This document shows, one piece after another, positions 1 through 64,000 of a DNA stretch of 64,000 nucleotides. The translations under genes were made by a program, and so were the position numbers. Positions within the stretch are counted from its first letter, which is position 1, and every line of letters starts with the position of its first letter. Source of the stretch: Sphaerisporangium sp. (lineage in GTDB: Bacteria; Actinomycetota; Actinomycetes; Streptosporangiales; Streptosporangiaceae); assembly GCA_025964675.1 (NCBI GenBank), contig JAOPYI010000124.1, forward strand, positions 1 to 64,000, read 5' to 3'. The notes under the pieces are model-generated. The model was not told the DNA's origin. It saw nothing but the letters and a program-made list of their open reading frames with translations, and did not search any database.

Positions 1-2
1 GC

Positions 3-629
3 GTCACGGTGAACGTCTACCGGGTCAGCGCCATCAGCTCCACCAGCGCCGGCTCGATGATGACCACCGCGAAGAACTCGCTCGTCGCCCACGCCGGACG
101 GTTCGGGGCCTACCCGTACGGCGAGGCCGACGTGGTGCTGGACAACAACTTCTGGTTCGGCGGCATGGAGTATCCCGGCTTCGTGCTCGACGTGGTCAGC
201 TCCACGGCCCTCGCCCACGAGCTGGCGCACCAGTGGTGGTACGGCATCATCGGCGACGACGAGTACAACAGCCCGTGGCTGGACGAGTCCTTCACCGACT
301 ACGCCACCGACCTGTACAACAACATCTCCGGCACCAACTGCTGGAACAGCGTCTCCTGGCAGTCGTCGGCCGAGAAGATCAGCAACTCCATGGCCTACTG
401 GGACGCCCATTCGAGCCGGTACGGAACCGTGGTGTACACCTATGGCAAGTGCGCGCTGCACGACCTGCGACGCCTGATCGGCACGACGACGATGGCGAAC
501 CTGCTGAAGAACTACGCCGCCTCACACTGGTACGGGATCTCCACCACCGCCGAGTTCAAGGCCGCCGCCCAGGCCGCGACCACGGTCAACCTGTCGTCCT
601 TCTGGACCACGCACCGCATCGACGGCTGA
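3..629 (+). CDS. M1 family metallopeptidase, C-terminal part (5' end outside window)
   Basis: This is the 3' end of a zinc aminopeptidase-like gene that is already open at the window edge. The zinc site is intact: HELAH is followed by 18 residues and then the third ligand, the Glu in WLDESF, giving the HExxH-x18-E pattern of gluzincin (M1) peptidases. The stretch FGGMEYPG just upstream resembles the GxMEN-type exopeptidase motif, with Tyr where Asn is usual. The rest is the helical region that follows the catalytic site, and it ends soon after, so a long ERAP-type C-terminal domain is absent. The protein is probably secreted, as related actinomycete enzymes are, but the N-terminus cannot be seen. 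A strong hairpin follows the stop codon. Confidence 0.9.
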   Translation, partial: VTVNVYRVSAISSTSAGSMMTTAKNSLVAHAGRFGAYPYGEADVVLDNNFWFGGMEYPGFVLDVVSSTALAHELAHQWWYGIIGDDEYNSPWLDESFTDYATDLYNNISGTNCWNSVSWQSSAEKISNSMAYWDAHSSRYGTVVYTYGKCALHDLRRLIGTTTMANLLKNYAASHWYGISTTAEFKAAAQAATTVNLSSFWTTHRIDG

Positions 630-638
630 ACCACTTGA

Positions 639-663
639 GTCCCGGCCTCGGCGAGGCCGGGAC
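639..663. terminator. Rho-independent-type hairpin after the M1 peptidase gene
   Basis: A perfect 11-bp stem, GTCCCGGCCTC pairing with GAGGCCGGGAC around a 3-nt loop, starts 10 bases after the peptidase stop. There is no U-tract, which is normal for actinomycete terminators. It lies between convergent genes and could act on both strands. Confidence 0.75.
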
Positions 664-743
664 CATGTCGGAGGCCAACGCGAGCCGCCTCGCCGCGGAA
701 AGCGGCTACAGGGAGCAGTTGTAGCTGTCGGCGCGGGGGTCGC

Positions 744-1757
744 CTACCTGCGCCGAAGCCGCGCATTTGTGAGCGCGGGGGGCTCGGCCGCGTAGTTGTC
801 CGCGGGGTCGAGGTCGGTTCCCGGCGGGACGATCTCGTCGATGCGATCGAGGATTTCGCCCGGCAGCTCAAGGTCGGCACCAGAAACGAGTCCGTCGAGC
901 TGTTCATGCGTGCGCGGGCCGATCAGTACGGAGGTGACCGCCGGATGCCCGCGGACGAACGCGGTCGCGAGCTGGGGAAGCGTCATCCCCGCCTCGTCGG
1001 CGAGAGCGACCAGCTTCGTCAGTGCGTCCGCCTTGAGCCTGCCGGTGGGAGTCGACAAGTCGTAGCTCGACGGGCGCAACGATGCCCGGTGACTCGAGGT
1101 GAGATCCGCGCGCCCGGAGAGCCAGCCGCTGTTCAGCGGGCTGTAGGTGAGCACGCCCATCGCATAGCGCTCGGCCGTCGGGAGCACGGCGGCCTCGAGC
1201 TTGCGGGTGAAGACGGAGTACATCGGCTGCTCGGTCAGGAATCGGTGGGATCCCTGCGTCTGCGCCGCCCACTGCGCCTCGACGATCTTCTCGGCCGGGA
1301 ACGTGGATGACCCGATCGCACGGACCTTGCCATCCAGAATCAGGTCGGACAAGGCTGTGAGCGTCTCGCTGATATCGGTGTCGTAGTCGGGGCGATGCAT
1401 TTGGTATAGGTCGATGTAGTCGGTGTCGAGGCGACGAAGGCTGTTCTCGACCGCCCGCAGAATCCACTTGCGCGAGCCGCCGCGCTGGTTCGGGTCCTCG
1501 CCCATCGGCCGTCCGAATTTGGTCGCGAGTACCACATCGTCCCGACGCCCCTTGATTGCCCTACCGACGATCTCCTCGGACTCTCCTGCCGAGTAGACAT
1601 CCGCCGTGTCGATGAAGTTGATGCCGGCATCGAGCGCGCTGTGGATGATGCGGATCGAGTCGTCGTGATCCGGATTTCCTAGGCGGCCGAACATCATCGC
1701 GCCCAGCGTGAACTCGCTGACGGATATTCCGGTTGCCCCCAGGATCCTGCGTTTCAT
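744..1757 (-). CDS. Aldo/keto reductase
   Basis: A predicted NADPH-dependent carbonyl reductase of 337 residues, full length for the family. The AKR tetrad is visible: Asp50 and Tyr55 (in IDTADVYSAG), Lys80 (in ATKFG) and His121 (in YQMHRPD). The cofactor region near the C-terminus (SVLIGPRTHEQL) is also typical of the NADPH-linked group. The ATG start has an AAAGG ribosome site about 9 bases upstream. It is divergent from the AraC-type gene with 165 bp between them, so that regulator probably controls it, perhaps in response to an aldehyde or other electrophile. The substrate cannot be read from the sequence. Confidence 0.93.
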   Translation of the reverse strand: MKRRILGATGISVSEFTLGAMMFGRLGNPDHDDSIRIIHSALDAGINFIDTADVYSAGESEEIVGRAIKGRRDDVVLATKFGRPMGEDPNQRGGSRKWILRAVENSLRRLDTDYIDLYQMHRPDYDTDISETLTALSDLILDGKVRAIGSSTFPAEKIVEAQWAAQTQGSHRFLTEQPMYSVFTRKLEAAVLPTAERYAMGVLTYSPLNSGWLSGRADLTSSHRASLRPSSYDLSTPTGRLKADALTKLVALADEAGMTLPQLATAFVRGHPAVTSVLIGPRTHEQLDGLVSGADLELPGEILDRIDEIVPPGTDLDPADNYAAEPPALTNARLRRR

Positions 1758-1922
1758 TGCTTTCGTGCCTTTCAGATCGGGAGTGCCGATAGCTCAATGG
1801 CACCACGCCGGTCCGCCGGATCGGTAGACAGATCCTGCTGTGGGCTTGCACAATGCTGTCAAAATTGCGCGGATCACGCGGAGCGGTGTTGTGGTGAAAC
1901 CGTCCGCGTGCTTGGCTGAAGT

Positions 1923-2834
1923 GTGGACCTGCTCGACGAACTTCGGATGCTGATCGTGCGGCACGCGAAGGGCGGCGCGCAGCGGAAGACGCAGATCCTG
2001 GATGGCATATCCATCGCCTTCGCAGACGAACCGACACCTCCGGTCAGCGTGATGTCGGAGCCATCACTGGCGGTTGTCGGCCAGGGCGTGAAGCGCACGG
2101 TGCTCAACGGCAGGCCATACGACTATCACGCCGGCCAGTACATCGTCGTGTCGGTCGACCTCCCGGTGATCGGCCAGGCGCTCGAGGCCAGCGTGGATAA
2201 GCCCTTCGTCGTCTTCACCATGAGGTTGAAGCCCGCGATGATCGCGCCGCTGCTGCTCGAGACGAACAACGCCGCACGACCGCCCGCCTTCTGCGGCCTC
2301 GCGGTCAGCGACTCGACGCCGCAGCTACTCGATCCGATCGTTCGACTGCTGCGCCTGCTGGATCACCCGAACGACGTCCGCGTGCTCGGACCGGGTCTCG
2401 AGCGGGAGATCCTGTGGCGTCTGATCACCGGCGACCAGGGCGCGCTCGTGCGCCAGATCGGTCTCGCCGACGGAAGCCTCGCGCACATCACCCGCACGGT
2501 CCGCTGGATCCGGGAGCACTACAACGAGCCCATGCGCATTGCCGACCTCGCCGACATGTCGGGCATGAGTGCGTCCTCCTTCCACCGGCACTTCCGCTGG
2601 GCGACGTCGATGACACCGATCCAGTTCCAGAAGCAGATCCGGTTGCAGGAAGCACGCGCGCTGCTCATAACCCGGCCGGGAGACGTTGCCGAGATCGGCT
2701 ATCTCGTCGGTTACCAGAGCCCATCCCAGTTCAGCCGCGAGTACCGCAAGACCTTCGGCGCACCCCCGGGGCGGGATGCCGCCAGACTGTCGGCGACCGA
2801 CTCGCGGACCGGAACCGCGGATTCGGCCCTGTAG
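1923..2834 (+). CDS. AraC family transcriptional regulator
   Basis: A protein of 303 residues with the two-part layout of the AraC group that often controls reductases. The N-terminal sensing domain spans residues about 20-180 (GRPYDYHAGQYIVVSVDLPV). The C-terminal AraC domain spans about 195-290 and has both helix-turn-helix units: MRIADLADMSGMSASSFHRH and AEIGYLVGYQSPSQFSREYR. The start is GTG; no strong ribosome site precedes it. It is divergent from the aldo/keto reductase, which is its most likely target. A further start upstream cannot be excluded. Confidence 0.9.
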   Translation: MDLLDELRMLIVRHAKGGAQRKTQILDGISIAFADEPTPPVSVMSEPSLAVVGQGVKRTVLNGRPYDYHAGQYIVVSVDLPVIGQALEASVDKPFVVFTMRLKPAMIAPLLLETNNAARPPAFCGLAVSDSTPQLLDPIVRLLRLLDHPNDVRVLGPGLEREILWRLITGDQGALVRQIGLADGSLAHITRTVRWIREHYNEPMRIADLADMSGMSASSFHRHFRWATSMTPIQFQKQIRLQEARALLITRPGDVAEIGYLVGYQSPSQFSREYRKTFGAPPGRDAARLSATDSRTGTADSAL

Positions 2835-2963
2835 GCACGTCCTCCCACGAGACGCAGCCCTGTATCGGTCACACAGCGCCTCAGCGGGCGGCGTTTCATT
2901 GGTTCTCAACCGAACCTGACAGATCCGGTTCATTGAGCCCCACACAGGGCTGGAAATGACTGT

Positions 2964-2992
2964 GGGCACCCTCCGTCAAGTGGAGAGTGCCC
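2964..2992. terminator. Bidirectional hairpin between the AraC gene and tRNA-Lys
   Basis: GGGCAC and CTCC on the left arm pair with GGAG and GTGCCC on the right, with one C/A mismatch and a 7-nt loop. It lies 130 bases after the AraC stop and 20 bases beyond the tRNA 3' end on the other strand, so it could end both transcripts. Confidence 0.6.
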
Positions 2993-3011
2993 AGGTCATC
3001 GGCCATAGCCG

Positions 3012-3088
3012 TGGTGCGCCGCCAGGGACTCGAACCCCGGACCCGCTGATTAAGAGTCAGCTGCTCTAACCAACTGAGCTAGCGGCGC
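3012..3088 (-). tRNA. tRNA-Lys, anticodon CTT
   Basis: The minus strand folds as a full cloverleaf. The acceptor stem is GCGCCGC paired with GCGGCGC, the D arm reads AGCTCAGTTGGTTAGAGC, the anticodon stem is GCTGA/TCAGC around loop CTCTTAA, and the T arm contains GGTTCGAGTCC. The anticodon CTT decodes AAG. The discriminator is A, and CCA is encoded in the DNA at 3014-3012. A TAATCT-like -10 box lies at 3107-3102, about 14 bases upstream of the mature 5' end. Confidence 0.97.
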
Positions 3089-3183
3089 AGGAAGCACATC
3101 AAGATTAGCGCACACGGCGGACACTTCGCACCGATCGGGCACGCTAGGCTAGAACAACATTCGGGTTACTGACGGGAGCGCCG

Positions 3184-4050
3184 ATGACGTCGTGGTTCAC
3201 CTCGCCTGCCGACGCCGGGGAACGGCTCGCCAGCGTGGACTATCTCGCCGACGACGGCATCGCGACCTCGGTGTTCCTGGCGGCCGCGCTGGGGAAGCCG
3301 TTGCTGGCCGAGGGACCCGCGGGCGTGGGCAAGACGCAGCTCGCCAAGGCCATCGCGGAGTCGACCGGGGCCGAGCTGATCAGGCTCCAGTGTTACGAAG
3401 GGCTCGACGAGGCCCGCGCGCTGTACGAGTGGAACTACAAGAAGCAGCTCCTGCGGATCCAGGCCTCCGGCGAGCAGGCGTGGGAGGAGACGCACGACGA
3501 CATCTTCAGCGAGGAGTTCCTTCTGGAGCGTCCCCTGCTGAAGGCGATCCGGCGGACCGGGCCGACGGTGCTGCTGATCGACGAGACCGACAAGGCCGAC
3601 GTCGAGGTCGAGGGCCTGTTACTGGAGATCCTTTCCGACTACCAGGTGACGATCCCCGAGCTCGGCACCATCGTCGCGACGCGCAAGCCGTACGTCGTGC
3701 TGACCTCGAACGCGACCCGCGAGCTGTCGGAGGCGCTGAAGAGGCGCTGCCTCTACCTTCACCTGGACTACCCCTCACCCGAGCGCGAGCGCGACATCGT
3801 GGTCGCGCAGGTGCCGGGTATCGAGGCCTCACTGGCCGAGCAACTCGCCCGTACGGTAGCAACGCTGCGCGCGCTGGAGCTGAAGAAGTCCCCGTCGATC
3901 GCCGAGACCATCGATTGGGCGCACACGCTTCTGGCGCTCGGGCGTACCGACCTGGACGAGTCCACCACCGCGCGCACGCTCGGGGTAGTGCTCAAGCACG
4001 CGTCCGACCAGGCGCGGGCCATCAAGGAGCTTGGCCTGCCGGCCCGGTGA
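3184..4050 (+). CDS. MoxR-type AAA+ ATPase (CoxD-like)
   Basis: A cytoplasmic ATPase of 288 residues. Walker A is GPAGVGKT at residues 44-51, Walker B is VLLIDETDKAD near 130, and a sensor-1-like TSNATRELS follows. MoxR proteins act as chaperone-like remodellers that insert cofactors or activate partner complexes, usually together with a VWA-domain protein. That partner is the next gene, about 20 bases downstream. The best family resemblance is to CoxD-type MoxR proteins of carbon monoxide dehydrogenase loci, but no dehydrogenase subunits are present here, so its client is unknown. A TAGGCT -10-like box lies at 3145-3150. Confidence 0.92.
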   Translation: MTSWFTSPADAGERLASVDYLADDGIATSVFLAAALGKPLLAEGPAGVGKTQLAKAIAESTGAELIRLQCYEGLDEARALYEWNYKKQLLRIQASGEQAWEETHDDIFSEEFLLERPLLKAIRRTGPTVLLIDETDKADVEVEGLLLEILSDYQVTIPELGTIVATRKPYVVLTSNATRELSEALKRRCLYLHLDYPSPERERDIVVAQVPGIEASLAEQLARTVATLRALELKKSPSIAETIDWAHTLLALGRTDLDESTTARTLGVVLKHASDQARAIKELGLPAR

Positions 4051-4070
4051 CGACCAGAGGGGGTGCAGGG

Positions 4071-5447
4071 GTGTCGCTGGTCGACAGGCATGTGGGTTTC
4101 GTGCACGCGCTCCGCAGGGCGGGACTGCCGGTGTCGCTGGCCGAGGGGCTGGACGCCGCTCGCGCGCTCGAGGTCATCGACCTCACCGAGCGGGAGACGC
4201 TTCGCGAGGCGTACGCCGCCACGCTCGTCAAGCGCCCGACGCACCGCCCTGGCTTCGACACGCTCTTCGACCTGTGGTTCCCTCCGGTGACCAGCGCGTT
4301 GCGCACCACCGTCTCGGACGGGGACCAGCCGGACCTCGAACAGGCGGAGGTCTCACAACTACGCGACCGGCTGGCTGAGCTGCTGCTCGACGACGCGGCC
4401 GCGATGCGAGATCCCGCGTTCGGCGAGTTCGTCCGGGCGATGGTGGAGCGGTTCGGGCGCCAGCCCGCCGGTCCCGGCCGCCAGAACTGGTTCTCCTATT
4501 CCGTGCTGCGCGCCCTCTCCCCCGGCACCCTGATGGCCAGGATGCTCAACGACGTGCTGCTCGGCCAGCAACGGGGCGGGCTGGCCGAGAAGGTGGCCCG
4601 CCGCCGGCTCGCCGACAACATCGCCGGCTTCGAGAACGCCGTGGCTTCGGACGTGCGAAGGAGGATCGCCGAGGACTCCGGCATTGAGAAGATCGCGAGG
4701 TCGACGGTGAAGCCGCCCGTCGACCAGATCGACTTCCTGCGGGTCACGAAGGCCGATCTGGCGAAGCTGCGGCGTGAGGTGCACCCGCTGGCGCGGCGCC
4801 TCGCCACGCGGTTGACGATCAGACATCGGCTGGGCCATCGGGGCCGGCTCGACTTCCGGCGTACGGTCAGGGCTTCACTGAGCACCGGCGGAGTCCCGAT
4901 CGTCACCCGCATGAAGCCGCGACGCCCTCACAAGCCCGAGCTGGTCGTGCTGTGCGACGCGAGCGATTCTGTGTCCACGTTCTCGCACTTCACGCTGCTG
5001 CTCACGTACGCGCTGCGCGAGCAGTTCACCAAGGTGCGCGCGTTCGCCTTCGTGGACACGGTGGATGAGATCACACGTTTCTTCGCGCCGGGCATCGACG
5101 TCGTAGAGGCGATCAGCCGGATGACCGAGGAAGCCGACATCTCACGCTTCGGCCGGAGCGACTACGGGCACTCGTTCGAAAGGTTCGCCGAGAAGTACGG
5201 CGACGCCATCGGTCCGAAGACGTCGCTGCTGATACTCGGGGACGCCCGGTCCAACTACCAGCGGCCCGCGCTCGCCACGTTGAAGCGGCTCGCCGGCGAG
5301 GCCAGGCACGCGTACTGGCTCAACCCGGAGCCGCTCGCCCAGTGGGACACCGGGGACTCGGTCGCGACCCCCTACGGCGGCGTGATCGAGATGCACGAAT
5401 GCCGCAACGTAGCCCAGCTCGCCGCCTTCATCGAGAACCTCGCCTAA
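4071..5447 (+). CDS. VWA domain protein, CoxE-like
   Basis: A protein of about 458 residues whose C-terminal half is a von Willebrand A domain. The metal-ion site is DASDS in ELVVLCDASDSVS, a form of DxSxS. The N-terminal half is alpha-helical and typical of CoxE-like partners of MoxR ATPases. I chose the GTG at 4071 because AGAGGGGG lies about 8 bases upstream. An in-frame GTG at 4047 overlapping the MoxR stop is the alternative. With the preceding ATPase it should form a chaperone pair that matures an unidentified enzyme. Confidence 0.88.
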   Translation: MSLVDRHVGFVHALRRAGLPVSLAEGLDAARALEVIDLTERETLREAYAATLVKRPTHRPGFDTLFDLWFPPVTSALRTTVSDGDQPDLEQAEVSQLRDRLAELLLDDAAAMRDPAFGEFVRAMVERFGRQPAGPGRQNWFSYSVLRALSPGTLMARMLNDVLLGQQRGGLAEKVARRRLADNIAGFENAVASDVRRRIAEDSGIEKIARSTVKPPVDQIDFLRVTKADLAKLRREVHPLARRLATRLTIRHRLGHRGRLDFRRTVRASLSTGGVPIVTRMKPRRPHKPELVVLCDASDSVSTFSHFTLLLTYALREQFTKVRAFAFVDTVDEITRFFAPGIDVVEAISRMTEEADISRFGRSDYGHSFERFAEKYGDAIGPKTSLLILGDARSNYQRPALATLKRLAGEARHAYWLNPEPLAQWDTGDSVATPYGGVIEMHECRNVAQLAAFIENLA

Positions 5448-5487
5448 TCAACACTCGCAGGTCGCTCACCCTGGCAAAGGGGAACGG

Positions 5488-6252
5488 TCATGTCATTCGG
5501 CGGAGGATCCGGGCGGCTGTGCGGGCGAGGATCTCGACCTCGTCTTCGGTGAGGTCGGCGTGGGTGTCGCCTATGATCCACTTGGCCGCCCTGCGCGGCA
5601 GGAACAGTGTGAGCCCCTCGGCGCTCACCACGGTGGTCTTCACGTGGCCTCCGTGCACGACGAGCAGGGGCGAGATGTCGACGGGGATGCCGGACTCGCG
5701 CGACAGCAGCTCGCCCATGGACGTGGCGGCCTCCACGAGCGGCTTCGCCACCGACGAGCCGGACCTCTCGCCGAAGAACAGCCTGCCTCCGTACGCCGCG
5801 ATGTAGGTGTCGGGCGGCCACGCCTCGTTGTCGACGATCCACACCCCGCCGGGGCCGATCACCAGGTGGTCGATGGAGGCCTTCCCAGGTACGGCCCGCC
5901 CGTCGAGCACGCGATAGCCGTACTTGCCGAGCGCGCGGCGTAACAGCCGTCCGGTGCGCACCGCGCCGGAGCGCTTGCCTCGCCAGACAGCCGTGGCCTC
6001 GAACATCCGCCAGGAGATGAACGCGTCGGCGACCCAGACGGCACCGCCTCCGAGGAGCCCGATCAGGAACGGCACCGGCAGCGAGCGGTAGAAGGCGAGC
6101 GCGGTTATGAGGACAAAAGCCGCTCCCGCCATGATGTGGCGCCGGCGACGGCGCTCCGACCTGGTGTCACGCCAGCGGAGCTCATACATCACCGATGGCG
6201 AGCCCCACTTGAACTTGTCGTCCTGCGGCACGTAAATGGAACCATTGGGCAC
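5488..6252 (-). CDS. NERD (nuclease-related) domain membrane protein
   Basis: A protein of 254 residues. The N-terminal region is basic (RWRDTRSERRRRRH). It is followed by two hydrophobic segments at about 40-55 and 62-80, which fit a transmembrane hairpin. The C-terminal part has the NERD signature: IDHLVIGPGGVWIVDNEAWP, then AAYGGRLFFG, with the conserved Asp and Gly-Pro-Gly turn of the restriction-endonuclease-like fold. The usual catalytic Lys (nxK) appears replaced by Glu-Ala (DNEAW), so nuclease activity is uncertain. Its role is unknown. It is convergent with the CoxE-like gene and separated from it by 40 bp. Confidence 0.82.
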   Translation of the reverse strand: MPNGSIYVPQDDKFKWGSPSVMYELRWRDTRSERRRRRHIMAGAAFVLITALAFYRSLPVPFLIGLLGGGAVWVADAFISWRMFEATAVWRGKRSGAVRTGRLLRRALGKYGYRVLDGRAVPGKASIDHLVIGPGGVWIVDNEAWPPDTYIAAYGGRLFFGERSGSSVAKPLVEAATSMGELLSRESGIPVDISPLLVVHGGHVKTTVVSAEGLTLFLPRRAAKWIIGDTHADLTEDEVEILARTAARILRRMT

Positions 6253-6423
6253 CGGAAACCCCCACGATTTCGGGCTCGTCGACTACGTCGTTGAATACCC
6301 AACCGGGGGCTCCAACCTCTCTAAGGTTATGTAATTAACACACCCACGACACAGCGTCGGCGTGGTGGTCACCCGCCAAGAGGCGTAATAGAGCACGCGG
6401 GAAGACGGATGTCACAGCCTGTT

Positions 6424-6439
6424 AACCGACCAGTCGGTA
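6424..6439. promoter_or_regulatory. Probable TetR operator upstream of the tetR gene
   Basis: AACCGACCAGTCGGTA is a near-palindrome of two 8-bp arms, about 38 bases upstream of the tetR start. It matches a site at 11837-11852, upstream of the acyl-CoA operon, at 13 of 16 positions. This suggests autoregulation and control of that operon by the same repressor. Confidence 0.65.
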
Positions 6440-6476
6440 TGCTGGGTGGCGTCGACATGCAGGGGAGGCATGCGTG

Positions 6477-7094
6477 ATGGCGCGCAACGGGGCTCGGGCA
6501 CCTACCACCACAGGCGGCACGAAGGATGAGCCGGTACGGCAGAGGTTGCTGGCCGAGGCGACGCGCCTGTTCGCGGAGAAGGGCTTCGAAAGCACGTCGG
6601 TACAGGAGATCGTGTCCGCCGCGGGGGTCACCAAGGGGGCGATGTACCACTACTTCGACTCCAAGGACGACCTCCTGCGCGAGATCTACGCCCGCGTGCT
6701 GCGCCTGCAGATCGAGCGGCTGGAGAGGTTCGCCGGCGCGCCAGGGCCGATCGCCGACCGTGTGCACGCCGCCGCCGTCGACGTGATCGCCACCACGATC
6801 GAGAACCTCGACGACTCCAAGATCTTCTTCCGGTCGATGCACCAGCTCGCGCCGGAGACCCAGAAGGCCGTACGGGCGGAGCGCCGCCGCTACCACGAGC
6901 GCTTCCGGGACCTGCTGGTCGAGGGCCAGCACGCCGAGGTGTTCCGCGCCGACGTGCCGGCCGACCTCGTGGTCGACTTCTTCTTCGGCTCCGTCCACCA
7001 CCTGGGCACGTGGTACCACACCGACGGCGCCCTCTCGGGCACGGCGGTCGGAAAGCACTTCGCCGACCTCCTCCTCGCCTCCCTCCGTCACTGA
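6477..7094 (+). CDS. TetR/AcrR family transcriptional regulator
   Basis: A protein of about 205 residues. The N-terminal TetR helix-turn-helix is clear (LLAEATRLFAEKGFESTSVQ, then AAGVTKGAMYHYFDSKDDLL), and the C-terminal ligand domain is all-helical. The ATG at 6477 is preferred, with AGGGGAGG about 8 bases upstream; a GTG at 6474 would add one residue. It is convergent with a three-gene acyl-CoA dehydrogenase set. Regulators of this type next to acyl-CoA dehydrogenases usually sense acyl-CoA thioesters. The shared operator sequences support the same role here. Confidence 0.92.
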   Translation: MARNGARAPTTTGGTKDEPVRQRLLAEATRLFAEKGFESTSVQEIVSAAGVTKGAMYHYFDSKDDLLREIYARVLRLQIERLERFAGAPGPIADRVHAAAVDVIATTIENLDDSKIFFRSMHQLAPETQKAVRAERRRYHERFRDLLVEGQHAEVFRADVPADLVVDFFFGSVHHLGTWYHTDGALSGTAVGKHFADLLLASLRH

Positions 7095-7104
7095 CGACGC
7101 CCCG

Positions 7105-7135
7105 CCGGCCGTCCGGCTCCTCCGCGAACGGCCGG
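7105..7135. terminator. Bidirectional hairpin between tetR and acyl-CoA dehydrogenase
   Basis: CCGGCCGT pairs perfectly with ACGGCCGG around a 15-nt loop, within the 52-bp gap between two convergent stop codons. Confidence 0.6.
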
Positions 7136-7146
7136 GACCAGCCGCG

Positions 7147-8295
7147 TCAGGAGCCGAGCGGGCCGGGAAGGTCGGCCAGACGCGCGAGCGCGTCCCGGTG
7201 GTCACCCGGCGTGCCGAGCGCGATCTCATCGGCCTTGGCGCGCTTCAGATAGAGGTGTACGGGATGCTCCCAGGTCATCCCGATGCCCCCGTGCAGCTGG
7301 ACGCACTCCTCCGCCGCGTGCACGGCGACCGCCCCGCACCACGCCTGCGCGACCGCGACGGCCGTGGCGGTGTCCGTACCCGACGCGAGCGCGTCCGCGG
7401 CGTTGCGGGCGGCGGCCCGGGCCTGCACGATCTCCATCCACAGGTCGGCGAGCCGGTGCTTCAGCGACTGGAACGAGCCGACGGGCCTGGCGAACTGGTG
7501 ACGTTCCTTGACGTACGCGACCGTCGTGGTGAGACACCACTCCGCGACCCCGAGCTGCTCGGACGCGAGGAGCCCTGCGCCGAGGTCCAGCGCGGCGCGC
7601 AGCGGTCGCAGGCCGGAGGAGACCTGCCGGGCCGGCGCTCCGATGAAGGTCACGGTCGAGATGGGCCGGGTGAGGTCGAGGGACACCATCGGCGTGACGG
7701 TCGCATCGGCGGCTTCGACGGCGTAGAGCGCCCCGGAGGCGGGAACGATGAGCACGTCGGCGACGTCGGCGCCCGCCACGGCCGTGACGCGCCCGCTCAG
7801 CGTCCCACCTTCGACCGCCACAGCCCCCCAAGGCGTTCCCGCGGCCGTGTCCGCGCCGGGCGCTTTCGGGGATTGCGGCGACTCGCTCCATTCCAAGGAG
7901 TACGGCGAGGAGGCGAACGAGACCGCGAGCGCCGCCGTGGTCTCCCCGCTCGCGAGGGTCGCAAGGAGTTCCCGTGCCCCGTCCGTACCCGCGCTCACCA
8001 GCGCCTGCGTCGCGAGGACGGAGCTGGTCAGGAAGGGCACCGGGGTCACCGCGCGGCCGAGCTCCTCCAGCACGACCGCAGCCTCGCGCGCAGAGGCGCC
8101 CGCACCTTCCAGCTCCTCGGGAATCAGCAACCCGGCCACCCCGATGTCCCGGGCCAGCGCCTTCCACAGGTCGGCGTCGTACGGCGAGGCGCTCTCGATC
8201 CTCGCGAGCACCGTGGCCGGAGGGCAGCGGTCGGCCAGCAGATCGCGAACCGCCGCCCGCAGCTCCTCCTCGACCTCGGAGTACAGCAGTGTCAT
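7147..8295 (-). CDS. Acyl-CoA dehydrogenase family protein
   Basis: A flavoenzyme of about 382 residues predicted to oxidise an acyl-CoA to the enoyl-CoA. The usual three domains are present: an N-terminal helical part (EEELRAAVRDLLADRC), a middle beta domain, and a C-terminal helical domain with RHQFARPVGSFQSLKHRLAD and QLHGGIGMTWEHPVHLYLKR. The middle domain is poorly conserved compared with the other two dehydrogenases here, a pattern seen in the smaller partner of FadE heteromers. The ATG at 8295 overlaps the upstream stop by 4 bp (ATGA), so the two are probably translationally coupled and may form a heteromer. It is the last gene of the operon. Confidence 0.92.
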   Translation of the reverse strand: MTLLYSEVEEELRAAVRDLLADRCPPATVLARIESASPYDADLWKALARDIGVAGLLIPEELEGAGASAREAAVVLEELGRAVTPVPFLTSSVLATQALVSAGTDGARELLATLASGETTAALAVSFASSPYSLEWSESPQSPKAPGADTAAGTPWGAVAVEGGTLSGRVTAVAGADVADVLIVPASGALYAVEAADATVTPMVSLDLTRPISTVTFIGAPARQVSSGLRPLRAALDLGAGLLASEQLGVAEWCLTTTVAYVKERHQFARPVGSFQSLKHRLADLWMEIVQARAAARNAADALASGTDTATAVAVAQAWCGAVAVHAAEECVQLHGGIGMTWEHPVHLYLKRAKADEIALGTPGDHRDALARLADLPGPLGS

Positions 8296-9470
8296 CGCGG
8301 CAGGTCCTTCCAGGGGACGTTCTTGTCGACGCGGGGCTCCGACGGCAGGCCGAGGACGCGCTCGGCGATGATGTTGCGCAGGATCTCGGAGGTCCCGCCC
8401 TCGATCGAGTTGCCCTTGGCGCGCAGGTAGCGGTAGCCGGGCCCGCGGCCGAAGAAGTCCACCGAGTCCGACCGCCGGAAGGTCCAGTCGTCGTACGCGA
8501 GCCCCTCCTCGCGGCGCATCTCCACGTCGAGGCCGGAGAGCGCCTGGTTCAGGCGCGCGAAGGCCAGCTTCATCCCCGACCCCTCGGGCCCCGGAGCCCC
8601 GGCGGCGAGCTGCTCGCGCAGCCGTACCCCGGCGAGCCGGGTGACCTCGGTCTCGACCCAGAGCCGGAGCAGGCGCTGGTGCAGGTCGTGGGTGCGGATC
8701 TCGGGCCGCCGCCGCCAGGTCTCGGCGACCACGCCGATCACGCCTCCGCCGCGTCTGACGGGCGAGCCGCCGATCGCGACCCGCTCGTTCATGAGCGTCG
8801 TCTGGGCCACCCGCCAGCCGTCGCCCACCTCGCCCAGCCTGAGCTGGTCGGACAGCCGCACGCCGGTGAGGAAGACCTCGTTGAACTCCGCCTCGCCGGT
8901 GATCTGGCGCAGCGGCCTGACCTCGACGCCCGGCGCCTCCATGTCGCAGACGAAGTACGTGAGACCGCGATGCTTCGGCACGTCGGGATCGGTCCTGGCG
9001 ACGAGGATGGCCCAGCGGGAGTGGTGGGCGCCGGAGGTCCACACCTTCTGCCCGTCCACGACCCATTCGTCGCCGTCGCGTACCGCCCTCGTCGCCAGGG
9101 TCGCCAGATCAGATCCCGCGCCGGGCTCGCTGAAGAGCTGACACCAGATCTCCTCCCCCGTCCACAGCGGTCGCAGGAAGCGCTTCTTCTGCTCCTCGGT
9201 GCCGAAGATGAGGATCGTGGGCGCCGCCATGCCGAGGCCGATGGCCAGCTTGCCGACATCGGTCTGAGGGGTGCCGTCCAGCTCGCCTTCCACGACGTTC
9301 TGCAGCTCGCGGGGCGCGCCGAGGCCGCCGAGGCCCTTGGGGAAGTGCACCCAGGCCAGCCCGGCGTCGAACCGCGCCCTCAGGAAGTCGAGCGGTTCCG
9401 TCGCCGCCGGATCATGCTCCGCGAGGAACGCGCGGGCCCGCTCCTTGAGCGCCGCCTCATCCACTGTCAC
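8292..9470 (-). CDS. Acyl-CoA dehydrogenase family protein
   Basis: A protein of 392 residues with strong family signatures: QLFSEPGAGSDLATL in the FAD/substrate region, VDGQKVWTSGAHHS in the beta domain, and the C-terminal IEGGTSEILRNIIAERVLGLP. The fatty-acid or sterol side-chain FadE type is the closest resemblance, but the exact substrate is not readable. It overlaps the next gene by 4 bp and is probably a subunit partner of it. Upstream, 151 bp containing a 27-bp tandem duplication separates it from the third dehydrogenase. Confidence 0.94.
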   Translation of the reverse strand: MTVDEAALKERARAFLAEHDPAATEPLDFLRARFDAGLAWVHFPKGLGGLGAPRELQNVVEGELDGTPQTDVGKLAIGLGMAAPTILIFGTEEQKKRFLRPLWTGEEIWCQLFSEPGAGSDLATLATRAVRDGDEWVVDGQKVWTSGAHHSRWAILVARTDPDVPKHRGLTYFVCDMEAPGVEVRPLRQITGEAEFNEVFLTGVRLSDQLRLGEVGDGWRVAQTTLMNERVAIGGSPVRRGGGVIGVVAETWRRRPEIRTHDLHQRLLRLWVETEVTRLAGVRLREQLAAGAPGPEGSGMKLAFARLNQALSGLDVEMRREEGLAYDDWTFRRSDSVDFFGRGPGYRYLRAKGNSIEGGTSEILRNIIAERVLGLPSEPRVDKNVPWKDLPR

Positions 9471-9508
9471 GAAATATCCCCTTCAAGGTGGTCGGTGGCA
9501 CGCCTGCC

Positions 9509-9562
9509 CGCTTTCCAGCCGGCGGCAAGCCGGTCCGCGTTTCAGCCGGTGGCAAGCCCGGC
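9509..9562. repeat. 27-bp imperfect tandem duplication
   Basis: Two adjacent 27-bp units share 22 positions, with the common core CAGCCGGYGGCAAGCC. They fill the gap between two dehydrogenase genes of the operon. No coding or clear regulatory role is visible. Confidence 0.6.
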
Positions 9563-9621
9563 CGGTGGCGAGGTCGTCCAGCGGCGGGTCGGCCCGTGGA
9601 CATCCTCACCGGTGAGGCAGG

Positions 9622-10833
9622 TCAGCGGGTGGGCATGTGCTTCTTGAGCTCGCGGTACGCGAGCGACCGCTTGTGCACCTCGTCCGGCCCGTCGGCGAGG
9701 CGCAGCGTACGGGCCGCCGCCCACAGGCCCGCGAGCGGGAAGTCCTGGCTGACGCCCCCGGCCCCGTGGACCTGGATGGCCTTGTCGAGGATCCATTCGA
9801 CGGTCCGTGGTGTAGAGATCTTGATGGCCTGGATCTCGGCGTGCGCGCCGCGGTTGCCGACGGTGTCCATCAGCCAGGCGGTCTTGAGCACCAGCAGGCG
9901 GAGCTGCTCCACCTTGACCCGGGACTCCGCGATCCAGTCCTGGACCACGCCCTGCTGGGCCACCGGCTTGCCGAACGTCGTACGGGACAGCGCGCGCGTG
10001 CACATCAGCTCGATGGCGCGCTCGGCCATGCCGATCAGCCGCATGCAGTGATGGATGCGGCCGGGACCGAGGCGGGCCTGGGCGATGCCGAAGCCGCCGC
10101 CCTCCTCGCCGATCAGGTTCTCCACGGGCACGCGGACGTCCTCGAACAGCAGCTCCGCGTGGCCGCCGTGGTCGGCGTCGCTGTATCCGAACACGTGCAT
10201 GCCGCGCTTGACGGTCAGCCCGGGGGTGTCACGCGGTACGAGCACCATGCTCTGCTGCCGGTGGGGGGAACCCTCCTGGGAGGTCTTGCCCATCACGATG
10301 AAGATGGCGCAGCGCGGGTTCATCGCGCCGGAGGCGAACCACTTGCGCCCGTTGATGACGTACTCGCCGCCGTCGCGCACGATCGAGGTCGAGATGTTGG
10401 TCGCGTCGGAGGAGGCGACGTCCGGCTCGGTCATCGCGAACGCCGACCGGATCTCGCCGTTGAGCAGCGGCTCCAGCCAGGTCTTGCGCTGCCACTCGTC
10501 CCCGAACATGGAGAGCACTTCCATGTTGCCGGTGTCAGGAGCCGCGCAGTTGGTGGCGGTCGGCGCGATGCGGGGGCTGCGGCCCATGATCTCGGCCAGC
10601 GGGGCGTACGTCAGGTTGGTGAGGCCGGGACCGTGCTCGCCCGGAAGGAAGAGGTTCCACAGGCCGCGCCCGCGCGCCTCGTCCTTGAGGTCTTCCATCA
10701 TGGGCGGGGTGCTCCAGCCGCTCTCGGCCGCCTGCCGCTCGAAGGCCTCCTCCGCCGGATACACACACTCGTCCATGAACGCGGTCAGCCGCTCGCGCAG
10801 CTCTTCGGTCGTGGTGTCGTACGCGAAATCCAT
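9622..10833 (-). CDS. Acyl-CoA dehydrogenase family protein
   Basis: A protein of about 403 residues close to the ACAD10/11-like group, which usually pairs with a phosphotransferase. Visible motifs are AFAMTEPDVASSDATNI, INGRKWFASGAMNPRC and RTFGKPVAQQGVVQDWIAES, followed by the C-terminal VHGAGGVSQDFPLAG. The ATG at 10833 shares one base with the stop codon of the upstream phosphotransferase gene, so the two are translationally coupled. In fused or neighbouring ACAD10/11 systems the kinase phosphorylates a hydroxyacyl-CoA and the dehydrogenase domain completes the elimination. That mechanism is a plausible inference here, not something the sequence proves. Confidence 0.94.
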   Translation of the reverse strand: MDFAYDTTTEELRERLTAFMDECVYPAEEAFERQAAESGWSTPPMMEDLKDEARGRGLWNLFLPGEHGPGLTNLTYAPLAEIMGRSPRIAPTATNCAAPDTGNMEVLSMFGDEWQRKTWLEPLLNGEIRSAFAMTEPDVASSDATNISTSIVRDGGEYVINGRKWFASGAMNPRCAIFIVMGKTSQEGSPHRQQSMVLVPRDTPGLTVKRGMHVFGYSDADHGGHAELLFEDVRVPVENLIGEEGGGFGIAQARLGPGRIHHCMRLIGMAERAIELMCTRALSRTTFGKPVAQQGVVQDWIAESRVKVEQLRLLVLKTAWLMDTVGNRGAHAEIQAIKISTPRTVEWILDKAIQVHGAGGVSQDFPLAGLWAAARTLRLADGPDEVHKRSLAYRELKKHMPTR

Positions 10834-11804
10834 CAGCCCTCCAGTGCGTGCAGTCCATGGGCCACGAGCGGCGCGACGTGCTCGCCGATGTCGTCGAAGC
10901 CGTCTCCGACGGTAAGGCCCTGGGTGTAGCGGAAGTGGATGCCCTCGGAGATCACCGCGAGCTTGAAGCACGCCAGGGCGACGTACCAGCCCAGGCGGGA
11001 GATGTCGAGGCCGGTCCCCCGGGCGTAGCGCTCGGCCAGCACGGCGGTCGGCGTGTGCTCGCCACCGTCCGCGAGGCCCCCGGTGTCCAGGGCGGCGAAG
11101 TCGGCGTACAGCAGGAAGAGCGCCAGGTCGGTGAGGGGGTCGCCGAGCGTGGACATCTCCCAGTCGAGCACGGCGCGCACCTCGCCCCCGGAGATCAGCG
11201 TGTTCCCCAGCTTGAAGTCGCCGTGCACGATCGCGTGGCGCCGCGTCTCGGGCACTGCTCCCTCCAGGCGGCCGAACAGCTCGTCGATGTCCGGCAGGTC
11301 GCGGCTGCGGGAGGCGTCGAGTTGCCGCTTCCAGCGCTTGACCTGGCGCTCGAGGAAGCCCTCCGGCCGTCCGAAGTCGGCGAGCCCCACAGCCGCGGGG
11401 TCCACGTCGTGCAGCGTGGCGAGGACGTCGGTGAGGCTCGCCTCGATGGCGGGCGTCGCCGGGGGCTGGCTCCCCTCGACGTACTCCATGACGTAGAAGG
11501 GCGCCCCGAGGATGCCTGGGTCGTCGCAGAGGTGGTACGTGCGGGGCACGGGCACGCCGGTGTCCCGCAGCGCGGTCATGACGCGGTACTCCCGGCCCAT
11601 GTCGTGTGCCGTGGCCAGCACGTGCCCGAGCGGCGGCCTCCGCACGACGAACCGGCGCTCGCCGTCTCGTACGAGATAGGTCAGGTTCGACTTGCCTCCG
11701 TGGATGACCTCGGCCGTCAACGGCCCCTCGGCGAGGTCGTGCCTCGCGAGATGGTCTCTCAGGCGCTCGAGGTCAAGACCCGGCGTCTCGATGTGTGCGG
11801 GCAT
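10833..11804 (-). CDS. Phosphotransferase family protein (APH/ACAD10-like kinase)
   Basis: A protein of 323 residues with the aminoglycoside-phosphotransferase/choline-kinase fold. The nucleotide-binding start is IHGGKSNLTYLVRDGERRFV, the catalytic loop is IVHGDFKLGNTLI, and the metal-binding motif is VLDWEMSTLGDP. This subgroup lies next to or fused with acyl-CoA dehydrogenases and acts on hydroxyacyl-CoAs rather than antibiotics. It is the first gene of the operon running 11804 to 7147. A palindrome matching the TetR operator lies 33 bases upstream of its start. Confidence 0.92.
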   Translation of the reverse strand: MPAHIETPGLDLERLRDHLARHDLAEGPLTAEVIHGGKSNLTYLVRDGERRFVVRRPPLGHVLATAHDMGREYRVMTALRDTGVPVPRTYHLCDDPGILGAPFYVMEYVEGSQPPATPAIEASLTDVLATLHDVDPAAVGLADFGRPEGFLERQVKRWKRQLDASRSRDLPDIDELFGRLEGAVPETRRHAIVHGDFKLGNTLISGGEVRAVLDWEMSTLGDPLTDLALFLLYADFAALDTGGLADGGEHTPTAVLAERYARGTGLDISRLGWYVALACFKLAVISEGIHFRYTQGLTVGDGFDDIGEHVAPLVAHGLHALEG

Positions 11805-11836
11805 CGCGCTCCCCAGTCGTCCCAGTCACTCGAGCG

Positions 11837-11852
11837 TACCGACCGGCCGGTA
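11837..11852. promoter_or_regulatory. Probable TetR operator upstream of the acyl-CoA operon
   Basis: TACCGACCGGCCGGTA is a near-perfect 16-bp palindrome in the 144-bp gap between the phosphotransferase gene and the divergent acetyltransferase gene. It matches the palindrome in front of the TetR gene at 6424-6439. A further partial copy, TCGACCGGTACGA, follows a few bases later. Confidence 0.65.
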
Positions 11853-11948
11853 TGCCTGTCGACCGGTACGATCCCGGTAGTGGTCATCCGAAAGCGACGG
11901 CCAAGTGGCCCTGCCCGCCGGGCCGCTCCGGACGGAACACTTCTCGGC

Positions 11949-12539
11949 ATGACCGTGAAGATGCCGGATCCCGTTGTCCTCGAAGGGCGGACCGTACGGC
12001 TGGAGCCGCTCGGCCTCCACCATGTCCCCGACCTGTTCGCGGCCGGCGGGAACGACGAAGAGGTGTGGCGCTGGATGCCGGCGCCCACGCCGCGGACCGA
12101 GGACGAGTTGCGGCGGCTCGCCATGTCCCTGGTGGAGAACCCGGGGATCGTGCCGCTGGCGGTGATCCTGCGGGAGACCGGACGCGCCATCGGGTGGACC
12201 ACCCTTCACGACGTGCCCGGCTTCGACCACAGCCTGGAAATCGGCTGGACGTGGTACGGAAAGGCCTACTGGCGGACGGCCGTGAACACCGAGAGCAAAC
12301 TGCTCCTGCTCAGCCACGCCTTCGACAAGCTCGGCCACAACCGCGTCCTGCTCAAGACCGACGTCCTCAACACCCGGTCGCAGAACGCGGTCCGGCGCAT
12401 CGGCGGCGTGTACGAAGGCACGCTCCGCCGGCACCGGCAACGCCCGGACAGCACCTGGCGGGACACCGTCTACTTCGGGATCCTCGACGACGAGTGGCCC
12501 CCGCGAAAGCAGCGGCTGGAGCAGCTGCTCGACCGCTGA
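11949..12539 (+). CDS. GNAT family N-acetyltransferase (RimJ/RimL-like)
   Basis: A protein of about 196 residues with the Acetyltransf_3 layout: LEGRTVRLEPLGLHHVPDLF at the N-terminus, the beta strand EIGWTWYGKAYWRTAVNTES in the acetyl-CoA region, and NRVLLKTDVLNTRSQNAVRR near the C-terminus, as in RimJ/RimL proteins. Possible acceptors are a protein N-terminus or a small amine. No strong ribosome site precedes the ATG at 11949; a Met four codons later is also possible. It is divergent from the acyl-CoA operon and shares the intergenic region that holds the TetR-like operator. Confidence 0.88.
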   Translation: MTVKMPDPVVLEGRTVRLEPLGLHHVPDLFAAGGNDEEVWRWMPAPTPRTEDELRRLAMSLVENPGIVPLAVILRETGRAIGWTTLHDVPGFDHSLEIGWTWYGKAYWRTAVNTESKLLLLSHAFDKLGHNRVLLKTDVLNTRSQNAVRRIGGVYEGTLRRHRQRPDSTWRDTVYFGILDDEWPPRKQRLEQLLDR

Positions 12540-12730
12540 CAGAGCGTTTTCGGTATATCATCCGAATTAGCCAACGACGACCGGGCTGCGGCCCGGCTCA
12601 CGTGATGACGTACTGAGGAGGTGAGCCCCATTACCGCTGTACCAGGTCGGGTGCTCCCATCTCACGACCGTGCGGTCCATCAGGCATAGGTGAACCGAGG
12701 GAGCGCCCATCGGCATCCCGAAAGGCTCCC

Positions 12731-13609
12731 ATGTCGGTCTCACCGTCAGCTCTGTCTGAATCCATCATCGTCACCACGCTTCGGGCCGCCGGCTGTGTCT
12801 TCGCCGAGGACGAGGCGCAGCTGCTCATCTCCACAGCACGTACTCCGGCCGACCTCGCCGCCATGGTGGAACGGCGAGCCGGTGGTCTCCCCCTCGAACA
12901 CGTCCTCGGCTGGGCGGAGTTCTGCGGCCTGCGGATAGCCGTGGACCCCGGAGTCTTCGTCCCCCGCCGCCGCACCGAGTTCCTCATCCGCCAGGCCGCC
13001 GCCCTCGCCCGCCAGGCTGTCAGCCCCGCCGATCAGCCCGCTGCCCTCGGCCGCCTGTCCGCCGTCCCCGCGGGCCAGGCCCTCGCCCCACCACGAGCCG
13101 TCGTCGTCGACCTGTGCTGCGGCTCGGGTGCGATGGGCGCCGCGCTGGTGGCGGCCCTGGACCAGGTCGAGCTGCACGCCGTCGACATCGACCCCGCCGC
13201 CGTACGGTGCGCACGCCGCAACCTCGCCGCCGCCGGTGGCCGGGTGTACGAGGGTGACCTGTACGAACCGCTTCCCGCCGCGCTGCGTGGCCGCGTTGAC
13301 GTCCTGCTCGCCAGCGCGCCGTACGTGCCGACCGAGAAGATAGGGCTGTTGCCCCAGGAGGCCCGCATCCACGAGCCCCGGGTCGCGCTCGACGGTGGCG
13401 CGGACGGGCTTGACGTCGTGCGGCGGCTGATCGCCACCGCACCCCTGTGGCTGGCGCCGGGCGGCCACCTCCTGGTCGAGACGAGCGAGCGCCAGGCGCA
13501 GGAGACCGCCGCGACCATCGCCCGCAGCGGCCTGACCGCTCGGGTCACCGGCTCCGACGAGCTGGACGCGACCGTCGTCATCGGAACCAGGCCCCGCGAA
13601 GGCCGCTAG
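12731..13609 (+). CDS. Putative protein N5-glutamine methyltransferase (PrmC/HemK-like paralogue)
   Basis: A protein of 292 residues. The N-terminal helical domain resembles PrmC (GGLPLEHVLGWAEFCGLRI), followed by a SAM-binding domain with VDLCCGSGAMGAAL. The substrate motif, NPPY in true PrmC, reads SAPY here (LLASAPYVPTEKIG), while the following EPRVALDGGADGLDVVRRL is well kept. Actinobacteria often carry this variant beside the genuine prmC. It may modify a target other than release factors. It starts with ATG about 190 bp after the acetyltransferase gene. Confidence 0.85.
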   Translation: MSVSPSALSESIIVTTLRAAGCVFAEDEAQLLISTARTPADLAAMVERRAGGLPLEHVLGWAEFCGLRIAVDPGVFVPRRRTEFLIRQAAALARQAVSPADQPAALGRLSAVPAGQALAPPRAVVVDLCCGSGAMGAALVAALDQVELHAVDIDPAAVRCARRNLAAAGGRVYEGDLYEPLPAALRGRVDVLLASAPYVPTEKIGLLPQEARIHEPRVALDGGADGLDVVRRLIATAPLWLAPGGHLLVETSERQAQETAATIARSGLTARVTGSDELDATVVIGTRPREGR

Positions 13610-13612
13610 GCC

Positions 13613-13817
13613 ATGTCCCGTGCGGTAGTGATCGGCGGGGGGATCGGCGGGCTGGCCGCCGCGGCCGCCCTGTCCCTCAAAGGCTGGTCGGTGACGGTGT
13701 GCGAGCGCGCCGCGTCCCTGGAGCCTCGTCAGCAGTGCGGGGCGTACGCATCTCGGCGACGACGTCACCCTGCGTCAGTTCGACGACGTGTTCACCTGGC
13801 GGCCGCCCGTGTCGTGA
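13613..13817 (+). pseudogene. Remnant of an FAD-dependent monooxygenase/oxidoreductase
   Basis: Starting 3 bases after the methyltransferase stop, the first 35 or so codons encode a clean Rossmann FAD-binding start (AVVIGGGIGGLAAAAALSLK, then VTVCERA). The frame then loses similarity, and from about 13749 a different frame carries a tail, THLGDDVTLRQFDDVFTWRP, ending in a stop at 13817. It reads like the C-terminus of a flavin monooxygenase. The two ends are kept and about 300 codons are gone, which fits an internal deletion with a frame change. The last 26 bp overlap the 3' end of the convergent DMT gene. Confidence 0.7.
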
Positions 13818-14676
13818 ACGGCACGGGGATCTCCGGGTGAGGGGTCGAGACCTGGTGCGGGTTTTCCGGGGCGAGGCGCCCCAGCGTGATCGTCCCCGCG
13901 ATCAGCACCGCGGCCGAGACGATCGCCGGGATCACGCTCCCCACGCCGCTCGGCAGCGGCTCGCCGAGCAGGATCGTTCCCGCGAGCACCGAGGTGATGG
14001 GGTCCACCACCTGGACGCCCGCGTACGCGATCCCGAAGTAGCCGACGGCGTAGGACTTCTGCAGGAGCACGATGGCGAAGACCAGCAGCAGCGGGATGGC
14101 CAGCGTGAACCAGTGGAAGAGCCGCGACAGGTCACCGCCGAGGCCTCCCCCGACGACCCGTACGAACGTCGACACCGACGCGGTCACCGAACCCGCGCCG
14201 ACGGACAGCAGCAGCGTCTTCCCCGCCCCCCGGGCGCGCCGCGCGGTGAGCTGGCAGACCACGACCACGATGCCCACGCAGGCCAGGAAGCCCAGCGCCG
14301 CGGGGGTGGACAGCTCGGGCCGGGTGTTGCTCTGCGGTATCAGCAGCATCAGCCCCAGCAGGCCGACGGCCACGGCGATCGAGCCGAGCACCTCGGCCTT
14401 CTTGGGTCGCCTGCCATGCAGGGCCGCCGCCAGCGGAACGGCGAACACCAGCGTCGCCACGCTCACCGGCTGGATCAGCACCAGGGGCGCGAGGCTCAGC
14501 GCGACCGCGTGCAGGCCGGCGCCGGTCAGCCCGATCACTCCGCCGACCAGCCATCGCGGCTGCCTGACCAGCTTGAGCGTGGCGCCACCGTGGACGGCCT
14601 CGTACTGCTGCAGGGCCGCGCCTCCGGCGTAGCCCAGCGCGCCCACCAGCGCGATCGACACGCCGATCCAGATCAT
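13792..14676 (-). CDS. DMT/EamA-type membrane transporter
   Basis: A protein of 294 residues, almost entirely hydrophobic, with 9-10 predicted transmembrane helices. It is of the drug/metabolite transporter type; typical stretches are VLIQPVSVATLVFAVPLAAA and VQVVDPITSVLAGTILLGEP, the repeated EamA helix pair. The substrate is unknown. The C-terminal residues after NPHQV run into the remnant of the neighbouring oxidoreductase, so the present end may have been created by the deletion. The ATG at 14676 has no obvious strong ribosome site. Confidence 0.85.
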   Translation of the reverse strand: MIWIGVSIALVGALGYAGGAALQQYEAVHGGATLKLVRQPRWLVGGVIGLTGAGLHAVALSLAPLVLIQPVSVATLVFAVPLAAALHGRRPKKAEVLGSIAVAVGLLGLMLLIPQSNTRPELSTPAALGFLACVGIVVVVCQLTARRARGAGKTLLLSVGAGSVTASVSTFVRVVGGGLGGDLSRLFHWFTLAIPLLLVFAIVLLQKSYAVGYFGIAYAGVQVVDPITSVLAGTILLGEPLPSGVGSVIPAIVSAAVLIAGTITLGRLAPENPHQVSTPHPEIPVPFTTRAAAR

Positions 14677-14934
14677 GATGGACCGCCGGGCGCAAGCACG
14701 AGGGCACGGGAGAGCAGATGTGAGGTCATCAGTGGGAGCATCCCGTCAGCTTAGGGACAAACCTGAGTAGCGTGTTCGTCAATCCACCACCATGCCGTGC
14801 GGCCCCCGGGCCGGCGCCTGTGCTGGCACCCCATGAGGGCGAACGGCACGAAGGAGTCCTGCCGGAGGCGGGGATGACCCTTCAACGGTACGGGGATTCG
14901 CGAAGTATGGCATGACATCTCCTACTTTCCGGGA

Positions 14935-15057
14935 ATGACAATCACGCTCTTCCCCGCGGTGGGCGCGATCCTCATGAGCCTCTCCACGATCGTCGTGGCC
15001 CTCAACGCGCAGCTCCCACGCCGCGTGGACCTGCGAGTCGGAGAACGTACGGTCTGA
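14935..15057 (+). pseudogene. C-terminal remnant of a heavy-metal P-type ATPase
   Basis: A 40-codon frame reads MTITLFPAVGAILMSLSTIV followed by VALNAQLPRRVDL. It closely resembles the last transmembrane helix and tail of P1B-type metal ATPases (the GAxLMSxSTxxVAxNAQLLRR pattern). A stop codon lies a few codons upstream in the same frame, and nothing else of the enzyme is present. It is too short to act and is best seen as the scar of a deletion. The rest of the 258-bp stretch to the DMT gene holds nothing I recognise. Confidence 0.65.
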
Positions 15058-15069
15058 ACGGGCCGCTCC

Positions 15070-15450
15070 TCACGACCGTTCCGGGCACACGCAGAAGAGG
15101 TGGCCCTCGGGGTCGGCGAGGACGGTCCAGCTCTCACCGGGCTGGAAGTCCGGCTTCGTGGCCCCGAGCTCGAGGTACTCCTGTACGGCCTTGTCCACGT
15201 CAGGTACCCGGAAGTCGAGGTGGAACTGCTTGTCGGGCCCCGGCCACACCGCTGGCTTGCGCTCGGGGACCCGTCCGAAGTAGATGCTGGTCGTGCCGTC
15301 GCCGATGCCGGCGTACTCCTCCTCGGCGTACTGCACCTCGAACCCGGTGATCTTGGAATAGAACTCGGCGAGCCTCTTCGGCTCGGCACAGTCAATGGTC
15401 ACGGCTATGAGCTTCGCCTGCGTGGTCATGAGCCTCATCTTGGATGGCAT
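15070..15450 (-). CDS. VOC (glyoxalase/bleomycin-resistance) family protein
   Basis: A protein of about 126 residues with the paired beta-alpha-beta-beta-beta fold. The first half has VTIDCAEPKRLAEFYSKITG and the second has FHLDFRVPDVDKAVQEYLEL, ending in WTVLADPEGHLFCVCPER. Candidate metal ligands are His in FHLDF and Glu in DPEGH. The ATG at 15450 is preferred because AGGGGG lies 8 bases upstream. The gene begins 34 bp after the SLOG gene on the same strand and could be co-transcribed with it, but a functional link is not evident. Confidence 0.88.
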   Translation of the reverse strand: MPSKMRLMTTQAKLIAVTIDCAEPKRLAEFYSKITGFEVQYAEEEYAGIGDGTTSIYFGRVPERKPAVWPGPDKQFHLDFRVPDVDKAVQEYLELGATKPDFQPGESWTVLADPEGHLFCVCPERS

Positions 15451-15484
15451 ACCTGTCACCCCCTGTCAGGTACACCGTGTGTCC

Positions 15485-16033
15485 TTACTCTCGGCGCGCG
15501 CCCTCCGGCCAGATGACGTGGACCCTGATGCCGCGCTCGCGGGCCTCGGCGACGACATCGGCGGTGCCGCCGTAGCCGCGCGCGGGTTCTCCGTCCCAGA
15601 CGGCGCACAGCTCCTCGGCCAGGTCGAGCATGAGACGGCTGCCCTCCATGTGCGACTCGCACGTCGACTGGGCGTAACCGAGCCGGTGGACCTTCGCCGC
15701 GGCCCTCATGAGCGAGTCGTACTCGTCGCGGGCGCCGGCGGGAAGCTCCTCGCGGTACCTCTCGGAGCAGACCACCGCCTCCAGCGTGCCGCCCAGGTCG
15801 ATCACCGCACGCGCGAAGATCTGGTCGGCTCCGTCGGCCAGGCAGGAGACTCCCCTCACCTCGGGGCCGTGCTCCGCCAGGGTCTTCCTGATGGCCGCCT
15901 CGACCAGCATGGCCGTCTCCGAGGGCAGGCCGCGATGACCCGAGACGGCGATGCGGGACGGCGCGTTCGCGGCGTTCGCGGTGGGATGGCGGCGCTCCTC
16001 AGCTACGAGACCCCCACCAGAGCATGTGTTCAC
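15485..16033 (-). CDS. SLOG-like nucleotide-sensing protein (partner of SLATT)
   Basis: A protein of 182 residues with a Rossmann-like, SMF/LOG-related pattern: AVSGHRGL at the first strand, GVSCLADGADQIFARAVIDL with the acidic GADQ turn, then AVVCSERYREEL and a C-terminal WPEGARR. SLOG domains are proposed to bind or process nucleotide-derived ligands in bacterial conflict systems and usually sit beside a SLATT membrane effector, as here. The GTG at 16033 has AGGAGG 9 bases upstream, and the gene overlaps the SLATT gene by 35 bp, so the two are tightly coupled. The exact SLOG subfamily is not certain. Confidence 0.8.
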   Translation of the reverse strand: MNTCSGGGLVAEERRHPTANAANAPSRIAVSGHRGLPSETAMLVEAAIRKTLAEHGPEVRGVSCLADGADQIFARAVIDLGGTLEAVVCSERYREELPAGARDEYDSLMRAAAKVHRLGYAQSTCESHMEGSRLMLDLAEELCAVWDGEPARGYGGTADVVAEARERGIRVHVIWPEGARRE

Positions 16034-16880
16034 GTGAGATGGCCTCCTCGGACTCGTCGACGAAATGCGCCCATTCGGACTCCGTGCGGGGCCATTCCAC
16101 CCGCGACACGATATCTCCCAGTTCCAGTGCCGCTATGGAATAGGAAGTGGCGAGTTGCTGGTGCTGCCGGGTCTGGAGCCAAGCGATGCCGGCGGCCGCG
16201 ATGGCACCGACAATTCCCGGCAGATCCGCATTTGTCACCTGATTGGCATTGAGGATGGCGGCGATCAGGCCGACGGCCTCCATCCCCGCCAGCGTGACCG
16301 ACCACTGGGCGGCCCGGCGGTCGTGGTGCCTGGCCTTGGCGGTGTACCAGGCGCGCTGGTCGTTGATCCGGCCGGTCATGTAGTGCTGCTTGCGCTCGTC
16401 GAGCGACAGGGCCCTGATGCTTCGCATCATGGCGGTGACCTGCGACTCCTCTTCCACGGGAGGCACAGGTGTGAATCCCCTGATCCCGCCCGTGATCTCG
16501 GAGAACCTGCGCAGCAGGAGGAGGTCGACACCCTCGTCGTTCTCCACGTCCCGGCCGAACGGCTCGCCTCCGACGAGGTAGCGCCACGCGAGCGTCTTCG
16601 CCGACTCCGCGGCCGCCCTCGCCTCGTACCACTGGCGATCGGGTCGTACGGTGAGGAGGTAGACCTCGGTGACCAGCGCCGTGGCGAGCGCGCCCGCCGA
16701 GACCACCGCGGCCGCGTCCACGTGACCGGCGTTGAGGCTGAACGAGCCGAAGATGGCCGCGATCACCAGCGATGTGAGGCGCACGCCGGTCGCCGTCAGC
16801 AGCCGGCGCTGCCCCACGATGGCACCTCGGTCAGCGGCGCGATAGAGCGACGGGAACCCTGTCTCCGGGTTGCTGGCCAT
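15999..16880 (-). CDS. SLATT domain membrane protein (DUF4231-like)
   Basis: A protein of 293 residues. Hydrophobic hairpins lie at about 33-75 (SLVIAAIFGSFSLNAG, then VVSAGALATALVTEVYLL) and at 195-235 (GLIAAILNANQ, then IVGAIAAAGIAWLQ). Between and after them come helices with the SLATT-type stretch YMTGRINDQRAWYTAKARHH. SLATT proteins are predicted pore-forming effectors that respond to a partner sensor, here the overlapping SLOG gene. The start follows a possible TTGACA promoter with no clear ribosome site, so the message may be leaderless. It is divergent from fxsA. Confidence 0.82.
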   Translation of the reverse strand: MASNPETGFPSLYRAADRGAIVGQRRLLTATGVRLTSLVIAAIFGSFSLNAGHVDAAAVVSAGALATALVTEVYLLTVRPDRQWYEARAAAESAKTLAWRYLVGGEPFGRDVENDEGVDLLLLRRFSEITGGIRGFTPVPPVEEESQVTAMMRSIRALSLDERKQHYMTGRINDQRAWYTAKARHHDRRAAQWSVTLAGMEAVGLIAAILNANQVTNADLPGIVGAIAAAGIAWLQTRQHQQLATSYSIAALELGDIVSRVEWPRTESEWAHFVDESEEAISREHMLWWGSRS

Positions 16881-16884
16881 TCAT

Positions 16885-16915
16885 TTACTGGAACCGCTGA
16901 TTCGCACCGTGTCAA
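16885..16915 (-). promoter_or_regulatory. Possible promoter of the SLATT-SLOG cassette
   Basis: A perfect TTGACA (-35) at 16915-16910 is followed after 17-19 bp by a weak -10 region (TCCAGTAA). Transcription would begin at or next to the SLATT start codon at 16880. Confidence 0.45.
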
Positions 16916-17163
16916 GGGCCACGATATAGGCCGTGACATCGGGCCTCGATCGGAATTCCCAAACCCGACCTATTCTATAACTACCGCACCCCACGCCCCT
17001 TTGGGCACATGTCGCCAGAGTCTGGTAAATCCGAAATATCGTGAGCGGATAATCATGGCAGCGCCGACCCACCGGCAGCCGTGATGATGCCCTTCATCAG
17101 CCGCACCACTACCATCCAAAGCTCTCCTTGCCGACATTACGGACAAGTAGTGCCCAGACTGCC

Positions 17164-17191
17164 CAATAGGCTCACTTAACGGGCAATAGGC
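17164..17191. repeat. Direct repeat CAATAGGC in the SLATT-fxsA divergent region
   Basis: CAATAGGC occurs at 17164-17171 and again at 17184-17191, exactly 20 bp apart, with a degenerate third element (CAATGTAGG) directly after. The surrounding 554-bp intergenic region (16881-17434) is AT-richer than its neighbours and contains no gene I can support. The repeat could be a regulator site. Confidence 0.5.
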
Positions 17192-17367
17192 AATGTAGGG
17201 GATATATACCGCAAAGGCCTATGGCGCGATCTTGGGTCTACCCGTACCACCCCTGACAGTGGTTCAATTCACCGGGATTCCCTGGTGATTGGCAGTGCCA
17301 GCGGACAGGCAGGCGTATCGTTATTTCCCGTGTCGTCGGCGAGTCTGTAAACGATCTGGCACGCTCC

Positions 17368-17396
17368 GTTACTCCACGATTACCTTGTGTTAGATA
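17368..17396 (+). promoter_or_regulatory. Predicted fxsA promoter
   Basis: A good actinomycete -10 box, TAGATA, lies at 17391-17396, with GTTACT 17 bp upstream as a weak -35. Transcription would start about 30 bases before the fxsA ATG. Confidence 0.5.
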
Positions 17397-17434
17397 CAAC
17401 TGAACTGATCAATACTCCGGACTTAGGTGGCACC

Positions 17435-17611
17435 ATGAAGACCGACATCGCCGAGGACTCGAAGCCCGGAGCCACAAGCGACCTCGCCGATGTGCGCGAC
17501 ATCCCGCTCGCGAGCCTCAGCTCGTTCGCTGGAGCTGGGCTGCTCGATCGCAACCACCTCCACATGTCGAACCCCGGTGTCAGCGTCGCGGCCTTCAACT
17601 CATCGATCTAG
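17435..17611 (+). CDS. fxsA: FxsA family RiPP precursor peptide (FxSxx-COOH)
   Basis: A 58-residue peptide with an acidic, soluble leader (KTDIAEDSKPGATSDLADVR, then DIPLASLSSFAGAGLLD) and the extreme C-terminus AAFNSSI. This is the FxSxx-COOH signature of the family. By family knowledge, the Phe and Ser of the F-N-S triad are the residues that the partner radical SAM enzyme FxsB joins into a three-residue cyclophane. The ATG at 17435 has AGGTGG just upstream. The stop lies 9 bp before fxsB, so the two are co-transcribed. Confidence 0.9.
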   Translation: MKTDIAEDSKPGATSDLADVRDIPLASLSSFAGAGLLDRNHLHMSNPGVSVAAFNSSI

Positions 17612-17620
17612 CCACCTTCC

Positions 17621-19993
17621 GTGAGTGACCCCGCCCTCCCGTTTCGGCAGTTCGTACTAAAGGTCGCAAGCCGTTGTGACCTGGCCTGTGACCACTGCTA
17701 TGTGTACGAGCACGCCGATCAGAGCTGGCGGGGCCGGCCCACGGTCATGTCCGTCGAGACGATGGCGTGGTCGGCGGCCCGGATCGCCGACCACGCGAAG
17801 CATCATGATCTGTCGCGCGTCGACGTGGTGCTGCATGGCGGCGAGCCGCTGCTGGCCGGTCGCGAGCGCCTCGGCCGCGTCGCCGACGAGCTGACGCGGG
17901 CGCTCGACGGCGTCTGCGATCTCGACCTCAGGATCCACACCAACGGTGTCCTGCTGGACGAGGGTTTCTGCGAGCTTTTCGCGGACCGCGGCATCAAGAT
18001 CGGCATCTCTCTCGACGGCGACCGCGTCGCCAACGACCGGCACCGCCTGTACGCCAGCGGGCGCAGCAGCTACGACAAGGTGATCGGTGCGATCGACCTC
18101 ATCAGAGAGCGGTATCCCCAGCTGTACGCCGGGCTGCTGTGCACGGTCGACGTCGCCAACGACCCCATCGCGGTCTACGAGGCGTTAGGTGAGCTGGAGC
18201 CGCCTCGGGTCGATTTCCTGCTTCCGCACGCCACCTGGGACGAGCCGCCCCCTGGCGGCCCGGGCGCTTACGGAGAGTGGCTCGTACGGATCTTCGACCG
18301 GTGGGTGGCCGACGGCAGGCCGATGACCGTGCGCGTCTTCGAGTCGGCGCTGCGCACTCTCGGCACCCAGGGCAGCCTGACCGAGTCACTCGGGCTGGAA
18401 CCCAGCGACCTGGTAGTGATCGAGACAGACGGATCGTACGAGCAGGCCGACTCCCTCAAGACGGCTTACGACGGCGCCCCGGCCACCGGCTTCACCGTCG
18501 AACGCGACTCCCTCGACGTCGTGGCCCGTCATCCCGGCATCACCGGCCGCCAGACGGGCCTCGCCGGTCTCAGCGACCAATGCCGGTCGTGCCCCGTGGT
18601 GTCCTCGTGCGGCGGCGGTCTCTACGCGCATCGCTACCGCACCGGATCCGGCTTCCTGAACCCCAGTGTCTACTGTGCCGACCTTCTGCGGCTCATCACC
18701 CACATCCGGGGCGCGGTGAGCGCCATGGACACCACGACGCACCGCCTTCCCGACGCGGACTTCGCCACACTGGCCGCGGGCTACGGCGGGGCCGAGGCCG
18801 TCGGCCGCCTCGACGAGGGTCAGCAGAGCCTGCGCCGCACCCTGGTCGCCAGCGTGGGAGGCGCGTCGACGTCCGTCGCGGCCTGGCGCCTGCTCACGTT
18901 GATCGACCGCGAGGCGCGCCCGGTGCTCGACGCGGTGCTCGCGCATCCCTACGTCCGCGTGTGGGCGGTCAAGTGCCTTACGGGCGAGACCGACGACGGC
19001 CACCTGCCGGCGATCACGGCGGCCGCCGCCATCCGCGCCGGCGTTCTGGCGTCTCTGCGGGTGCCGGTCCGCGACGGCGCGCTGCATCTGCCGTCCCTGG
19101 GGCGCCTCGACGTCGGCAAGGTCACCGAGGCGACGGTGCAGACCGCCGGGGGGCGCTTCGCCGTCCACGCAGGGGGGCGCAGCCTGCTTGTTGATCTCGA
19201 AAAGCCGGGTCGTACCCCGGAGTGGCTCCCGGTGCGCTCCGTGGCGGCCCCCGGCTGGACCGTGGCGCTGGACGACGTCGACCTCTACCGCGACTGCCAC
19301 CAGTGGCCCGCCGCCGCGCGCCTGGGGGCCGAGGAGCTGGACCGCTGGGCGGCGATGCTCCAGGAGGCGTGGCACCTGATCGTCCGCGATCACCCGGAGT
19401 ACGCTGCCGGCCTCGCCGCGGGACTTCGCGTCATCATGCCGCTCGCGCCTCCCACCGACGGCTCGGAGGTCAGCTCGACGGCCCGTGACGCGTTCGGCGC
19501 CGTCGCCGCCGCCCTTCCCTCGGACGCGGCATCCCTGGCGTTGCTGTTGATCCATGAGTTCCAGCACGTCAAGCTGGGCGCCGTCCTGGACATCCACAAT
19601 CTGTACGACCCGAAAGACAAGAACCTGTACTACGCCCCCTGGCGTGAGGACCCGCGTCCTCTCGAAGGGCTGCTTCAGGGCACCTACGCCCACCTCGCGG
19701 TCACCGACTTCTGGCGGGTCCGCCGCCTGGTCGACGACGGCGACGCCGCCCGGCGCGCGGCCGTGCAGTTCGCCAGGTGGCGGGCTCAGACCGCCGAGGC
19801 GATCGGCACCCTGGCGTGCTCCGGAGCCCTGACCGAGACCGGGCGGAGGTTCGTCGCCATGATGCGCCGGACGATCTCGCCCTGGCTCGACGAGCCCGTC
19901 CCGGCCGTGGCCGCTACCGAAGCGGAGCGAGCCGCCGCCGCGCACAGAACACGGTGGTCCAGGCAGGGCGCGGACGCCACCGGCCGTCCATAG
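17621..19993 (+). CDS. fxsB: FxsB radical SAM/SPASM peptide maturase fused to an HExxH domain
   Basis: A protein of 790 residues. The radical SAM cluster is Cys19-x3-Cys23-x2-Cys26 (SRCDLACDHCYVYEHADQSW). The SPASM region near residues 320-352 has QCRSCPVVSSCGGG and a later Cys (SVYCADLL). The C-terminal half, from about 380, is the HExxH-type putative peptide-modification domain, with IHEFQH near residue 646. It is predicted to crosslink the FNS motif of FxsA and perhaps cleave or further modify it. The GTG start has no clear ribosome site and probably depends on coupling to fxsA. No frame disruption is seen. Confidence 0.92.
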   Translation: MSDPALPFRQFVLKVASRCDLACDHCYVYEHADQSWRGRPTVMSVETMAWSAARIADHAKHHDLSRVDVVLHGGEPLLAGRERLGRVADELTRALDGVCDLDLRIHTNGVLLDEGFCELFADRGIKIGISLDGDRVANDRHRLYASGRSSYDKVIGAIDLIRERYPQLYAGLLCTVDVANDPIAVYEALGELEPPRVDFLLPHATWDEPPPGGPGAYGEWLVRIFDRWVADGRPMTVRVFESALRTLGTQGSLTESLGLEPSDLVVIETDGSYEQADSLKTAYDGAPATGFTVERDSLDVVARHPGITGRQTGLAGLSDQCRSCPVVSSCGGGLYAHRYRTGSGFLNPSVYCADLLRLITHIRGAVSAMDTTTHRLPDADFATLAAGYGGAEAVGRLDEGQQSLRRTLVASVGGASTSVAAWRLLTLIDREARPVLDAVLAHPYVRVWAVKCLTGETDDGHLPAITAAAAIRAGVLASLRVPVRDGALHLPSLGRLDVGKVTEATVQTAGGRFAVHAGGRSLLVDLEKPGRTPEWLPVRSVAAPGWTVALDDVDLYRDCHQWPAAARLGAEELDRWAAMLQEAWHLIVRDHPEYAAGLAAGLRVIMPLAPPTDGSEVSSTARDAFGAVAAALPSDAASLALLLIHEFQHVKLGAVLDIHNLYDPKDKNLYYAPWREDPRPLEGLLQGTYAHLAVTDFWRVRRLVDDGDAARRAAVQFARWRAQTAEAIGTLACSGALTETGRRFVAMMRRTISPWLDEPVPAVAATEAERAAAAHRTRWSRQGADATGRP

Positions 19994-20100
19994 TCGCGGC
20001 ATACGCCCTTACGGGCCGCCGGCGGCGGCCCGATTCCCGGTTTCCATGCGGGACATAAATCTGGCGGGATGATTTCCTCGCTTTTGATTGCTTGGCGTCA

Positions 20101-20130
20101 TTGTCCGGCCTAGTGTGCGATGTCTAGAGT
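20101..20130 (+). promoter_or_regulatory. Possible internal promoter before fxsC
   Basis: TTGTCC at 20101-20106 and TAGAGT at 20125-20130 are 18 bp apart. If real, transcription starts near 20137. The ATG at 20120 would then be bypassed, favouring the GTG at 20171 as the fxsC start. Confidence 0.4.
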
Positions 20131-20170
20131 CAAGATTCTCGCAGGTTTTGAGCTGGAGGTGCGTCTGCGA

Positions 20171-21457
20171 GTGTCAGATGACACACATGCCGGCCCCTAC
20201 TTCTTTCTCAGCTATGCCCACACCCCCCGGCATGACGCGAACGATCCTTACGATCCGGATCAATGGGTCGAGAAGCTATACACCGATTTGTGCCGACATG
20301 TGATGGTACTGAGCGGGCTTGACCACGGGGCGAAGGCCGGATTCATGGACCGGGAGCTCCACTCCGGCAGCTACTGGCCGGACCGGCTCGCGAAGGGCAT
20401 CGCCACCTGCCGGGTCTTCGTTCCGCTCTACTCCAGGCGCTACTTCGAAAGCGAGCAGTGCGGCAAGGAGTGGACCGCGTTTTCACAGCGCATTCTGTAC
20501 CACCGCGCACGGGGTTCGGAGAGGGTGGAGACAATCATCCCGGCCATTTGGGTGCCGGTTCCCGCGGAAGAGCTCCCCGAAGTGGCGCGTTCCATTCAGT
20601 TCAACCATGCCGGTCTCGGGCCAAGGTATGCCGAACACGGATTTTACGGCATCATGAAACTCCGGCAGTATCGGAGCGCGTACGACATGGCCGTCTACAA
20701 CCTCGCACGGCGCATCGTCGAGGTCGGGCAGTCCACCCGGCTGACCCGCGTCGAGCCTTCTGACTACGAATCACTGGACAGCGCCTTCGGCCCGTACGAC
20801 TCCGGCCGTCCCAACGGCCACCGCCTCAGGGTCACCGTGGTCGCCCCCGACATCGGCGACCTGCCGGAAGGCCGGGGTCCCTACCACTACGGGCACACCC
20901 CTCAAGAATGGAATCCGTACCGGCCCACCGTCGGCAGACCTCTCGCCGAGCACACTGCCGACGTTGTCCAGAACCTCGGCTACCGGCCTGACGTGGGATC
21001 CCTCGACGACCACTTCGACCATGTCCTCGGCGAGGACGCGCCGGCGAGCCCGGGGCTGCTCCTCCTGGACGCCTGGGCCACCACCTCGGACAAGTTCCTC
21101 GAGCCACTGCGACGCCTGGACGAGTCCGGCAAGCCGTGGATCACCGTGATGGTGCCGTGGAACAGAGACGACCAAGAGACCGCCGACGCGGAGCCCCGGC
21201 TACGCGAACGGTTGGAGAGCGCATTGCGGCACAGGCTCGCCGACGGGCAACCCGTGCAGCGGTCCACCGTCAACGGCGGCATCTCCACCTTCGACCAGTT
21301 CTGCAAAGCGGTTCCGGAGATGGCCCGGTCGGCGGTGAAGCACTATCTCCGGCACGCTCCCGTGAATCCGCCCGAGGGGCGCGCGTCCATCGAGCGTCCG
21401 AGGCTGCAAGGTCCCCTGTCCCCGTTCGATGGCAACGACACGGAGGCTCAGCCATGA
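20171..21457 (+). CDS. fxsC: TIR-like protein FxsC
   Basis: A protein of about 428 residues. The N-terminal region is TIR-like (PYFFLSYAHTPRHD as box 1, then FMDRELHSGSYWPDRLAKGI, then VFVPLYSRRYFESEQCGKEW), matching the FxsC family of Fxs loci. The second half (about 220-400) is a separate domain with RLRVTVVAPDIGDLP and SPGLLLLDAWATTSDKFLEP. The start is uncertain: GTG at 20171 has GGAGG 11 bases upstream and gives the usual short lead into the TIR strand, while an ATG at 20120 would add 17 residues. The stop overlaps the next ATG by 4 bp (ATGA). Confidence 0.88.
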   Translation: MSDDTHAGPYFFLSYAHTPRHDANDPYDPDQWVEKLYTDLCRHVMVLSGLDHGAKAGFMDRELHSGSYWPDRLAKGIATCRVFVPLYSRRYFESEQCGKEWTAFSQRILYHRARGSERVETIIPAIWVPVPAEELPEVARSIQFNHAGLGPRYAEHGFYGIMKLRQYRSAYDMAVYNLARRIVEVGQSTRLTRVEPSDYESLDSAFGPYDSGRPNGHRLRVTVVAPDIGDLPEGRGPYHYGHTPQEWNPYRPTVGRPLAEHTADVVQNLGYRPDVGSLDDHFDHVLGEDAPASPGLLLLDAWATTSDKFLEPLRRLDESGKPWITVMVPWNRDDQETADAEPRLRERLESALRHRLADGQPVQRSTVNGGISTFDQFCKAVPEMARSAVKHYLRHAPVNPPEGRASIERPRLQGPLSPFDGNDTEAQP

Positions 21458-24400
21458 GCGACGCTCCCGAGGGCCAGATCATCACGTTCTACTCCTACAA
21501 GGGAGGCACCGGGCGCACGATGGCCCTCGCCAACACGGCGTGGATCCTCGCGAGCAACGGCAAGAAGGTGCTCATCCTCGACTGGGACCTCGAATCACCC
21601 GGTCTGCACAAGTTCTTCCACCCCTTCCTGGACACCAACACCATCGGCGCGACCGCCGGCGTCATCGATATGATCAACGAATACTCCCTAGCGACGCTTC
21701 GTTCCGAGCCGCGCCCGGGCGACTGGCATCTCGACTACGCCAAAGTGCAACGAAACGCCGTGTCACTCGACTGGAACGACTTCCCGGACAACGGCACGCT
21801 CGACTTCATCTCCGCCGGCCGCCAGAACCGCGACTACGCCTCGCTGGTGTCGGCCTTCGACTGGGACAACTTCTACACGCGGCTGGGCGGCGGCCAGTTC
21901 TTCGACGCGCTGCGCGCCGACATGAAGCGCCACTATGACTACATCCTCATTGACAGCCGCACCGGCTTGAGCGACATCGCCGACATCTGCACCGTGCACT
22001 TTCCGGACACCGTCGTCGTGTGCTTCACGTTGAGCGACCAGAGCATCGAAGGCGCCGCCGCCGTCGCCCACCACATCGACAACCGTTACCGCAGCCAGAA
22101 CATCCGGATCCTGCCGGTCCCCATGCGCATCGACGACGGCGAGAAGGAAAAGCTGGACGCGGGGCGGGACCTGGCCAAACGCCGGTTCGACAACTTTCCC
22201 CAAGGCATGAGCGGCGACCAGCTACGCCATTACTGGGGCGCCGTCGAGATCCCGTACAAGCCCTTCTACGCCTTCGAGGAGACCCTCGCCGCCTTCGGTG
22301 ACGCGCCCGGATCGCCCACCTCTCTCCTGGCGGCGTTCGAGCGGCTCGTCAGCATGATCACGCAGGGCGAGATCGCCGCGATGCCCTCGCTGCGGGAGGA
22401 CCTTCGCGTGCGCGTCCGGGATGACTTCGTCCGCCGGCCCGCCACCGTCCCAGCGGACGCGCTTCTGAGCTACGTGGCCGAGGACCGCATGTGGGCCGAC
22501 TGGATCGCCTCCGTGCTGGAGCGGGCAGGATGCCGCGTGGTGCAGCACAACGAGGGTCCGTCGGAGAAGGCACAGGGCTTCAGCCACACCATCGCCATCG
22601 TCTCCGCCGCCTACCTGCGCTCAGCGCGATTTCAGGCCCTGTGGAAACCGGCGACGGCGTCCGAGGCCAAGGGCGGCCATCCCAAGCTGGTGTCGGTACG
22701 GGTCGCCGACGTGCGCCTGGCCCCGCCGCTCGGCGAGCGTGCGACCGTCGACCTCACGCGCCTCAACGAGACCCAGGCCACCGAGGCGCTGCTGCGCGCG
22801 CTGGGCCGGCCACTCCCTATGGCCGGTGATCCGGTCGGCCAGGCCGACACCGGCCCGCGCTTCCCCGGCATCCGCCCCCCGGTGTGGAACGTCCCCAACC
22901 GGAACGCCGCCTTCACCGGGCGCAACGCCGTTCTGGAGAGGCTCCGCGACCAGATCGTCGGCGGCAGCAAGACCGTGGTCCTGCCCCAGGCGCTCTACGG
23001 GCTGGGCGGCGTCGGCAAGACGCAGGTGGCCCTGGAGTACGCCCACAGGTTCATGGCCGACTACGACGTGGTCTGGTGGATCGCCGCGGAGCACCTTGAG
23101 CTCATCAATCCCGAGCTGGCCGAGCTGGCCGAAGAGCTCGGCGTGCGGGTCAGCGACAGCGTCGCCGAGGCGGCCAAGGCCGCCCGGGAGGCGCTGCGGA
23201 TGGGAAGGCCCCACTCCCGCTGGCTGCTCATCTTCGACAACGCGGACGACCCCAAGGATCTTGAGCCGTACCTTCCCAGCGGGCTCGGGCACATCCTGAT
23301 CACCTCTCGCAACCCCGCCTGGTCGCGTGTCGCCGACCCGCTCGAGGTGGACGTGTTCACGCGAGAGGAAAGCGTGGAGCACCTGCTCCGGCGCGCGCCG
23401 GGCCTCAACTCCAGCGACGCGGAGAAGGTGGCCTCGGCTCTCGGCGACCTGCCTCTGGCCATCGAGCAGGCCGGGGCGTGGCTGGAGCAGACCGGCATGC
23501 CCCCCGAGCAGTACGTCCGCCTGCTGGACGAGCAGCTGACGGAGATGCTCAAGCTGGGGGAACAGCCGACGGACTATCCCACCCCTGTCGCCGCGACGTG
23601 GAACCTGTCGTTCGAACGCCTCAGGGAGCGTTCACCCGCCTCGGTGCGGCTCCTTGAGCTGCTCGCCTTCTTCGGGCCCGAACCGGTCTCCCTGGACATG
23701 CTCTACTGCGACGCGATGGTGGACTGCCTGGTCGACTATGACGACGCGATGCGGGAGAAGCTCATGCTCGGCCCGGTCATCAGGCAGCTCGGCCGGTTCG
23801 CCCTGGCGCGCGTGGACCAGGCCGACAACTCCATCCAGGTGCACCGGCTGATCCAGGCCGTCGTCAGAGAACGGATGGATGCCGTGCAGAGAGAGACGAC
23901 CGTGCACGACGTGCACCGCATCCTGGTCGCCGCGCGCCCCCGCGTGGGGGACACCGACGATCCGGAGAACTGGCCCCGCTATGACGAGATATGGCCGCAC
24001 CTCGGGCCCTCCCTCGCCGCCGACTGTGACGAGGAGGAGACGCGCAGGCTGCTCATCGACCGGGTGCGCTACCTGTGGAAGCGCGGCGAGTTCGCAGCGA
24101 GCCTGGAGCTCGGCAGGAGGCTCGAGGACGTCTGGAACATCAAGCTGGGAAAGGGCGACCGCCAGACCGTCCACCTCCGCTTCCACGTCGCCAACACCCT
24201 CCGCTCGATGGGAAGGTACGCCGAGGCACACGTGGTGGACACCGAGGTCCTGACCCAGCAGGCCCGTGAGCTGGGCGAATACCATCCTTACACGCTGTTC
24301 ACGGCGGGCGGTCTGGCAGCCGACCTCAGAGCCCTGGGAGAGTACCAGGAGTCCCTGCGAGTGGACAGCCAGACCTACGAGAGGGTCAAGGAGCTGTTCG

Positions 24401-25359
24401 GGGAGGACCATCCCCGCACGCTGATGGCCGCGCACAACCTGGGCGTCAGCCTGAGGCTCGCGGGAAGCTTCACCCGGGCGAGGGAGCTCGACCAGGAGAC
24501 CGTGGACCGCCGCCGCCAGGTCATCGGCGAGATGCACCCCTACACTCTCCACACCACCGCCCACCTCGCGCGAGACCTGCGCGAGCTCGGCCAGCTCGCC
24601 GAGTCGGCTGAGATGACGCGGTCCAACCTGGACCACTACAGCCAGGTGCTCGGCGACGACCTGCTCGACACGCTTCGCACCGCCACCAGCCTCGCCACCT
24701 CCCTGCGCAGGACCGGCGCCGAGATGGAGGCTCGCCAGCTGGCCGAGGAGACCCACGACCGCTACGTCCAGCGCTATGGCACCGGGCATCCGGAGACGCT
24801 CCTGTGCCGCCTGGAGTTCGCCACCTGCCTCGCCACGACCGGCGAGACGACCGCCGCCCACGAACGGGCGAGCGACGTCATGCGCCACTTCGCGGACAGC
24901 CTCGGCCGCGACCACCCGTACACGCTGGCCGCCGCGAACAACATCGCCGCCTACCTGCGGGAGCTGGGCCACCTCACCGAGGCCAAGGATCTCGCGGAGA
25001 CCACCCTTCACGCCCTCGGCCGAAGGGTGGGCGAGGGCCACCCCCTCACGCTCACCTGCGCCATCAACGTGGCGAACTGCCTGGCTGAACTGGGTGACCT
25101 CGAGGCGGCCGAGGTGCTCGACCGGAGCACTCTCGACAGCCTGAGAGGCATCCTCGGTTCTGAGCACCCGGACGCCCTGGTCTGCGAGGCCAACCTCGCG
25201 ATGACCCTGAACGCCCTCGGACGGACGGTCGAGGCGCGCCAGCTCCGCGAGCGAGTGCTGCACGCCATGCGCGACACCCTTGGCGACGACCATCCCCACA
25301 TCGCGGACCTGGCGGCATGGCGCAGGATCGAGCGTGACCTCGAGCCGCAGCTGTGGTGA
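21454..25359 (+). CDS. fxsT: FxsT: MinD/ParA-TIR-like-NB-ARC-TPR protein of the Fxs system
   Basis: A protein of about 1301 residues with four regions. Residues 9-260 are MinD/ParA-like, with a deviant Walker A (YSYKGGTGRT, Lys16) and LILDWDLESPG. Residues about 330-440 are TIR-like (LLSYVAEDRMWADWIASVLE, then IAIVSAAYLRS). From about 480 there is an NB-ARC/STAND ATPase, with LGGVGKT near 515 and WLLIFDNADD near 590. From about 850 to the end there are TPRs of about 42 residues, each with a GxxHPxTL motif. The architecture resembles STAND sensors of immune type. It overlaps fxsC by 4 bp, and its stop abuts the stop of the opposite-strand gene. Confidence 0.9.
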   Translation: MSDAPEGQIITFYSYKGGTGRTMALANTAWILASNGKKVLILDWDLESPGLHKFFHPFLDTNTIGATAGVIDMINEYSLATLRSEPRPGDWHLDYAKVQRNAVSLDWNDFPDNGTLDFISAGRQNRDYASLVSAFDWDNFYTRLGGGQFFDALRADMKRHYDYILIDSRTGLSDIADICTVHFPDTVVVCFTLSDQSIEGAAAVAHHIDNRYRSQNIRILPVPMRIDDGEKEKLDAGRDLAKRRFDNFPQGMSGDQLRHYWGAVEIPYKPFYAFEETLAAFGDAPGSPTSLLAAFERLVSMITQGEIAAMPSLREDLRVRVRDDFVRRPATVPADALLSYVAEDRMWADWIASVLERAGCRVVQHNEGPSEKAQGFSHTIAIVSAAYLRSARFQALWKPATASEAKGGHPKLVSVRVADVRLAPPLGERATVDLTRLNETQATEALLRALGRPLPMAGDPVGQADTGPRFPGIRPPVWNVPNRNAAFTGRNAVLERLRDQIVGGSKTVVLPQALYGLGGVGKTQVALEYAHRFMADYDVVWWIAAEHLELINPELAELAEELGVRVSDSVAEAAKAAREALRMGRPHSRWLLIFDNADDPKDLEPYLPSGLGHILITSRNPAWSRVADPLEVDVFTREESVEHLLRRAPGLNSSDAEKVASALGDLPLAIEQAGAWLEQTGMPPEQYVRLLDEQLTEMLKLGEQPTDYPTPVAATWNLSFERLRERSPASVRLLELLAFFGPEPVSLDMLYCDAMVDCLVDYDDAMREKLMLGPVIRQLGRFALARVDQADNSIQVHRLIQAVVRERMDAVQRETTVHDVHRILVAARPRVGDTDDPENWPRYDEIWPHLGPSLAADCDEEETRRLLIDRVRYLWKRGEFAASLELGRRLEDVWNIKLGKGDRQTVHLRFHVANTLRSMGRYAEAHVVDTEVLTQQARELGEYHPYTLFTAGGLAADLRALGEYQESLRVDSQTYERVKELFGEDHPRTLMAAHNLGVSLRLAGSFTRARELDQETVDRRRQVIGEMHPYTLHTTAHLARDLRELGQLAESAEMTRSNLDHYSQVLGDDLLDTLRTATSLATSLRRTGAEMEARQLAEETHDRYVQRYGTGHPETLLCRLEFATCLATTGETTAAHERASDVMRHFADSLGRDHPYTLAAANNIAAYLRELGHLTEAKDLAETTLHALGRRVGEGHPLTLTCAINVANCLAELGDLEAAEVLDRSTLDSLRGILGSEHPDALVCEANLAMTLNALGRTVEARQLRERVLHAMRDTLGDDHPHIADLAAWRRIERDLEPQLW

Positions 25360-26238
25360 TCAGGCGGCCTGCCCGCCACTGACCAGCCACGGCAGCACGT
25401 CGGGGAGCACGGCGAGGGCGCCGAAGTGGGCCGCGCCGGGCTCCACCCTCATGGTGGCCGTGCGGATGCGCGTGGCGAGCCAGCGCGAGTGGCCGACCGG
25501 GGAGAACCTGTCCTTTTCGCCGTGCCACAGCAGCGTGGGCGCGGTGATGGCAGCCAGGTCGAAGCCCCACGGGCTGCAGAAGGCGATGGCGTCGTCGATC
25601 CAGCCGTCCTCCGAATGGCGCAGCGCCTCGGCGTAGTTCGCCACGAGCATGGCGCGCACGCCCGGGTTGGATACCATCCGGCGGTCGTCTTCGGGGAGCT
25701 CGGCGTACAGCCCGGCGATCAGGCTCGCCGGGTCGGTCCGGATCTCCTGCGCGGCGGGGGCGAGCCAGTCGGCGAAGCGGCTGCGCCCGGCCAGAGCGAT
25801 GGTGTATTCCACGATGTTCGACTCGGTCATGCCACCGAACCAGTCGAGCCCCTCCGCCGCGTGGGGCGCCAGGCCCACCAGCACCGCCACCCGGTTCACG
25901 CGGTCGGGCAGCAGCGCCGCGCAGGCCAGGGCGTGCGGCCCGCCGCCTGACCGGCCCACCACGGAGAAGCGGTCGAGCCCGAGCTTGTCGGCTATCGTCG
26001 CGACGTCGTCCGCCACAGTGGCCACGGACCGCCCGATCAGGCGGTCAGACTCGCCGTAGCCGGGACGGTCGAAAGTGATCAGCCGCACACCGAGCCGGTA
26101 CAGAACCGACCCCCTGGGGCAGGGACCGACCCTGCTTCCCGGTGTGCCGTGAAGCAGGAACACCGGGTCACCCCCCGGCTTCCCTCTTTCCTCGATCGCG
26201 AGTCGTCTGCCATCAGCCGTGCACACGACATCTGTCAA
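25360..26238 (-). CDS. Alpha/beta hydrolase
   Basis: A predicted esterase-like hydrolase of about 292 residues. Visible are the oxyanion-hole HGTPGS, the nucleophile elbow VVGRSGGGPHAL with Ser as nucleophile, and a C-terminal His (AAHFG). The TTG at 26238 is preferred because GGGAGG lies 7 bases upstream and the protein then begins at the typical first strand. An ATG at 26277 is possible but has its purine tract directly against it. Its stop directly abuts the fxsT stop on the other strand. It lies 131 bp downstream of the oxidoreductase gene on the same strand. Confidence 0.87.
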   Translation of the reverse strand: MTDVVCTADGRRLAIEERGKPGGDPVFLLHGTPGSRVGPCPRGSVLYRLGVRLITFDRPGYGESDRLIGRSVATVADDVATIADKLGLDRFSVVGRSGGGPHALACAALLPDRVNRVAVLVGLAPHAAEGLDWFGGMTESNIVEYTIALAGRSRFADWLAPAAQEIRTDPASLIAGLYAELPEDDRRMVSNPGVRAMLVANYAEALRHSEDGWIDDAIAFCSPWGFDLAAITAPTLLWHGEKDRFSPVGHSRWLATRIRTATMRVEPGAAHFGALAVLPDVLPWLVSGGQAA

Positions 26239-26369
26239 CTGCCCGCCTCCCGTGGCCGAGGTACGCCCATCAAACATCCTCTTATTCCGCCCGCCCGCAA
26301 AGAGGAATTGCCTGATTTTCGACTTACAGCGATTTTCGCCCAAAGACAAGATCTTATGTGGCGGTTGTG

Positions 26370-28004
26370 CTAGTCCTTAAGGGAATGGTCGGCGAGGATG
26401 GCCATGGCGGCGTTCTTGCCGTTGAGGGCGATGACGCTGCCGCCCGGGTGGGTGGCGGCTCCGCAGAGGTAGAGGCCGGGCACGGGGGTGCGGGGGGTGA
26501 GGCGGTTCTCCCACATCTGGTCGGGGCGGACCTCTCCCTGGAAGATGTGCCCGCCGGTCAGCCCCACCCGCTTCTCGATGTCGGGGGCGCCCAGGACCTC
26601 GTAGCTCTCCAGGCAGTCGGCGAAGCCGGGCGCGAACCGCTCGATCAGGTCGATGAACTGCCGGGCGACCTCCTCCCTGCGGCTCTCCCAGCCCCCGTTG
26701 AGGCCGTACGGCGCGTACTGCCCGAACACGCTCATCAGGTGCCTGCCCTCGGGCGCGGGCGACGGGTCGTGCCCGGTCTGGACGTAGATCTCCCCGAAAC
26801 CGACCGCCGGCTCGCCCGCGTCGCATCGCTCGAACGCCTTCTGCGCGTCCTCCAGCCCCGTGGTCGTATTGACCACGCCTCGGGCCATGAACGTCTCTCC
26901 CGGGGCCGCCGTCCAGGAGGGCAACCGCCGGAGCGCCGCGTTGAACTTCACCACGGGGCTGCGGATGTCCCAGTCGTCGATCCGCCGGCGGTAGGCCTCG
27001 GGCACGGAGCCGGTGGGCAGCATCGTCATGAGCCGCTTGGGGTCGGCGTTGCCCACGATGGTGGCCGCGGCGATGAACGTGCCGTCCTCCAGGCGGACCC
27101 CCTCCCCCGGCAGCACCTCCCCGACCGGCACGCCGGTGGCCAGTACGGCTCCCGCTTCGCGCGCGGCCTCGGCGATGGCGAAGCTGACCATGCCCATGCC
27201 GCCGCGAACGTAGCCCCAGGCGGCGCCCTCCCCGTTGACCTCCCCGGCGAAGTGCATGAACTTGACGGCGGCGGTGCCCGGGTCCTTGGGGCCGGCGTAC
27301 GTGCCGATGATGCCCTGCCCGAAGAGAGCGTCCTTGAGCCGCTGGTCGCTCACGAACTCGTCCAGCACGTCCGCGATCGAGGCGTGGAAGAGCACGTCCG
27401 TCATGAGGCCCTCGCCGCCGAGGAGCTCCTCCAGCTCGGCTCTTGATGGGGAATCGCCGGCCCAGGTGTCCCTCGTGCCCTTGCGCAGCCGGATCCGGAT
27501 CTGGTCGAACAGATCCTCATAAGCGAAATATCCGTCAATGTCCTTCTGGGACAGGCCCAGTCCGCGCAGCCCGGCCAGCGTCTTGTCGTGGTCCATCCAC
27601 TGCGCGAACACCGTGCCGTCGTCGAACGGCACCCAGAGCTGCGGGTCGGCGAGGTACACCTCAAGACCCCGCTCGTGCAGCCGGAGGTCGCGGATCACGG
27701 TCTCGTCGAGCAGCCCGATGACGTACGCGCAAGGGCTGACGACGTACCGCTGGTCGGGGAAGGGGCGGTCGAGCGTGGCCGCCCCGCCGAGGCGCTCGCG
27801 GGCCTCGAGGACCAGGACGGACCTACCCGCCCGCGCGAGGTAGGCCGCGCAGGTCAGCCCGTTGTGCCCGCCCCCCACCACGATCACGTCCCAGCGCCGC
27901 GACGCCAGGTCCGACACCGGCTCGGGAAGTCCCACCACGCCCAGCCGCTCAGCGATCTCGTTCATGTCCCGCCCGCCCCTTTTCACTCTCAGACCGGCCT
28001 CCAT
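26370..28004 (-). CDS. Phytoene desaturase-like NAD(P)/FAD-dependent oxidoreductase
   Basis: A protein of about 544 residues. The N-terminal dinucleotide fold is DVIVVGGGHNGLTCAAYLAR followed by VLVLEARERLGGAA. The C-terminal FAD motif is TPVPGLYLCGAATHPGGSVI. This is the CrtI-like family to which PYROXD2 also belongs. No other carotenoid genes lie nearby, so carotenoid synthesis is not supported. I placed the start at the ATG at 28004, where GGAGG lies 7 bases upstream; an ATG at 28022 lacks a ribosome site. A perfect 20-bp inverted-repeat element lies just upstream. Confidence 0.88.
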   Translation of the reverse strand: MEAGLRVKRGGRDMNEIAERLGVVGLPEPVSDLASRRWDVIVVGGGHNGLTCAAYLARAGRSVLVLEARERLGGAATLDRPFPDQRYVVSPCAYVIGLLDETVIRDLRLHERGLEVYLADPQLWVPFDDGTVFAQWMDHDKTLAGLRGLGLSQKDIDGYFAYEDLFDQIRIRLRKGTRDTWAGDSPSRAELEELLGGEGLMTDVLFHASIADVLDEFVSDQRLKDALFGQGIIGTYAGPKDPGTAAVKFMHFAGEVNGEGAAWGYVRGGMGMVSFAIAEAAREAGAVLATGVPVGEVLPGEGVRLEDGTFIAAATIVGNADPKRLMTMLPTGSVPEAYRRRIDDWDIRSPVVKFNAALRRLPSWTAAPGETFMARGVVNTTTGLEDAQKAFERCDAGEPAVGFGEIYVQTGHDPSPAPEGRHLMSVFGQYAPYGLNGGWESRREEVARQFIDLIERFAPGFADCLESYEVLGAPDIEKRVGLTGGHIFQGEVRPDQMWENRLTPRTPVPGLYLCGAATHPGGSVIALNGKNAAMAILADHSLKD

Positions 28005-28025
28005 GGATCGGCCTCCGTTCATAGA

Positions 28026-28045
28026 CTGACTGGATAATCAGTCAG
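28026..28045. promoter_or_regulatory. Inverted repeat, likely repressor operator
   Basis: CTGACTG and CAGTCAG form perfect 7-bp arms around the 6-bp spacer GATAAT, about 22 bases upstream of the oxidoreductase start. The size and symmetry fit a TetR-type operator. Its regulator is not identifiable in this window. Confidence 0.6.
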
Positions 28046-28102
28046 GATGCAAGAGGCGACCGCCGACGAGTGGCCGGCCGTGGCGCTCCTCACTCTCGCC
28101 TA

Positions 28103-28179
28103 GTCACGCCGGGACTCCTAGACTCCTCATTTTCGGCGACTCGTGGACCCTTGATCCATCGTGCGTCACGCCAGGACTC
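28103..28179. repeat. 15-bp direct repeat GTCACGCCRGGACTC
   Basis: Copies at 28103-28117 and 28165-28179 differ at one position and are 62 bp apart. They lie in the 332-bp divergent region between the oxidoreductase and MFS genes, where I see no other coding potential. Confidence 0.5.
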
Positions 28180-28336
28180 GTGGCCGGGCAAGTCCGGTAG
28201 CGATCATCGGTGCCGCGCGGGGGCCGTGCTACACGTTGTGAGCGGCCACGGCAACCGATGACCAAATCGGGCACGAAGGTTTTTCCGGTGCATTCGCTGG
28301 ATAGGACCATCCAGCCCCACAAGAGAGGCGGCATCG

Positions 28337-29866
28337 ATGAACGTCGAAGGACCACGGCTGAGCCGCCGTCAGGTCAACCTGGTGTTCGCCGGGCTGATGG
28401 TCGCCCTCCTGCTGGCCGCCCTGGACCAGACGATCGTCTCCACCGCTCTGCCGACGATCGTCGGCGACCTCAACGGCCTGGAGCACATCGGCTGGATCGT
28501 CACCGCCTATCTCCTGGCCTCGACCGTCGGACTGCCGATCTACGGCAAGCTGGGCGACCTGTTCGGCAGGAAGATCGTTTTTCAGGCCGCCATCGTGATC
28601 TTCCTGATCGGCTCGGTGCTCTGCGGCCTGTCACGGAACATGCCCGAGCTGATCGGCTTCCGTGCCCTCCAGGGGCTGGGCGGCGGCGGGGTCATGATCG
28701 GCGTGCAGGCGATCGTGGCCGATCTCGTCTCCCCCCGCGAACGCGGCAGGTACACCGGCATCATCGGCGCCGTCTGGGGGCTGTCGTCGGTCATCGGCCC
28801 GCTGATCGGCGGCTTCTTCACCGACCACGCGAGCTGGCGCTGGTGCTTCTACGTCAACCTGCCGCTCGGCCTGCTCGCGCTGGGCGTCACCGCCGTCGTG
28901 CTCAGGCTGCCGAAGCCGGATGTCCGGCCGAAGCTCGACGTCCTGGGCACGGCGCTGCTGGCCGGAGCATCCACGTGCACCGTGCTGGTCACGAGCTGGG
29001 GCGGCACGCAGTACGACTGGAACTCGCCCGTGGTCATCGGTCTGGCGGCCGGGGCGGTGGTGCTCGCCGTCGGGTTCGTTCTAGCCGAGCGCAGGGCGGC
29101 GGAGCCGATCATCCCGCTCGACCTGTTCCGCGACAACCTGTTCGTCCTCCCCGCGGTGATCTCGGTGTTCGTCGGCGTCGGCATGTTCGCCGCCATCGCC
29201 TACCTGCCGACCTTCCTGCAGCTGGTGAATGGTGCGAGCGCCACGGAGTCCGGCCTGCTGATGCTGCCCATGGTCGCCGGGATGACCATCACGTCGGTCG
29301 GCTCGGGCCGGGTCATCTCGGCGACCGGGCGGTACCGGATGTTCCCGATCGCCGGCATGGGCCTGCTGACGGTCGGGCTGGTGCTGCTGTCCCGGATGAC
29401 CGCCGACTCCTCGATGGTGCTCAACGGGTTCTACATGTTCGTGGCCGGGTTCGGCCTTGGCATGGTCCTTCAGACGCTGGTCCTCATCGTGCAGAACTCC
29501 GTCGACCACCGTGACGTGGGCGCGGCGACCTCCGCCGTGAACTATTTCCGGCAGACCGGCGCCTCCCTCGGCACGTCGCTGGTGGGCTCGATCTTCATCA
29601 ACCGCCTGTCGGACGCCCTCCGGGCGAGCGGGGCCAGGCTGCCGGTGCGGAACGTCAACGCGATCACCCCGCAGATGGTCCACCATCTGCCGCCGCCCGT
29701 GCGCGAGTCGATCGCCAGGGCCTACGCGCAGGCGCTGCCGCCGATCTTCCTGTACGTGGCGCCCATCGTCGCCGTCGGGTTCCTCCTCGCCTTCTTCATC
29801 AGAGAGATTCCCCTCTCCAGCCGCCCCGCCTCGGCCACGCGCGACGTACCGGCGCACAGCGCCTGA
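28337..29866 (+). CDS. MFS transporter, DHA2-type multidrug exporter (14 TM)
   Basis: A protein of 509 residues with about 14 hydrophobic segments. Motifs are [18 protein letters not shown] in TM1, [13 protein letters not shown] in the cytoplasmic A loop, and [20 protein letters not shown] at motif C in TM5, which marks a drug:proton antiporter. It is predicted to export toxic organic compounds across the cell membrane. GAGAGG lies about 9 bases before the ATG. It is divergent from the phytoene-desaturase-like gene and 48 bp upstream of secA2 on the same strand. The substrate is unknown. Confidence 0.92.
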
Positions 29867-29914
29867 ACGATCACAGGCGGGAACGCCGTTACAGTAGGAG
29901 GCGTTGGAGGAGAC

Positions 29915-32173
29915 GTGGCCTCAATATCGCAATTGATTAGAAATCTCCTGGATCGTCCGGGAAGCGCCAACCTTGGCCCTTTTCAACGCGTGGCCACGCA
30001 GGCGGGCGCCCATGAAGACCGTCTCAGGGCACTGACCGATCTTCCCCGGCCCCGTATGGACGACCTGGCCGGGTTCTGCGCCATCGCTCGTGAGGCCGCG
30101 CGCCGCACGCTCGACATGCGGCCCTTCGACGTGCAGCTCGTCGGCGCCCTCGCCCTGCTGTCCGGGCATGTGGCCGAGATGGCCACCGGCGAGGGCAAGA
30201 CCCTGTCCGGGGCGATCGCCGCCTGCGGTCACGCCCTGCGCGGCAAGCGCGTCCACGTGATCTCGGTGAACGACTACCTGGCCCGGCGCGACGCCGAGTG
30301 GATGGGGCCGCTCTACGAGGCTCTGGGGGTGTCCGTGGGGTGGATCGGCCAGTCCTCGACGCCCGAGGAGCGCAGGCAGGCGTACGCCAAGGACGTGATG
30401 TACGCCTCCGTCAGCGAGGTCGGCTTCGACGTGCTGCGCGACCGCATCGCGACGGACCCCGGCGACGTCATCGTCCCCGAGCCGTCCGTCGCGCTCATCG
30501 ACGAGGCGGACTCCGTGCTGGTGGACGAGGCACGCGTCCCGCTGGTCCTGGCCGGAGCCGCCGACCCTGGGGCGGACGCTCCCGAGACGGCCGAGCTGGT
30601 CCGGCGGCTGTCCCGCGGCTACCACTACGAGCTGGACGACCAGGGCCGCAACGTCTTCCTCACCACCAAGGGCACCGACGCCGTCGAGAAGGCCCTGGGC
30701 GGCATCAACCTGTACGAGACTCCGGACGCGCTGACCCGGATCAACCTCGCCCTGCACGCTCACGCTCTGCTGACCCGCGACGTGGACTACCTCGTCCGTG
30801 ACGGCCGAATCCACCTGGTCAGCCAGTCGCGCGGCCGGGTGGCGACCCTCCAGCGCTGGCCGGACGGGCTCCAGGCGGCGGTCGAGGCCAAGGAGGCGCT
30901 CCCGGCGAGCGAGACCGGCGAGATCCTTGACTCGATCACCATCCAAGGCCTCATCCGCCGATACCCCGAAATATGCGGCATGACCGGTACTGCGGTGGCG
31001 GTCGAGGAGCAGCTCAGGGAGTTCTACAGCCTGAAGGTCGCGGTCGTCCCCCCGAACAAGCCGTGCGTACGCGTCGACGAGCCCGACCGCGTCTTCCGCA
31101 CGGTCGCCGACAAGGAGCGGGCGCTGGTCGACGAGATCGCCGCCATGCACGCCACGGGCCGCCCGATCCTGATCGGCACCCTCGACGTGTCCGAGTCCGA
31201 GCGCCTGGCGGACGATCTCCGGGTGAGGGGTCTCGACTGCGTCGTGCTCAACGCGAAGAACGACGCGGAGGAGGCCGAGATCATCGCCCGGGCCGGCGCG
31301 CGAGCGGCGATCACCGTGTCCACACAGATCGCCGGCCGGGGCACCGACATCCGCCTCGGCGAGGGGGTCGCCGAGCTCGGCGGCCTGTACGTCATCGGCT
31401 CGGGCCGGCACGCGAGCAGCCGCCTGGACGACCAGCTCAGGGGCCGCGCGGGCCGCCAGGGGGACCCCGGAGGCTCGGTGTTCCTCGTGAGCCTCGAAGA
31501 CGATTTGATCACGCAGTACGCCCCCGACGAGGCCCTTCCCGCCGCCGGGGACGACGGCGTCGTCCGCCACAAGCGGGCGGGCTACGTCGTCGGCCACGCC
31601 CAGCGGGTCGCAGAAGGCACCCACCTGGAGATCCACCGCAACACCTGGCGCTACACCCGGCTCCTGGAGCGGCAGCGCGCCCTGGTCCTGGAGCAGCGCG
31701 ACAAGGTCCTGCGGGGCGACTCCGCCACTGACGCCCTGGTCGGTGCCGCGCCGGAGCGCTGGAGCGAGCTGGCCGCGCGGGTGGGCGAGCCCGTGCTCCA
31801 AGAGGTCGCACGGGAGATCGTCCTGTTCCACCTCGACCGCTGCTGGACCGAGCACCTCGGCTTCATGTCCGATGTGCGCGAGGGCATCCACCTGCGGGCG
31901 CTCGGGCACAGGCTCAAGCCCATCGACGAGTTCCACCGCGAGGGGGTCGTCGCGTACCGGCGCCTGCTGGAGGAGGTCGAGCGCCGGTCGGTCGAGACGT
32001 TCGAGACGGCGTCGATCACCGCGGACGGGCTCGACCCGCTGGAGAGCGGCCTCAAGCGTCCCACGGCCACCTGGACCTACCTCGTGCAGGACAACCCCTT
32101 CGGCAACGCCTTCGACCGCATCCTGAAGCGCCTCACCACCCCGAGAACGAAGCGCCGCCAAGAGGTGGATTAG
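29915..32173 (+). CDS. secA2: Accessory Sec system translocase SecA2
   Basis: A protein of 752 residues, shorter than housekeeping SecA (usually about 900-950) and without its C-terminal zinc-binding tail. Walker A is ATGEGKT at 90-96, the DEAD box is ALIDEADSVLVDEARVPLVL, and motif VI is QLRGRAGRQGDPG. It is predicted to drive export of a small set of proteins through the standard SecYEG channel, as known for actinobacterial SecA2. The GTG start has GGAGGA 4 bases upstream. No SecY2 or dedicated substrate gene lies beside it. The upstream gene is an MFS exporter 48 bp away. Confidence 0.9.
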   Translation: MASISQLIRNLLDRPGSANLGPFQRVATQAGAHEDRLRALTDLPRPRMDDLAGFCAIAREAARRTLDMRPFDVQLVGALALLSGHVAEMATGEGKTLSGAIAACGHALRGKRVHVISVNDYLARRDAEWMGPLYEALGVSVGWIGQSSTPEERRQAYAKDVMYASVSEVGFDVLRDRIATDPGDVIVPEPSVALIDEADSVLVDEARVPLVLAGAADPGADAPETAELVRRLSRGYHYELDDQGRNVFLTTKGTDAVEKALGGINLYETPDALTRINLALHAHALLTRDVDYLVRDGRIHLVSQSRGRVATLQRWPDGLQAAVEAKEALPASETGEILDSITIQGLIRRYPEICGMTGTAVAVEEQLREFYSLKVAVVPPNKPCVRVDEPDRVFRTVADKERALVDEIAAMHATGRPILIGTLDVSESERLADDLRVRGLDCVVLNAKNDAEEAEIIARAGARAAITVSTQIAGRGTDIRLGEGVAELGGLYVIGSGRHASSRLDDQLRGRAGRQGDPGGSVFLVSLEDDLITQYAPDEALPAAGDDGVVRHKRAGYVVGHAQRVAEGTHLEIHRNTWRYTRLLERQRALVLEQRDKVLRGDSATDALVGAAPERWSELAARVGEPVLQEVAREIVLFHLDRCWTEHLGFMSDVREGIHLRALGHRLKPIDEFHREGVVAYRRLLEEVERRSVETFETASITADGLDPLESGLKRPTATWTYLVQDNPFGNAFDRILKRLTTPRTKRRQEVD

Positions 32174-32406
32174 AAGATCGATCCTTCCTCCTCTCAGGAC
32201 GGGAGCTCATCTTCCTGATACGCCAGGTCGAAACCGACATGCGCCTCGGGGCGACTTGATCGAGACGCGAAGGCTACTGGCCATCTGGCACACCTACCCG
32301 TTGTATCCCGGGTCCATTAGAGGCCCCGCGCCCGCCTGTGATTGGGTGCTGTGTAACAGGAGCGGCACCAACGAGCATCTCCGCGACCGTATGACGGTGA
32401 ACGCGC

Positions 32407-33570
32407 ATGAATCCTCACGACTTTCTGGAAGTAGACCGTGACCTGTCCGACGAGGAGCGCGCGATCCGCGACGCCGTGCGTGACTACTCGAGCGCCGAGT
32501 TGCTGCCGAACATCGCCGACTGGTTCGACGCGGGCACCATCCCCGACCCCCGCGGGCTGGCCAAGGGCCTCGGCAAGCTTGGCGTCTTCGGCATGCACCT
32601 GTCCGGGTACGGCTGCGCCGGCACCAACGCCGTGAGCTACGGCCTCGCCTGCCGCGAGCTCGAAGCCGTGGACAGCGGGCTGCGGAGCTTCGTCTCCGTG
32701 CAGGGCTCGCTCGCGATGACCGCGATCCACAGGTACGGGTCGGATGACCAGAAGGACGAGTGGCTGCCGCGCATGGTGACGGGCGACGCGCTCGGCTGCT
32801 TCGGCCTGACCGAGCCCGACTCCGGAAGCGACCCCGGCTCGATGCGCACCCGGGCGCGCCGCGACGGCGACGACTGGGTGCTCGACGGCACCAAGATGTG
32901 GATCACCAACGGCTCGGTCGCCGACGCCGCGATCGTCTGGGCGAGGACCGACGAGGGCATCCGCGGCTTCGTCGTTCCCACGTCGGCCCCGGGTTTCTCC
33001 GCCAACGTGATCCACAAGAAGCTGTCGCTCCGGGCCTCGATCACCTCCGAGCTCGTCCTCGACGGCGTACGGCTCCCAGGGTCAGCGATCCTTCCGGGCG
33101 CCGAGGGGCTCAAGGCTCCGCTGTCGTGCCTGTCTGAGGCGAGGTACGGCATCGTGTGGGGGGTCGCGGGAGCGGCCAGGGCCTGCCTGCTGGCCTCGAT
33201 CGACTATTCCAAGAGCCGCGTGCAGTTCGACCGGCCGATCGGCGCGTTCCAGCTCACGCAGCGCAAGCTCGCAGACATGCTCGTCGACGTCAACCACGCC
33301 ATGATGACCGCCCTGCGGATCGGACGGCTCAAGGACGCCGGGCTCGCCGACCACTCCCACGTCAGCTTCGGCAAGCTCGCCAACGTGCGGGCGGCGCAGC
33401 GGGTCGCGGCCACCGCGCGGAGCATCCACGGCGCCAACGGGATCACCCTGGAGTACCCGGTGATGCGTCACATGGTGAACCTCGAGACCGTCGCCACGTA
33501 CGAGGGCACGGAAGAGGTGCACGCGCTCACGCTGGGCCGGGCCGTCACCGGCCTCGACGCCTTCCGCTGA
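32407..33570 (+). CDS. Acyl-CoA dehydrogenase, glutaryl-CoA dehydrogenase-like
   Basis: A flavoenzyme of 387 residues. Motifs are CFGLTEPDSGSDPGSM, LDGTKMWITNGSVADAAIVW and FDRPIGAFQLTQRKLADMLV. The catalytic base region TYEGTEEVH at about 365 has the Glu in the position used by glutaryl-CoA dehydrogenase. It would oxidise and decarboxylate glutaryl-CoA in lysine and tryptophan breakdown. That identity is likely but not certain. It stands alone, 233 bp after secA2, with no other pathway genes beside it. Confidence 0.9.
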   Translation: MNPHDFLEVDRDLSDEERAIRDAVRDYSSAELLPNIADWFDAGTIPDPRGLAKGLGKLGVFGMHLSGYGCAGTNAVSYGLACRELEAVDSGLRSFVSVQGSLAMTAIHRYGSDDQKDEWLPRMVTGDALGCFGLTEPDSGSDPGSMRTRARRDGDDWVLDGTKMWITNGSVADAAIVWARTDEGIRGFVVPTSAPGFSANVIHKKLSLRASITSELVLDGVRLPGSAILPGAEGLKAPLSCLSEARYGIVWGVAGAARACLLASIDYSKSRVQFDRPIGAFQLTQRKLADMLVDVNHAMMTALRIGRLKDAGLADHSHVSFGKLANVRAAQRVAATARSIHGANGITLEYPVMRHMVNLETVATYEGTEEVHALTLGRAVTGLDAFR

Positions 33571-33767
33571 TCTTCTGGTGCCACCCTCTCGCCGTAGGCC
33601 CAGGACCCGCAGCCGGAGCGTACTTCGTGTGCCAGACCGGCAGGGCGTTCACGTGCCACCGCTACGGAACTCCGGTGGTCAGTGCCCGCCCTGCCGGCTC
33701 GAGCGTTCAGACCGGCCGGTCAGCGTTCAGTCCGGCCTCCCCGGAGGAGGTGCGGCACAGGCGCCGG

Positions 33768-33968
33768 TCAGCCGCCGCTCTTGCGGCGGAAGGAGCGCTT
33801 GCCTCCGGCGGGGCCGTGGGTGCCGTGGATCTTGGAGGCGTCCTTCCCCTTACCGTTGGCGTTGGTCTCCGCCTGGGTGAGGCGCTTGCGGTCCAGGGCC
33901 TCACGGAACTTGCGCTTCAACTCGTCGTCCGGGTTCTCGGCTTCCGGCTCCGGTGCGTCGGCAGTCAT
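33768..33968 (-). CDS. DUF5302 domain small protein
   Basis: A 66-residue, highly charged protein: acidic at the start ([20 protein letters not shown]) and basic and glycine-rich at the end ([15 protein letters not shown]). It matches the actinobacterial DUF5302 family of unknown function. AGGAGG lies 6 bases before the ATG at 33968. The preceding 197 bp (33571-33767) hold only GC-rich degenerate repeats around GTTCAG-CCGG. Confidence 0.85.
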
Positions 33969-34180
33969 GCGGACCTCCTGCTCTTGAACGGGCAACCACT
34001 CAGCCTCGCACGTATCCGTGCGTGACCGCCCGCCTGGCGACGGTGTCTGCACCCCGCCTCCGATTCCGTCACGCCCAGATCCGGCGGAAGCACCCACACA
34101 TCATCTCATGGGTCCGGCGGCCCCTTCATCCCTGTGTCCTGACATCGCCTGACATCACGCCCACAAGCATTGAGGGAGGA

Positions 34181-35008
34181 TCAGTCCCACCAGAAGGACC
34201 AGGTGTGCTTGCCACGGATCTGCTCGGCGTAGTCGATCAGGGTGCCCGCGCCCTGGAAGATGGCGTCGGGACAGAACGCCCAGTGCTCGGCTGCGACGTG
34301 CAGGGCGTGCTGCGAGGTGACCGGGGGCGCCGCCACGCTGATGTCGAGGGTGTTGAATCCCATGCCGACCAGGCGGGCCGCGAACCGGTCCTCCCAGCTC
34401 CGCACGACGGCGGCGAGGGGGACGTTCCACTCGTTGTGGTGGAGCGCGCCCTGCCACCCCATGACGGCCAGGGCGTCCGCGCCGCGCTGGACCGCCGCGA
34501 GCCCGACGGGCGTCCCCTGCTCGGCCAGCATCGCCGCGTACCGGTCGGCGATGGCATCGGGGTCGGCCCTCAGCTCGCCGGGCTCAGCCGGTCCGGGACA
34601 GTGGGGGCCGAAGGGGTCGAGGGTCTCCATCTGGCCCTCGCCGGCCCGCTCGATCCAGTCGGACCAGACCTCGGCCATGAACGCCGCCACGTTGAAGTTG
34701 TCGATCTCGACGGCGGCGTCGGGGGCGATCTGCCCGACGGTCCAGGGCTGGACGGACTCCTCCATCAGGATCGGCCACAGTCCGGAGCGCGGGTGCTCGG
34801 CCCGCAGGCGGGCCCACAACGAGCCCGTGACCGGCGACTCGCTCAGCCAGAACGCGGGATGCCGGCGCTTGTGGTACTGGACATAGGTCGGATCGGGCCA
34901 CACCACCGATCCGGCAGGAAGCTCCACCGAGAGGGTTCGCCCGTCGCCGCCGTCGTCGAACAGGCGGCGTATGGCCGACGGTAACCGCCGGGGCTCAGAA
35001 TCGTCCAT
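34181..35008 (-). CDS. DUF4253 domain-containing protein
   Basis: A protein of about 275 residues. The C-terminal third carries the DUF4253 pattern: WNVPLAAVVRSWEDRFAARL, then MGFNTLDISVAAPPVTSQHA and AEHWAFCPDAIFQG. The N-terminal part resembles no domain I know. Function unknown. The ATG at 35008 was chosen over an upstream ATG at 35083 because the extra 25 residues have no domain character. The evidence for either start is weak. Cytoplasmic, with no signal peptide or membrane segment. Confidence 0.8.
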   Translation of the reverse strand: MDDSEPRRLPSAIRRLFDDGGDGRTLSVELPAGSVVWPDPTYVQYHKRRHPAFWLSESPVTGSLWARLRAEHPRSGLWPILMEESVQPWTVGQIAPDAAVEIDNFNVAAFMAEVWSDWIERAGEGQMETLDPFGPHCPGPAEPGELRADPDAIADRYAAMLAEQGTPVGLAAVQRGADALAVMGWQGALHHNEWNVPLAAVVRSWEDRFAARLVGMGFNTLDISVAAPPVTSQHALHVAAEHWAFCPDAIFQGAGTLIDYAEQIRGKHTWSFWWD

Positions 35009-35203
35009 CTCAACCGTTCCGGTGCCGATCACACCAATATGATCCCGGGCGGCCGAGATGGTAGTGCGAGGAGGATCCGCCACGTCTCCCGTCGTACCGC
35101 ACGATCACCCGTCCTGTCTCCTGCCCCCGGCCATGATCTCTACCGTACGTAGACTCGGACAGATCGTCATCCATGACCCCCGAGCCACCAGAGATGCCGC
35201 ACG

Positions 35204-35233
35204 TGGACATATACATAATGCGCTGATATAAGT
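35204..35233 (+). promoter_or_regulatory. Leaderless-type promoter and inverted repeat of the marR gene
   Basis: TGGACA (35204-35209), a 17-bp spacer and TATAAG (35227-35232) form a good promoter, placing the transcript start at or beside the marR ATG at 35239. An imperfect inverted repeat, ACATATA and TATAAGT (6 of 7 paired), spans both boxes and is a natural site for MarR autorepression. Confidence 0.6.
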
Positions 35234-35238
35234 TCCTT

Positions 35239-35715
35239 ATGGATAAACCGGCCGGGGTCAGCACGCGGGACTTCCGCGCCGACGACGTCACGGCGGCGCT
35301 GGAGCGGCTCACCCGTCTCGTCCTGCGGCTGAGCACGCGCAACGACCTGTCGCTCACCTCGGTGGCGGCGCTGTCCACGTTGGAGCGCTCGGGCCCCTGC
35401 CGGCTCACCGACCTGGCCACGCACGAGGGCGTGACCCAGCCGGCCATGACGCAGCTCGTCTCCCGCCTGCAGGAGTCCGGCCTGGCCGTGCGCGCGGGCG
35501 ATCCGCAGGACAGGCGCGTCGTGCAGGTGCACATCACCGACGCCGGGCGCGCCGCGCTGGCCGAGCGCAGGGAAGCCCGCGCCGCCAGGCTCGCCGAGCT
35601 GCTGGCCCTGCTCAGCGAGGACGATCGGGCCTCTCTGGTGGCGGCCCTCCCCGCCATCGACAGCCTGACGCGCCTCGTGCCCGAGGGCCGTTCCGGCACC
35701 CGCCGGGCCTTCTGA
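35239..35715 (+). CDS. MarR family transcriptional regulator
   Basis: A protein of 158 residues with the winged-helix pattern of MarR: LTSVAALSTLERSGPCRLTD, then GVTQPAMTQLVSRLQESGLA and the wing AGDPQDRRVVQVHITDAGRA. No ribosome site precedes the ATG, and a TATAAG -10 box ends only 6 bases before it, so the message is probably leaderless. The downstream MFS-UspA gene begins 32 bp after its stop and is the likely target, with MarR also repressing itself. Confidence 0.93.
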   Translation: MDKPAGVSTRDFRADDVTAALERLTRLVLRLSTRNDLSLTSVAALSTLERSGPCRLTDLATHEGVTQPAMTQLVSRLQESGLAVRAGDPQDRRVVQVHITDAGRAALAERREARAARLAELLALLSEDDRASLVAALPAIDSLTRLVPEGRSGTRRAF

Positions 35716-35747
35716 TCCCCCGAACCATTCCGAGATGGAGCATGCTG

Positions 35748-37541
35748 ATGAGTGGTCACCCCCGAGGGGCGAGCGTGAGCCCGTTCAAGCAGCCGAAGGC
35801 GGTGTTCGCCGTCGCCTTCGCCTGCGTGGTGTCGTTCATGGGCATCGGGCTCGTGGACCCGATCCTGCCCGCGATCTCACATGAGCTGAACGCGACGCCC
35901 AGCCAGGTCACGCTGCTGTTCACGAGCTACCTGGTGGTGACGGCCGTCGCCATGCTGATCACCGGCTGGGTCTCCAGCCGCATCGGCGCCAAGTACACCT
36001 TGCTCGTGGGCCTCGCGCTCATCGTCGTCTTCAGCGCGCTCGCCGGTGCCTCGCCCGGCATAGGGTCGATCGTCGGGTTCCGCGCCGGATGGGGCGTCGG
36101 CAACGCGCTGTTCATCGCCACCTCCCTCGCCGTGATCATCGCCTCGGCCAGCGGCGGCTTCGTGGGCGCGATCATCCTGTACGAGGCCGCGCTCGGGCTC
36201 GGCATCGCGGTCGGCCCGCTGCTCGGCGGACTGCTCGGCAACATCAGCTGGCGCGGGCCCTTCTTCGGGGTCGCGGCCCTGATGGCCATCGCCATGATCG
36301 CCACCGCCGTGCTGGTGCGGCCGATGCCGCTCCCCGAACGCAAGACCGGCCTCATGGAGCCCCTGCGCGCCCTTCGGCACCGCGGCCTTCTGACGATGTC
36401 GCTGACCGCGCTCTGCTACAACTGGGCGTTCTTCACGGTGCTCGGGTACGCGCCCTTCCCGATGGGCCTCGGCGCGATCCAGCTCGGCTTCGTCTTCACC
36501 GCGTGGGGCCTTCTCGTCGCGGTCTTCGCCGTCTTCGGGGCTCCCTGGCTGCAGCGCCGCTTCGGCATCGCCCGCACTCTGTACGCCAACCTGGCGCTCT
36601 TCGCCGTGACGGTGCTGGTCATCGCCATCTGGACGACGCACCCGCCCGTGCTGATCACCGCCGTCATCGTGGCCGGGATCTTCATCGGGGTGAACAACAC
36701 CGTCACCACTCAGGCCGTGATGACCGTCTCCCCCGTCGAGCGGCCGATCGCCTCCGCCGCCTACGGGTTCGTCCGCTTCATCGGCGGCGGCCTCGCCCCC
36801 TTCGCCGCGGGCAAGCTCGTCGAGCACACCAACGTGCACGTCCCCTTCTACATCGGCGCCGGGACGCTCGTCCTCGGGATCGTGATCCTGTCCACGGCCC
36901 ACGGATACCTGGCCCACTCGGAGCGGGTCCAGGCGTCCGGCGTGGACGAGACAGCCGAGGCCGGGGAGCCGGCCGGCACGCCGGCCCGGAAGGTGACCCT
37001 CGTCACCGTGAGCGGCGAGGGGCCGTCCGCCAACGGTCACACTTCTCCCGGCACGGGGGGCGGCGCCACCCTGGCGCCGATCGTGGCCGCCATCGACGAC
37101 TCCCCGACCGCCACGCAGGTGACCGCCGCGGCCGCCCGGCTCGCCGTGCTGAGCGGGCGGCCCGTCCACCTGCTGCACGCGTGGGAGAGCGCCGTGACCG
37201 GCGAGGCGGCTGCCGAGGGCCAGAGCCTGGACGTCGCCCGTGCGACCGTGAGGGAGCACCTGAAGCAGCTCGCCGCGAGCGATGTGCCCGCCGTCGGGCA
37301 CGTGCTGCTCGGCGGCGCGGACCACGGGGCGTCCGACCACGGGGCGGTCGGGCGCATGGTGGCCGAGCACGCCAACCAGATCGGGGCGCGGGTCATCGTG
37401 ATCGGGGCCCCCACCCACGGTGGCATCGCGGCCCTGATGGACGCCAGCGCCAGCCGCGAGCTTGGGCGGCACGCCCGCTGCCACATCTTCATCGTCAACC
37501 CGGCGCTCGCGTCCTCCGACCTCACCGGTTCCGTCGCCTGA
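35748..37541 (+). CDS. MFS transporter fused to a universal stress protein (UspA) domain
   Basis: A protein of about 597 residues. The N-terminal 390 or so form a 12-TM MFS exporter (IGLVDPILPAISHELNATPS; motif A region WVSSRIGAKYTL). After a linker rich in Gly, Ala and Thr, residues about 442-590 form a UspA domain: APIVAAIDDSPTATQ, HLLHAWESAV, then VIVIGAPTHGGIAALMDASA and a C-terminal HIFIVNP. The nucleotide-binding GxxG-type loop appears as IGAPTHGG. The second ATG (35748) fits the GATGGAG site better than 35742. MarR regulates it in all likelihood. Confidence 0.9.
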   Translation: MSGHPRGASVSPFKQPKAVFAVAFACVVSFMGIGLVDPILPAISHELNATPSQVTLLFTSYLVVTAVAMLITGWVSSRIGAKYTLLVGLALIVVFSALAGASPGIGSIVGFRAGWGVGNALFIATSLAVIIASASGGFVGAIILYEAALGLGIAVGPLLGGLLGNISWRGPFFGVAALMAIAMIATAVLVRPMPLPERKTGLMEPLRALRHRGLLTMSLTALCYNWAFFTVLGYAPFPMGLGAIQLGFVFTAWGLLVAVFAVFGAPWLQRRFGIARTLYANLALFAVTVLVIAIWTTHPPVLITAVIVAGIFIGVNNTVTTQAVMTVSPVERPIASAAYGFVRFIGGGLAPFAAGKLVEHTNVHVPFYIGAGTLVLGIVILSTAHGYLAHSERVQASGVDETAEAGEPAGTPARKVTLVTVSGEGPSANGHTSPGTGGGATLAPIVAAIDDSPTATQVTAAAARLAVLSGRPVHLLHAWESAVTGEAAAEGQSLDVARATVREHLKQLAASDVPAVGHVLLGGADHGASDHGAVGRMVAEHANQIGARVIVIGAPTHGGIAALMDASASRELGRHARCHIFIVNPALASSDLTGSVA

Positions 37542-37550
37542 CCCTGGGCG

Positions 37551-38873
37551 TCACGCCGGCTGGGGTACGTCCCCCTGCTCGGACCGGCGGAGCATCGCGT
37601 CCCTGGTCTCACGCATCGTCACGTAGACGACGAGCGAGACCGCGGCGCAGCCCGAGACGTACCAGAAGAAGCCCGACTCGATCCCGGCGTTCTTGAACCA
37701 CAGCGCGACGTACTCGGCCGTGCCCCCGAACAGCGCGTTCGCGATGGCGTACGGCAGTGCGACGCCCAGCGCGCGGATGTGGGTCGGGAACAGCTCGGCC
37801 TTCACGCACGCGTTGATCGAGGTGTAGCCCGTCACGATGACGAGCGCGGCGACGGAGAGAACCAGGGCCTGGCCCACGGTCGTGGCGCCTTGGAGCGCGG
37901 TCATGATCGGCACGGTGCCGAGCATCGATCCGACACCGAAGGTGATCAGCAGGGGCCGCCGGCCGATCCGGTCCGACAGCGCCCCCGCCAGCGGCTGTAG
38001 CAGGCAGAAGAGGGTCAGGGCCAGGAAGCTGACCAGCGTGGCGTCCGACTTCGACAGGCCGACGGTGTTGGAGAGGTACTTCGTGAGATACGTGGTGTAG
38101 GTGTAGTACGCGACGGTGCCGCCCATGGTCAGCGCCATGACGAGTACGAACTCCCGCTTGTGCTCCAGGAGCCCCTTCAGGGTGCCGCGGTGCGCGGCCT
38201 CGGCGCCCTCCTCCTCTTCGTACGCCTCCGTCTCCAGCAGGCCTCGCCGGATGTAGAAGACCACGGCGGCCCCGATCGCGCCGACGATGAACGGGATCCG
38301 CCAGCCCCATGAGTGCAGGGTCTCCTCGGTCATCGTCCGCTGGAGCACCATCTGCAGGCCGAGGCCGATGAGCTGGCCGACGGTCATGGAGACGTACTGG
38401 AAGCTGGAGGAGAACCCTCGGCGGCGCGGGCGGGACGCCTCGGTCAGGTAGGTGGCGCTCGCGGCGTACTCCCCGCCCACGGACAGGCCTTGGAGCAGCC
38501 GCGCGAGCAGGAGCACGGCGGCGCCGAAGTAGCCCACCTGGGCGTAGGTCGGGGCGACCGCGATGAGCAGGGCGCTCAGCGACATCAGCGTGACGGTCAG
38601 CATGAGGGCGGCCTTGCGCCCTCTGCGGTCGGCGTACCGCCCGAGCAGCCAGCCTCCGACGGGCCGCATGAAGAAGCCGACCGCGAAGATGCCCGCGGTG
38701 TTCAGCAGCTGTGCCGTGGCGTCGCCGTTGGGAAAGAAGGACGCGGCGAAGTAGGTGGCGAAGCTGGCGTACGCGAACCAGTCGTACCACTCGACCATGT
38801 TGCCGATCGAGCCGCCGAGCACGGCCTTCCAGGGTGTGCGTGCGGGCGCCGGGCGGGGGCCGGTCACTGTCAC
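37551..38873 (-). CDS. MFS transporter, metabolite:H+ symporter (MHS/KgtP-like)
   Basis: A protein of about 440 residues with 12 predicted membrane helices. MHS signatures are GNMVEWYDWFAYASFATYFA in TM1, GRYADRRGRKAALM in the A loop, and GLSVGGEYAASATYLTEASR. The family imports organic acids, betaine or proline with protons. The GTG at 38873 is chosen since AGGAGG lies 5 bases upstream. It is on the same strand as, and 102 bp downstream of, the debranching enzyme, with a small hairpin between. Co-transcription is possible but not needed for its role. Confidence 0.9.
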   Translation of the reverse strand: MTVTGPRPAPARTPWKAVLGGSIGNMVEWYDWFAYASFATYFAASFFPNGDATAQLLNTAGIFAVGFFMRPVGGWLLGRYADRRGRKAALMLTVTLMSLSALLIAVAPTYAQVGYFGAAVLLLARLLQGLSVGGEYAASATYLTEASRPRRRGFSSSFQYVSMTVGQLIGLGLQMVLQRTMTEETLHSWGWRIPFIVGAIGAAVVFYIRRGLLETEAYEEEEGAEAAHRGTLKGLLEHKREFVLVMALTMGGTVAYYTYTTYLTKYLSNTVGLSKSDATLVSFLALTLFCLLQPLAGALSDRIGRRPLLITFGVGSMLGTVPIMTALQGATTVGQALVLSVAALVIVTGYTSINACVKAELFPTHIRALGVALPYAIANALFGGTAEYVALWFKNAGIESGFFWYVSGCAAVSLVVYVTMRETRDAMLRRSEQGDVPQPA

Positions 38874-38946
38874 GGAGACCTCCTCGTGCGGGGGGAGCCG
38901 ACCGCGTCGCCGGTCGCGCACCTCCCCAGAAGGTTTCCCGCCTGGC

Positions 38947-38962
38947 GGCGGGTAATCCCGCC
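38947..38962. terminator. Small GC hairpin between debranching enzyme and MHS genes
   Basis: GGCGGG pairs with CCCGCC around the tetraloop TAAT. It lies 14-29 bases after the debranching enzyme stop on the minus strand and may give partial termination. Confidence 0.4.
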
Positions 38963-38975
38963 ATCCGGCCACGCG

Positions 38976-41354
38976 CTACGGCATGTCGATTCCCGTGGAG
39001 AGGCCGGCGGGAAGGCCCGACACGGTGACCGCGCCGTGCCCGTCGACGGCGACGCCGACCTCGGCGCCCGCGATCCGGAACCCGTCCACGGCGAGCGCGC
39101 CGAGCGGCGCCCCCGCCAGCGGGCGGAGCGACACGCGGCCGGAGGGCACGTCGGGGTAGACGCCGAGCGCCGCGTGGACGATCGCGACGGCGGCGGCGGC
39201 CGACCACGCCTGCGGGCGGCAGGCGGCGGGATAGGGCACGGGACGGACCACCGCGCCCCGGTCGTCACCGGCGAACAGCTCCGGCAGCCGGTAGCCGAAG
39301 GTCTCCCCCGCCGCGAGCAGGCCGTCCGCCAACAGGGCCGCCTCGGTCCCGAACCCGGCGCGGGCCAGGCCCGCCACCACGATCGCGGTGTCGTGCGCCC
39401 AGATCGACCCGCAGTGGTACGACAGGGGGCTGAACCCGCCGTCCTCGGAGGACATCGTGCGCAGCCCGAAACCCGCCGCCATGGCGGGCGAGGCCAGCAG
39501 CGCGGCGACGGTCGCCGACTCCTCCGCCGAGAGCAGGCCGGTGCCGAGCAGGTGCCCGATGTTGCTGGTCAGCGAGTCGACCGGTCGCTTGTCGCGGTCG
39601 AGGGCGAGCGCGGGATGCCTGCCGTGCGGGCCGTCGACCCAGAAGTGCGCGCGGAACCGCTCGGCCAGCGCCTCGGCGTGCGCGTTCCAGCGGTCCGCGC
39701 CTGGACGACCGAAGGCCGACAGCAGCGCCGCCGCGTGCCGGGCCGCCTCGTACGCGTATCCCTGCACCTCGGCCAGGGCGATCGGGGCCTCGGCCTGGCG
39801 GCCGTCGTGGAAGCGCACGGAGTCGCCGGAGTCCTTCCAGCCCTGGTTGGCCAGGCCGCGACCGCTGGTGTCGATGTACTCGAGGAAGCCGTCGCGGTCG
39901 GCGTCGGCGTCGCTGCCGAGCCAGCCGAGGGCGGCCTCCAGCGCGGGCAGCAGGGCCGCGACCTCTTCCTCGGGCATGCCCCAGCGCCAGGCGTCGTGGA
40001 GCAGGCTGACCCAGAGCGGGGTGGCGTCGATGGTGCCGTAGTACGCGGCGGGGAGGCGCAGGCCGTTCCCGACGACGGTGAACTCGTGCCGCCGCAGCTC
40101 GTGCATGATCTTGCCCGGGGCTTCGCCGGAGCCGGGGTCGATCCGGGTGCCCTGACGGCGTGCGAGGACGCGTAGCGTGCCCGCCGCCAGGCCGGTGCCG
40201 AGCGGCAGGAGCATCCGGGCCGCCCAGATGCTGTCGCGGCCGAACAGCGTCAGAAACCACGGCACACCCGCGCCGAGGAACGTGTCGTCCGGGGCGCTCA
40301 CCTCGGCCAGCCGCAGGGAGCGCAGGTCGTCGAGCGACTGGTCGAACAGGCGGGCCAGGCGGTGGTCGGCGGCGGTGACGCGCGGCCGTCCCCACTCCAC
40401 GGGGCGGGCGGGCGCGGTGACGACGGCCTTCGGGTCCTCGATCCTCGCCTCCCACCGCAGCGTCGTACGGCCACGAGGGGGCAGCACGATCTCCCACCGG
40501 AGCCGTGCGCCCTTGCCCGCTCGCCCGGCGGCCCCACCGACGAGCCCGACGGCCTCGACGATCGCCGAGCGAGCGTCACCGCTGTCCGTACGGCCCTGGC
40601 CGATGCTCGCGCGAGCGTCGCGACTTTCCGTACGGCCGTCGACGCTCCTCGCGCGAGCGTCGCCGGTCTCCGCGTGGGCGTCTTCGGCCGTTACGGTGAC
40701 GCGGATGCCGTGGGATCCCCACGAGAGCCTGCCGGGCCCGCCGTACACCGCCGCGACCGGCACCGCGTCACCGCCCGACTTCACCACCTCGATCGGGGCG
40801 AAGTCGCAGGCGAGGTCGAGGGTGACCGTCGCCGTCACGGGCGCGGAGGCGGCGGACACGATCTCGACGGTCTCGGCCATGCCGCCCGCCGTGACCTGGC
40901 GGACGCGGTCGACGCGAACGGTCGGGTCGGGACCGGGGTCGCCGAGCCATCGCGCCAGGGAGACGAACCGCGCCCCACCCGGCCCGGTGAGCGCGTGGCC
41001 GATGTGCTCGGGCTCGCGGCCGTCGACCAGCAGCCTGGCCCGCGACAGGGCGCGGGAGTCGGCGTGGAAAAGGCCCTGCGCGCCGACCGGGTCGATCTGC
41101 CCGTCTGCGCCGCTCAGCGCGCTCGTGGGCGCCAGAACGGTGCACACGAGGTCGTGCAGCAGCGGCTGGTACCGGGGTGAGGTCTCAGGAGCCGCGTCAA
41201 GGGTCGCCCCGAGAGCCGTTTCGAGGTCTGCCACGCTGGAGGCGACGTCTTCGGCTTCGGGTGTTGCTCCGTGGTCGAACACCGATGGGCCCCCTGGGTC
41301 ACGTCGTGCCGCACCGCTAAGCGGCATGACCGCCGCTTGCAGCTTACGAAACAT
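38976..41354 (-). CDS. Glycogen debranching-type enzyme (amylo-alpha-1,6-glucosidase family)
   Basis: A protein of about 792 residues. The N-terminal GDE_N-like domain contains LFHADSRALSRARLLVDGRE. The C-terminal six-hairpin glucosidase domain has GVPWFLTLFGRDSIWAARML and SPLSYHCGSIWAHDTAIVVA, the conserved Asp/Trp segments of this family. It is predicted to hydrolyse alpha-1,6 or related glucosides. A three-copy 14-residue repeat interrupts the region between the domains. The ATG at 41354 lies just downstream (minus strand) of two LacI-type operators, and it is divergent from the LacI and sugar ABC genes. The true substrate is unknown. Confidence 0.88.
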   Translation of the reverse strand: MFRKLQAAVMPLSGAARRDPGGPSVFDHGATPEAEDVASSVADLETALGATLDAAPETSPRYQPLLHDLVCTVLAPTSALSGADGQIDPVGAQGLFHADSRALSRARLLVDGREPEHIGHALTGPGGARFVSLARWLGDPGPDPTVRVDRVRQVTAGGMAETVEIVSAASAPVTATVTLDLACDFAPIEVVKSGGDAVPVAAVYGGPGRLSWGSHGIRVTVTAEDAHAETGDARARSVDGRTESRDARASIGQGRTDSGDARSAIVEAVGLVGGAAGRAGKGARLRWEIVLPPRGRTTLRWEARIEDPKAVVTAPARPVEWGRPRVTAADHRLARLFDQSLDDLRSLRLAEVSAPDDTFLGAGVPWFLTLFGRDSIWAARMLLPLGTGLAAGTLRVLARRQGTRIDPGSGEAPGKIMHELRRHEFTVVGNGLRLPAAYYGTIDATPLWVSLLHDAWRWGMPEEEVAALLPALEAALGWLGSDADADRDGFLEYIDTSGRGLANQGWKDSGDSVRFHDGRQAEAPIALAEVQGYAYEAARHAAALLSAFGRPGADRWNAHAEALAERFRAHFWVDGPHGRHPALALDRDKRPVDSLTSNIGHLLGTGLLSAEESATVAALLASPAMAAGFGLRTMSSEDGGFSPLSYHCGSIWAHDTAIVVAGLARAGFGTEAALLADGLLAAGETFGYRLPELFAGDDRGAVVRPVPYPAACRPQAWSAAAAVAIVHAALGVYPDVPSGRVSLRPLAGAPLGALAVDGFRIAGAEVGVAVDGHGAVTVSGLPAGLSTGIDMP
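40556..40683. repeat. 42-bp tandem repeat inside the debranching enzyme gene
   Basis: The anchor GCGAGCGTC occurs at 40569, 40611 and 40653, exactly 42 bp apart. On the minus strand it encodes three 14-residue units (TGDARARSVDGRTE, SRDARASIGQGRTD and a decayed SGDARSAIVEAVG). The period keeps the frame, so length variation would not break the gene. Confidence 0.75.
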
Positions 41355-41363
41355 TGTCTTTAC

Positions 41364-41375
41364 TTGAACGATCCA
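41364..41375. promoter_or_regulatory. LacI-type operator, copy 1
   Basis: TTGAACGATCCA, a weaker palindrome centred on CG, lies 10 bases upstream of the debranching enzyme start. It shares TTGAACGATC with copy 2, which is exactly 30 bp away. Confidence 0.6.
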
Positions 41376-41393
41376 ATCGTGCCATAGTCCGTC

Positions 41394-41405
41394 TTGAACG
41401 ATCAA
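41394..41405. promoter_or_regulatory. LacI-type operator, copy 2
   Basis: TTGAACGATCAA pairs at 5 of 6 positions per arm around a central CG, the usual centre of LacI-family operators. It lies 17 bases before the lacI-type start and on the same helical face as copy 1. Confidence 0.65.
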
Positions 41406-41421
41406 ATCCCGAAAGGTGGCC

Positions 41422-42486
41422 ATGGCCGACAAGGTGACGATCGACGACGTCGCGCGGTACGCCAACGTGTCGCGGCAGACGGTGTCGAACGTGCTGAACT
41501 CCCCGGAGGTCGTCCGCGAGGAGACCCGCCGGCGCGTGCGCGAGGCCGTCAAGGCGCTCGGGTACCGGGCGAGCCAGGCCGCGCGCCAGATGCGCACCGG
41601 AAGGTCACGCCTCATCGCCGTGCGCATCGAGCCCGCGCAGGAGGACGGCATCAACGGCTCGGTCTTCGATCGTTTCCTGCACGGCCTCACCGAGTCGGCG
41701 GCACGGGCGGGCTACCGGGTCCTGCTTTACACGGCGGACGACCACGACGCGGAGCTCGCCACGTTCGACGACCTGCTCGGGGTGTACGAGCCGGACGCCT
41801 TCGTGCTGACCAGCACCGACTACGGCGATCCCCGTACGACCTGGCTGCTGGAACAGCGGATCCCCTTCGTCACCTTCGGGCGGCCATGGGGTGTCCCGCC
41901 GGACCAGGACTACCCCTGGGTCGACGTGGACGGCGCCGCGGGGACCGCCATGGCGACCCGCCACCTGCTCGACGCCGGCCACAGGCGCATCGGCTTCCTC
42001 GGATGGCCCGAGGGGTCAGGCGTCGGGGACGACCGCCGGGCCGGCTGGGCACGCGCGCTCACCTCGGCGGGCATCGACCCGTCGGAGCTCGCCGAACTCG
42101 ACTCACGGACCACCGACGGCGCCCCGGAAGGCGAGGCCGCCGCCCATGCTCTGCTCGACGCCGACCGCCCGGTGACCGGGCTCGTCTGCGTCAGCGACTC
42201 GCTCGCCCTCGGCGCGCTACAGACCCGCCGGAGGCTTTCGGTCATCGGCTTCGACGACACGCCGGTGGCCAGGGCCGTCGGTCTCGCGAGCGTCAGCCAG
42301 CCGCTCGCCGAGGCGGCGGCGAGCTGTGTGGCCCTCCTCATCCACTCGCTGGACGGGGGTTCCAACGACGCTCGGGGACGCACGAACGCAGATGCCGCGG
42401 AACGGGGATCCGCGGACACCCCTTCGGAGGGCCCGCCGACACACGTACTGCTCCAGCCTTCGCTGGTTCCACGTAAGTCGGTGTGA
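41422..42486 (+). CDS. LacI family transcriptional regulator
   Basis: A protein of about 354 residues. The N-terminal helix-turn-helix and hinge helix are TIDDVARYANVSRQTVSNVL and ETRRRVREAVKALGYR. The periplasmic-binding-like sensor domain contains RPWGVPPDQDYPWVDVDGAA and GLVCVSDSLALGAL. The ATG at 42422-1000, that is at 41422, has GAAAGG 5 bases upstream. It should repress the divergent debranching enzyme gene and its own operon with the sugar importer, through the paired TTGAACGATC sites. The inducer is probably a sugar taken up by the transporter that follows. Confidence 0.93.
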   Translation: MADKVTIDDVARYANVSRQTVSNVLNSPEVVREETRRRVREAVKALGYRASQAARQMRTGRSRLIAVRIEPAQEDGINGSVFDRFLHGLTESAARAGYRVLLYTADDHDAELATFDDLLGVYEPDAFVLTSTDYGDPRTTWLLEQRIPFVTFGRPWGVPPDQDYPWVDVDGAAGTAMATRHLLDAGHRRIGFLGWPEGSGVGDDRRAGWARALTSAGIDPSELAELDSRTTDGAPEGEAAAHALLDADRPVTGLVCVSDSLALGALQTRRRLSVIGFDDTPVARAVGLASVSQPLAEAAASCVALLIHSLDGGSNDARGRTNADAAERGSADTPSEGPPTHVLLQPSLVPRKSV

Positions 42487-42535
42487 CCGCTCCGGGACTT
42501 TCTCCACCACCCATCACGAAGATCAGGACAGTGCG

Positions 42536-43789
42536 ATGAAACGCAGTTACCTCCGGACGGCGGCGTTGGCAACGGCCGCCTGCGGCACGCTCCTCGCCTC
42601 GGCGGCCTGTGGCAGCGGCTTCGACACCAACGCCGGCCAGAGCACCACCACGCAGAGCAGCGGGCCGGCCTCCCTGCAGATCCTCATCGGCTCGTCCGGC
42701 GACGCCGAGACCGCCGCGGTGAAGGACGCGGCGGCCGCCTGGGCCAAGTCCAGCGGCAACACGGCGACCGTGACGCCCGCGCAGGACCTCACCCAGCAGC
42801 TCGGCCAGGCATTCGCCGGGAGCAGCCCGCCGGACGTGTTCTACGTGGACGCCTCCCGCTTCGCCGACTACGCGAGCGTCGGAGCACTGGAGCCGTACGG
42901 GGACAAGATCTCGAACCCCGACGACTTCTACCAGGGCCTGCGCACGACGTTCACCCGTGACGGCAAGTTCTACTGCGTTCCCAAGGACTTCTCCACGCTG
43001 GCGTTGATCGTCAACAACGACATGTGGAAGAAGGCCGGGCTCGCCGAGTCCGACGTCCCGACCACGTGGGAGCAGCTCACCTCCGTCGCCCAGAAGATCA
43101 AGGCCAAGGGCATGGTGCCGCTGGCGCTGGGCGACACGCGTGACCGCGTCGGCGCCTTCATGGTGCAGGCGGGGGGCTGGATCACCAGCCCGGACGGCAA
43201 GCAGGCGACCGCCGACACCCCCGAGAACCTGAAGGCCCTCGACTATGTCCAGTCGCTGCTGAAGGGCGGGCTCGCGAAGTTCCCCAAGAAGCTCGACTCC
43301 GGCTGGGCCGGCGAGGCGTTCGGCAAGACCAAGTCGGTGATGACGATCGAGGGCAACTGGATCAAGGGCGCCATGAAGGCGGACTATCCCGGTCTGAAGT
43401 ACACCGCCTACGAGCTGCCCGCCGGCCCGAAGGGCAAGGGCACCCTCTCGTTCACCAACTGCTGGGGCATCGCGGCCAAGAGCCGCAACAAGCAGCAGGC
43501 GATCAGCTTCGTCGAGGCGATGACGAAGGCCGACCAGCAGATGACGTTCGCCCGGGCGTTCGGCGTGATGCCCTCCCGCCAGTCGGCCAAGGACCAGTTC
43601 ACCAAGGAGTTCCCGGACGACGCCGCGTTCGTGAACGCCGCCGACTACGCCCACGGCCCGGTCAACGCGCCCAAGATGGACAGCGTGCTGGCGGACTTCG
43701 ACGCGGGCATCCAGCAGCTCGACACCACGGCGCCGAAGACGCTCCTCGCGCGCCTTCAGAAGAACACCCAGGCCGCTGTAGGCAACTGA
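42536..43789 (+). CDS. ABC transporter extracellular sugar-binding lipoprotein
   Basis: A protein of about 417 residues. The signal peptide has a lipobox ending at Cys in LLASAACGSG, so it is anchored outside the membrane. The mature part has the family-1 binding protein pattern: SSPPDVFYVDASRFADYASV, FYCVPKDFSTLALIVNNDMW, and VMTIEGNWIKGAM. This family usually binds oligosaccharides such as maltodextrins or cellobiose. It begins 49 bp after the LacI gene. A GC-rich hairpin follows its stop before the first permease gene. Confidence 0.93.
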   Translation: MKRSYLRTAALATAACGTLLASAACGSGFDTNAGQSTTTQSSGPASLQILIGSSGDAETAAVKDAAAAWAKSSGNTATVTPAQDLTQQLGQAFAGSSPPDVFYVDASRFADYASVGALEPYGDKISNPDDFYQGLRTTFTRDGKFYCVPKDFSTLALIVNNDMWKKAGLAESDVPTTWEQLTSVAQKIKAKGMVPLALGDTRDRVGAFMVQAGGWITSPDGKQATADTPENLKALDYVQSLLKGGLAKFPKKLDSGWAGEAFGKTKSVMTIEGNWIKGAMKADYPGLKYTAYELPAGPKGKGTLSFTNCWGIAAKSRNKQQAISFVEAMTKADQQMTFARAFGVMPSRQSAKDQFTKEFPDDAAFVNAADYAHGPVNAPKMDSVLADFDAGIQQLDTTAPKTLLARLQKNTQAAVGN

Positions 43790-43809
43790 GCCATTCCCCC
43801 GGGTACGGC

Positions 43810-43866
43810 CCGGCCCCGTTCCGCCCGCCTCGTCCACTCCTCGCGCGGCACGGCGGGCGGGGCCGG
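43810..43866 (+). terminator. Intra-operon hairpin after the binding-protein gene
   Basis: CCGCCCGCC (43821-43829) pairs with GGCGGGCGG (43852-43860), and the flanking CCGGCC pairs with GGCCGG. Set between binding-protein and permease genes, it probably stabilises or partly terminates the message so that more binding protein than permease is made. Confidence 0.55.
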
Positions 43867-43913
43867 TCCGTACCGTATCGCCGGTGAAGCCTCACAGGAA
43901 GGAGGCGGAGAAG

Positions 43914-45011
43914 GTGGAGATCACGTCCAGGAGCGCCCGGCGTCCCCTCGGCCGCAGGTCGGCCACCAGGGAGAACCTGGCGGGCTGGCTGTTCCTGGCA
44001 CCCGTCGTGGCCGTCCTCGGCCTGTTCCTGCTGCTGCCGATCGTGATGGCCCTGTGGGTGAGCCTGACCTCCTGGAACGGGCAGGGCAGCCCGTTCACCG
44101 GCAAGGTGCCCTTCGTGGGGCTCGACAACTACACCCGGTTGTTCACGCGCGACGACCTGGCTCGCCAGGACTTCATGACGAGCATCCGCAACAACATGTA
44201 CTACGTGGTGATCGTCGTGCCGGTGCAGACGGTGCTGGCGCTCGGCCTCGCGCTGATCGTGAACAGCCGCATGCTCAAGGGCAAGTCGTTCTTCCGCAGC
44301 GCGTTCTTCTTCCCGTCGGTCACCAGTTCCGTGGCCATCAGCGTCGTCTTCCTCTTCATCTTCGCCAACTCCGGCGCGGTCACCAGCCTGCTCGGGTTCT
44401 TCGGCATCAAGGGCCCGGAGTGGTTCTCCGACCCCCGAGGCGTGCTGCACCTGCTGCTCAGTGGCCTCGGCCTGGTCGACGCCGACGCTCCCCCCGCCGC
44501 GCTGACCGGCGGCGGGCCGTTCGGGCTGTCGTGGTGGGAATGGCTCGCCGGGCCCAGCGTCGCCATGTGCACGATCATCATCCTGGTCGTGTGGACGACC
44601 TCCGGCACGTTCATGCTGATGTTCCTGGCCGCGCTCCAGGACATCCCGGTCACGCTGGAAGAGGCAAGCCTGCTCGACGGGGCCAACCGCTGGCAGCGCT
44701 TCAGGTACGTCACGCTGCCGATGCTGAAGCCTACGGTCTTCCTGGTGCTGACGCTCGGGCTGATCGCCACCTGGCAGGTCTTCGACCAGGTGTACGTCAT
44801 GAGCCAGGGCAACCCGTCGAAGACCACGCTGACACCGGCGTTCCTGTCGTACCAGACGGCGTTCCGCAGCTTCGACTACGGGTCGGGGACGGCGATCTCG
44901 TTCGTCCTCTTCCTCATCATCGTGGTGCTGACGCTGGTACAGCGATGGGTGATGCGTGAGCGCTCCGCGGACGCGGGCGGTGGCCGTGGCACGCGGCAGA
45001 GGAGGTCATGA
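43914..45011 (+). CDS. Sugar ABC transporter permease (MalF-type)
   Basis: A protein of about 365 residues with six or seven hydrophobic segments, starting with LAGWLFLAPVVAVLGLFLLL. The cytoplasmic EAA loop that contacts the ATPase reads EEASLLDGANRWQRFRYVTL. A GTG at 43914 with AAGGAGG 8 bases upstream is the best start; a GTG at 43884 is also open. A loop near the middle (about residues 170-210) is longer than in MalF-like relatives of similar size. It ends 1 base before the next gene. Confidence 0.91.
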   Translation: MEITSRSARRPLGRRSATRENLAGWLFLAPVVAVLGLFLLLPIVMALWVSLTSWNGQGSPFTGKVPFVGLDNYTRLFTRDDLARQDFMTSIRNNMYYVVIVVPVQTVLALGLALIVNSRMLKGKSFFRSAFFFPSVTSSVAISVVFLFIFANSGAVTSLLGFFGIKGPEWFSDPRGVLHLLLSGLGLVDADAPPAALTGGGPFGLSWWEWLAGPSVAMCTIIILVVWTTSGTFMLMFLAALQDIPVTLEEASLLDGANRWQRFRYVTLPMLKPTVFLVLTLGLIATWQVFDQVYVMSQGNPSKTTLTPAFLSYQTAFRSFDYGSGTAISFVLFLIIVVLTLVQRWVMRERSADAGGGRGTRQRRS

Positions 45012-45012
45012 C

Positions 45013-45894
45013 ATGTCGGTGAGCACGAACCGCACGGCGAGGGTGACCCGCAGGCCGGGCGACGGCCGGAGCCTGGTCTCCACCTTCGTCGGCTACGCGG
45101 TCCTCGTCTTCTTCTCGCTGGTCTTCCTGTACCCGTTCGTCATCCAGATCGCGAACTCCCTCAAGACCGGGCCGGACGCGGCGGTGAACCCGCTGTCGCC
45201 GATCCCCCACCCGCTGTCGCTGGCGAGCTACGAGAGGGTCTTCTTCGGTACCGACCTGCCGCTGTGGCTCGGCAACTCGCTCCTCGTCACGATCATCGTG
45301 ACCGTCGGCCGGGTCTTCCTCGACTCACTGGCGGGGTACGCGCTCGCGCGGCTCCGCTTCCGTGGCCGGCGCACGATGTTCGCCGCCATCGTCGCGGTGA
45401 TCGCCGTGCCCGGTGTCGTGCTGTTCATCCCGAAGTTCCTCGTGCTGAACCAGCTCGGCCTGTACGACAGCTACGCCGCGCTGATCCTGCCGGTGATCGC
45501 GGACGCCGCCGGGGTCTTCATCATGAAGCAGTTCTTCGAGTCGATCCCCATAAGCGTCGAGGAGGCCGCGCGCATCGACGGCGCGGGGGTTTTCCGTACC
45601 TTCTGGTCGGTCGTCCTGCCCATGGCGCGCCCTGCCCTGATCACGTTGACGATCATCTCCTTCCAGGGCACGTGGAACGAGTTCCCGCACAGCCTGGTGG
45701 CAGTACAGAGCCCGAGCCTGTTCACGCTGCCGCGCGGGCTGGCCGACCTGGTCAGCGGCTCCCTCGGCGTGGGCACGCAGTACCCGCTGAAGCTCGGCGC
45801 CGCGGTGCTCGCCACCATCCCGGTCGCGGTCATCTTCGTGATCTTCCAGCGCTACTTCATCCGCGGCGCCAACGAGGGCGCCGACAAGGGCTGA
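45013..45894 (+). CDS. Sugar ABC transporter permease (MalG-type)
   Basis: A protein of about 293 residues with six predicted membrane helices. The EAA loop is EEAARIDGAGVFRTFWSVVL, and the C-terminus (FVIFQRYFIRGANEGADKG) is typical of MalG-like permeases. GGAGG lies 7 bases upstream of the ATG. With the preceding permease and lipoprotein it forms a sugar importer. No ATPase gene follows, so a shared ATPase such as MsiK elsewhere on the chromosome is probably used. Confidence 0.93.
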   Translation: MSVSTNRTARVTRRPGDGRSLVSTFVGYAVLVFFSLVFLYPFVIQIANSLKTGPDAAVNPLSPIPHPLSLASYERVFFGTDLPLWLGNSLLVTIIVTVGRVFLDSLAGYALARLRFRGRRTMFAAIVAVIAVPGVVLFIPKFLVLNQLGLYDSYAALILPVIADAAGVFIMKQFFESIPISVEEAARIDGAGVFRTFWSVVLPMARPALITLTIISFQGTWNEFPHSLVAVQSPSLFTLPRGLADLVSGSLGVGTQYPLKLGAAVLATIPVAVIFVIFQRYFIRGANEGADKG

Positions 45895-46043
45895 AGCGGA
45901 CAGTGGGACGTGGCCCGGCGCGCGCGCCTGGCCACTCTCACCGGCGGCGTGAATCCTGACTCCCCGATCCGCCTATGTTTACCTGCGACTATGCGGGCAA
46001 CGCCCAAAGGAGGGAACGCCGCCACCGGCATTGGAGGCAAGCC

Positions 46044-46619
46044 ATGGCGAACGTGTTCGAAGTCCTGGAGCGGGACCATGAAGAGGTCAAGCACATGCTG
46101 GCCGAGCTCGAGGCAGGGCCCCCCTTCGTGGGGGTCACGGAGCACCAGCGGCTGCTGGCGCGCAAGCAGCAGGTGGACAAGCTCATCACCGAGGAGTCCA
46201 AGCACGAGGCCGTCGAGGAGGAGTACTTCTGGCCGGCTGTGCGGGAGCTGGTTCCGCACGGGAACGAGCTGGCCGACCACGCGATCAAGCAGGAGCAGGA
46301 AGCGAAGTTCCTGCTGGACGACCTGATCGACTACGAGCCGGGCGAGGTCCGGTACGAGGAGATGCTCGTCGGGTTCATCAACACGGCACGCGAGCACATC
46401 GCGTTCGAGGAGGAGCAGGTCTGGCCGGAGCTCCGCCTCGTCATCAGCCCTGCGCGGGCCATGGAGCTGGGCTCGAAGGTCGAGCGGGCGAAGAAGATGG
46501 CGCCGACCCGCCCGCACCCGCACACGCCGCCCAAGCCGGGGCTGCTCAAGGCGACCAGCCCGTTCGTGGGCACCGCCGACCGGCTCCGCGACCTGGTCAC
46601 CGGCCGCGACCGCCGCTGA
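46044..46619 (+). CDS. Hemerythrin domain-containing protein
   Basis: A protein of about 191 residues. It has a four-helix pattern with the expected iron ligands: LERDHEEVKHML, KHEAVEEEYFWPAVRELVPH, and AREHIAFEEEQVWPEL. It should bind a di-iron site and may sense or carry oxygen or nitric oxide in the cytoplasm. A proline- and histidine-rich tail (TRPHPHTPPKPG) follows. TTGGAGG lies 6 bases before the ATG at 46044. It stands alone after the ABC genes. Confidence 0.92.
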   Translation: MANVFEVLERDHEEVKHMLAELEAGPPFVGVTEHQRLLARKQQVDKLITEESKHEAVEEEYFWPAVRELVPHGNELADHAIKQEQEAKFLLDDLIDYEPGEVRYEEMLVGFINTAREHIAFEEEQVWPELRLVISPARAMELGSKVERAKKMAPTRPHPHTPPKPGLLKATSPFVGTADRLRDLVTGRDRR

Positions 46620-46764
46620 TCCGGCCGTACGGGCGGAACGCCTCGTGTACGGCGCTTTCCCAATTTGGCCATTGTGCGCGCGCCACGCTGGACCGATCAC
46701 CTGGCGTAGTGACATGACTGGAATAGGGAGTCATCTCGGTCCAGTGCCAGGAAGAGGTGTCACG

Positions 46765-47268
46765 ATGCGCGTACGTACGACAGGAGCCGCTTCGCGACCT
46801 GGGGGAACGCCTTCCCGGGCAGCCGGGCGCCGCAGGAGGCGCGCGGCGAGGCTCGGGCTACCGCTAGCCGTGGTGTCGCTGGCGGGATCGGCCATCACGA
46901 CGGCGACCGGGGGCAGGGCCCAGGCGGCCGTGGGGACGAAGGCGGACAGGACCGTCACCGTGAACACCGTGACCGGCGAGCACGTCAACGTGCGGGCCGA
47001 GCCCTCGGGGACGAGCAAGGTGGTCGGCAGGCGGCGCGACGGCCAGCAGGTCACGATCGTCTGCCACAAGGTGGGCGAGCGTGTCACCGGCACCTACGGG
47101 ACGAGCAGGGACTGGGACATGCTGGCCTCCGGGGGGTACATCTCACACGCCTTCCTGAACACCGGGTCCGACGCGCCGGTGGTCCCGGCCTGCGGCCGCC
47201 CGTCGCACGAACCGCCGCACCGGGCGCTCGCCCCCCGTATCCACGTGGGCTTCGTCTCTCACCGATGA
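46765..47268 (+). CDS. Secreted SH3 domain protein
   Basis: A protein of about 167 residues. A twin-arginine-rich start (GRRRRRAARLG), a hydrophobic core (LPLAVVSLAGSAI) and an Ala-x-Ala site (GRAQAAVG) look like a signal peptide. The mature part has one bacterial SH3 unit (GEHVNVRAEPSGTSKVVGRR, then VTGTYGTSRDWDMLASGGYI), which commonly binds cell-wall peptides. The arginine run could suggest Tat export, but the classical SRRxFLK motif is missing. Its stop is followed by a terminator. Confidence 0.82.
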   Translation: MRVRTTGAASRPGGTPSRAAGRRRRRAARLGLPLAVVSLAGSAITTATGGRAQAAVGTKADRTVTVNTVTGEHVNVRAEPSGTSKVVGRRRDGQQVTIVCHKVGERVTGTYGTSRDWDMLASGGYISHAFLNTGSDAPVVPACGRPSHEPPHRALAPRIHVGFVSHR

Positions 47269-47279
47269 CGTCGAGCGTA

Positions 47280-47313
47280 AGGGCCGCCACCCACGAGCCG
47301 GGATGGCGGCCCT
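47280..47313. terminator. Hairpin between SH3 and HNH genes
   Basis: A perfect 10-bp stem, AGGGCCGCCA with TGGCGGCCCT, around a 14-nt loop, in the gap between two convergent genes. Confidence 0.7.
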
Positions 47314-47349
47314 CGTGCCGCCACGGGCAGGGCCCGCGGCGGCGACGGG

Positions 47350-47985
47350 TCAGCAGTAGCCGAGCATGCCGGACAGCGCCGATTTCTCGGCGCTGTTGAC
47401 CGTCAGGCCCCATTTGTACTTCACGTCGGTGTAGGCCTTGGCGTACGTGCACCAGAACGACGTGAGCGGGGGCTTCCACAGCGCGGGGTCGGAGTCGCCC
47501 TTGGCCTGGTTCACGTTGTCGGTCACGGCCCAGAGCTGGGCGTTGGTGAGGTCGTTGGCGAACGACTGGCGCTTGGAGGTGGTCCAGGCGTACGCGCCGG
47601 AGCGCCACGCCTCGGCCAGGGGCACCATGTGGTCGATGTCCACGTCGGAGGCGAGGGTCCAGGTCGCGCCGTCGTACGGGGAGGTCCACCTGCCCGAGGT
47701 CGGGTAGCAGCTGGAGTCGGTCACCACCCCGGCCCCGTCGCGCTTGAGCACGGTCTCCCGGGTGTTGCAGGTGCCGGAGATGGTGATCCAGTGCGGGAAC
47801 AGGCTGCGGTTGTAGGTGCCCGCGTTCCTCTCGATGTCGACCGTGAGGGCGGCCAGCTCGGAGGTGGCCGTGCTGGCCGAGGGGATGTTCGGCGGGGTGA
47901 AGGCGTTGGCGGCGGTGCTCGTCGTCACTGTGGTGACGGCGAACGTCAGGGCGGTGGCCGTGGCGAGGAACGCGACTCGTCTCAC
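47350..47985 (-). CDS. Secreted HNH/DUF1524-type nuclease
   Basis: A protein of 211 residues. The signal peptide is MRRVAFLATATALTFAVTTV, ending near AANA. The mature domain has DVDIDHMVPLAEAWRSGAYA, SFANDLTNAQLWAVTDNVNQ and KGDSDPALWKPP, the DxDHxVPLAEAW pattern of GmrSD-like HNH nucleases. Cysteines in CNTRE, SSCYP, FWCTY and GYC suggest disulfides in an extracellular enzyme. It is predicted to cut nucleic acids outside the cell, for scavenging or competition. It is preceded on its strand by the glpK terminator, so it is transcribed alone. Confidence 0.88.
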   Translation of the reverse strand: MRRVAFLATATALTFAVTTVTTSTAANAFTPPNIPSASTATSELAALTVDIERNAGTYNRSLFPHWITISGTCNTRETVLKRDGAGVVTDSSCYPTSGRWTSPYDGATWTLASDVDIDHMVPLAEAWRSGAYAWTTSKRQSFANDLTNAQLWAVTDNVNQAKGDSDPALWKPPLTSFWCTYAKAYTDVKYKWGLTVNSAEKSALSGMLGYC

Positions 47986-48182
47986 GAGTCTCTCCTTCTG
48001 TCTCCGGACCCGGCCTAGCGGGGAGCGCCAGGTCCTTGGGGGGTTGATGAGACAGAACGGACAATTTCATCGCACGGAATATCAGGAAATATCAGCCTTT
48101 GCTGACAGAAATCCGTCAGGTTGGTCAAGTAATGACGCTAACCCTTTCCGGCGCCGCCGGGGCTGCCGGGGCCGGAGACGCC

Positions 48183-48214
48183 GGAGGCCCGGCCGGCGTA
48201 CCGGTCGGGCCTCC
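48183..48214 (-). terminator. Terminator of the glpFK operon
   Basis: A 9-bp perfect GC stem (GGAGGCCCG with CGGGCCTCC, 14-nt loop) begins 14 bases after the glpK stop on the minus strand. Confidence 0.7.
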
Positions 48215-48228
48215 AGTGGGAAGACTGG

Positions 48229-49746
48229 TCAGTCGACGTCGACCCAGTTCATCGTGCGCTCCACGGCCTTCTTCCAGCCGATGTAGCCGTTCGTGCGCTG
48301 CTCGTCGTCCCACGCCGGGAGCCAGCGCCTGTCCTCGTTCCAGTTGCTCTTGAGCTCCTCGGTGGAGCCCCAGAAGCCGACGGCGAGTCCCGCGGCGTAG
48401 GCGGCGCCGAGCGCGGTGGTCTCGGCCACGACGGGCTTGGACACCGGCACCCCAAGGACGTCCGCCTGGATCTGCATGCAGAGGTCGTTCGCGGTCACGC
48501 CACCGTCGACGCGGAGCACGTCCAGGTGGACACCCGAGTCGTTCTGCATGGCGTCGACGACGTCCCGCGTCTGGTAGCAGATCGCCTCAAGGGTGGCACG
48601 GGCGATGTGCGCGTTGGTGTTGTACCGCGACAGGCCGACGATGGCGCCGCGCGCGTCGGATCGCCAATAGGGGGCGAAGAGCCCGGAGAAGGCGGGCACG
48701 AAGTACACGCCTCCGTTGTCGTCCACCTGGCGGGCGAGCGACTCACTCTGCGCGGCGCCCGAGATGATGCCGAGCTGGTCGCGCAACCACTGCACCGCCG
48801 AGCCCGTCACCGCGATCGAGCCTTCCAGGGCGTACACCGGCTTCTCGTCGCCGAACTGGTAGCAGACGGTCGTGAGGAGCCCGTGCTCAGACCGGACCAG
48901 CTCGTTGCCCGTGTTGAGCAACAGGAAGTTGCCCGTGCCGTAGGTGTTCTTCGCCTCGCCGACCCCGAAGCACACCTGGCCCACGGTCGCCGCCTGCTGG
49001 TCGCCGAGGTCGCCGGACAGGGGGACCTCCCCGTGCAGCGGCCCGTCGCGCCGCGTGACGCCGTACAGGTCGGGGTTGGAGGAGGGCCGGATCTCCGGCA
49101 GCATCTGACGGGGGATGTCGAAGAACGACAGGAGCTCGTCGTCCCAGTCGAGGGTCTCGAGGTTCATGAGCATCGTGCGGCTGGCGTTGGTCGGATCGGT
49201 GACGTGCACGCCACCGTCGGTCCCGCCGGTGAGGTTCCACAGCAGCCAGGTGTCGGTGTTGCCGAAGACCGCCTCCCCCGCCTCGGCCGCCGACCGCACC
49301 CCGTCGACGTTGTCGAGGATCCACTTGATCTTGCCGCCGGAGAAGTACGTCGCCGGGGGAAGGCCCGCCTTGCGCCGGATGACCTCGCCCTTGCCCTCGC
49401 GCTCAAGCGCGCTGGCGATGCGGTCGGTACGGGTGTCCTGCCAGACGATGGCGTTGTAGTACGGCCGTCCGGTCCTGCGGTTCCAGACGACGGTGGTCTC
49501 GCGCTGGTTGGTGATGCCGAGCGCGACGAGGTCGGACGCCGAGAGGTCGGCCTTGCCGAGCGTGGTCTCGACCACCGCGCGGGTACGCTCCCAGATCTCC
49601 ACGGGGTTGTGCTCGACCCACCCCGCCTGCGGGAGGATCTGCTGGTGCTCGAGCTGGTGGCGGGCGATCTCGTTGCCGCCGTGGTCGAAGATCATGAAGC
49701 GGGTGCTCGTGGTGCCCTGGTCGACTGCTCCAACGAAGTCAGCCAT
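48229..49746 (-). CDS. glpK: Glycerol kinase
   Basis: A protein of 505 residues, the normal length. It phosphorylates glycerol with ATP to glycerol-3-phosphate in the cytoplasm. It has the phosphate-binding start [20 protein letters not shown], the FGGY-type stretch [20 protein letters not shown], and [16 protein letters not shown] at the C-terminus. It follows glpF by 42 bp and is co-transcribed with it. No glycerol regulator gene (GylR/GlpR type) is present in this window. A terminator follows. Confidence 0.97.
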
Positions 49747-49788
49747 GAAGTGTTGCCTCCTTTGTGGCCTGCGGGGGTGTGACCTCTC

Positions 49789-50610
49789 TCAGACGACTTT
49801 CCTCTCGCCCGGGACGGTACCTGGCTCGGGCTCCCCGAGCACGGGCAGGAAGCGCGCGACCAGCACCTGGTAGAGGCCCGCCCCTAGCACGCCGCCGATG
49901 ATCGGCGCCACGATGGGCACCCAGAAGTAGAGGTCGCCGTACTGATCTCGCCAGGCCGTCCCGTACCCGGTGAGGAACGACGCGAGGCGCGGCCCGAAGT
50001 CACGGGCGGGGTTGATGGCGTACCCGGCGTTGGTGCCCCAGGCCATGCCGATCGCCACGACGATGAGGCCGACGACGAACGGGGCGAGGTTGGCGGCCGG
50101 GGAACCGTTGTTGAGGTCGGTGACGGCGAGGATCAGGAACAGCAGGATGGCCGTGCCGATCACCTGGTCCCGGAAGCCCCCCCACTCGTGCACGGGGAGG
50201 GTGCCGTTGCCCGGCAGCGTGGAGAAGACGCCCTGGGTCTTGATCGTGTGGCCGGGGTCGGCCATCGAGAGCACTTCGCTGAAGTTCCACCGGACGAGGA
50301 GCGCCGCCACGAAGGCGCCCGCGACCTGCGCCAGCGAGTACGGCAGCACCTTGCGCCACTCGAAGCCCTTGAAGACGGCGAGCGCGATCGTGACGGCCGG
50401 GTTGAGGTGCGCGCCGCTGATCCGGCCGGCGGTGTAGACGCCCAGCGTGACGCCGAGCCCCCACCCCCAGGCGATGCTGTCGTGGTCGCCGATGCCGCCC
50501 GCGACCACCTGCGCCACGACGGCCGTACCGAAAAGGATAAGGATCATCGTGCCCGCGAACTCCGCGGCCAGCTCACCGAGCAGACTGGGGGCTTCCCTCG
50601 GTTTGGCCAT
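49789..50610 (-). CDS. glpF: Glycerol uptake facilitator (MIP/aquaporin family)
   Basis: A protein of 273 residues, with six membrane helices and both half-helix NPA motifs: SGAHLNPAVTIALAV and GYAINPARDFGPRL. The second motif's Asp after NPAR marks a glycerol channel rather than a water channel. It lets glycerol diffuse into the cell, where GlpK traps it. GAGGAGA lies 5 bases before the ATG. The gene is the first of the glpF-glpK pair and has a 440-bp region upstream of it. Confidence 0.95.
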   Translation of the reverse strand: MAKPREAPSLLGELAAEFAGTMILILFGTAVVAQVVAGGIGDHDSIAWGWGLGVTLGVYTAGRISGAHLNPAVTIALAVFKGFEWRKVLPYSLAQVAGAFVAALLVRWNFSEVLSMADPGHTIKTQGVFSTLPGNGTLPVHEWGGFRDQVIGTAILLFLILAVTDLNNGSPAANLAPFVVGLIVVAIGMAWGTNAGYAINPARDFGPRLASFLTGYGTAWRDQYGDLYFWVPIVAPIIGGVLGAGLYQVLVARFLPVLGEPEPGTVPGERKVV

Positions 50611-51050
50611 GTCTTCTCCTCACATGTCGCCGTACGACTCGCCATTGCCCGAAGACCGCCATCGAGGCGAGGCACGTCGCGCCGCGGGCCACCCGCCGAG
50701 GCCCTTCCACCCCGCCGACCCTGTGACCTGGAGCAACACTGCACCCAAGTACGAAAAAGCCATGTCCACGAACCGGCTAAAAAAAATTTGCCGAAATATC
50801 CGGGCATCGCCCACATCGTCCCTGCCTGTTACGGTCTCCGCACACATCACCCTTCCCGATTATGAAGACTTGAACAGAATTTTCTACTGGAGGAGCCGAT
50901 CTTCTTGACCGCAGGCCGGCGCCTGGTCCCTGCTCCCGTCGCCCCCGACCGGGCGGAGCCATGGCGCCGGAGCCCGTACCGCGATCGTGGTAGCGGCGTA
51001 CTGTCCCCACGGACGACGTAAGAGGGCCAGGTCAGCCCTAACGTAGGGAC
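50611..51050. other. 440-bp divergent intergenic region
   Basis: It must contain the glpF and histidine kinase promoters. It has a run of eight A after GGCT at about 50773 and AT-rich DNA near 50870-50890. A short TTG frame (50905-51021) with a GGAGGAG ribosome site encodes only 38 residues of no recognisable family and is not called as a gene. No clear operator is visible. Confidence 0.5.
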
Positions 51051-52286
51051 GTGAGTCGTCTGACCGGGCTGCGCAACGCCATCCGCTCCCGCCCATACAT
51101 CGTGGACACCCTCATCGCGGCCGTCGCCTTCGCGGCGACGATCGCCGGGCCACCGGCGGGCCATCCCGAGAACACCGGGCCGGTGACCCCGGTCACCGTG
51201 GCGCTGGGCGCGGTGATGTGCGGGTCGCTGGTGTTCCGGCGGGCGCTGCCCCGCACGGTCGCCGCCGTGACCGTGGCCGGGGTCGTCGTCACCCTGATCC
51301 TCGTCGGGACGCGCACTCCCCTCGAGGTCGTCCCTGTCATAGCCCTCGCGACCCTGGCGACGCACAGCTCCCGCCGCGTCGCGTGGACGGCCGGGGCCAT
51401 CTCCGCCCTCGCCCTCGCCGTGGCGCGGGTCACCGTCTCCGACGTGTCGTGGATCGGGCAGGAGGTGGCCGGGCAGACCGCGTGGATCGGCATGGCCATA
51501 GCGGCGGGAGACTCCATCCGTAGCCGCCGGGCCTACGTCGCCGCCGTGGAGGAACGCGCGCGCCGCGCCGAGCAGACCCGCGAGGAGGAGGCCGAGCGGC
51601 GGGTGATGGAGGAGCGGCTCCGCATCGCCAGGGAGCTGCACGACGTGCTCGCCCACCACATCGCGCTCATCAACGTGCAGGCGCAGGTCGCCGCGCACAT
51701 GATGGACGACGAGCCGGGACAGGCCCGCGAGGCCCTCGGCCACATCCGCCAGGCGGGCCGGGCCGCGCTCGACGAGCTGCGCACCACGGTGGGGCTGCTG
51801 CGCCGTCCGGGCGCCACCGAGGAGCTGCCCACCGAGCCCGCGCCCGGTCTGGACCGCCTCCCCGAGCTGATCACATCGTTCACAGCGGCGGGACTCAAGG
51901 TCGACTGCCACCTCGAGGGCACGCCTCGTCCCCTCCCTTCCCCGGTCGAGCTGACCGCGTTCCGCGTCGTCCAGGAGGCGCTGACGAACGTGAGCAAGCA
52001 CGCGGGGGACGCGGCCACGCGGGTGCGGATCACGTACGGGCACCGAGATCTGACCGTCGACGTCACCGACGACGGCCGGACCGGCGAGGATGGCCACAGA
52101 GGCGCGGAACGCCACGACGGTACGGGCGGCCACGACGGTACGGACGGCACGTCGACCGGGCACGGGCTCGTGGGGATGCGCGAGCGTGCCCTGTCCGTGG
52201 GCGGCACGTTCAGCGTCGGGCCGTCGCAAGGACGGGGCTTCCGCGTCCACGCCGTCCTGCCCGCGCCCCAGACGAGCGCCGTATGA
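51051..52286 (+). CDS. Sensor histidine kinase, NarL-partner type (HisKA_3)
   Basis: A protein of 411 residues. The N-terminal 150 or so hold several short hydrophobic helices (TLIAAVAFAATIAG, then VAAVTVAGVVVTLILVG). The dimerisation domain has RIARELHDVLAHHIALINVQ, with the phosphorylated His at about 196, and the ATPase domain ends with GHGLVGMRERALSVGGTFSV. No extracellular sensor is seen, so the signal is probably sensed in the membrane. The start is GTG. It overlaps the regulator gene by 4 bp (ATGA). The RND permease 270 bp further on is a candidate target. Confidence 0.93.
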   Translation: MSRLTGLRNAIRSRPYIVDTLIAAVAFAATIAGPPAGHPENTGPVTPVTVALGAVMCGSLVFRRALPRTVAAVTVAGVVVTLILVGTRTPLEVVPVIALATLATHSSRRVAWTAGAISALALAVARVTVSDVSWIGQEVAGQTAWIGMAIAAGDSIRSRRAYVAAVEERARRAEQTREEEAERRVMEERLRIARELHDVLAHHIALINVQAQVAAHMMDDEPGQAREALGHIRQAGRAALDELRTTVGLLRRPGATEELPTEPAPGLDRLPELITSFTAAGLKVDCHLEGTPRPLPSPVELTAFRVVQEALTNVSKHAGDAATRVRITYGHRDLTVDVTDDGRTGEDGHRGAERHDGTGGHDGTDGTSTGHGLVGMRERALSVGGTFSVGPSQGRGFRVHAVLPAPQTSAV

Positions 52287-52954
52287 CCGTCCGTGTCCTG
52301 CTGGCCGACGACCAGGCCCTGGTCCGTGCCGGTTTCCGGGTCCTGGTCGACTCCGCGCCCGACCTCGAGGTGGTGGGCGAGGCCGACACCGGCCACGAGG
52401 CGGTGCGGCTGGCGCGCGCCACCCGGGCCGACGTGGTGCTGATGGACATCCGCATGCCCGAGATGGACGGCCTCGCCGCGACCCAGGCGATCACGTCCGA
52501 CGAGGACCTCGCCGGGGTGCGGGTCCTGGTGCTGACGACCTTCGAGATCGATGAGTACGTCTTCGCCGCCCTGCGCGCGGGGGCGAGCGGGTTCCTCGGC
52601 AAGGGCGTCGAGGCGGGTGAGCTGCAGGACGCCATCCGCGTCGTGGCACGCGGCGACGCCCTGCTGTCCCCCGGCGCCACCAAGAGCCTCATCGCCCGGT
52701 TCCTGTCGGCTCCCGGAGCCAGGGCCGACCACACGCCGGACAGCCTGGCCGTGCTCACCGAGCGGGAGCGCGAGGTGATGACGATGGTCGCGTGCGGGCT
52801 GACCAACGACGAGATCGCCGACCACCTCGGCATCAGCCGGATGACCGCCAAGACGCACGTCAACCGGGCGATGCTCAAGCTCGGCGCCCACGACCGCGCC
52901 CAGCTCGTCGTGATGGCCTACGAGACCGGGCTGGTCCGCCCCCGAGCACGCTGA
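52283..52954 (+). CDS. Response regulator, NarL/LuxR family
   Basis: A protein of 223 residues. The receiver domain has DD at 9-10, the phosphoacceptor Asp55 (VVLMDIRMPEMDG) and a Lys near 107 (FLGKGV). The C-terminal LuxR-type helix-turn-helix reads LTEREREVMTMVACGLTNDE followed by IADHLGISRMTAKTHVN. It is the partner of the overlapping kinase. Confidence 0.95.
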   Translation: MTVRVLLADDQALVRAGFRVLVDSAPDLEVVGEADTGHEAVRLARATRADVVLMDIRMPEMDGLAATQAITSDEDLAGVRVLVLTTFEIDEYVFAALRAGASGFLGKGVEAGELQDAIRVVARGDALLSPGATKSLIARFLSAPGARADHTPDSLAVLTEREREVMTMVACGLTNDEIADHLGISRMTAKTHVNRAMLKLGAHDRAQLVVMAYETGLVRPRAR

Positions 52955-53221
52955 CCCAGGAGCGCAGGAGACCGGGCCCGGCCACCCACGACCGTACGAG
53001 GCCGGGGCGGTCCGCCTCACGCGCGCCGGCCCGGGGACCGGCGGGCGCGGTAGTCCGGCGTACGGCCTACGGCGTTCGCGGTACGCCAAGACCCTCCCCG
53101 CGACGGACGTCCGCCCCTCCGGGACCGATGAGCCTTGAACAGCGGGCCGGCCCCGCATGAGCTGTGACCTCTCCCACGGATGCCGAGCGTCCGTCCTGCC
53201 TAGCCGACAAGAAGTGGACCG

Positions 53222-56200
53222 ATGTCGTTACTCGCCAGACTGAGCCTCGCAAACCGGGGGCTCGTCGCACTCATCACGATCGTGGTGGCCGCCTTCGGCG
53301 TGTACACCGTCCCGGCGCTCAAACAACAGCTCCTGCCCTCGCTGTCCTTCCCCGCCGTGTCGATCGTCGCGCCCTACCCCGGCGCGGCCCCGCAGATCGT
53401 CGAGGACCGTGTCACCCGGCCGCTGGAGGACAGCGTCCGCGGCCTGGCCGGCGTCACCGGCGTGAACTCCACCTCGCGGGAGTCAAGCGCGACGGTGCAG
53501 GTGCAGTTCGACTTCGGAACCGACATCGACGCGGCCCAGAGCAAGATCCAGCAGGCGATCGCCCGTGTCGGCTCGCAGCTTCCGGCGGGCGTCGACCCGC
53601 AGGTGATCGTCGGCAGCACCGACGACATCCCGGTCGTGCAGCTCGCGGTCTCCTCGGCGCAGGACCAGCAGCAGCTGGCCGGCAAGCTGACCACCCAGGT
53701 CGTCCCCGTGCTCAGCGGCGTGGCCGGGGTCAGAGAGGCGGCGGTGACCGGGACACGCGACCAGGTCATCACGATCACGCCCGACGACAAGGACCTGGCC
53801 AAGCACGGGCTGACCGCCTCGGCCATCGCCACCGCGATCCAGGCGGTGGGCACCCCCGTGCCCGCCGGCACGCTCACCCGGTCGGACAAGTCGCTCAGCG
53901 TCCAGGTCGGCACCGCGCTCGGCTCGGTGAAGGACATCGCGGACCTGTATCTCCCGGTCGCCGCCTCCGCCGGCCAGGCGCAAGGACAGGCTCAGCGGCC
54001 GGGTGGCCAGGGCGCCCAGGGCGTCCCTGGCCCGGTGGCGCCCGTCCGGCCGGCGGCCAAGCCCAAGCCCGTACGGATCGGCGACGTCGCCACCGTCAAG
54101 CTGGGTCTCGCCGACTCCACCACCTTGACCCGTACGAACGGCAAGCCCAGCCTCGGCGTCTCGATCACCATGAAGCCCGACGGCAACGCGGTGGCCATCT
54201 CGCACGACGTGCGGGCGAAGCTGCCCGAGCTGGCGAAGTCCCTCGGCGGCGACGTCCGGTTCACCGTGATCTTCGACCAGGCGCCGTCGGTCCAGCAGGC
54301 CATCGAGAGCCTCACCACCGAGGGATTGCTCGGCCTGGCCATGGCCGTGCTGATCATCCTTGTGTTCCTGTTCTCGCTGCGCTCGACCATCGTGACGGCG
54401 GTGTCGATCCCCCTGTCGGTGCTGATCGCCCTGATCGCCCTCTGGACCCAGAACTACTCGCTCAACATGCTGACCCTGGGCGCGCTCACCATCGCGATCG
54501 GGCGGGTGGTCGACGACTCGATCGTCGTCCTTGAGAACATCAAACGCCACCTCTCGTACGGCGAGGGCAAGCGCCAGGCCATCGAGAACGGCGTGCGCGA
54601 GGTGGCCGGGGCGGTCACCGCCTCCACGCTCACCACGGTGGCGGTCTTCCTGCCCATCGCCTTCGTGAGCGGCCTCGTGGGCGAGCTCTTCAGCCCGTTC
54701 GCGATCACGGTGACGGTCGCGCTGATCGCCTCGCTGCTGGTCTCGCTGACCGTCGTCCCGGTGCTCAGCTACTGGTTCATGAAGCCTCCGAAGAACGGCG
54801 ACACCGAGGCGATCCGGCAGGCGGCGGACGAGAAGGAGCGAAGGAGCCTGCTCCAGCGCGTGTACGTCCCGGTGATCCACTTCGCTACCCGGCATCGGAT
54901 CAGCACGGTGGCCATCGCCCTGGTGATCTTCATCGGCACCCTCGGGCTGGTCCCGATGCTGCGTACGAGCTTCATCGACAACTCAGGCCAGAACACCATC
55001 AGCGTCAGGCAGACCTTCCCTGTCAGCACCTCCCTGGCCTCGGCCGACGCCATGGCCAAGAAGGTCGAGCAGGTGGTCACGGGCACCAGCGAGGTCGAGT
55101 CGTACCAGGTCACCGTGGGAGCCGGCGGCGGTGGCGGATTCGGCGGCAGAGGCGGCGGTGGCGGCGGCACCCCGCGCGCCACCTACTCCCTCACCCTTCG
55201 CGACGGCACAGACGCGGGCGCCGTCGAAAGCGGGCTGACCGACCGGCTCGGCAGGCTGAGTGACGCCGGCGAGATCAGCGTTGGGCAGTCGGGCGGCTTC
55301 GGCGGCGACGCCCTGGCGGTCGTCGTCCGGGCGGCCGAGCTGGACACCCTGCGCACCGCCGCGCAGACCGTCCAGCGGGCCATGGCCACTGTCCCCGACG
55401 TCACCGAGGTGACCAGCAGCGTGGCCGACACCGCCCCGCGCGTCGACGTCACCGTCGACCGCAGGAAGGCGGCCGAGAAGGGCCTCAGCGAGATCGTCAT
55501 CGGCCAGGCCGTGTCGCAGGCGTTCAGGGGCACCACGGTCACCCAGCTCGCCTTCGACGGCACCACGGCCGACGTCGTGCTGCGTGGCGGTGACACGCCC
55601 GCCTCCCTGGCGGACCTGCGCGACCTGGAGATCGCTCCCAAGGTCACCCTCGGAGACGTCGCGACCGTCAAGCAGGTCAACGGGCCCCTCGAGGTCACGC
55701 GCATCGACGGCGACCGCAGCGCCACGGTGTCCGGCAAGGCCACCGGCTCCAACCTCGGAGCCACCAGCACCGCGCTGAACGCCAAGCTGGCCACCCTCAC
55801 GCTCCCGGCCGGCGCGACGTACAAGATCGGCGGCGTCAGCGCCGATCAGGCGGACGCGTTCAGCAGCCTCGGGCTGGCGCTGGTGGCCGCCATCGCGCTG
55901 GTGTTCTTCGTCATGGTGGCGACCTTCCGCAGCCTGATCCAGCCGCTGGTGCTGCTGGTCTCGATCCCGTTCGCGGCCACCGGGGCCATCGGGCTGCTCC
56001 TCGCCACCGACACCTCACTGGGCCTGGCCGCGATGATCGGCATGCTGATGCTCATCGGCATCGTGGTGACCAACGCCATCGTGCTGCTGGACCTGATCAA
56101 CCAGTACCGCGAGAAGGGCATGCCCCTGCACGAGGCGGTGGTCGAGGGCGGCCGCCGGCGGCTGCGCCCGATCCTGATGACCGCTCTGGCGACCATCTTC

Positions 56201-56458
56201 GCGCTATTGCCCATGGCGGTCGGCATCACCGGCGGGGGAGGTTTCATCTCCAAGCCGCTGGCCATCGTGGTCATCGGCGGCCTGATCAGCTCGACCCTGC
56301 TCACCCTCATCCTGGTGCCGACCCTCTACACCATGGTCGAGACCCGCAAGGAGAAGAGCCGGGCCCGGCGGCAGCGCCGGCGGGGCGAGACACCGCCCAT
56401 GCCTACCATCGAGGAGATCCCGAACCTGCCGGCGGTGACCGCCGCGGCTGCGTCCTAG
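53222..56458 (+). CDS. RND efflux transporter permease (HAE1/AcrB-like)
   Basis: A protein of 1078 residues with the RND plan: two repeats of one helix, a large outer domain, and five helices. TM4 holds the proton-relay pair in GRVVDDSIVVLENIKRHLSY. The second outer domain carries a Gly-rich insertion (about residues 634-648). The first carries a Gly/Gln/Pro-rich linker near 245-275 that resembles no known domain. It may export drugs or lipids. There is no adaptor (MFP) gene beside it, unlike Gram-negative systems. It is the likely target of the adjacent two-component system. Confidence 0.93.
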   Translation: MSLLARLSLANRGLVALITIVVAAFGVYTVPALKQQLLPSLSFPAVSIVAPYPGAAPQIVEDRVTRPLEDSVRGLAGVTGVNSTSRESSATVQVQFDFGTDIDAAQSKIQQAIARVGSQLPAGVDPQVIVGSTDDIPVVQLAVSSAQDQQQLAGKLTTQVVPVLSGVAGVREAAVTGTRDQVITITPDDKDLAKHGLTASAIATAIQAVGTPVPAGTLTRSDKSLSVQVGTALGSVKDIADLYLPVAASAGQAQGQAQRPGGQGAQGVPGPVAPVRPAAKPKPVRIGDVATVKLGLADSTTLTRTNGKPSLGVSITMKPDGNAVAISHDVRAKLPELAKSLGGDVRFTVIFDQAPSVQQAIESLTTEGLLGLAMAVLIILVFLFSLRSTIVTAVSIPLSVLIALIALWTQNYSLNMLTLGALTIAIGRVVDDSIVVLENIKRHLSYGEGKRQAIENGVREVAGAVTASTLTTVAVFLPIAFVSGLVGELFSPFAITVTVALIASLLVSLTVVPVLSYWFMKPPKNGDTEAIRQAADEKERRSLLQRVYVPVIHFATRHRISTVAIALVIFIGTLGLVPMLRTSFIDNSGQNTISVRQTFPVSTSLASADAMAKKVEQVVTGTSEVESYQVTVGAGGGGGFGGRGGGGGGTPRATYSLTLRDGTDAGAVESGLTDRLGRLSDAGEISVGQSGGFGGDALAVVVRAAELDTLRTAAQTVQRAMATVPDVTEVTSSVADTAPRVDVTVDRRKAAEKGLSEIVIGQAVSQAFRGTTVTQLAFDGTTADVVLRGGDTPASLADLRDLEIAPKVTLGDVATVKQVNGPLEVTRIDGDRSATVSGKATGSNLGATSTALNAKLATLTLPAGATYKIGGVSADQADAFSSLGLALVAAIALVFFVMVATFRSLIQPLVLLVSIPFAATGAIGLLLATDTSLGLAAMIGMLMLIGIVVTNAIVLLDLINQYREKGMPLHEAVVEGGRRRLRPILMTALATIFALLPMAVGITGGGGFISKPLAIVVIGGLISSTLLTLILVPTLYTMVETRKEKSRARRQRRRGETPPMPTIEEIPNLPAVTAAAAS

Positions 56459-56463
56459 CACCT

Positions 56464-56490
56464 GGGGGAGGCCGGAGAGCGGCCTCCCCC
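56464..56490 (+). terminator. Terminator of the RND permease gene
   Basis: A perfect 10-bp stem (GGGGGAGGCC with GGCCTCCCCC, 7-nt loop) begins 5 bases after the stop codon. Confidence 0.8.
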
Positions 56491-56620
56491 TCCGCCGTCA
56501 TCGCGTGCGGTCTCGCGGACAGAGACCGACTCTCTGGAACATAGTTCGGTAGAGCGCTGTGACCGGGGCATTCCCCAACTGGTGGCGAATTACCCGTTGT
56601 CATTCCATATACGGCGTTTT

Positions 56621-56630
56621 AGCGTTTTAA
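56621..56630. promoter_or_regulatory. Small AT-rich palindrome upstream of the sugar isomerase operon
   Basis: CGTTTTAACG (4-bp arms, TT centre) follows GGCGTTTTAG in an AT-rich stretch 77 bases before the isomerase start at 56707. It is a possible regulator site with weak evidence. Confidence 0.3.
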
Positions 56631-56706
56631 CGAATCAATTCGGGGAGTGCATATGAGTTTGTCCGCGACAGCACTCCGTCACGTGACCCAGGAGGATCCG
56701 AACCCG

Positions 56707-57450
56707 ATGGTGAAGCCGCTGGGCGTGCAGCTGTACACCGTGCGTGATCACATGAAAGCCGATCGCGACGACGTCTTACGACGGATAGCGGAGATCGGAT
56801 ACGGCGCCGTGGAGACGTACGACCCCACCGAGGATCCGAAGGGCTTCAGGCAGGTGGCCGACGATCTCGGGCTGACCGTCTCCAGCACGCACGCCTACGC
56901 CTTGCTGTCCGAGGAGCCGAACGCCGTCCTGGACGCCATCGCCACGATCGGCACCGACCTCGTGATCATTCCGGGCGGCATCCCGGAGGAGAGCTTCACG
57001 ACGCGCGACGGCCTCGCCCGTGCCGCCGACCTTCTCAACGGCCTGGCCGAGCACACGGCGCGGTACGACATGCGGCTCGGCTACCACAACCACTGGTGGG
57101 AGATCGAATCGAAGATCGACGGGCTGCCCGCCATCGAGGTGCTGTCTGGGATGCTCGCCCCCGAGCTGTTCCTGGAGATCGACACCTACTGGGCGGCCGT
57201 CGGCGGCGCCGACGTCCCGGAGCTGCTCGGACGCCTCGGCGACCGCGTGCTGGCCATCCACGTCAAGGACGGTCCCGGCGTCAAGGGAGAGCCCCACACC
57301 GCCGTCGGCACGGGAGTGATGCCGGTGCCGGACTTCCTCGCCGCCGCCCCGGACGCGTGGCACATCGTCGAGCTCGACAACTGCGCCACCGACATCGTGG
57401 ACGCCGTCGCGGAGAGCCACACCTACCTCGCCGGTCTGGAGCGCGCATGA
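56707..57450 (+). CDS. Sugar phosphate isomerase/epimerase (xylose-isomerase-like TIM barrel)
   Basis: A protein of about 247 residues. The barrel start VKPLGVQLYTVRDHMKADRD and later RLGYHNHWWEIE, FLEIDTYWAAVGG and AIHVKDGPGVKGE contain the Glu, His and Asp residues of the metal site. It would isomerise or epimerise a sugar or inositol-type substrate together with the next gene, a Gfo/Idh/MocA oxidoreductase. I prefer the ATG at 56707 because it opens directly into the first strand. An ATG at 56653, with GGGGAG 6 bases upstream, would add 18 residues. Confidence 0.88.
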   Translation: MVKPLGVQLYTVRDHMKADRDDVLRRIAEIGYGAVETYDPTEDPKGFRQVADDLGLTVSSTHAYALLSEEPNAVLDAIATIGTDLVIIPGGIPEESFTTRDGLARAADLLNGLAEHTARYDMRLGYHNHWWEIESKIDGLPAIEVLSGMLAPELFLEIDTYWAAVGGADVPELLGRLGDRVLAIHVKDGPGVKGEPHTAVGTGVMPVPDFLAAAPDAWHIVELDNCATDIVDAVAESHTYLAGLERA

Positions 57451-58550
57451 GCACCGGGCCCGTCGGGGTCGCCATCGTGGGCGCGGGCGCGATCAGCGAC
57501 GCCTACCTGCGCAACCTCACCACCTTCCCCGACGTCCGGGTGCTCGGGGTTGCCGACCTCGACGTCGAGCGCGCCCGGACGAAGGCGGCCGAGTACGGCC
57601 TGCCGGTGGCCGGTGACGTCGCCACGATCCTGGCCGTCCCGGAGGTGGAGATCGTGATCAACCTGACGATCCCCGCCGCGCACGCCGCCGTCGCGAGCGC
57701 CGCCCTGCGGGCCGGAAAGCACGTGTACGGCGAGAAGCCGCTCACGCTCGATCCCGGGGAAGGCGAGAAGCTCCTGGCCGAGGCCGCCGCGCACGGGCTG
57801 CTCGTCGGCAACGCCCCCGACACCTTCCTCGGCGCGGGCCTGCAGTCGGCCAAGCGGGCGCTGGCGTCGGGCATGATCGGCACGCCCATCGCCGCGACCG
57901 CCGTGATGCAGAGCCCCGGGCCGGAGTCGTGGCATCCCAACCCGGAGTTCCTGTACCAGCGCGGCGCGGGACCGCTGTTCGACATGAGCCCGTACTACCT
58001 GACCGCGCTCGTCGCGATGCTCGGCCCGCTGTCCAAGGTCGTGGCCACCGCGCGGCAGGCCCGGCCGCACCGGGTGATCGGCTCGGGCCCGAAGGGCGGT
58101 ACGACCTTCGCCGTCGAGGTGCCGACGCATGTCATGGCGTTGCTCGACTTCGCCGGCGGGGCGAGCGCGTCCGCGACGTTCAGCTTCGACTCGCCGGCCA
58201 GCGTGACGATGATCGAGATCATCGGCACGGAAGGCACGCTGTCGCTCCCCGACCCCAACACCTTCGCGGGGCCGCTGAAGGTGCGTGGCGCGGGCGACGG
58301 GGACTGGCGCGAGGTGCCCGTGGAAGGCACCGCCGTGGGCCGAGGCCTCGGGGTGCTCGACATGGCACGCGCGCTGCGCGGCGGCCTCCCCCACCGCGCC
58401 TCCGGCACGCTGGCCCTCCACGTGCTGGAGACGATGACGGCGATCATCGAGTCGGCCGAGCACGGCGAGTTCCGGCACCTTGAGACGACGGTGGCCGAGC
58501 CCGCCCCCCTGCCCGAGGCATGGGACCCCCACGCGGCCACGCTCGCCTGA
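57447..58550 (+). CDS. Gfo/Idh/MocA family oxidoreductase
   Basis: A protein of about 367 residues. The NAD(P) Rossmann fold begins VGVAIVGAGAISDAYLRNL, and the catalytic Lys lies in AGKHVYGEKPLTLD (the EKP motif). The C-terminal domain binds the sugar. It oxidises or reduces a carbohydrate using NAD(P). The ATG overlaps the isomerase stop by 4 bp, so the two act in one pathway. The substrate is unknown; related pairs use inositol or unusual sugars. A strong terminator follows. Confidence 0.94.
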   Translation: MSTGPVGVAIVGAGAISDAYLRNLTTFPDVRVLGVADLDVERARTKAAEYGLPVAGDVATILAVPEVEIVINLTIPAAHAAVASAALRAGKHVYGEKPLTLDPGEGEKLLAEAAAHGLLVGNAPDTFLGAGLQSAKRALASGMIGTPIAATAVMQSPGPESWHPNPEFLYQRGAGPLFDMSPYYLTALVAMLGPLSKVVATARQARPHRVIGSGPKGGTTFAVEVPTHVMALLDFAGGASASATFSFDSPASVTMIEIIGTEGTLSLPDPNTFAGPLKVRGAGDGDWREVPVEGTAVGRGLGVLDMARALRGGLPHRASGTLALHVLETMTAIIESAEHGEFRHLETTVAEPAPLPEAWDPHAATLA

Positions 58551-58556
58551 GCACCG

Positions 58557-58592
58557 CCTCCCCGTACAGGTCATCTGGCCTGTACGGGGAGG
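58557..58592. terminator. Bidirectional terminator between Gfo/Idh and CBS genes
   Basis: A perfect 14-bp stem (CCTCCCCGTACAGG with CCTGTACGGGGAGG, 8-nt loop) fills the 45-bp gap between convergent genes. Confidence 0.9.
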
Positions 58593-58595
58593 CGC

Positions 58596-59039
58596 TCACA
58601 CCTCGAGCACGCTGTGGAGCAGCGTCTGAAGGGTCACCGCGCCGAGCAGCCGGGGGCCTTCGACGACGGCCAGCAGCGGGCTGCGGGTGCGTGCCATCAG
58701 CGCGGCGATCTCGAGCACGGTGGCGTCCGGGTCGGTGATCGGCAGCTCTCGCGGCTGCTGGGGCAGGCACTCGCGCACCGTACGGCCGCCGAGCGCGCGG
58801 ACGAAAAGGTCGGCGTGGCTCTCGTCGACGACACGGGCGAGGGCCGGGTCGTCCTGGCAGTAGCGCGGCACCGCCAGCCGCAGCACCTGGGTGCCGGGCA
58901 GCACGCACAGCGGCAGCCCGTCGCGGTCGACGACGATCAGACCCGGCAGGTCGCGCTCGGCGAGCAGGCGGGCCGCCTCCACCGCCGGCGTGTCCACCGT
59001 GACCGTGGGGAAATCAGTGACGAGATCGCGTGCGTGCAC
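58596..59039 (-). CDS. CBS domain pair protein
   Basis: A protein of about 147 residues made only of two CBS domains. The first has TVTVDTPAVEAARLLAERDL and GLIVVDRDGLPLCVLPGTQV; the second has ITDPDATVLEIAALMARTRS and LLAVVEGPRLLGAVTLQTLL. CBS pairs bind adenosine nucleotides and act as switches. The GTG at 59039 has GGAGG 6 bases upstream. It is 29 bp downstream of the SLC13-type permease and is probably co-transcribed with it, so it may gate that transporter by energy state. Confidence 0.9.
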   Translation of the reverse strand: MHARDLVTDFPTVTVDTPAVEAARLLAERDLPGLIVVDRDGLPLCVLPGTQVLRLAVPRYCQDDPALARVVDESHADLFVRALGGRTVRECLPQQPRELPITDPDATVLEIAALMARTRSPLLAVVEGPRLLGAVTLQTLLHSVLEV

Positions 59040-59068
59040 CGAGGGCCTCCTTCGGCCGTGAGACGAGC

Positions 59069-60352
59069 CTAACCGGCGAGGTAGCGGAGCCACAGGTACG
59101 GCATCGCCAGGCCCACCGTGACCGCGGTGACGACGAGGCCATACTTGGTGAACTCCCAGAAGCTGATGCGGGCGTTGTTGCGGGCGGCGATGCCGAGGGC
59201 GACCACGTTCGCCGACGCGCCCACGGCGGTCGCGTTGCCGCCGAGGTCGGCGCCGAGGGCGAGAGCCCACCACAGCACGCCGCCGCGCGGGCCGCTCGCG
59301 TGGACGAGGTCAGCGACGATCGGGCTCATCGTCGCGACGTACGGGATGTTGTCCACGATCGCGGACAGCCCTGCCGACCCCCACAGCATGCCCATCGTGG
59401 TCACGCCCAGCCTGCCTTGCGTCGCGGAGGCGGCGGCCTCGGATACCTGGCCGATCACCCCGGTCTCCACCAGGGCGCCCACCATGATGAACAGCCCCAT
59501 GAAGAACACCAGCGTTGCCCACTCGACGTCGCGGATGGCCTCCTCGACCGTCACCCTGGTCGCGGCCACGAGCAGGCCGGCGCCCAGCAGCGCGACGATC
59601 GCGGGCTCGTAGTGGAGCACCGGGTGCAGCAGGAAGGCGATGATCACCACGGCCAGCACGGAGAGGCTCTGCCACAGCAACCTGTGGTCCCGGATGGCCT
59701 CCCGCTCGTTCAGCTTCATGATGCCGGCCGCCCGCTCGGCGTCGTACACGAACGACGCCCGGAACAGCCACCGGCACAGGCCCACGAAGACGACCAGCAG
59801 CAGCACGACGAACGGTGCCAGGTGGACGAGGAAGTCGTTGAAGGTCAGCCCCGCCCGGCTCGCGATGATGATGTTGGGCGGGTCGCCGACCAGCGTCGCG
59901 GTGCCGCCGATGTTCGACGCCATGACCTCGGCGATCAGGAACGGCCCCACTCGCAGCGACAGCCGCTCGCAGACCAGGAACGTCACGGGCGCGACCAGCA
60001 GCACGGTCGTGACGTTGTCCAGCAGCGCGGACGCCACGGCGGTGATCACCACCAGCATGGCCATCAGGCGGAACGGCCTTCCCCTGGCACGCTTGGCCGC
60101 CCAGATCGCGAGGTACTCGAACACGCCCGTCTGCTTGAGCACACCTACGATGATCATCATGCCGAGCAGCAGGAAGATGACGTTCCAGTCGACGCCGGAG
60201 TGCTCGGAGAAGAACGCCGAGCGGCCGTCCACGGCATGGATGAGCATCATCAGCCCGGCACCGGCGAGCGCGGCGGCCGTACGGTGGATCCGCTCGGTCG
60301 CGATGAGGACGTAGACGACGACGAAGATGACTACGGCCGCGATCGCGGTCAC
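59069..60352 (-). CDS. SLC13/ArsB/NhaD-like ion permease
   Basis: A protein of about 427 residues with 10-12 membrane helices. It shows the ion-transporter superfamily motifs GTATLVGDPPNIIIASRAGL and GADLGGNATAVGASANVVAL, the two facing hairpin loops that form the substrate site. Members carry arsenite, sodium/proton or dicarboxylates; which one applies here cannot be told from the sequence. The GTG at 60352 has GGGAGG 7 bases upstream. The CBS gene directly after it may provide cytoplasmic regulation. Confidence 0.88.
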   Translation of the reverse strand: MTAIAAVVIFVVVYVLIATERIHRTAAALAGAGLMMLIHAVDGRSAFFSEHSGVDWNVIFLLLGMMIIVGVLKQTGVFEYLAIWAAKRARGRPFRLMAMLVVITAVASALLDNVTTVLLVAPVTFLVCERLSLRVGPFLIAEVMASNIGGTATLVGDPPNIIIASRAGLTFNDFLVHLAPFVVLLLVVFVGLCRWLFRASFVYDAERAAGIMKLNEREAIRDHRLLWQSLSVLAVVIIAFLLHPVLHYEPAIVALLGAGLLVAATRVTVEEAIRDVEWATLVFFMGLFIMVGALVETGVIGQVSEAAASATQGRLGVTTMGMLWGSAGLSAIVDNIPYVATMSPIVADLVHASGPRGGVLWWALALGADLGGNATAVGASANVVALGIAARNNARISFWEFTKYGLVVTAVTVGLAMPYLWLRYLAG

Positions 60353-60489
60353 CGGCAGACCTCCCGGGAGTCGGCACAAAATAGACGCACAACGCCGACC
60401 AGACTTCCCGGCACACCTGCGAGCATCTTAGACCCCGCCCGCCCCCTGACGACACGACCGCACCCGGGAGAGGCGGGCGTTCCGGCGCG

Positions 60490-60822
60490 TCAGTGGGGCA
60501 TGGCGACGGTGAGGAGGATGGCTGAGTCTTCCAGGGCCTCTACGCGGTGCCGGGAGTCGGGGACGACGAGTAGATCGCCCGCCAGCACGTCCCAGGACAC
60601 CTCGCCCGCCACCACGCGCACCCGTCCCCAGAGCATGTACATCGTCGCCTCTCCCCGGATCTCGTGCTCGCCCTGCACCGAGCCCTGAGTGAGCCCCATC
60701 ACCGTCTGCCGGAGGACGCATTCGTGACCGCCGACCACCGTGTCGGCCGCGTGCCCCGCGGTCGACTCCGCCGCGCGTTCCAGCTGCTGGCGAGCCACGG
60801 CTACGAGAGAGAACTTTTTCAT
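60490..60822 (-). CDS. Cupin domain-containing protein
   Basis: A 110-residue single-domain cupin. The barrel is seen in LTQGSVQGEHEIRGEATMYM and LWGRVRVVAGEVSWDVLAGD, then LLVVPDSRHRVEAL. Candidate metal ligands are His in GEHE and SRHRV and the Glu between. The ATG at 60822 has AAGGGG 10 bases upstream. Functions vary widely in this family, and nothing nearby identifies one. Confidence 0.87.
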   Translation of the reverse strand: MKKFSLVAVARQQLERAAESTAGHAADTVVGGHECVLRQTVMGLTQGSVQGEHEIRGEATMYMLWGRVRVVAGEVSWDVLAGDLLVVPDSRHRVEALEDSAILLTVAMPH

Positions 60823-60996
60823 CGCGGTCATTCCCCTTGCGTTCGGCACGGCCGGTGACGGCGTGCGCGCCCCCAGGCCCGGTGTCGCCACGCCCGACCT
60901 GCCCGGTCACGCGAGACGATGAAGGCTCACTCCATGCCTACCCCGTCACCGGCTTTCTCCGGGCCTCGTCACGCGGCGAGCCTCCTGCCTACCCCC

Positions 60997-61893
60997 TTAC
61001 CCGCCGAGCTTCCTCCGGGCCTCGTCGGAGCGGCGGCGGGCCTCGGTGGCGCGGCGGGCGGCCCGGTCACGTTCCCTTAAGGCCATGCTGAGCCGCTTGG
61101 TGGCGTTCTCCTGGCGTTCCAGCACGGCGTTGAGCTCCCTGCGCAGCCGCTCCGCCTCCTCGGTGACGGCGGTGCCGGTCCGTCCGGCCTCGGCCACCTC
61201 CGACTCCCACTCGGCCAGCGCGCGCTCGGCGTCGCCCGCCTCCGCCTCGGCGGCCGCCGCCTGCTCGGCCAGCCGCCGGCGACGCTGCTTCTCCGCCTGC
61301 TCCTTCTCCGCCTCCTGCCGCTTCCGCGCCTCTTCGCGGCTCTTCCCGCCACCGCCGCGCGGCTTCGCCTCGGCGGGCGCCACACTGCGGCGGGCCGGCC
61401 GCACGCTCGGCTCGGGAGCCCCGCCAACGGGAACGAACCCGACATAGCTGCGGGGCTGCCCGAGCGTCCCCGAGCGGACCTCGTCGGCCACCGCCGGATC
61501 CATCGTCGCGGCGTGCAGGGTGTCCTGGACCTCGCGGGCCGCCGACTCGCGCAGCGGCCGCCCCTCCTGTTCGGCCAGCGAGGCGGTCGTACGGGCCAGA
61601 CGGGCGATCAGCTCACCGCGCCGCTGGTCCAGCTCGCCGATCTGCCCGCCCGACGCCCAGGCCGTACGCAGGCCGGCGCCGACGTCGAGCAGCTCGCCCA
61701 GCTCGTCGGGGGCGGAGCGGGCCAGCCGGTTGATGGCCCAGGCCGACACGGTGGGGCGCCGCAGCGCTCCGACCCGCCTGGCCAGCTCGGCGTCGCCCGC
61801 CTTCTTCGCCTCGGCGGCCAACCCCTTGCGTCGTTCAACGAAGTCCTCGGGCGCGCCCCCGTAAAGCTCGCTCGTCGCGGTAGCCAGGTCCAC
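60997..61893 (-). CDS. Conserved actinobacterial coiled-coil protein of unknown function
   Basis: A protein of 298 residues. The first 130 residues form a compact helical domain (PEDFVERRKGLAAEAKKAGD, then PTVSAWAINRLARSAPDELG), a pattern I know only from unannotated actinobacterial proteins. Residues about 180-290 are a long charged coiled coil rich in Ala, Glu and Arg (SREEARKRQEAEKEQAEKQR). No signal peptide or membrane helix. The GTG at 61893 has AAGGGTGG just upstream. The role is unknown. The open helical region may oligomerise. Confidence 0.85.
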   Translation of the reverse strand: MDLATATSELYGGAPEDFVERRKGLAAEAKKAGDAELARRVGALRRPTVSAWAINRLARSAPDELGELLDVGAGLRTAWASGGQIGELDQRRGELIARLARTTASLAEQEGRPLRESAAREVQDTLHAATMDPAVADEVRSGTLGQPRSYVGFVPVGGAPEPSVRPARRSVAPAEAKPRGGGGKSREEARKRQEAEKEQAEKQRRRRLAEQAAAAEAEAGDAERALAEWESEVAEAGRTGTAVTEEAERLRRELNAVLERQENATKRLSMALRERDRAARRATEARRRSDEARRKLGG

Positions 61894-62042
61894 ACCACCC
61901 TTTTACCCGAAATCGCGCTGCACATCTGGACCTGCACAGGCGAGCCCAGGCGGCGCCGTGGAGGGAACCGCGCCGGACGCCGAAGCCCCTGGGAACCTGA
62001 ACCGGCCCCGGCGCAGGCCGCGCCGAGGCCGGGCCGGTATGG

Positions 62043-63392
62043 CTAGGGGAGCTCGAAGTTAGGTGTGAGGGCGGCGCCGCGATTCGGCTTGTACTGGTCG
62101 TAGCCGCGCGGGTCGCACTGGAGGCCACCGTTGACGCAGTGGGTCACCAGGGCGTTGAGGATGGCGAGGTCGTCCCAGGCGTTGAAGAAGTCGTAGTGCC
62201 ACGAGTAGCCGCGGCCACTGGCCAGCCGCGCCTGGGACAGATCACCGCTCGCCGGGAAGGCGATCTTGAACTCGAGCATCGGCACCGCCACCGGGTGGGT
62301 GGCCGGGCAGTAACCGTTGACGGGGTACGCCATGTGGCTCTTGTGGTCGGCGCTGTCGAGGTTGACACCGTCCCAGCAGCTCGGTGCCTGGAAGCGGACG
62401 TTGACCTGGCTGCCCGCCGGGCATGAGGTGGGAATGTCCCAGCTGTGGGAGATGGTGCCGCACTCGAAGCCCTCGACCGCGCCGGGCGAGTCGCGGAACT
62501 GCTCCAGCGTCGAGGCGGGGCTGCCGACGACGAAGCGCAGGCCCTGCGGGAAGTTCTGCACCCTCCAGTACTCGAGGATGCCAGACTTGTAGTAGATGAC
62601 CTGCAGTCCGGTCGGCTGGATGAGCTGGGTGCCGTTGTAGAAGCTCGGGAACCAGTAGGCCGACTTGTCGTGCGGGTTGGTGCACGACGTGCCGCCCGCG
62701 AGGAGCGACGTCAGGGTGCTGCTCGCGTTGGTCGTCCTGTTGCCGACGAAGGTGTGCATGTGCGAGGCGCCGGGCAGGCCCGGGAAGACGATCGGGTCGT
62801 CGGGCCGGTTCTGCGTGAACGAGCAGTTGGCCTGGAACTCGTGGTGGGTCACCTGGTCGGTGAACGTCGGGCTAGGGGCCGGGGTGGAGCCCGTGCCCCC
62901 CGTGCCGTAGACCTTGAACTCCCAGATCGAGTAGCCGTATCCGGTGTTGCGGGCGGTGCCGTACATCCGGACGTACCGGCCGCTGCCGGACACGTTGAGG
63001 GTCTGGTTGCCCCCGGTGGCGGTGGTGGTCGAGTAAATGTCGGTCCAGGACGTGCCGTTGGCGGAGGTCTGGATCTTGAAGGTGGTGGCGTACGCGCCTT
63101 CCCAGTTCAGGACGACCTGGGAGACCGTCGCCGTCGCGCCGAGGTCGATCTGGAGCCACTGCGGGTCGCTGAACGCGCTGGCCCAGCGGGTCGTGCTGTT
63201 GCCGTCGACGGCGGCCCCGGCGCCGTACCCGGTGCCCTCGACGGAGGAGGCCGTCGCCGGCCTGCCCTGCGACAGCAGGGTGTCCGCCGCCGTTGCGGGG
63301 GCGATGATCGCCAGACCGGCCGCGACGAGCGCGATCAGTGTGGCGGCGACCAGTCCTATGCGGAACCGGCCTGGACTTCGAGACGGATGCAC
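62043..63392 (-). CDS. Secreted DUF1996 protein with an N-terminal discoidin (F5/8 type C) domain
   Basis: A protein of about 449 residues. The signal peptide contains IGLVAATLIALVAAGLAIIA and ends near APATAA. Residues about 38-175 are a discoidin carbohydrate-binding domain (GNSTTRWASAFSDPQWLQID, then FKVYG). Residues from about 190 are DUF1996, with SHMHTFVGNRTTNASSTLTS and SCWDGVNLDSADHKSHMAYP. DUF1996 proteins are extracellular, of unknown activity, and often carry sugar-binding modules. The GTG at 63392 has AAAGGAG 5 bases upstream. Its promoter carries a LacI-type operator. Confidence 0.88.
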   Translation of the reverse strand: MHPSRSPGRFRIGLVAATLIALVAAGLAIIAPATAADTLLSQGRPATASSVEGTGYGAGAAVDGNSTTRWASAFSDPQWLQIDLGATATVSQVVLNWEGAYATTFKIQTSANGTSWTDIYSTTTATGGNQTLNVSGSGRYVRMYGTARNTGYGYSIWEFKVYGTGGTGSTPAPSPTFTDQVTHHEFQANCSFTQNRPDDPIVFPGLPGASHMHTFVGNRTTNASSTLTSLLAGGTSCTNPHDKSAYWFPSFYNGTQLIQPTGLQVIYYKSGILEYWRVQNFPQGLRFVVGSPASTLEQFRDSPGAVEGFECGTISHSWDIPTSCPAGSQVNVRFQAPSCWDGVNLDSADHKSHMAYPVNGYCPATHPVAVPMLEFKIAFPASGDLSQARLASGRGYSWHYDFFNAWDDLAILNALVTHCVNGGLQCDPRGYDQYKPNRGAALTPNFELP

Positions 63393-63442
63393 GGCCTCTC
63401 CTTTGGGTGGGGGGTCTCCTGCCGTTTCGGAAACGGCAGGCG

Positions 63443-63456
63443 GGAGAGCGCTCTCC
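63443..63456. promoter_or_regulatory. LacI-type operator of the DUF1996 gene
   Basis: GGAGAGCGCTCTCC is a perfect 14-bp palindrome. On the minus strand it lies 34 bases after a TTGACA -35 box (63490-63485), that is at the transcript start. It resembles the GGGAGCGCTCCC boxes used by CebR-type sugar repressors. Confidence 0.75.
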
Positions 63457-63697
63457 AACGAGATTGGCCGTCCATGTCAGTGATTGTCAAGACAAGCAGC
63501 TCACCGAATCCGAAACCTGCTGTTCATGCCCCTGAAACGGGGATCATCCGACCGCCGAGGAGGCCCGGATTCCGGTAAACGACTCTAGAACAGGCGTTTC
63601 CCCAGGAAGACATCCGGTTTCCCCCGGCGAGCGGCGCGTTTCCAACGGACGCGGAAAGAGCCTTGACATCGCCGATCTCCCCAGGCACTCTCGACGT

Positions 63698-63711
63698 GGA
63701 GAGCGCTCTCC
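63698..63711. promoter_or_regulatory. Second copy of the GGAGAGCGCTCTCC operator
   Basis: The same 14-bp palindrome lies 35 bases after a TTGACA box at 63663-63668, now on the plus strand. It probably controls the transcript that reads into the gene at 63925. The 532-bp region 63393-63924 contains both promoters and no other gene I can support; the leader before 63925 would be about 220 bases. Confidence 0.7.
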
Positions 63712-63924
63712 CATCTTCTCGCCATACGTCCGGTGCGGTCCCCGAGCTTCCAAAGCGATGCCAATGATCGGTGTCATCCCACGTCAGCGGGGGTACGGCC
63801 TTTGGGTAAACGAGGGTTCACCCCCGGCTGGGACGGATCGTCATCCGCATCCGCGCCGGCCCTGACCGCCGGAACCAGCGCCGGTGGGCCTTCATCGAAG
63901 AACACCCAGCCATGTGAGGTTCAC

Positions 63925-64000
63925 ATGAGCGAAGAATACGAGCGCGAGACCTACCGTCTTGCCTGCGCACTGGGTTGGGCCAGCCTGGGCCTCGGCATCG
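63925..64000 (+). CDS. Partial gene of unknown function, cut by window end
   Basis: Only 25 codons are visible: a polar start (MSEEYERETYRLACALG) followed by GWASLGLGI, which may open a membrane helix. GTGAGGT lies 4 bases before the ATG. The opening resembles membrane-anchored SRPBCC-type proteins, but that is too little to name it. The upstream TTGACA and operator make it a candidate member of a sugar-responsive regulon. Confidence 0.5.
   Translation, partial: MSEEYERETYRLACALGWASLGLGI

What the first reader, a model, noticed from the sequence alone, without database searches (positions are those of the whole stretch)
17391..25359. Complete FxsA-FxsB-FxsC-FxsT locus for a cyclophane-type modified peptide
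All four parts are intact and tightly packed: the gaps or overlaps are 9 bp (A-B), about 180 bp (B-C) and a 4-bp overlap (C-T). Family knowledge says FxsB makes a three-residue Phe-x-Ser cyclophane in FxsA, but the biological job of the peptide and of the TIR-like and STAND partners is not settled. A radical-SAM peptide tied to immune-type domains could be a defence or signalling system.
Basis: partly seen in the sequence, partly recalled or inferred. Interest (0 to 1): 0.87.

Follow-up and report, generated by a model that had tools for sequence, protein, structure and literature searches.

The report
Cross-linked peptide wired to immune-type proteins
An actinobacterial genome carries an intact, already named set of genes that should make a small cross-linked peptide and ties it to immune-receptor-like proteins; this copy also sits beside a nucleotide-sensor-like gene and a membrane-effector-like gene, which suggests a testable way for the set to act in cell defence.

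Summary
It is a known kind: NCBIfam has models for all four parts, and Kaur et al. 2020 (PMC7159879) described standalone actinobacterial FxSxx systems and proposed a conflict role.

FxsB is a fusion (FxsBH) with an intact HExxH peptide beta-hydroxylase domain. FxsC is a TIR domain with its Glu in 74 of 74 aligned proteins. FxsT carries a MinD-like domain (P-loop Lys replaced by Arg, 72 of 72) and a degenerate TIR before NB-ARC and TPR. An alpha/beta-hydrolase lies convergently after fxsT in 66 of 72 complete loci. A SLOG and a SLATT gene lie upstream; strong SLATT_3 genes are rare (12 copies in 150 genomes), yet 7 of 12 sit beside fxsBH. The precursor ends VAAF[N/Q]S almost invariably while its leader diverges; four loci have Ala for Ser.

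Best reading: an intracellular, peptide-regulated NLR-like conflict system in which FxsT activates the FxsC TIR, whose NAD-derived product could act through SLOG-SLATT. Chemistry and function were not tested. The core is known; the SLOG-SLATT and hydrolase links are a variant I did not find described.

The parts
15485..16033 (-). SLOG-fold protein, 182 aa, overlapping the SLATT gene by 35 bp
   Evidence: AlphaFold2 model pLDDT 87.3; Z 18.6, 2.5 A over 154 residues to YpsA 2nx2, with DprA, LOG, ThsA and TRPM further down; weak Pfam hits among 15 relatives: DprA 6, YAcAr 5, YpsA 3, none of them to the window copy beyond DprA at E 0.19; found with SLATT in 12 of 14 loci with an upstream SLATT
15999..16880 (-). 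SLATT_3 + SLATT_1 predicted two-TM effector protein, 293 aa
   Evidence: PF18184 149.6 bits, PF18181 122.9 bits; NF033610 162.4 bits; found in 30 of 81 FxsBH loci in three arrangements
17435..17611 (+). fxsA precursor peptide, 58 aa
   Evidence: TIGR04268 17.6 bits, below the cut-off of 28; C-terminus shared with the other loci
17594..17608 (+). FxSxx core, FNSSI, at the C-terminus (predicted Phe54-Ser56 cross-link)
   Evidence: conserved in relatives
17621..19993 (+). fxsBH: radical SAM/SPASM cyclophane maturase fused to an aKG-HExxH peptide beta-hydroxylase domain
   Evidence: TIGR04269 residues 8-363; TIGR04267 188.2 bits, residues 580-748; three rSAM Cys in 81 of 81; PDB 9gm3 and 22nu
19553..19567 (+). 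HEFQH metal motif of the hydroxylase domain
   Evidence: 81 of 81 aligned FxsB proteins, window included, have HEFQH
20171..21457 (+). fxsC: TIR domain plus conserved C-terminal domain
   Evidence: NF040588 and TIGR04276; model residues 5-189 match TIR structures, best Z 12.5
20468..20470 (+). Glu100 codon of FxsC (E104 in the numbering), predicted TIR catalytic Glu
   Evidence: 74 of 74 aligned proteins, window included; aligned with a Glu of the flax L7 TIR in a weak hit, E 0.38; that this Glu is the catalytic one in L7 is recalled
21454..25359 (+). fxsT: MinD-like - degenerate TIR - NB-ARC (STAND) - TPR
   Evidence: NF040586 1064 bits, NF047398 152 bits; TIR_2, TPR over cut-off, NB-ARC 22.7 bits just under its cut-off of 23.5
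21475..22077 (+). MinD-like domain of FxsT, motif KGGTGRT
   Evidence: Arg in place of the P-loop Lys in 72 of 72
22465..22791 (+). degenerate TIR of FxsT
   Evidence: TIR_2 50.4 bits; no conserved Glu at the catalytic position
22999..23022 (+). NB-ARC P-loop GLGGVGKT
   Evidence: Lys in 72 of 72
25360..26349 (-). alpha/beta-hydrolase, convergent with fxsT
   Evidence: PF00561 83.8 bits; on the minus strand after fxsT in 66 of 72 complete loci, within 200 bp in 52 of them

Best explanation
The locus is a peptide-regulated, NLR-like conflict (immune or abortive) system that works inside the cell. FxsBH joins Phe54 to Ser56 at the C-terminus of FxsA and probably also hydroxylates the peptide. 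The product stays inside and serves as a fixed ligand or brake for FxsT, a STAND ATPase with a TPR sensor. When triggered, FxsT assembles, and its degenerate TIR and MinD-like arm gather the TIR enzyme FxsC. FxsC then cleaves NAD; either NAD loss itself, or an ADP-ribose-type product sensed by the neighbouring SLOG protein and passed to the SLATT membrane protein, stops growth or kills the cell. Shown here: gene content, domains, motif conservation, gene linkage. Inferred from named relatives: cross-link, hydroxylation, NAD cleavage. Inferred only: FxsA as ligand or brake of FxsT, SLOG-SLATT as the output, phage or other attack as the trigger.
For: Radical SAM Cys and HEFQH intact in 81 of 81; a HExxH domain fused to a radical SAM enzyme is reported to hydroxylate after cyclophane formation (PMC12636437, introduction). 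The FxsC model is a TIR (Z 12.5 to SPARTA, 11.1 to RUN1, 10.6 to SARM1) with Glu and Trp of CGxEW in 74 of 74. FxsT with the MinD arm has an FxsC neighbour in 82 of 82 distinct cases, FxsT without it in 1 of 44, which ties the arm to FxsC; the loci were chosen, not random. FxsC domains form the end of long proteins beside VMAP and AAA genes on two plasmids, the conflict systems of PMC7159879. SLATT_3: 12 copies above 100 bits in 150 genomes; 7 (6 of 11 without the window) lie under 1 kb from the FxsB domain match, and these are all the strong copies in genomes with FxsC. No transporter is among the families found in 20 or more of 81 loci (two of those families named by my own reading). The FxsA core is near-fixed while its leader varies (0.757 against 0.172 mean pairwise identity).
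Against: No phenotype, mass or NADase data. PADLOC gave no matching defence system for the four proteins. SLATT was not found in 51 of 81 loci and SLOG not in 66 of 81 (some loci are cut by contig ends), so that output arm cannot be general. The 16 downstream SLATT cases share one Kitasatospora-type arrangement (two of the records are titled Streptomyces and Saccharothrix), so independent gains are few. One weaker over-cut-off SLATT_3 copy (G093, 31.1 bits) is in a genome with FxsC but on another contig. No FxsC in phage records; the two plasmid hits opened, of five, are not standalone fxs loci. A conserved peptide core also fits an extracellular signal. An M20-peptidase-like family (my reading) lies upstream in 9 of 81 loci.
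Confidence: 0.42

Rival explanations
1. Regulatory or developmental switch: the modified peptide and FxsT control gene expression or differentiation, with the TIR as a scaffold rather than an enzyme.
For: FxsT shares its NB-ARC stretch weakly with the regulator AfsR (NF053617, 39.5 bits against a cut-off of 1430). The core peptide is conserved rather than diversifying. The FxsT family is common in the order (over cut-off in 128 of 150 genomes).
Against: No DNA-binding domain is among the Pfam hits of the four proteins. The TIR Glu is invariant. FxsC is patchy: over cut-off in 28 of 150 genomes, and in 2 of the 4 sampled genomes of the window's genus.
Confidence: 0.2
2. Secreted peptide (toxin or pheromone), with FxsC and FxsT as immunity or response proteins.
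For: The product class is a RiPP; PMC7159879 allows a peptide toxin or signal.
Against: No transporter is among the families present in 20 or more of 81 loci. The alpha/beta-hydrolase stays with FxsC-FxsT where FxsB is missing (L131, L132), so it does not look like the leader protease; an M20-peptidase-like family occurs in only 9 loci. The core hardly varies.
Confidence: 0.15
3. The FxsA-derived peptide is a brake (antitoxin-like guard): it holds FxsT off, and loss of maturation releases FxsC.
For: FxsT is the shared hub: FxsC-FxsT occur without FxsB in three fetched places (L131, L132, and L135 where the FxsC hit is weak), and FxsB with FxsT but no FxsC in the type II loci.
Against: The same modular facts fit activation equally well. 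FxsC-FxsT without FxsB would need another brake.
Confidence: 0.18
4. SLOG-SLATT and the fxs genes are separate conflict systems that sit together only because they share a genomic neighbourhood.
For: SLATT is found in 30 of 81 loci only; SLOG occurs without SLATT in L030, L039 and L078.
Against: 7 of 12 strong SLATT_3 copies in 150 genomes lie under 1 kb from the FxsB match, in more than one orientation; none of 38 type II loci has one, though those stretches are shorter.
Confidence: 0.3

Closest known systems
FxSxx-COOH peptide-processing systems of Kaur et al. 2020 (PMC7159879; section 24 read, passages)
   Same: FxSxx peptide, radical SAM/SPASM enzyme, zincin-like domain, AP-ATPase with TPR and an inactive MinD/ParA-like domain, standalone in actinobacteria; conflict role proposed
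   Different: The paper reads the zincin-like domain as a peptidase; the parts I saw do not mention FxsC by name, SLATT or SLOG beside the FxSxx systems, or an alpha/beta-hydrolase with them
Triceptide maturases (MscB, OscB, XncB; passages of PMC11002830)
   Same: Radical SAM/SPASM cyclophane-forming enzyme; MscB joins Phe C4 to Ser C-beta
   Different: Here the enzyme is fused to HExxH and encoded with TIR and STAND proteins; that MscB belongs to the FxsB family is recalled
ChlBH-type rSAM-HExxH enzymes (PMC12636437, first of six parts read; PDB 9gm3, 22nu, 8s5f)
   Same: rSAM half 282 bits to the ChlB radical SAM domain; HExxH half 283 bits to 22nu
   Different: ChlH itself only 26-28 bits; the reported substrate residues (Asp, His) are not in the last eight residues of FxsA
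Thoeris (TIR signal read by a SLOG protein; recalled; ThsA structures listed)
   Same: A TIR protein near a SLOG protein
   Different: SLOG is a separate small protein beside SLATT; peptide and STAND genes added; no Thoeris model among the PADLOC hits
VMAP/MoxR-vWA ternary systems (PMC7159879)
   Same: FxsC-type TIR module is shared (L129, L130); TIR or other nucleotide-related effectors with SLATT are reported there for GTPase-centred systems
   Different: No MoxR, vWA or VMAP domain among the 10 neighbouring window genes scanned

Membership tests
FxSxx-COOH (Fxs) system | precursor ending in FxSxx beside FxsB | tested here: met
   ends FNSSI, 9 bp before fxsB; but TIGR04268 17.6 bits, below 28
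FxSxx-COOH (Fxs) system | FxsB radical SAM/SPASM maturase | tested here: met
   TIGR04269 570.8 bits, cut-off 370
FxSxx-COOH (Fxs) system | FxsC and FxsT partners over cut-off | tested here: met
   NF040588, TIGR04276, NF040586 all over cut-off
FxSxx-COOH (Fxs) system | Phe-Ser cyclophane in the product | not testable with these tools
   needs mass spectrometry or NMR
aKG-HExxH peptide beta-hydroxylase (rSAM-fused) | HExxH domain over cut-off with intact motif | tested here: met
   TIGR04267 188.2 bits, cut-off 40; HEFQH in 81 of 81; it also scores 188 on NF040587, the inactivated form, below that model's cut-off of 225
NAD-cleaving TIR | TIR fold of FxsC | tested here: met
   TIR_2 42.6 bits, cut-off 28; Z 12.5
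NAD-cleaving TIR | catalytic Glu in FxsC | tested here: met
   74 of 74; its equivalence to the catalytic Glu rests on a weak alignment to flax L7, E 0.38
NAD-cleaving TIR | catalytic Glu in the FxsT TIR | tested here: not met
   no conserved Glu; at residue 395 Ala 26, Glu 19 of 72
NAD-cleaving TIR | NAD cleavage | not testable with these tools
   enzyme assay needed
Thoeris | ThsA-type effector fused to SLOG, with ThsB | tested here: not met
   separate SLOG and SLATT genes; no Thoeris model among PADLOC hits
SLOG-SLATT pair | SLATT domains and adjacent SLOG fold | tested here: met
VMAP/MoxR-vWA ternary system | MoxR AAA, vWA and VMAP genes in the locus | tested here: not met
   none among the four proteins and the 10 neighbouring window genes scanned

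The most novel reading that the evidence does not exclude
A ribosomal cyclophane peptide is the dedicated internal ligand (or guard) of a bacterial NLR: FxsT bound to modified FxsA recruits the FxsC TIR, which makes a NAD-derived messenger that the SLOG protein reads and the SLATT membrane protein turns into loss of membrane integrity, a Thoeris-like relay gated by a RiPP.
Probability: 0.17. Interest if true: 0.88.

Novelty: new variant of a known kind. Interest (0 to 1): 0.55.

Why it matters
I found no paper that settles what the FxSxx peptide does. The linkage data turn the question into concrete tests: FxsT is the hub shared by a peptide module (FxsA, FxsB, HExxH) and a TIR module (FxsC, MinD-arm FxsT, alpha/beta-hydrolase), and in 30 of 81 loci a SLATT effector gene is near. 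If a peptide made by radical SAM chemistry controls a bacterial NLR, that would be a new kind of immune regulation and would give a function to a widespread RiPP family.

Tried and rejected
PADLOC scans gave nothing usable. FxsB hit pVip (34.1 bits) and FxsT hit PDC-M28B (84.2 bits); I read these as the shared radical SAM and MinD-like folds. Of eight neighbours, the methyltransferase at 12731 hit mad2 (62.9 bits) and the SLOG gene hit ShosA (15.0 bits). Rfam over 16000-26500: no hit. Promoter scan: 0 sites; terminator scan: 1 against 2.5 expected, so the stretch of the B-C gap conserved among four loci is not called a promoter. The fxsA upstream alignment showed no clear element. FxsC in phages: none; in plasmids: 5 records, two opened. 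A test of whether the Asn/Gln choice in the core co-varies with FxsT was considered and dropped: too few independent switches. The hydroxylated residue could not be inferred.

Counts that changed on checking. The pattern count of precursors gave 78 of 81. Reading the sequences showed one of these (L028) to be a false hit and four loci (L028, L033, L041, L050) to end VAAFQASI; so 77 have Ser and 4 have Ala. That count selects F.S.. at the end by construction; the VAA before it and Asn/Gln are not selected. The hydrolase was in 58 loci by clustering and 66 by homology; the second is used. The FxsT table held one duplicate (L106 = L030); removes it: 82 of 82 and 71 of 82 instead of 83 of 83 and 72 of 83. 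The type II loci were picked as short-FxsB places, but two (L104, L114) have a fused FxsBH of about 840 aa with a short FxsT and no FxsC, so the fusion alone does not mark FxsC systems. Two FxsC frames in the alignment are short (L064, L069). FxsC's C-terminal domain got no fold (only residues 5-189 were covered). The second Foldseek listing of FxsC had only two hits below 0.001, both plant RPP1 with poor overlap.

Literature: ten searches. Two papers hold 'FxSxx-COOH'; one is a fungicide paper seen in the listing only, the other is PMC7159879. One search had 51 papers, 20 listed, none relevant by title. The library lacks most subscription papers, so absence from it is weak.


Full report
What is there. 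The window holds an intact fxsA-fxsB-fxsC-fxsT set on the + strand. FxsA is 58 aa (17435-17611) and ends VAAFNSSI. FxsB (17621-19993) scores 570.8 bits as FxsB and also carries an aKG-HExxH peptide beta-hydroxylase domain at residues 580-748 (188.2 bits), so it is an FxsBH fusion. FxsC starts most likely at GTG 20171 and ends at 21457. FxsT (21454-25359) reads MinD-like, TIR, NB-ARC, TPR. FxsA is below its family cut-off (17.6 against 28 bits).

Relatives. A scan of genome contigs with FxsB kept the best 80 of 377 relatives; the nearest is from Sphaerisporangium fuscum, 78% identical. Of the window plus these 80, 72 have FxsBH, FxsC and FxsT all recognised by my thresholds; several of the rest are cut by contig ends. 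In a sample of 150 genomes of the order, FxsB is over cut-off in 92, FxsT in 128 and FxsC in 28, with one more FxsC match at E below 0.001. The 31 best FxsB rows, all with open frames of 726 aa or more, come from 30 genomes, and all 29 FxsC genomes are among these 30; the thirtieth is G070 (read by eye).

Precursor. In all 81 loci a small frame upstream of fxsB ends at the core: 77 end F-x-S-x-x and four end F-Q-A-S-I. x is Asn 46, Gln 34, Thr 1. The last eight residues share 0.757 mean pairwise identity against 0.172 for the 32 before them (78 rows, one of them the false L028 row, without L033, L041, L050). Ala at the third position could still be cross-linked through its C-beta: His-Ala cyclophanes are reported for HaaB.

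Active sites. The three radical SAM cysteines and HEFQH are in 81 of 81 FxsB proteins. CGxEW of FxsC has Glu and Trp in 74 of 74. FxsT has Arg for the P-loop Lys of its MinD-like domain in 72 of 72, an intact NB-ARC P-loop Lys in 72 of 72, and no conserved Glu in its own TIR (all, window counted). The FxsC model (mean pLDDT 83.7) matches TIR domains over residues 5-189, best Z 12.5, 2.9 A over 137 residues, to the SPARTA TIR.

Modules. With one duplicate removed, FxsT with the MinD arm has an FxsC neighbour in 82 of 82 cases and FxsT without it in 1 of 44. The loci were chosen as FxsBH or short-FxsB loci, so this is not a random sample. Three places have FxsC and FxsT but no FxsB in the fetched stretch (L131, L132, and L135, where the FxsC hit is weak), and they fit too. 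The alpha/beta-hydrolase lies near 71 of 82 MinD-arm FxsT genes and 1 of 44 others; in that one (L106) it belongs to a neighbouring full locus. In the 72 complete loci it is on the other strand after fxsT in 66, within 200 bp in 52. It stays in L131 and L132, where FxsB is missing. So FxsT is the hub between a peptide module and a TIR module. Two of 38 type II loci (L104, L114) have a fused FxsBH with a short FxsT and no FxsC, so the fusion is not exclusive to FxsC systems.

SLOG and SLATT. Divergent from fxsA lie a SLATT_3+SLATT_1 gene and an overlapping SLOG-fold gene (model pLDDT 87.3; Z 18.6 to YpsA). SLATT is found in 30 of 81 loci: upstream on the minus strand in 8, upstream on the plus strand in 6, downstream in 16, the last all of one Kitasatospora-type arrangement. 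SLOG is found in 15 of 81. In the 150-genome sample SLATT_3 is over cut-off in 13 genomes (14 copies); 12 copies score above 100 bits. Seven of these lie under 1 kb from the FxsB domain match, the window's own among them, and they are all the strong copies in genomes with an FxsC match; in one (G094) FxsC is below its cut-off. The five others are in genomes without FxsC. One weaker copy, in G093, is in a genome with FxsC but on another contig. A binomial estimate for 7 of 12 within 5 kb is 4e-18, ignoring shared descent and counting the window in which the pair was first noticed. None of 38 type II loci has SLATT, though those stretches are shorter. PMC7159879 reports that nucleotide-related effectors such as TIR often come with SLATT in GTPase-centred systems, so the logic is known; I did not find it stated for FxSxx systems in the parts I saw.

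A further optional gene. In 31 of 81 loci an AAC(3)-like acetyltransferase gene lies between fxsB and fxsC; the example from L050 scores 206.7 bits against a cut-off of 270. The window has none there, and L028 has a decayed copy. It may acetylate the peptide; that is a guess.

FxsC elsewhere. Two plasmid records carry FxsC domains at the C-terminal end of long proteins beside VMAP and AAA ATPase genes, that is, in what look like VMAP-type conflict systems. L133 and L134 carry similar fusions of 947-948 aa with no other Pfam domain found.

Mechanism. The best reading is given above. The chemistry rests on relatives, the enzyme role of FxsC on motif and fold, and the link from FxsC to SLOG-SLATT on gene linkage and on the Thoeris precedent, which I recall and did not read here. 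That this is an Fxs system is near certain; a conflict role is moderately likely; the relay is a low-odds proposal.

Novelty. The four genes are a known kind (NCBIfam names, PMC7159879). What is added is the intact hydroxylase reading, the invariant TIR Glu, the hub role of FxsT, the hydrolase partner and the SLOG-SLATT link.

Noticed in passing
L034, L050, L052, L066, L067, L071 and others, between fxsB and fxsC (31 of 81 loci): AAC(3)-like acetyltransferase gene inside the fxs locus, not in the window; possibly a further tailoring enzyme for the peptide.
   Followed up: partly
L028 between fxsB and fxsC: Decayed AAC(3)-like gene in a Herbidospora locus, its pieces in different frames.
   Followed up: no
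L028, L033, L041, L050 upstream of fxsB: FxsA ends VAAFQASI: the family Ser is Ala, so the cross-link, if made, would be Phe-Ala.
   Followed up: partly
L129:5608-10182, L130:6178-10191 (plasmids); L133:6095-8935; L134:7064-9907: FxsC module at the end of larger proteins without FxsA or FxsB seen; beside VMAP and AAA genes on the two plasmids.
   Followed up: partly
L131, L132, L135: FxsC-FxsT without any FxsB in the fetched stretch; two of the three keep the alpha/beta-hydrolase.
   Followed up: partly
L104:3955-6486, L114:3838-6357: Fused FxsBH of about 840 aa next to a short FxsT with no FxsC, one of them in a genome of the window's genus (G064).
   Followed up: no
L070, L074, L076, L077, L088: Kitasatospora loci with a second, diverged fxs set; L070 and L088 each show two extra FxsB-like frames of 358-474 aa.
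   Followed up: no
L063:12403-13158, L128:6968-7771, L132:8893-9690: An extra single-TIR frame beside FxsC, as if the TIR had been duplicated.
   Followed up: no
L010: The SLATT gene is next to fxsA but no SLOG gene is detected, although the window, L009 and L053 have both.
   Followed up: no
window 29915-32170 +: A 752-aa SecA homologue downstream of the locus, also near fxs in L009, L010 and L053; possibly an accessory SecA.
   Followed up: no
window 20063-20170: Part of the B-C gap is conserved in four Sphaerisporangium-type loci; fxsC-fxsT may have their own promoter, but the consensus scan does not support it.
   Followed up: partly
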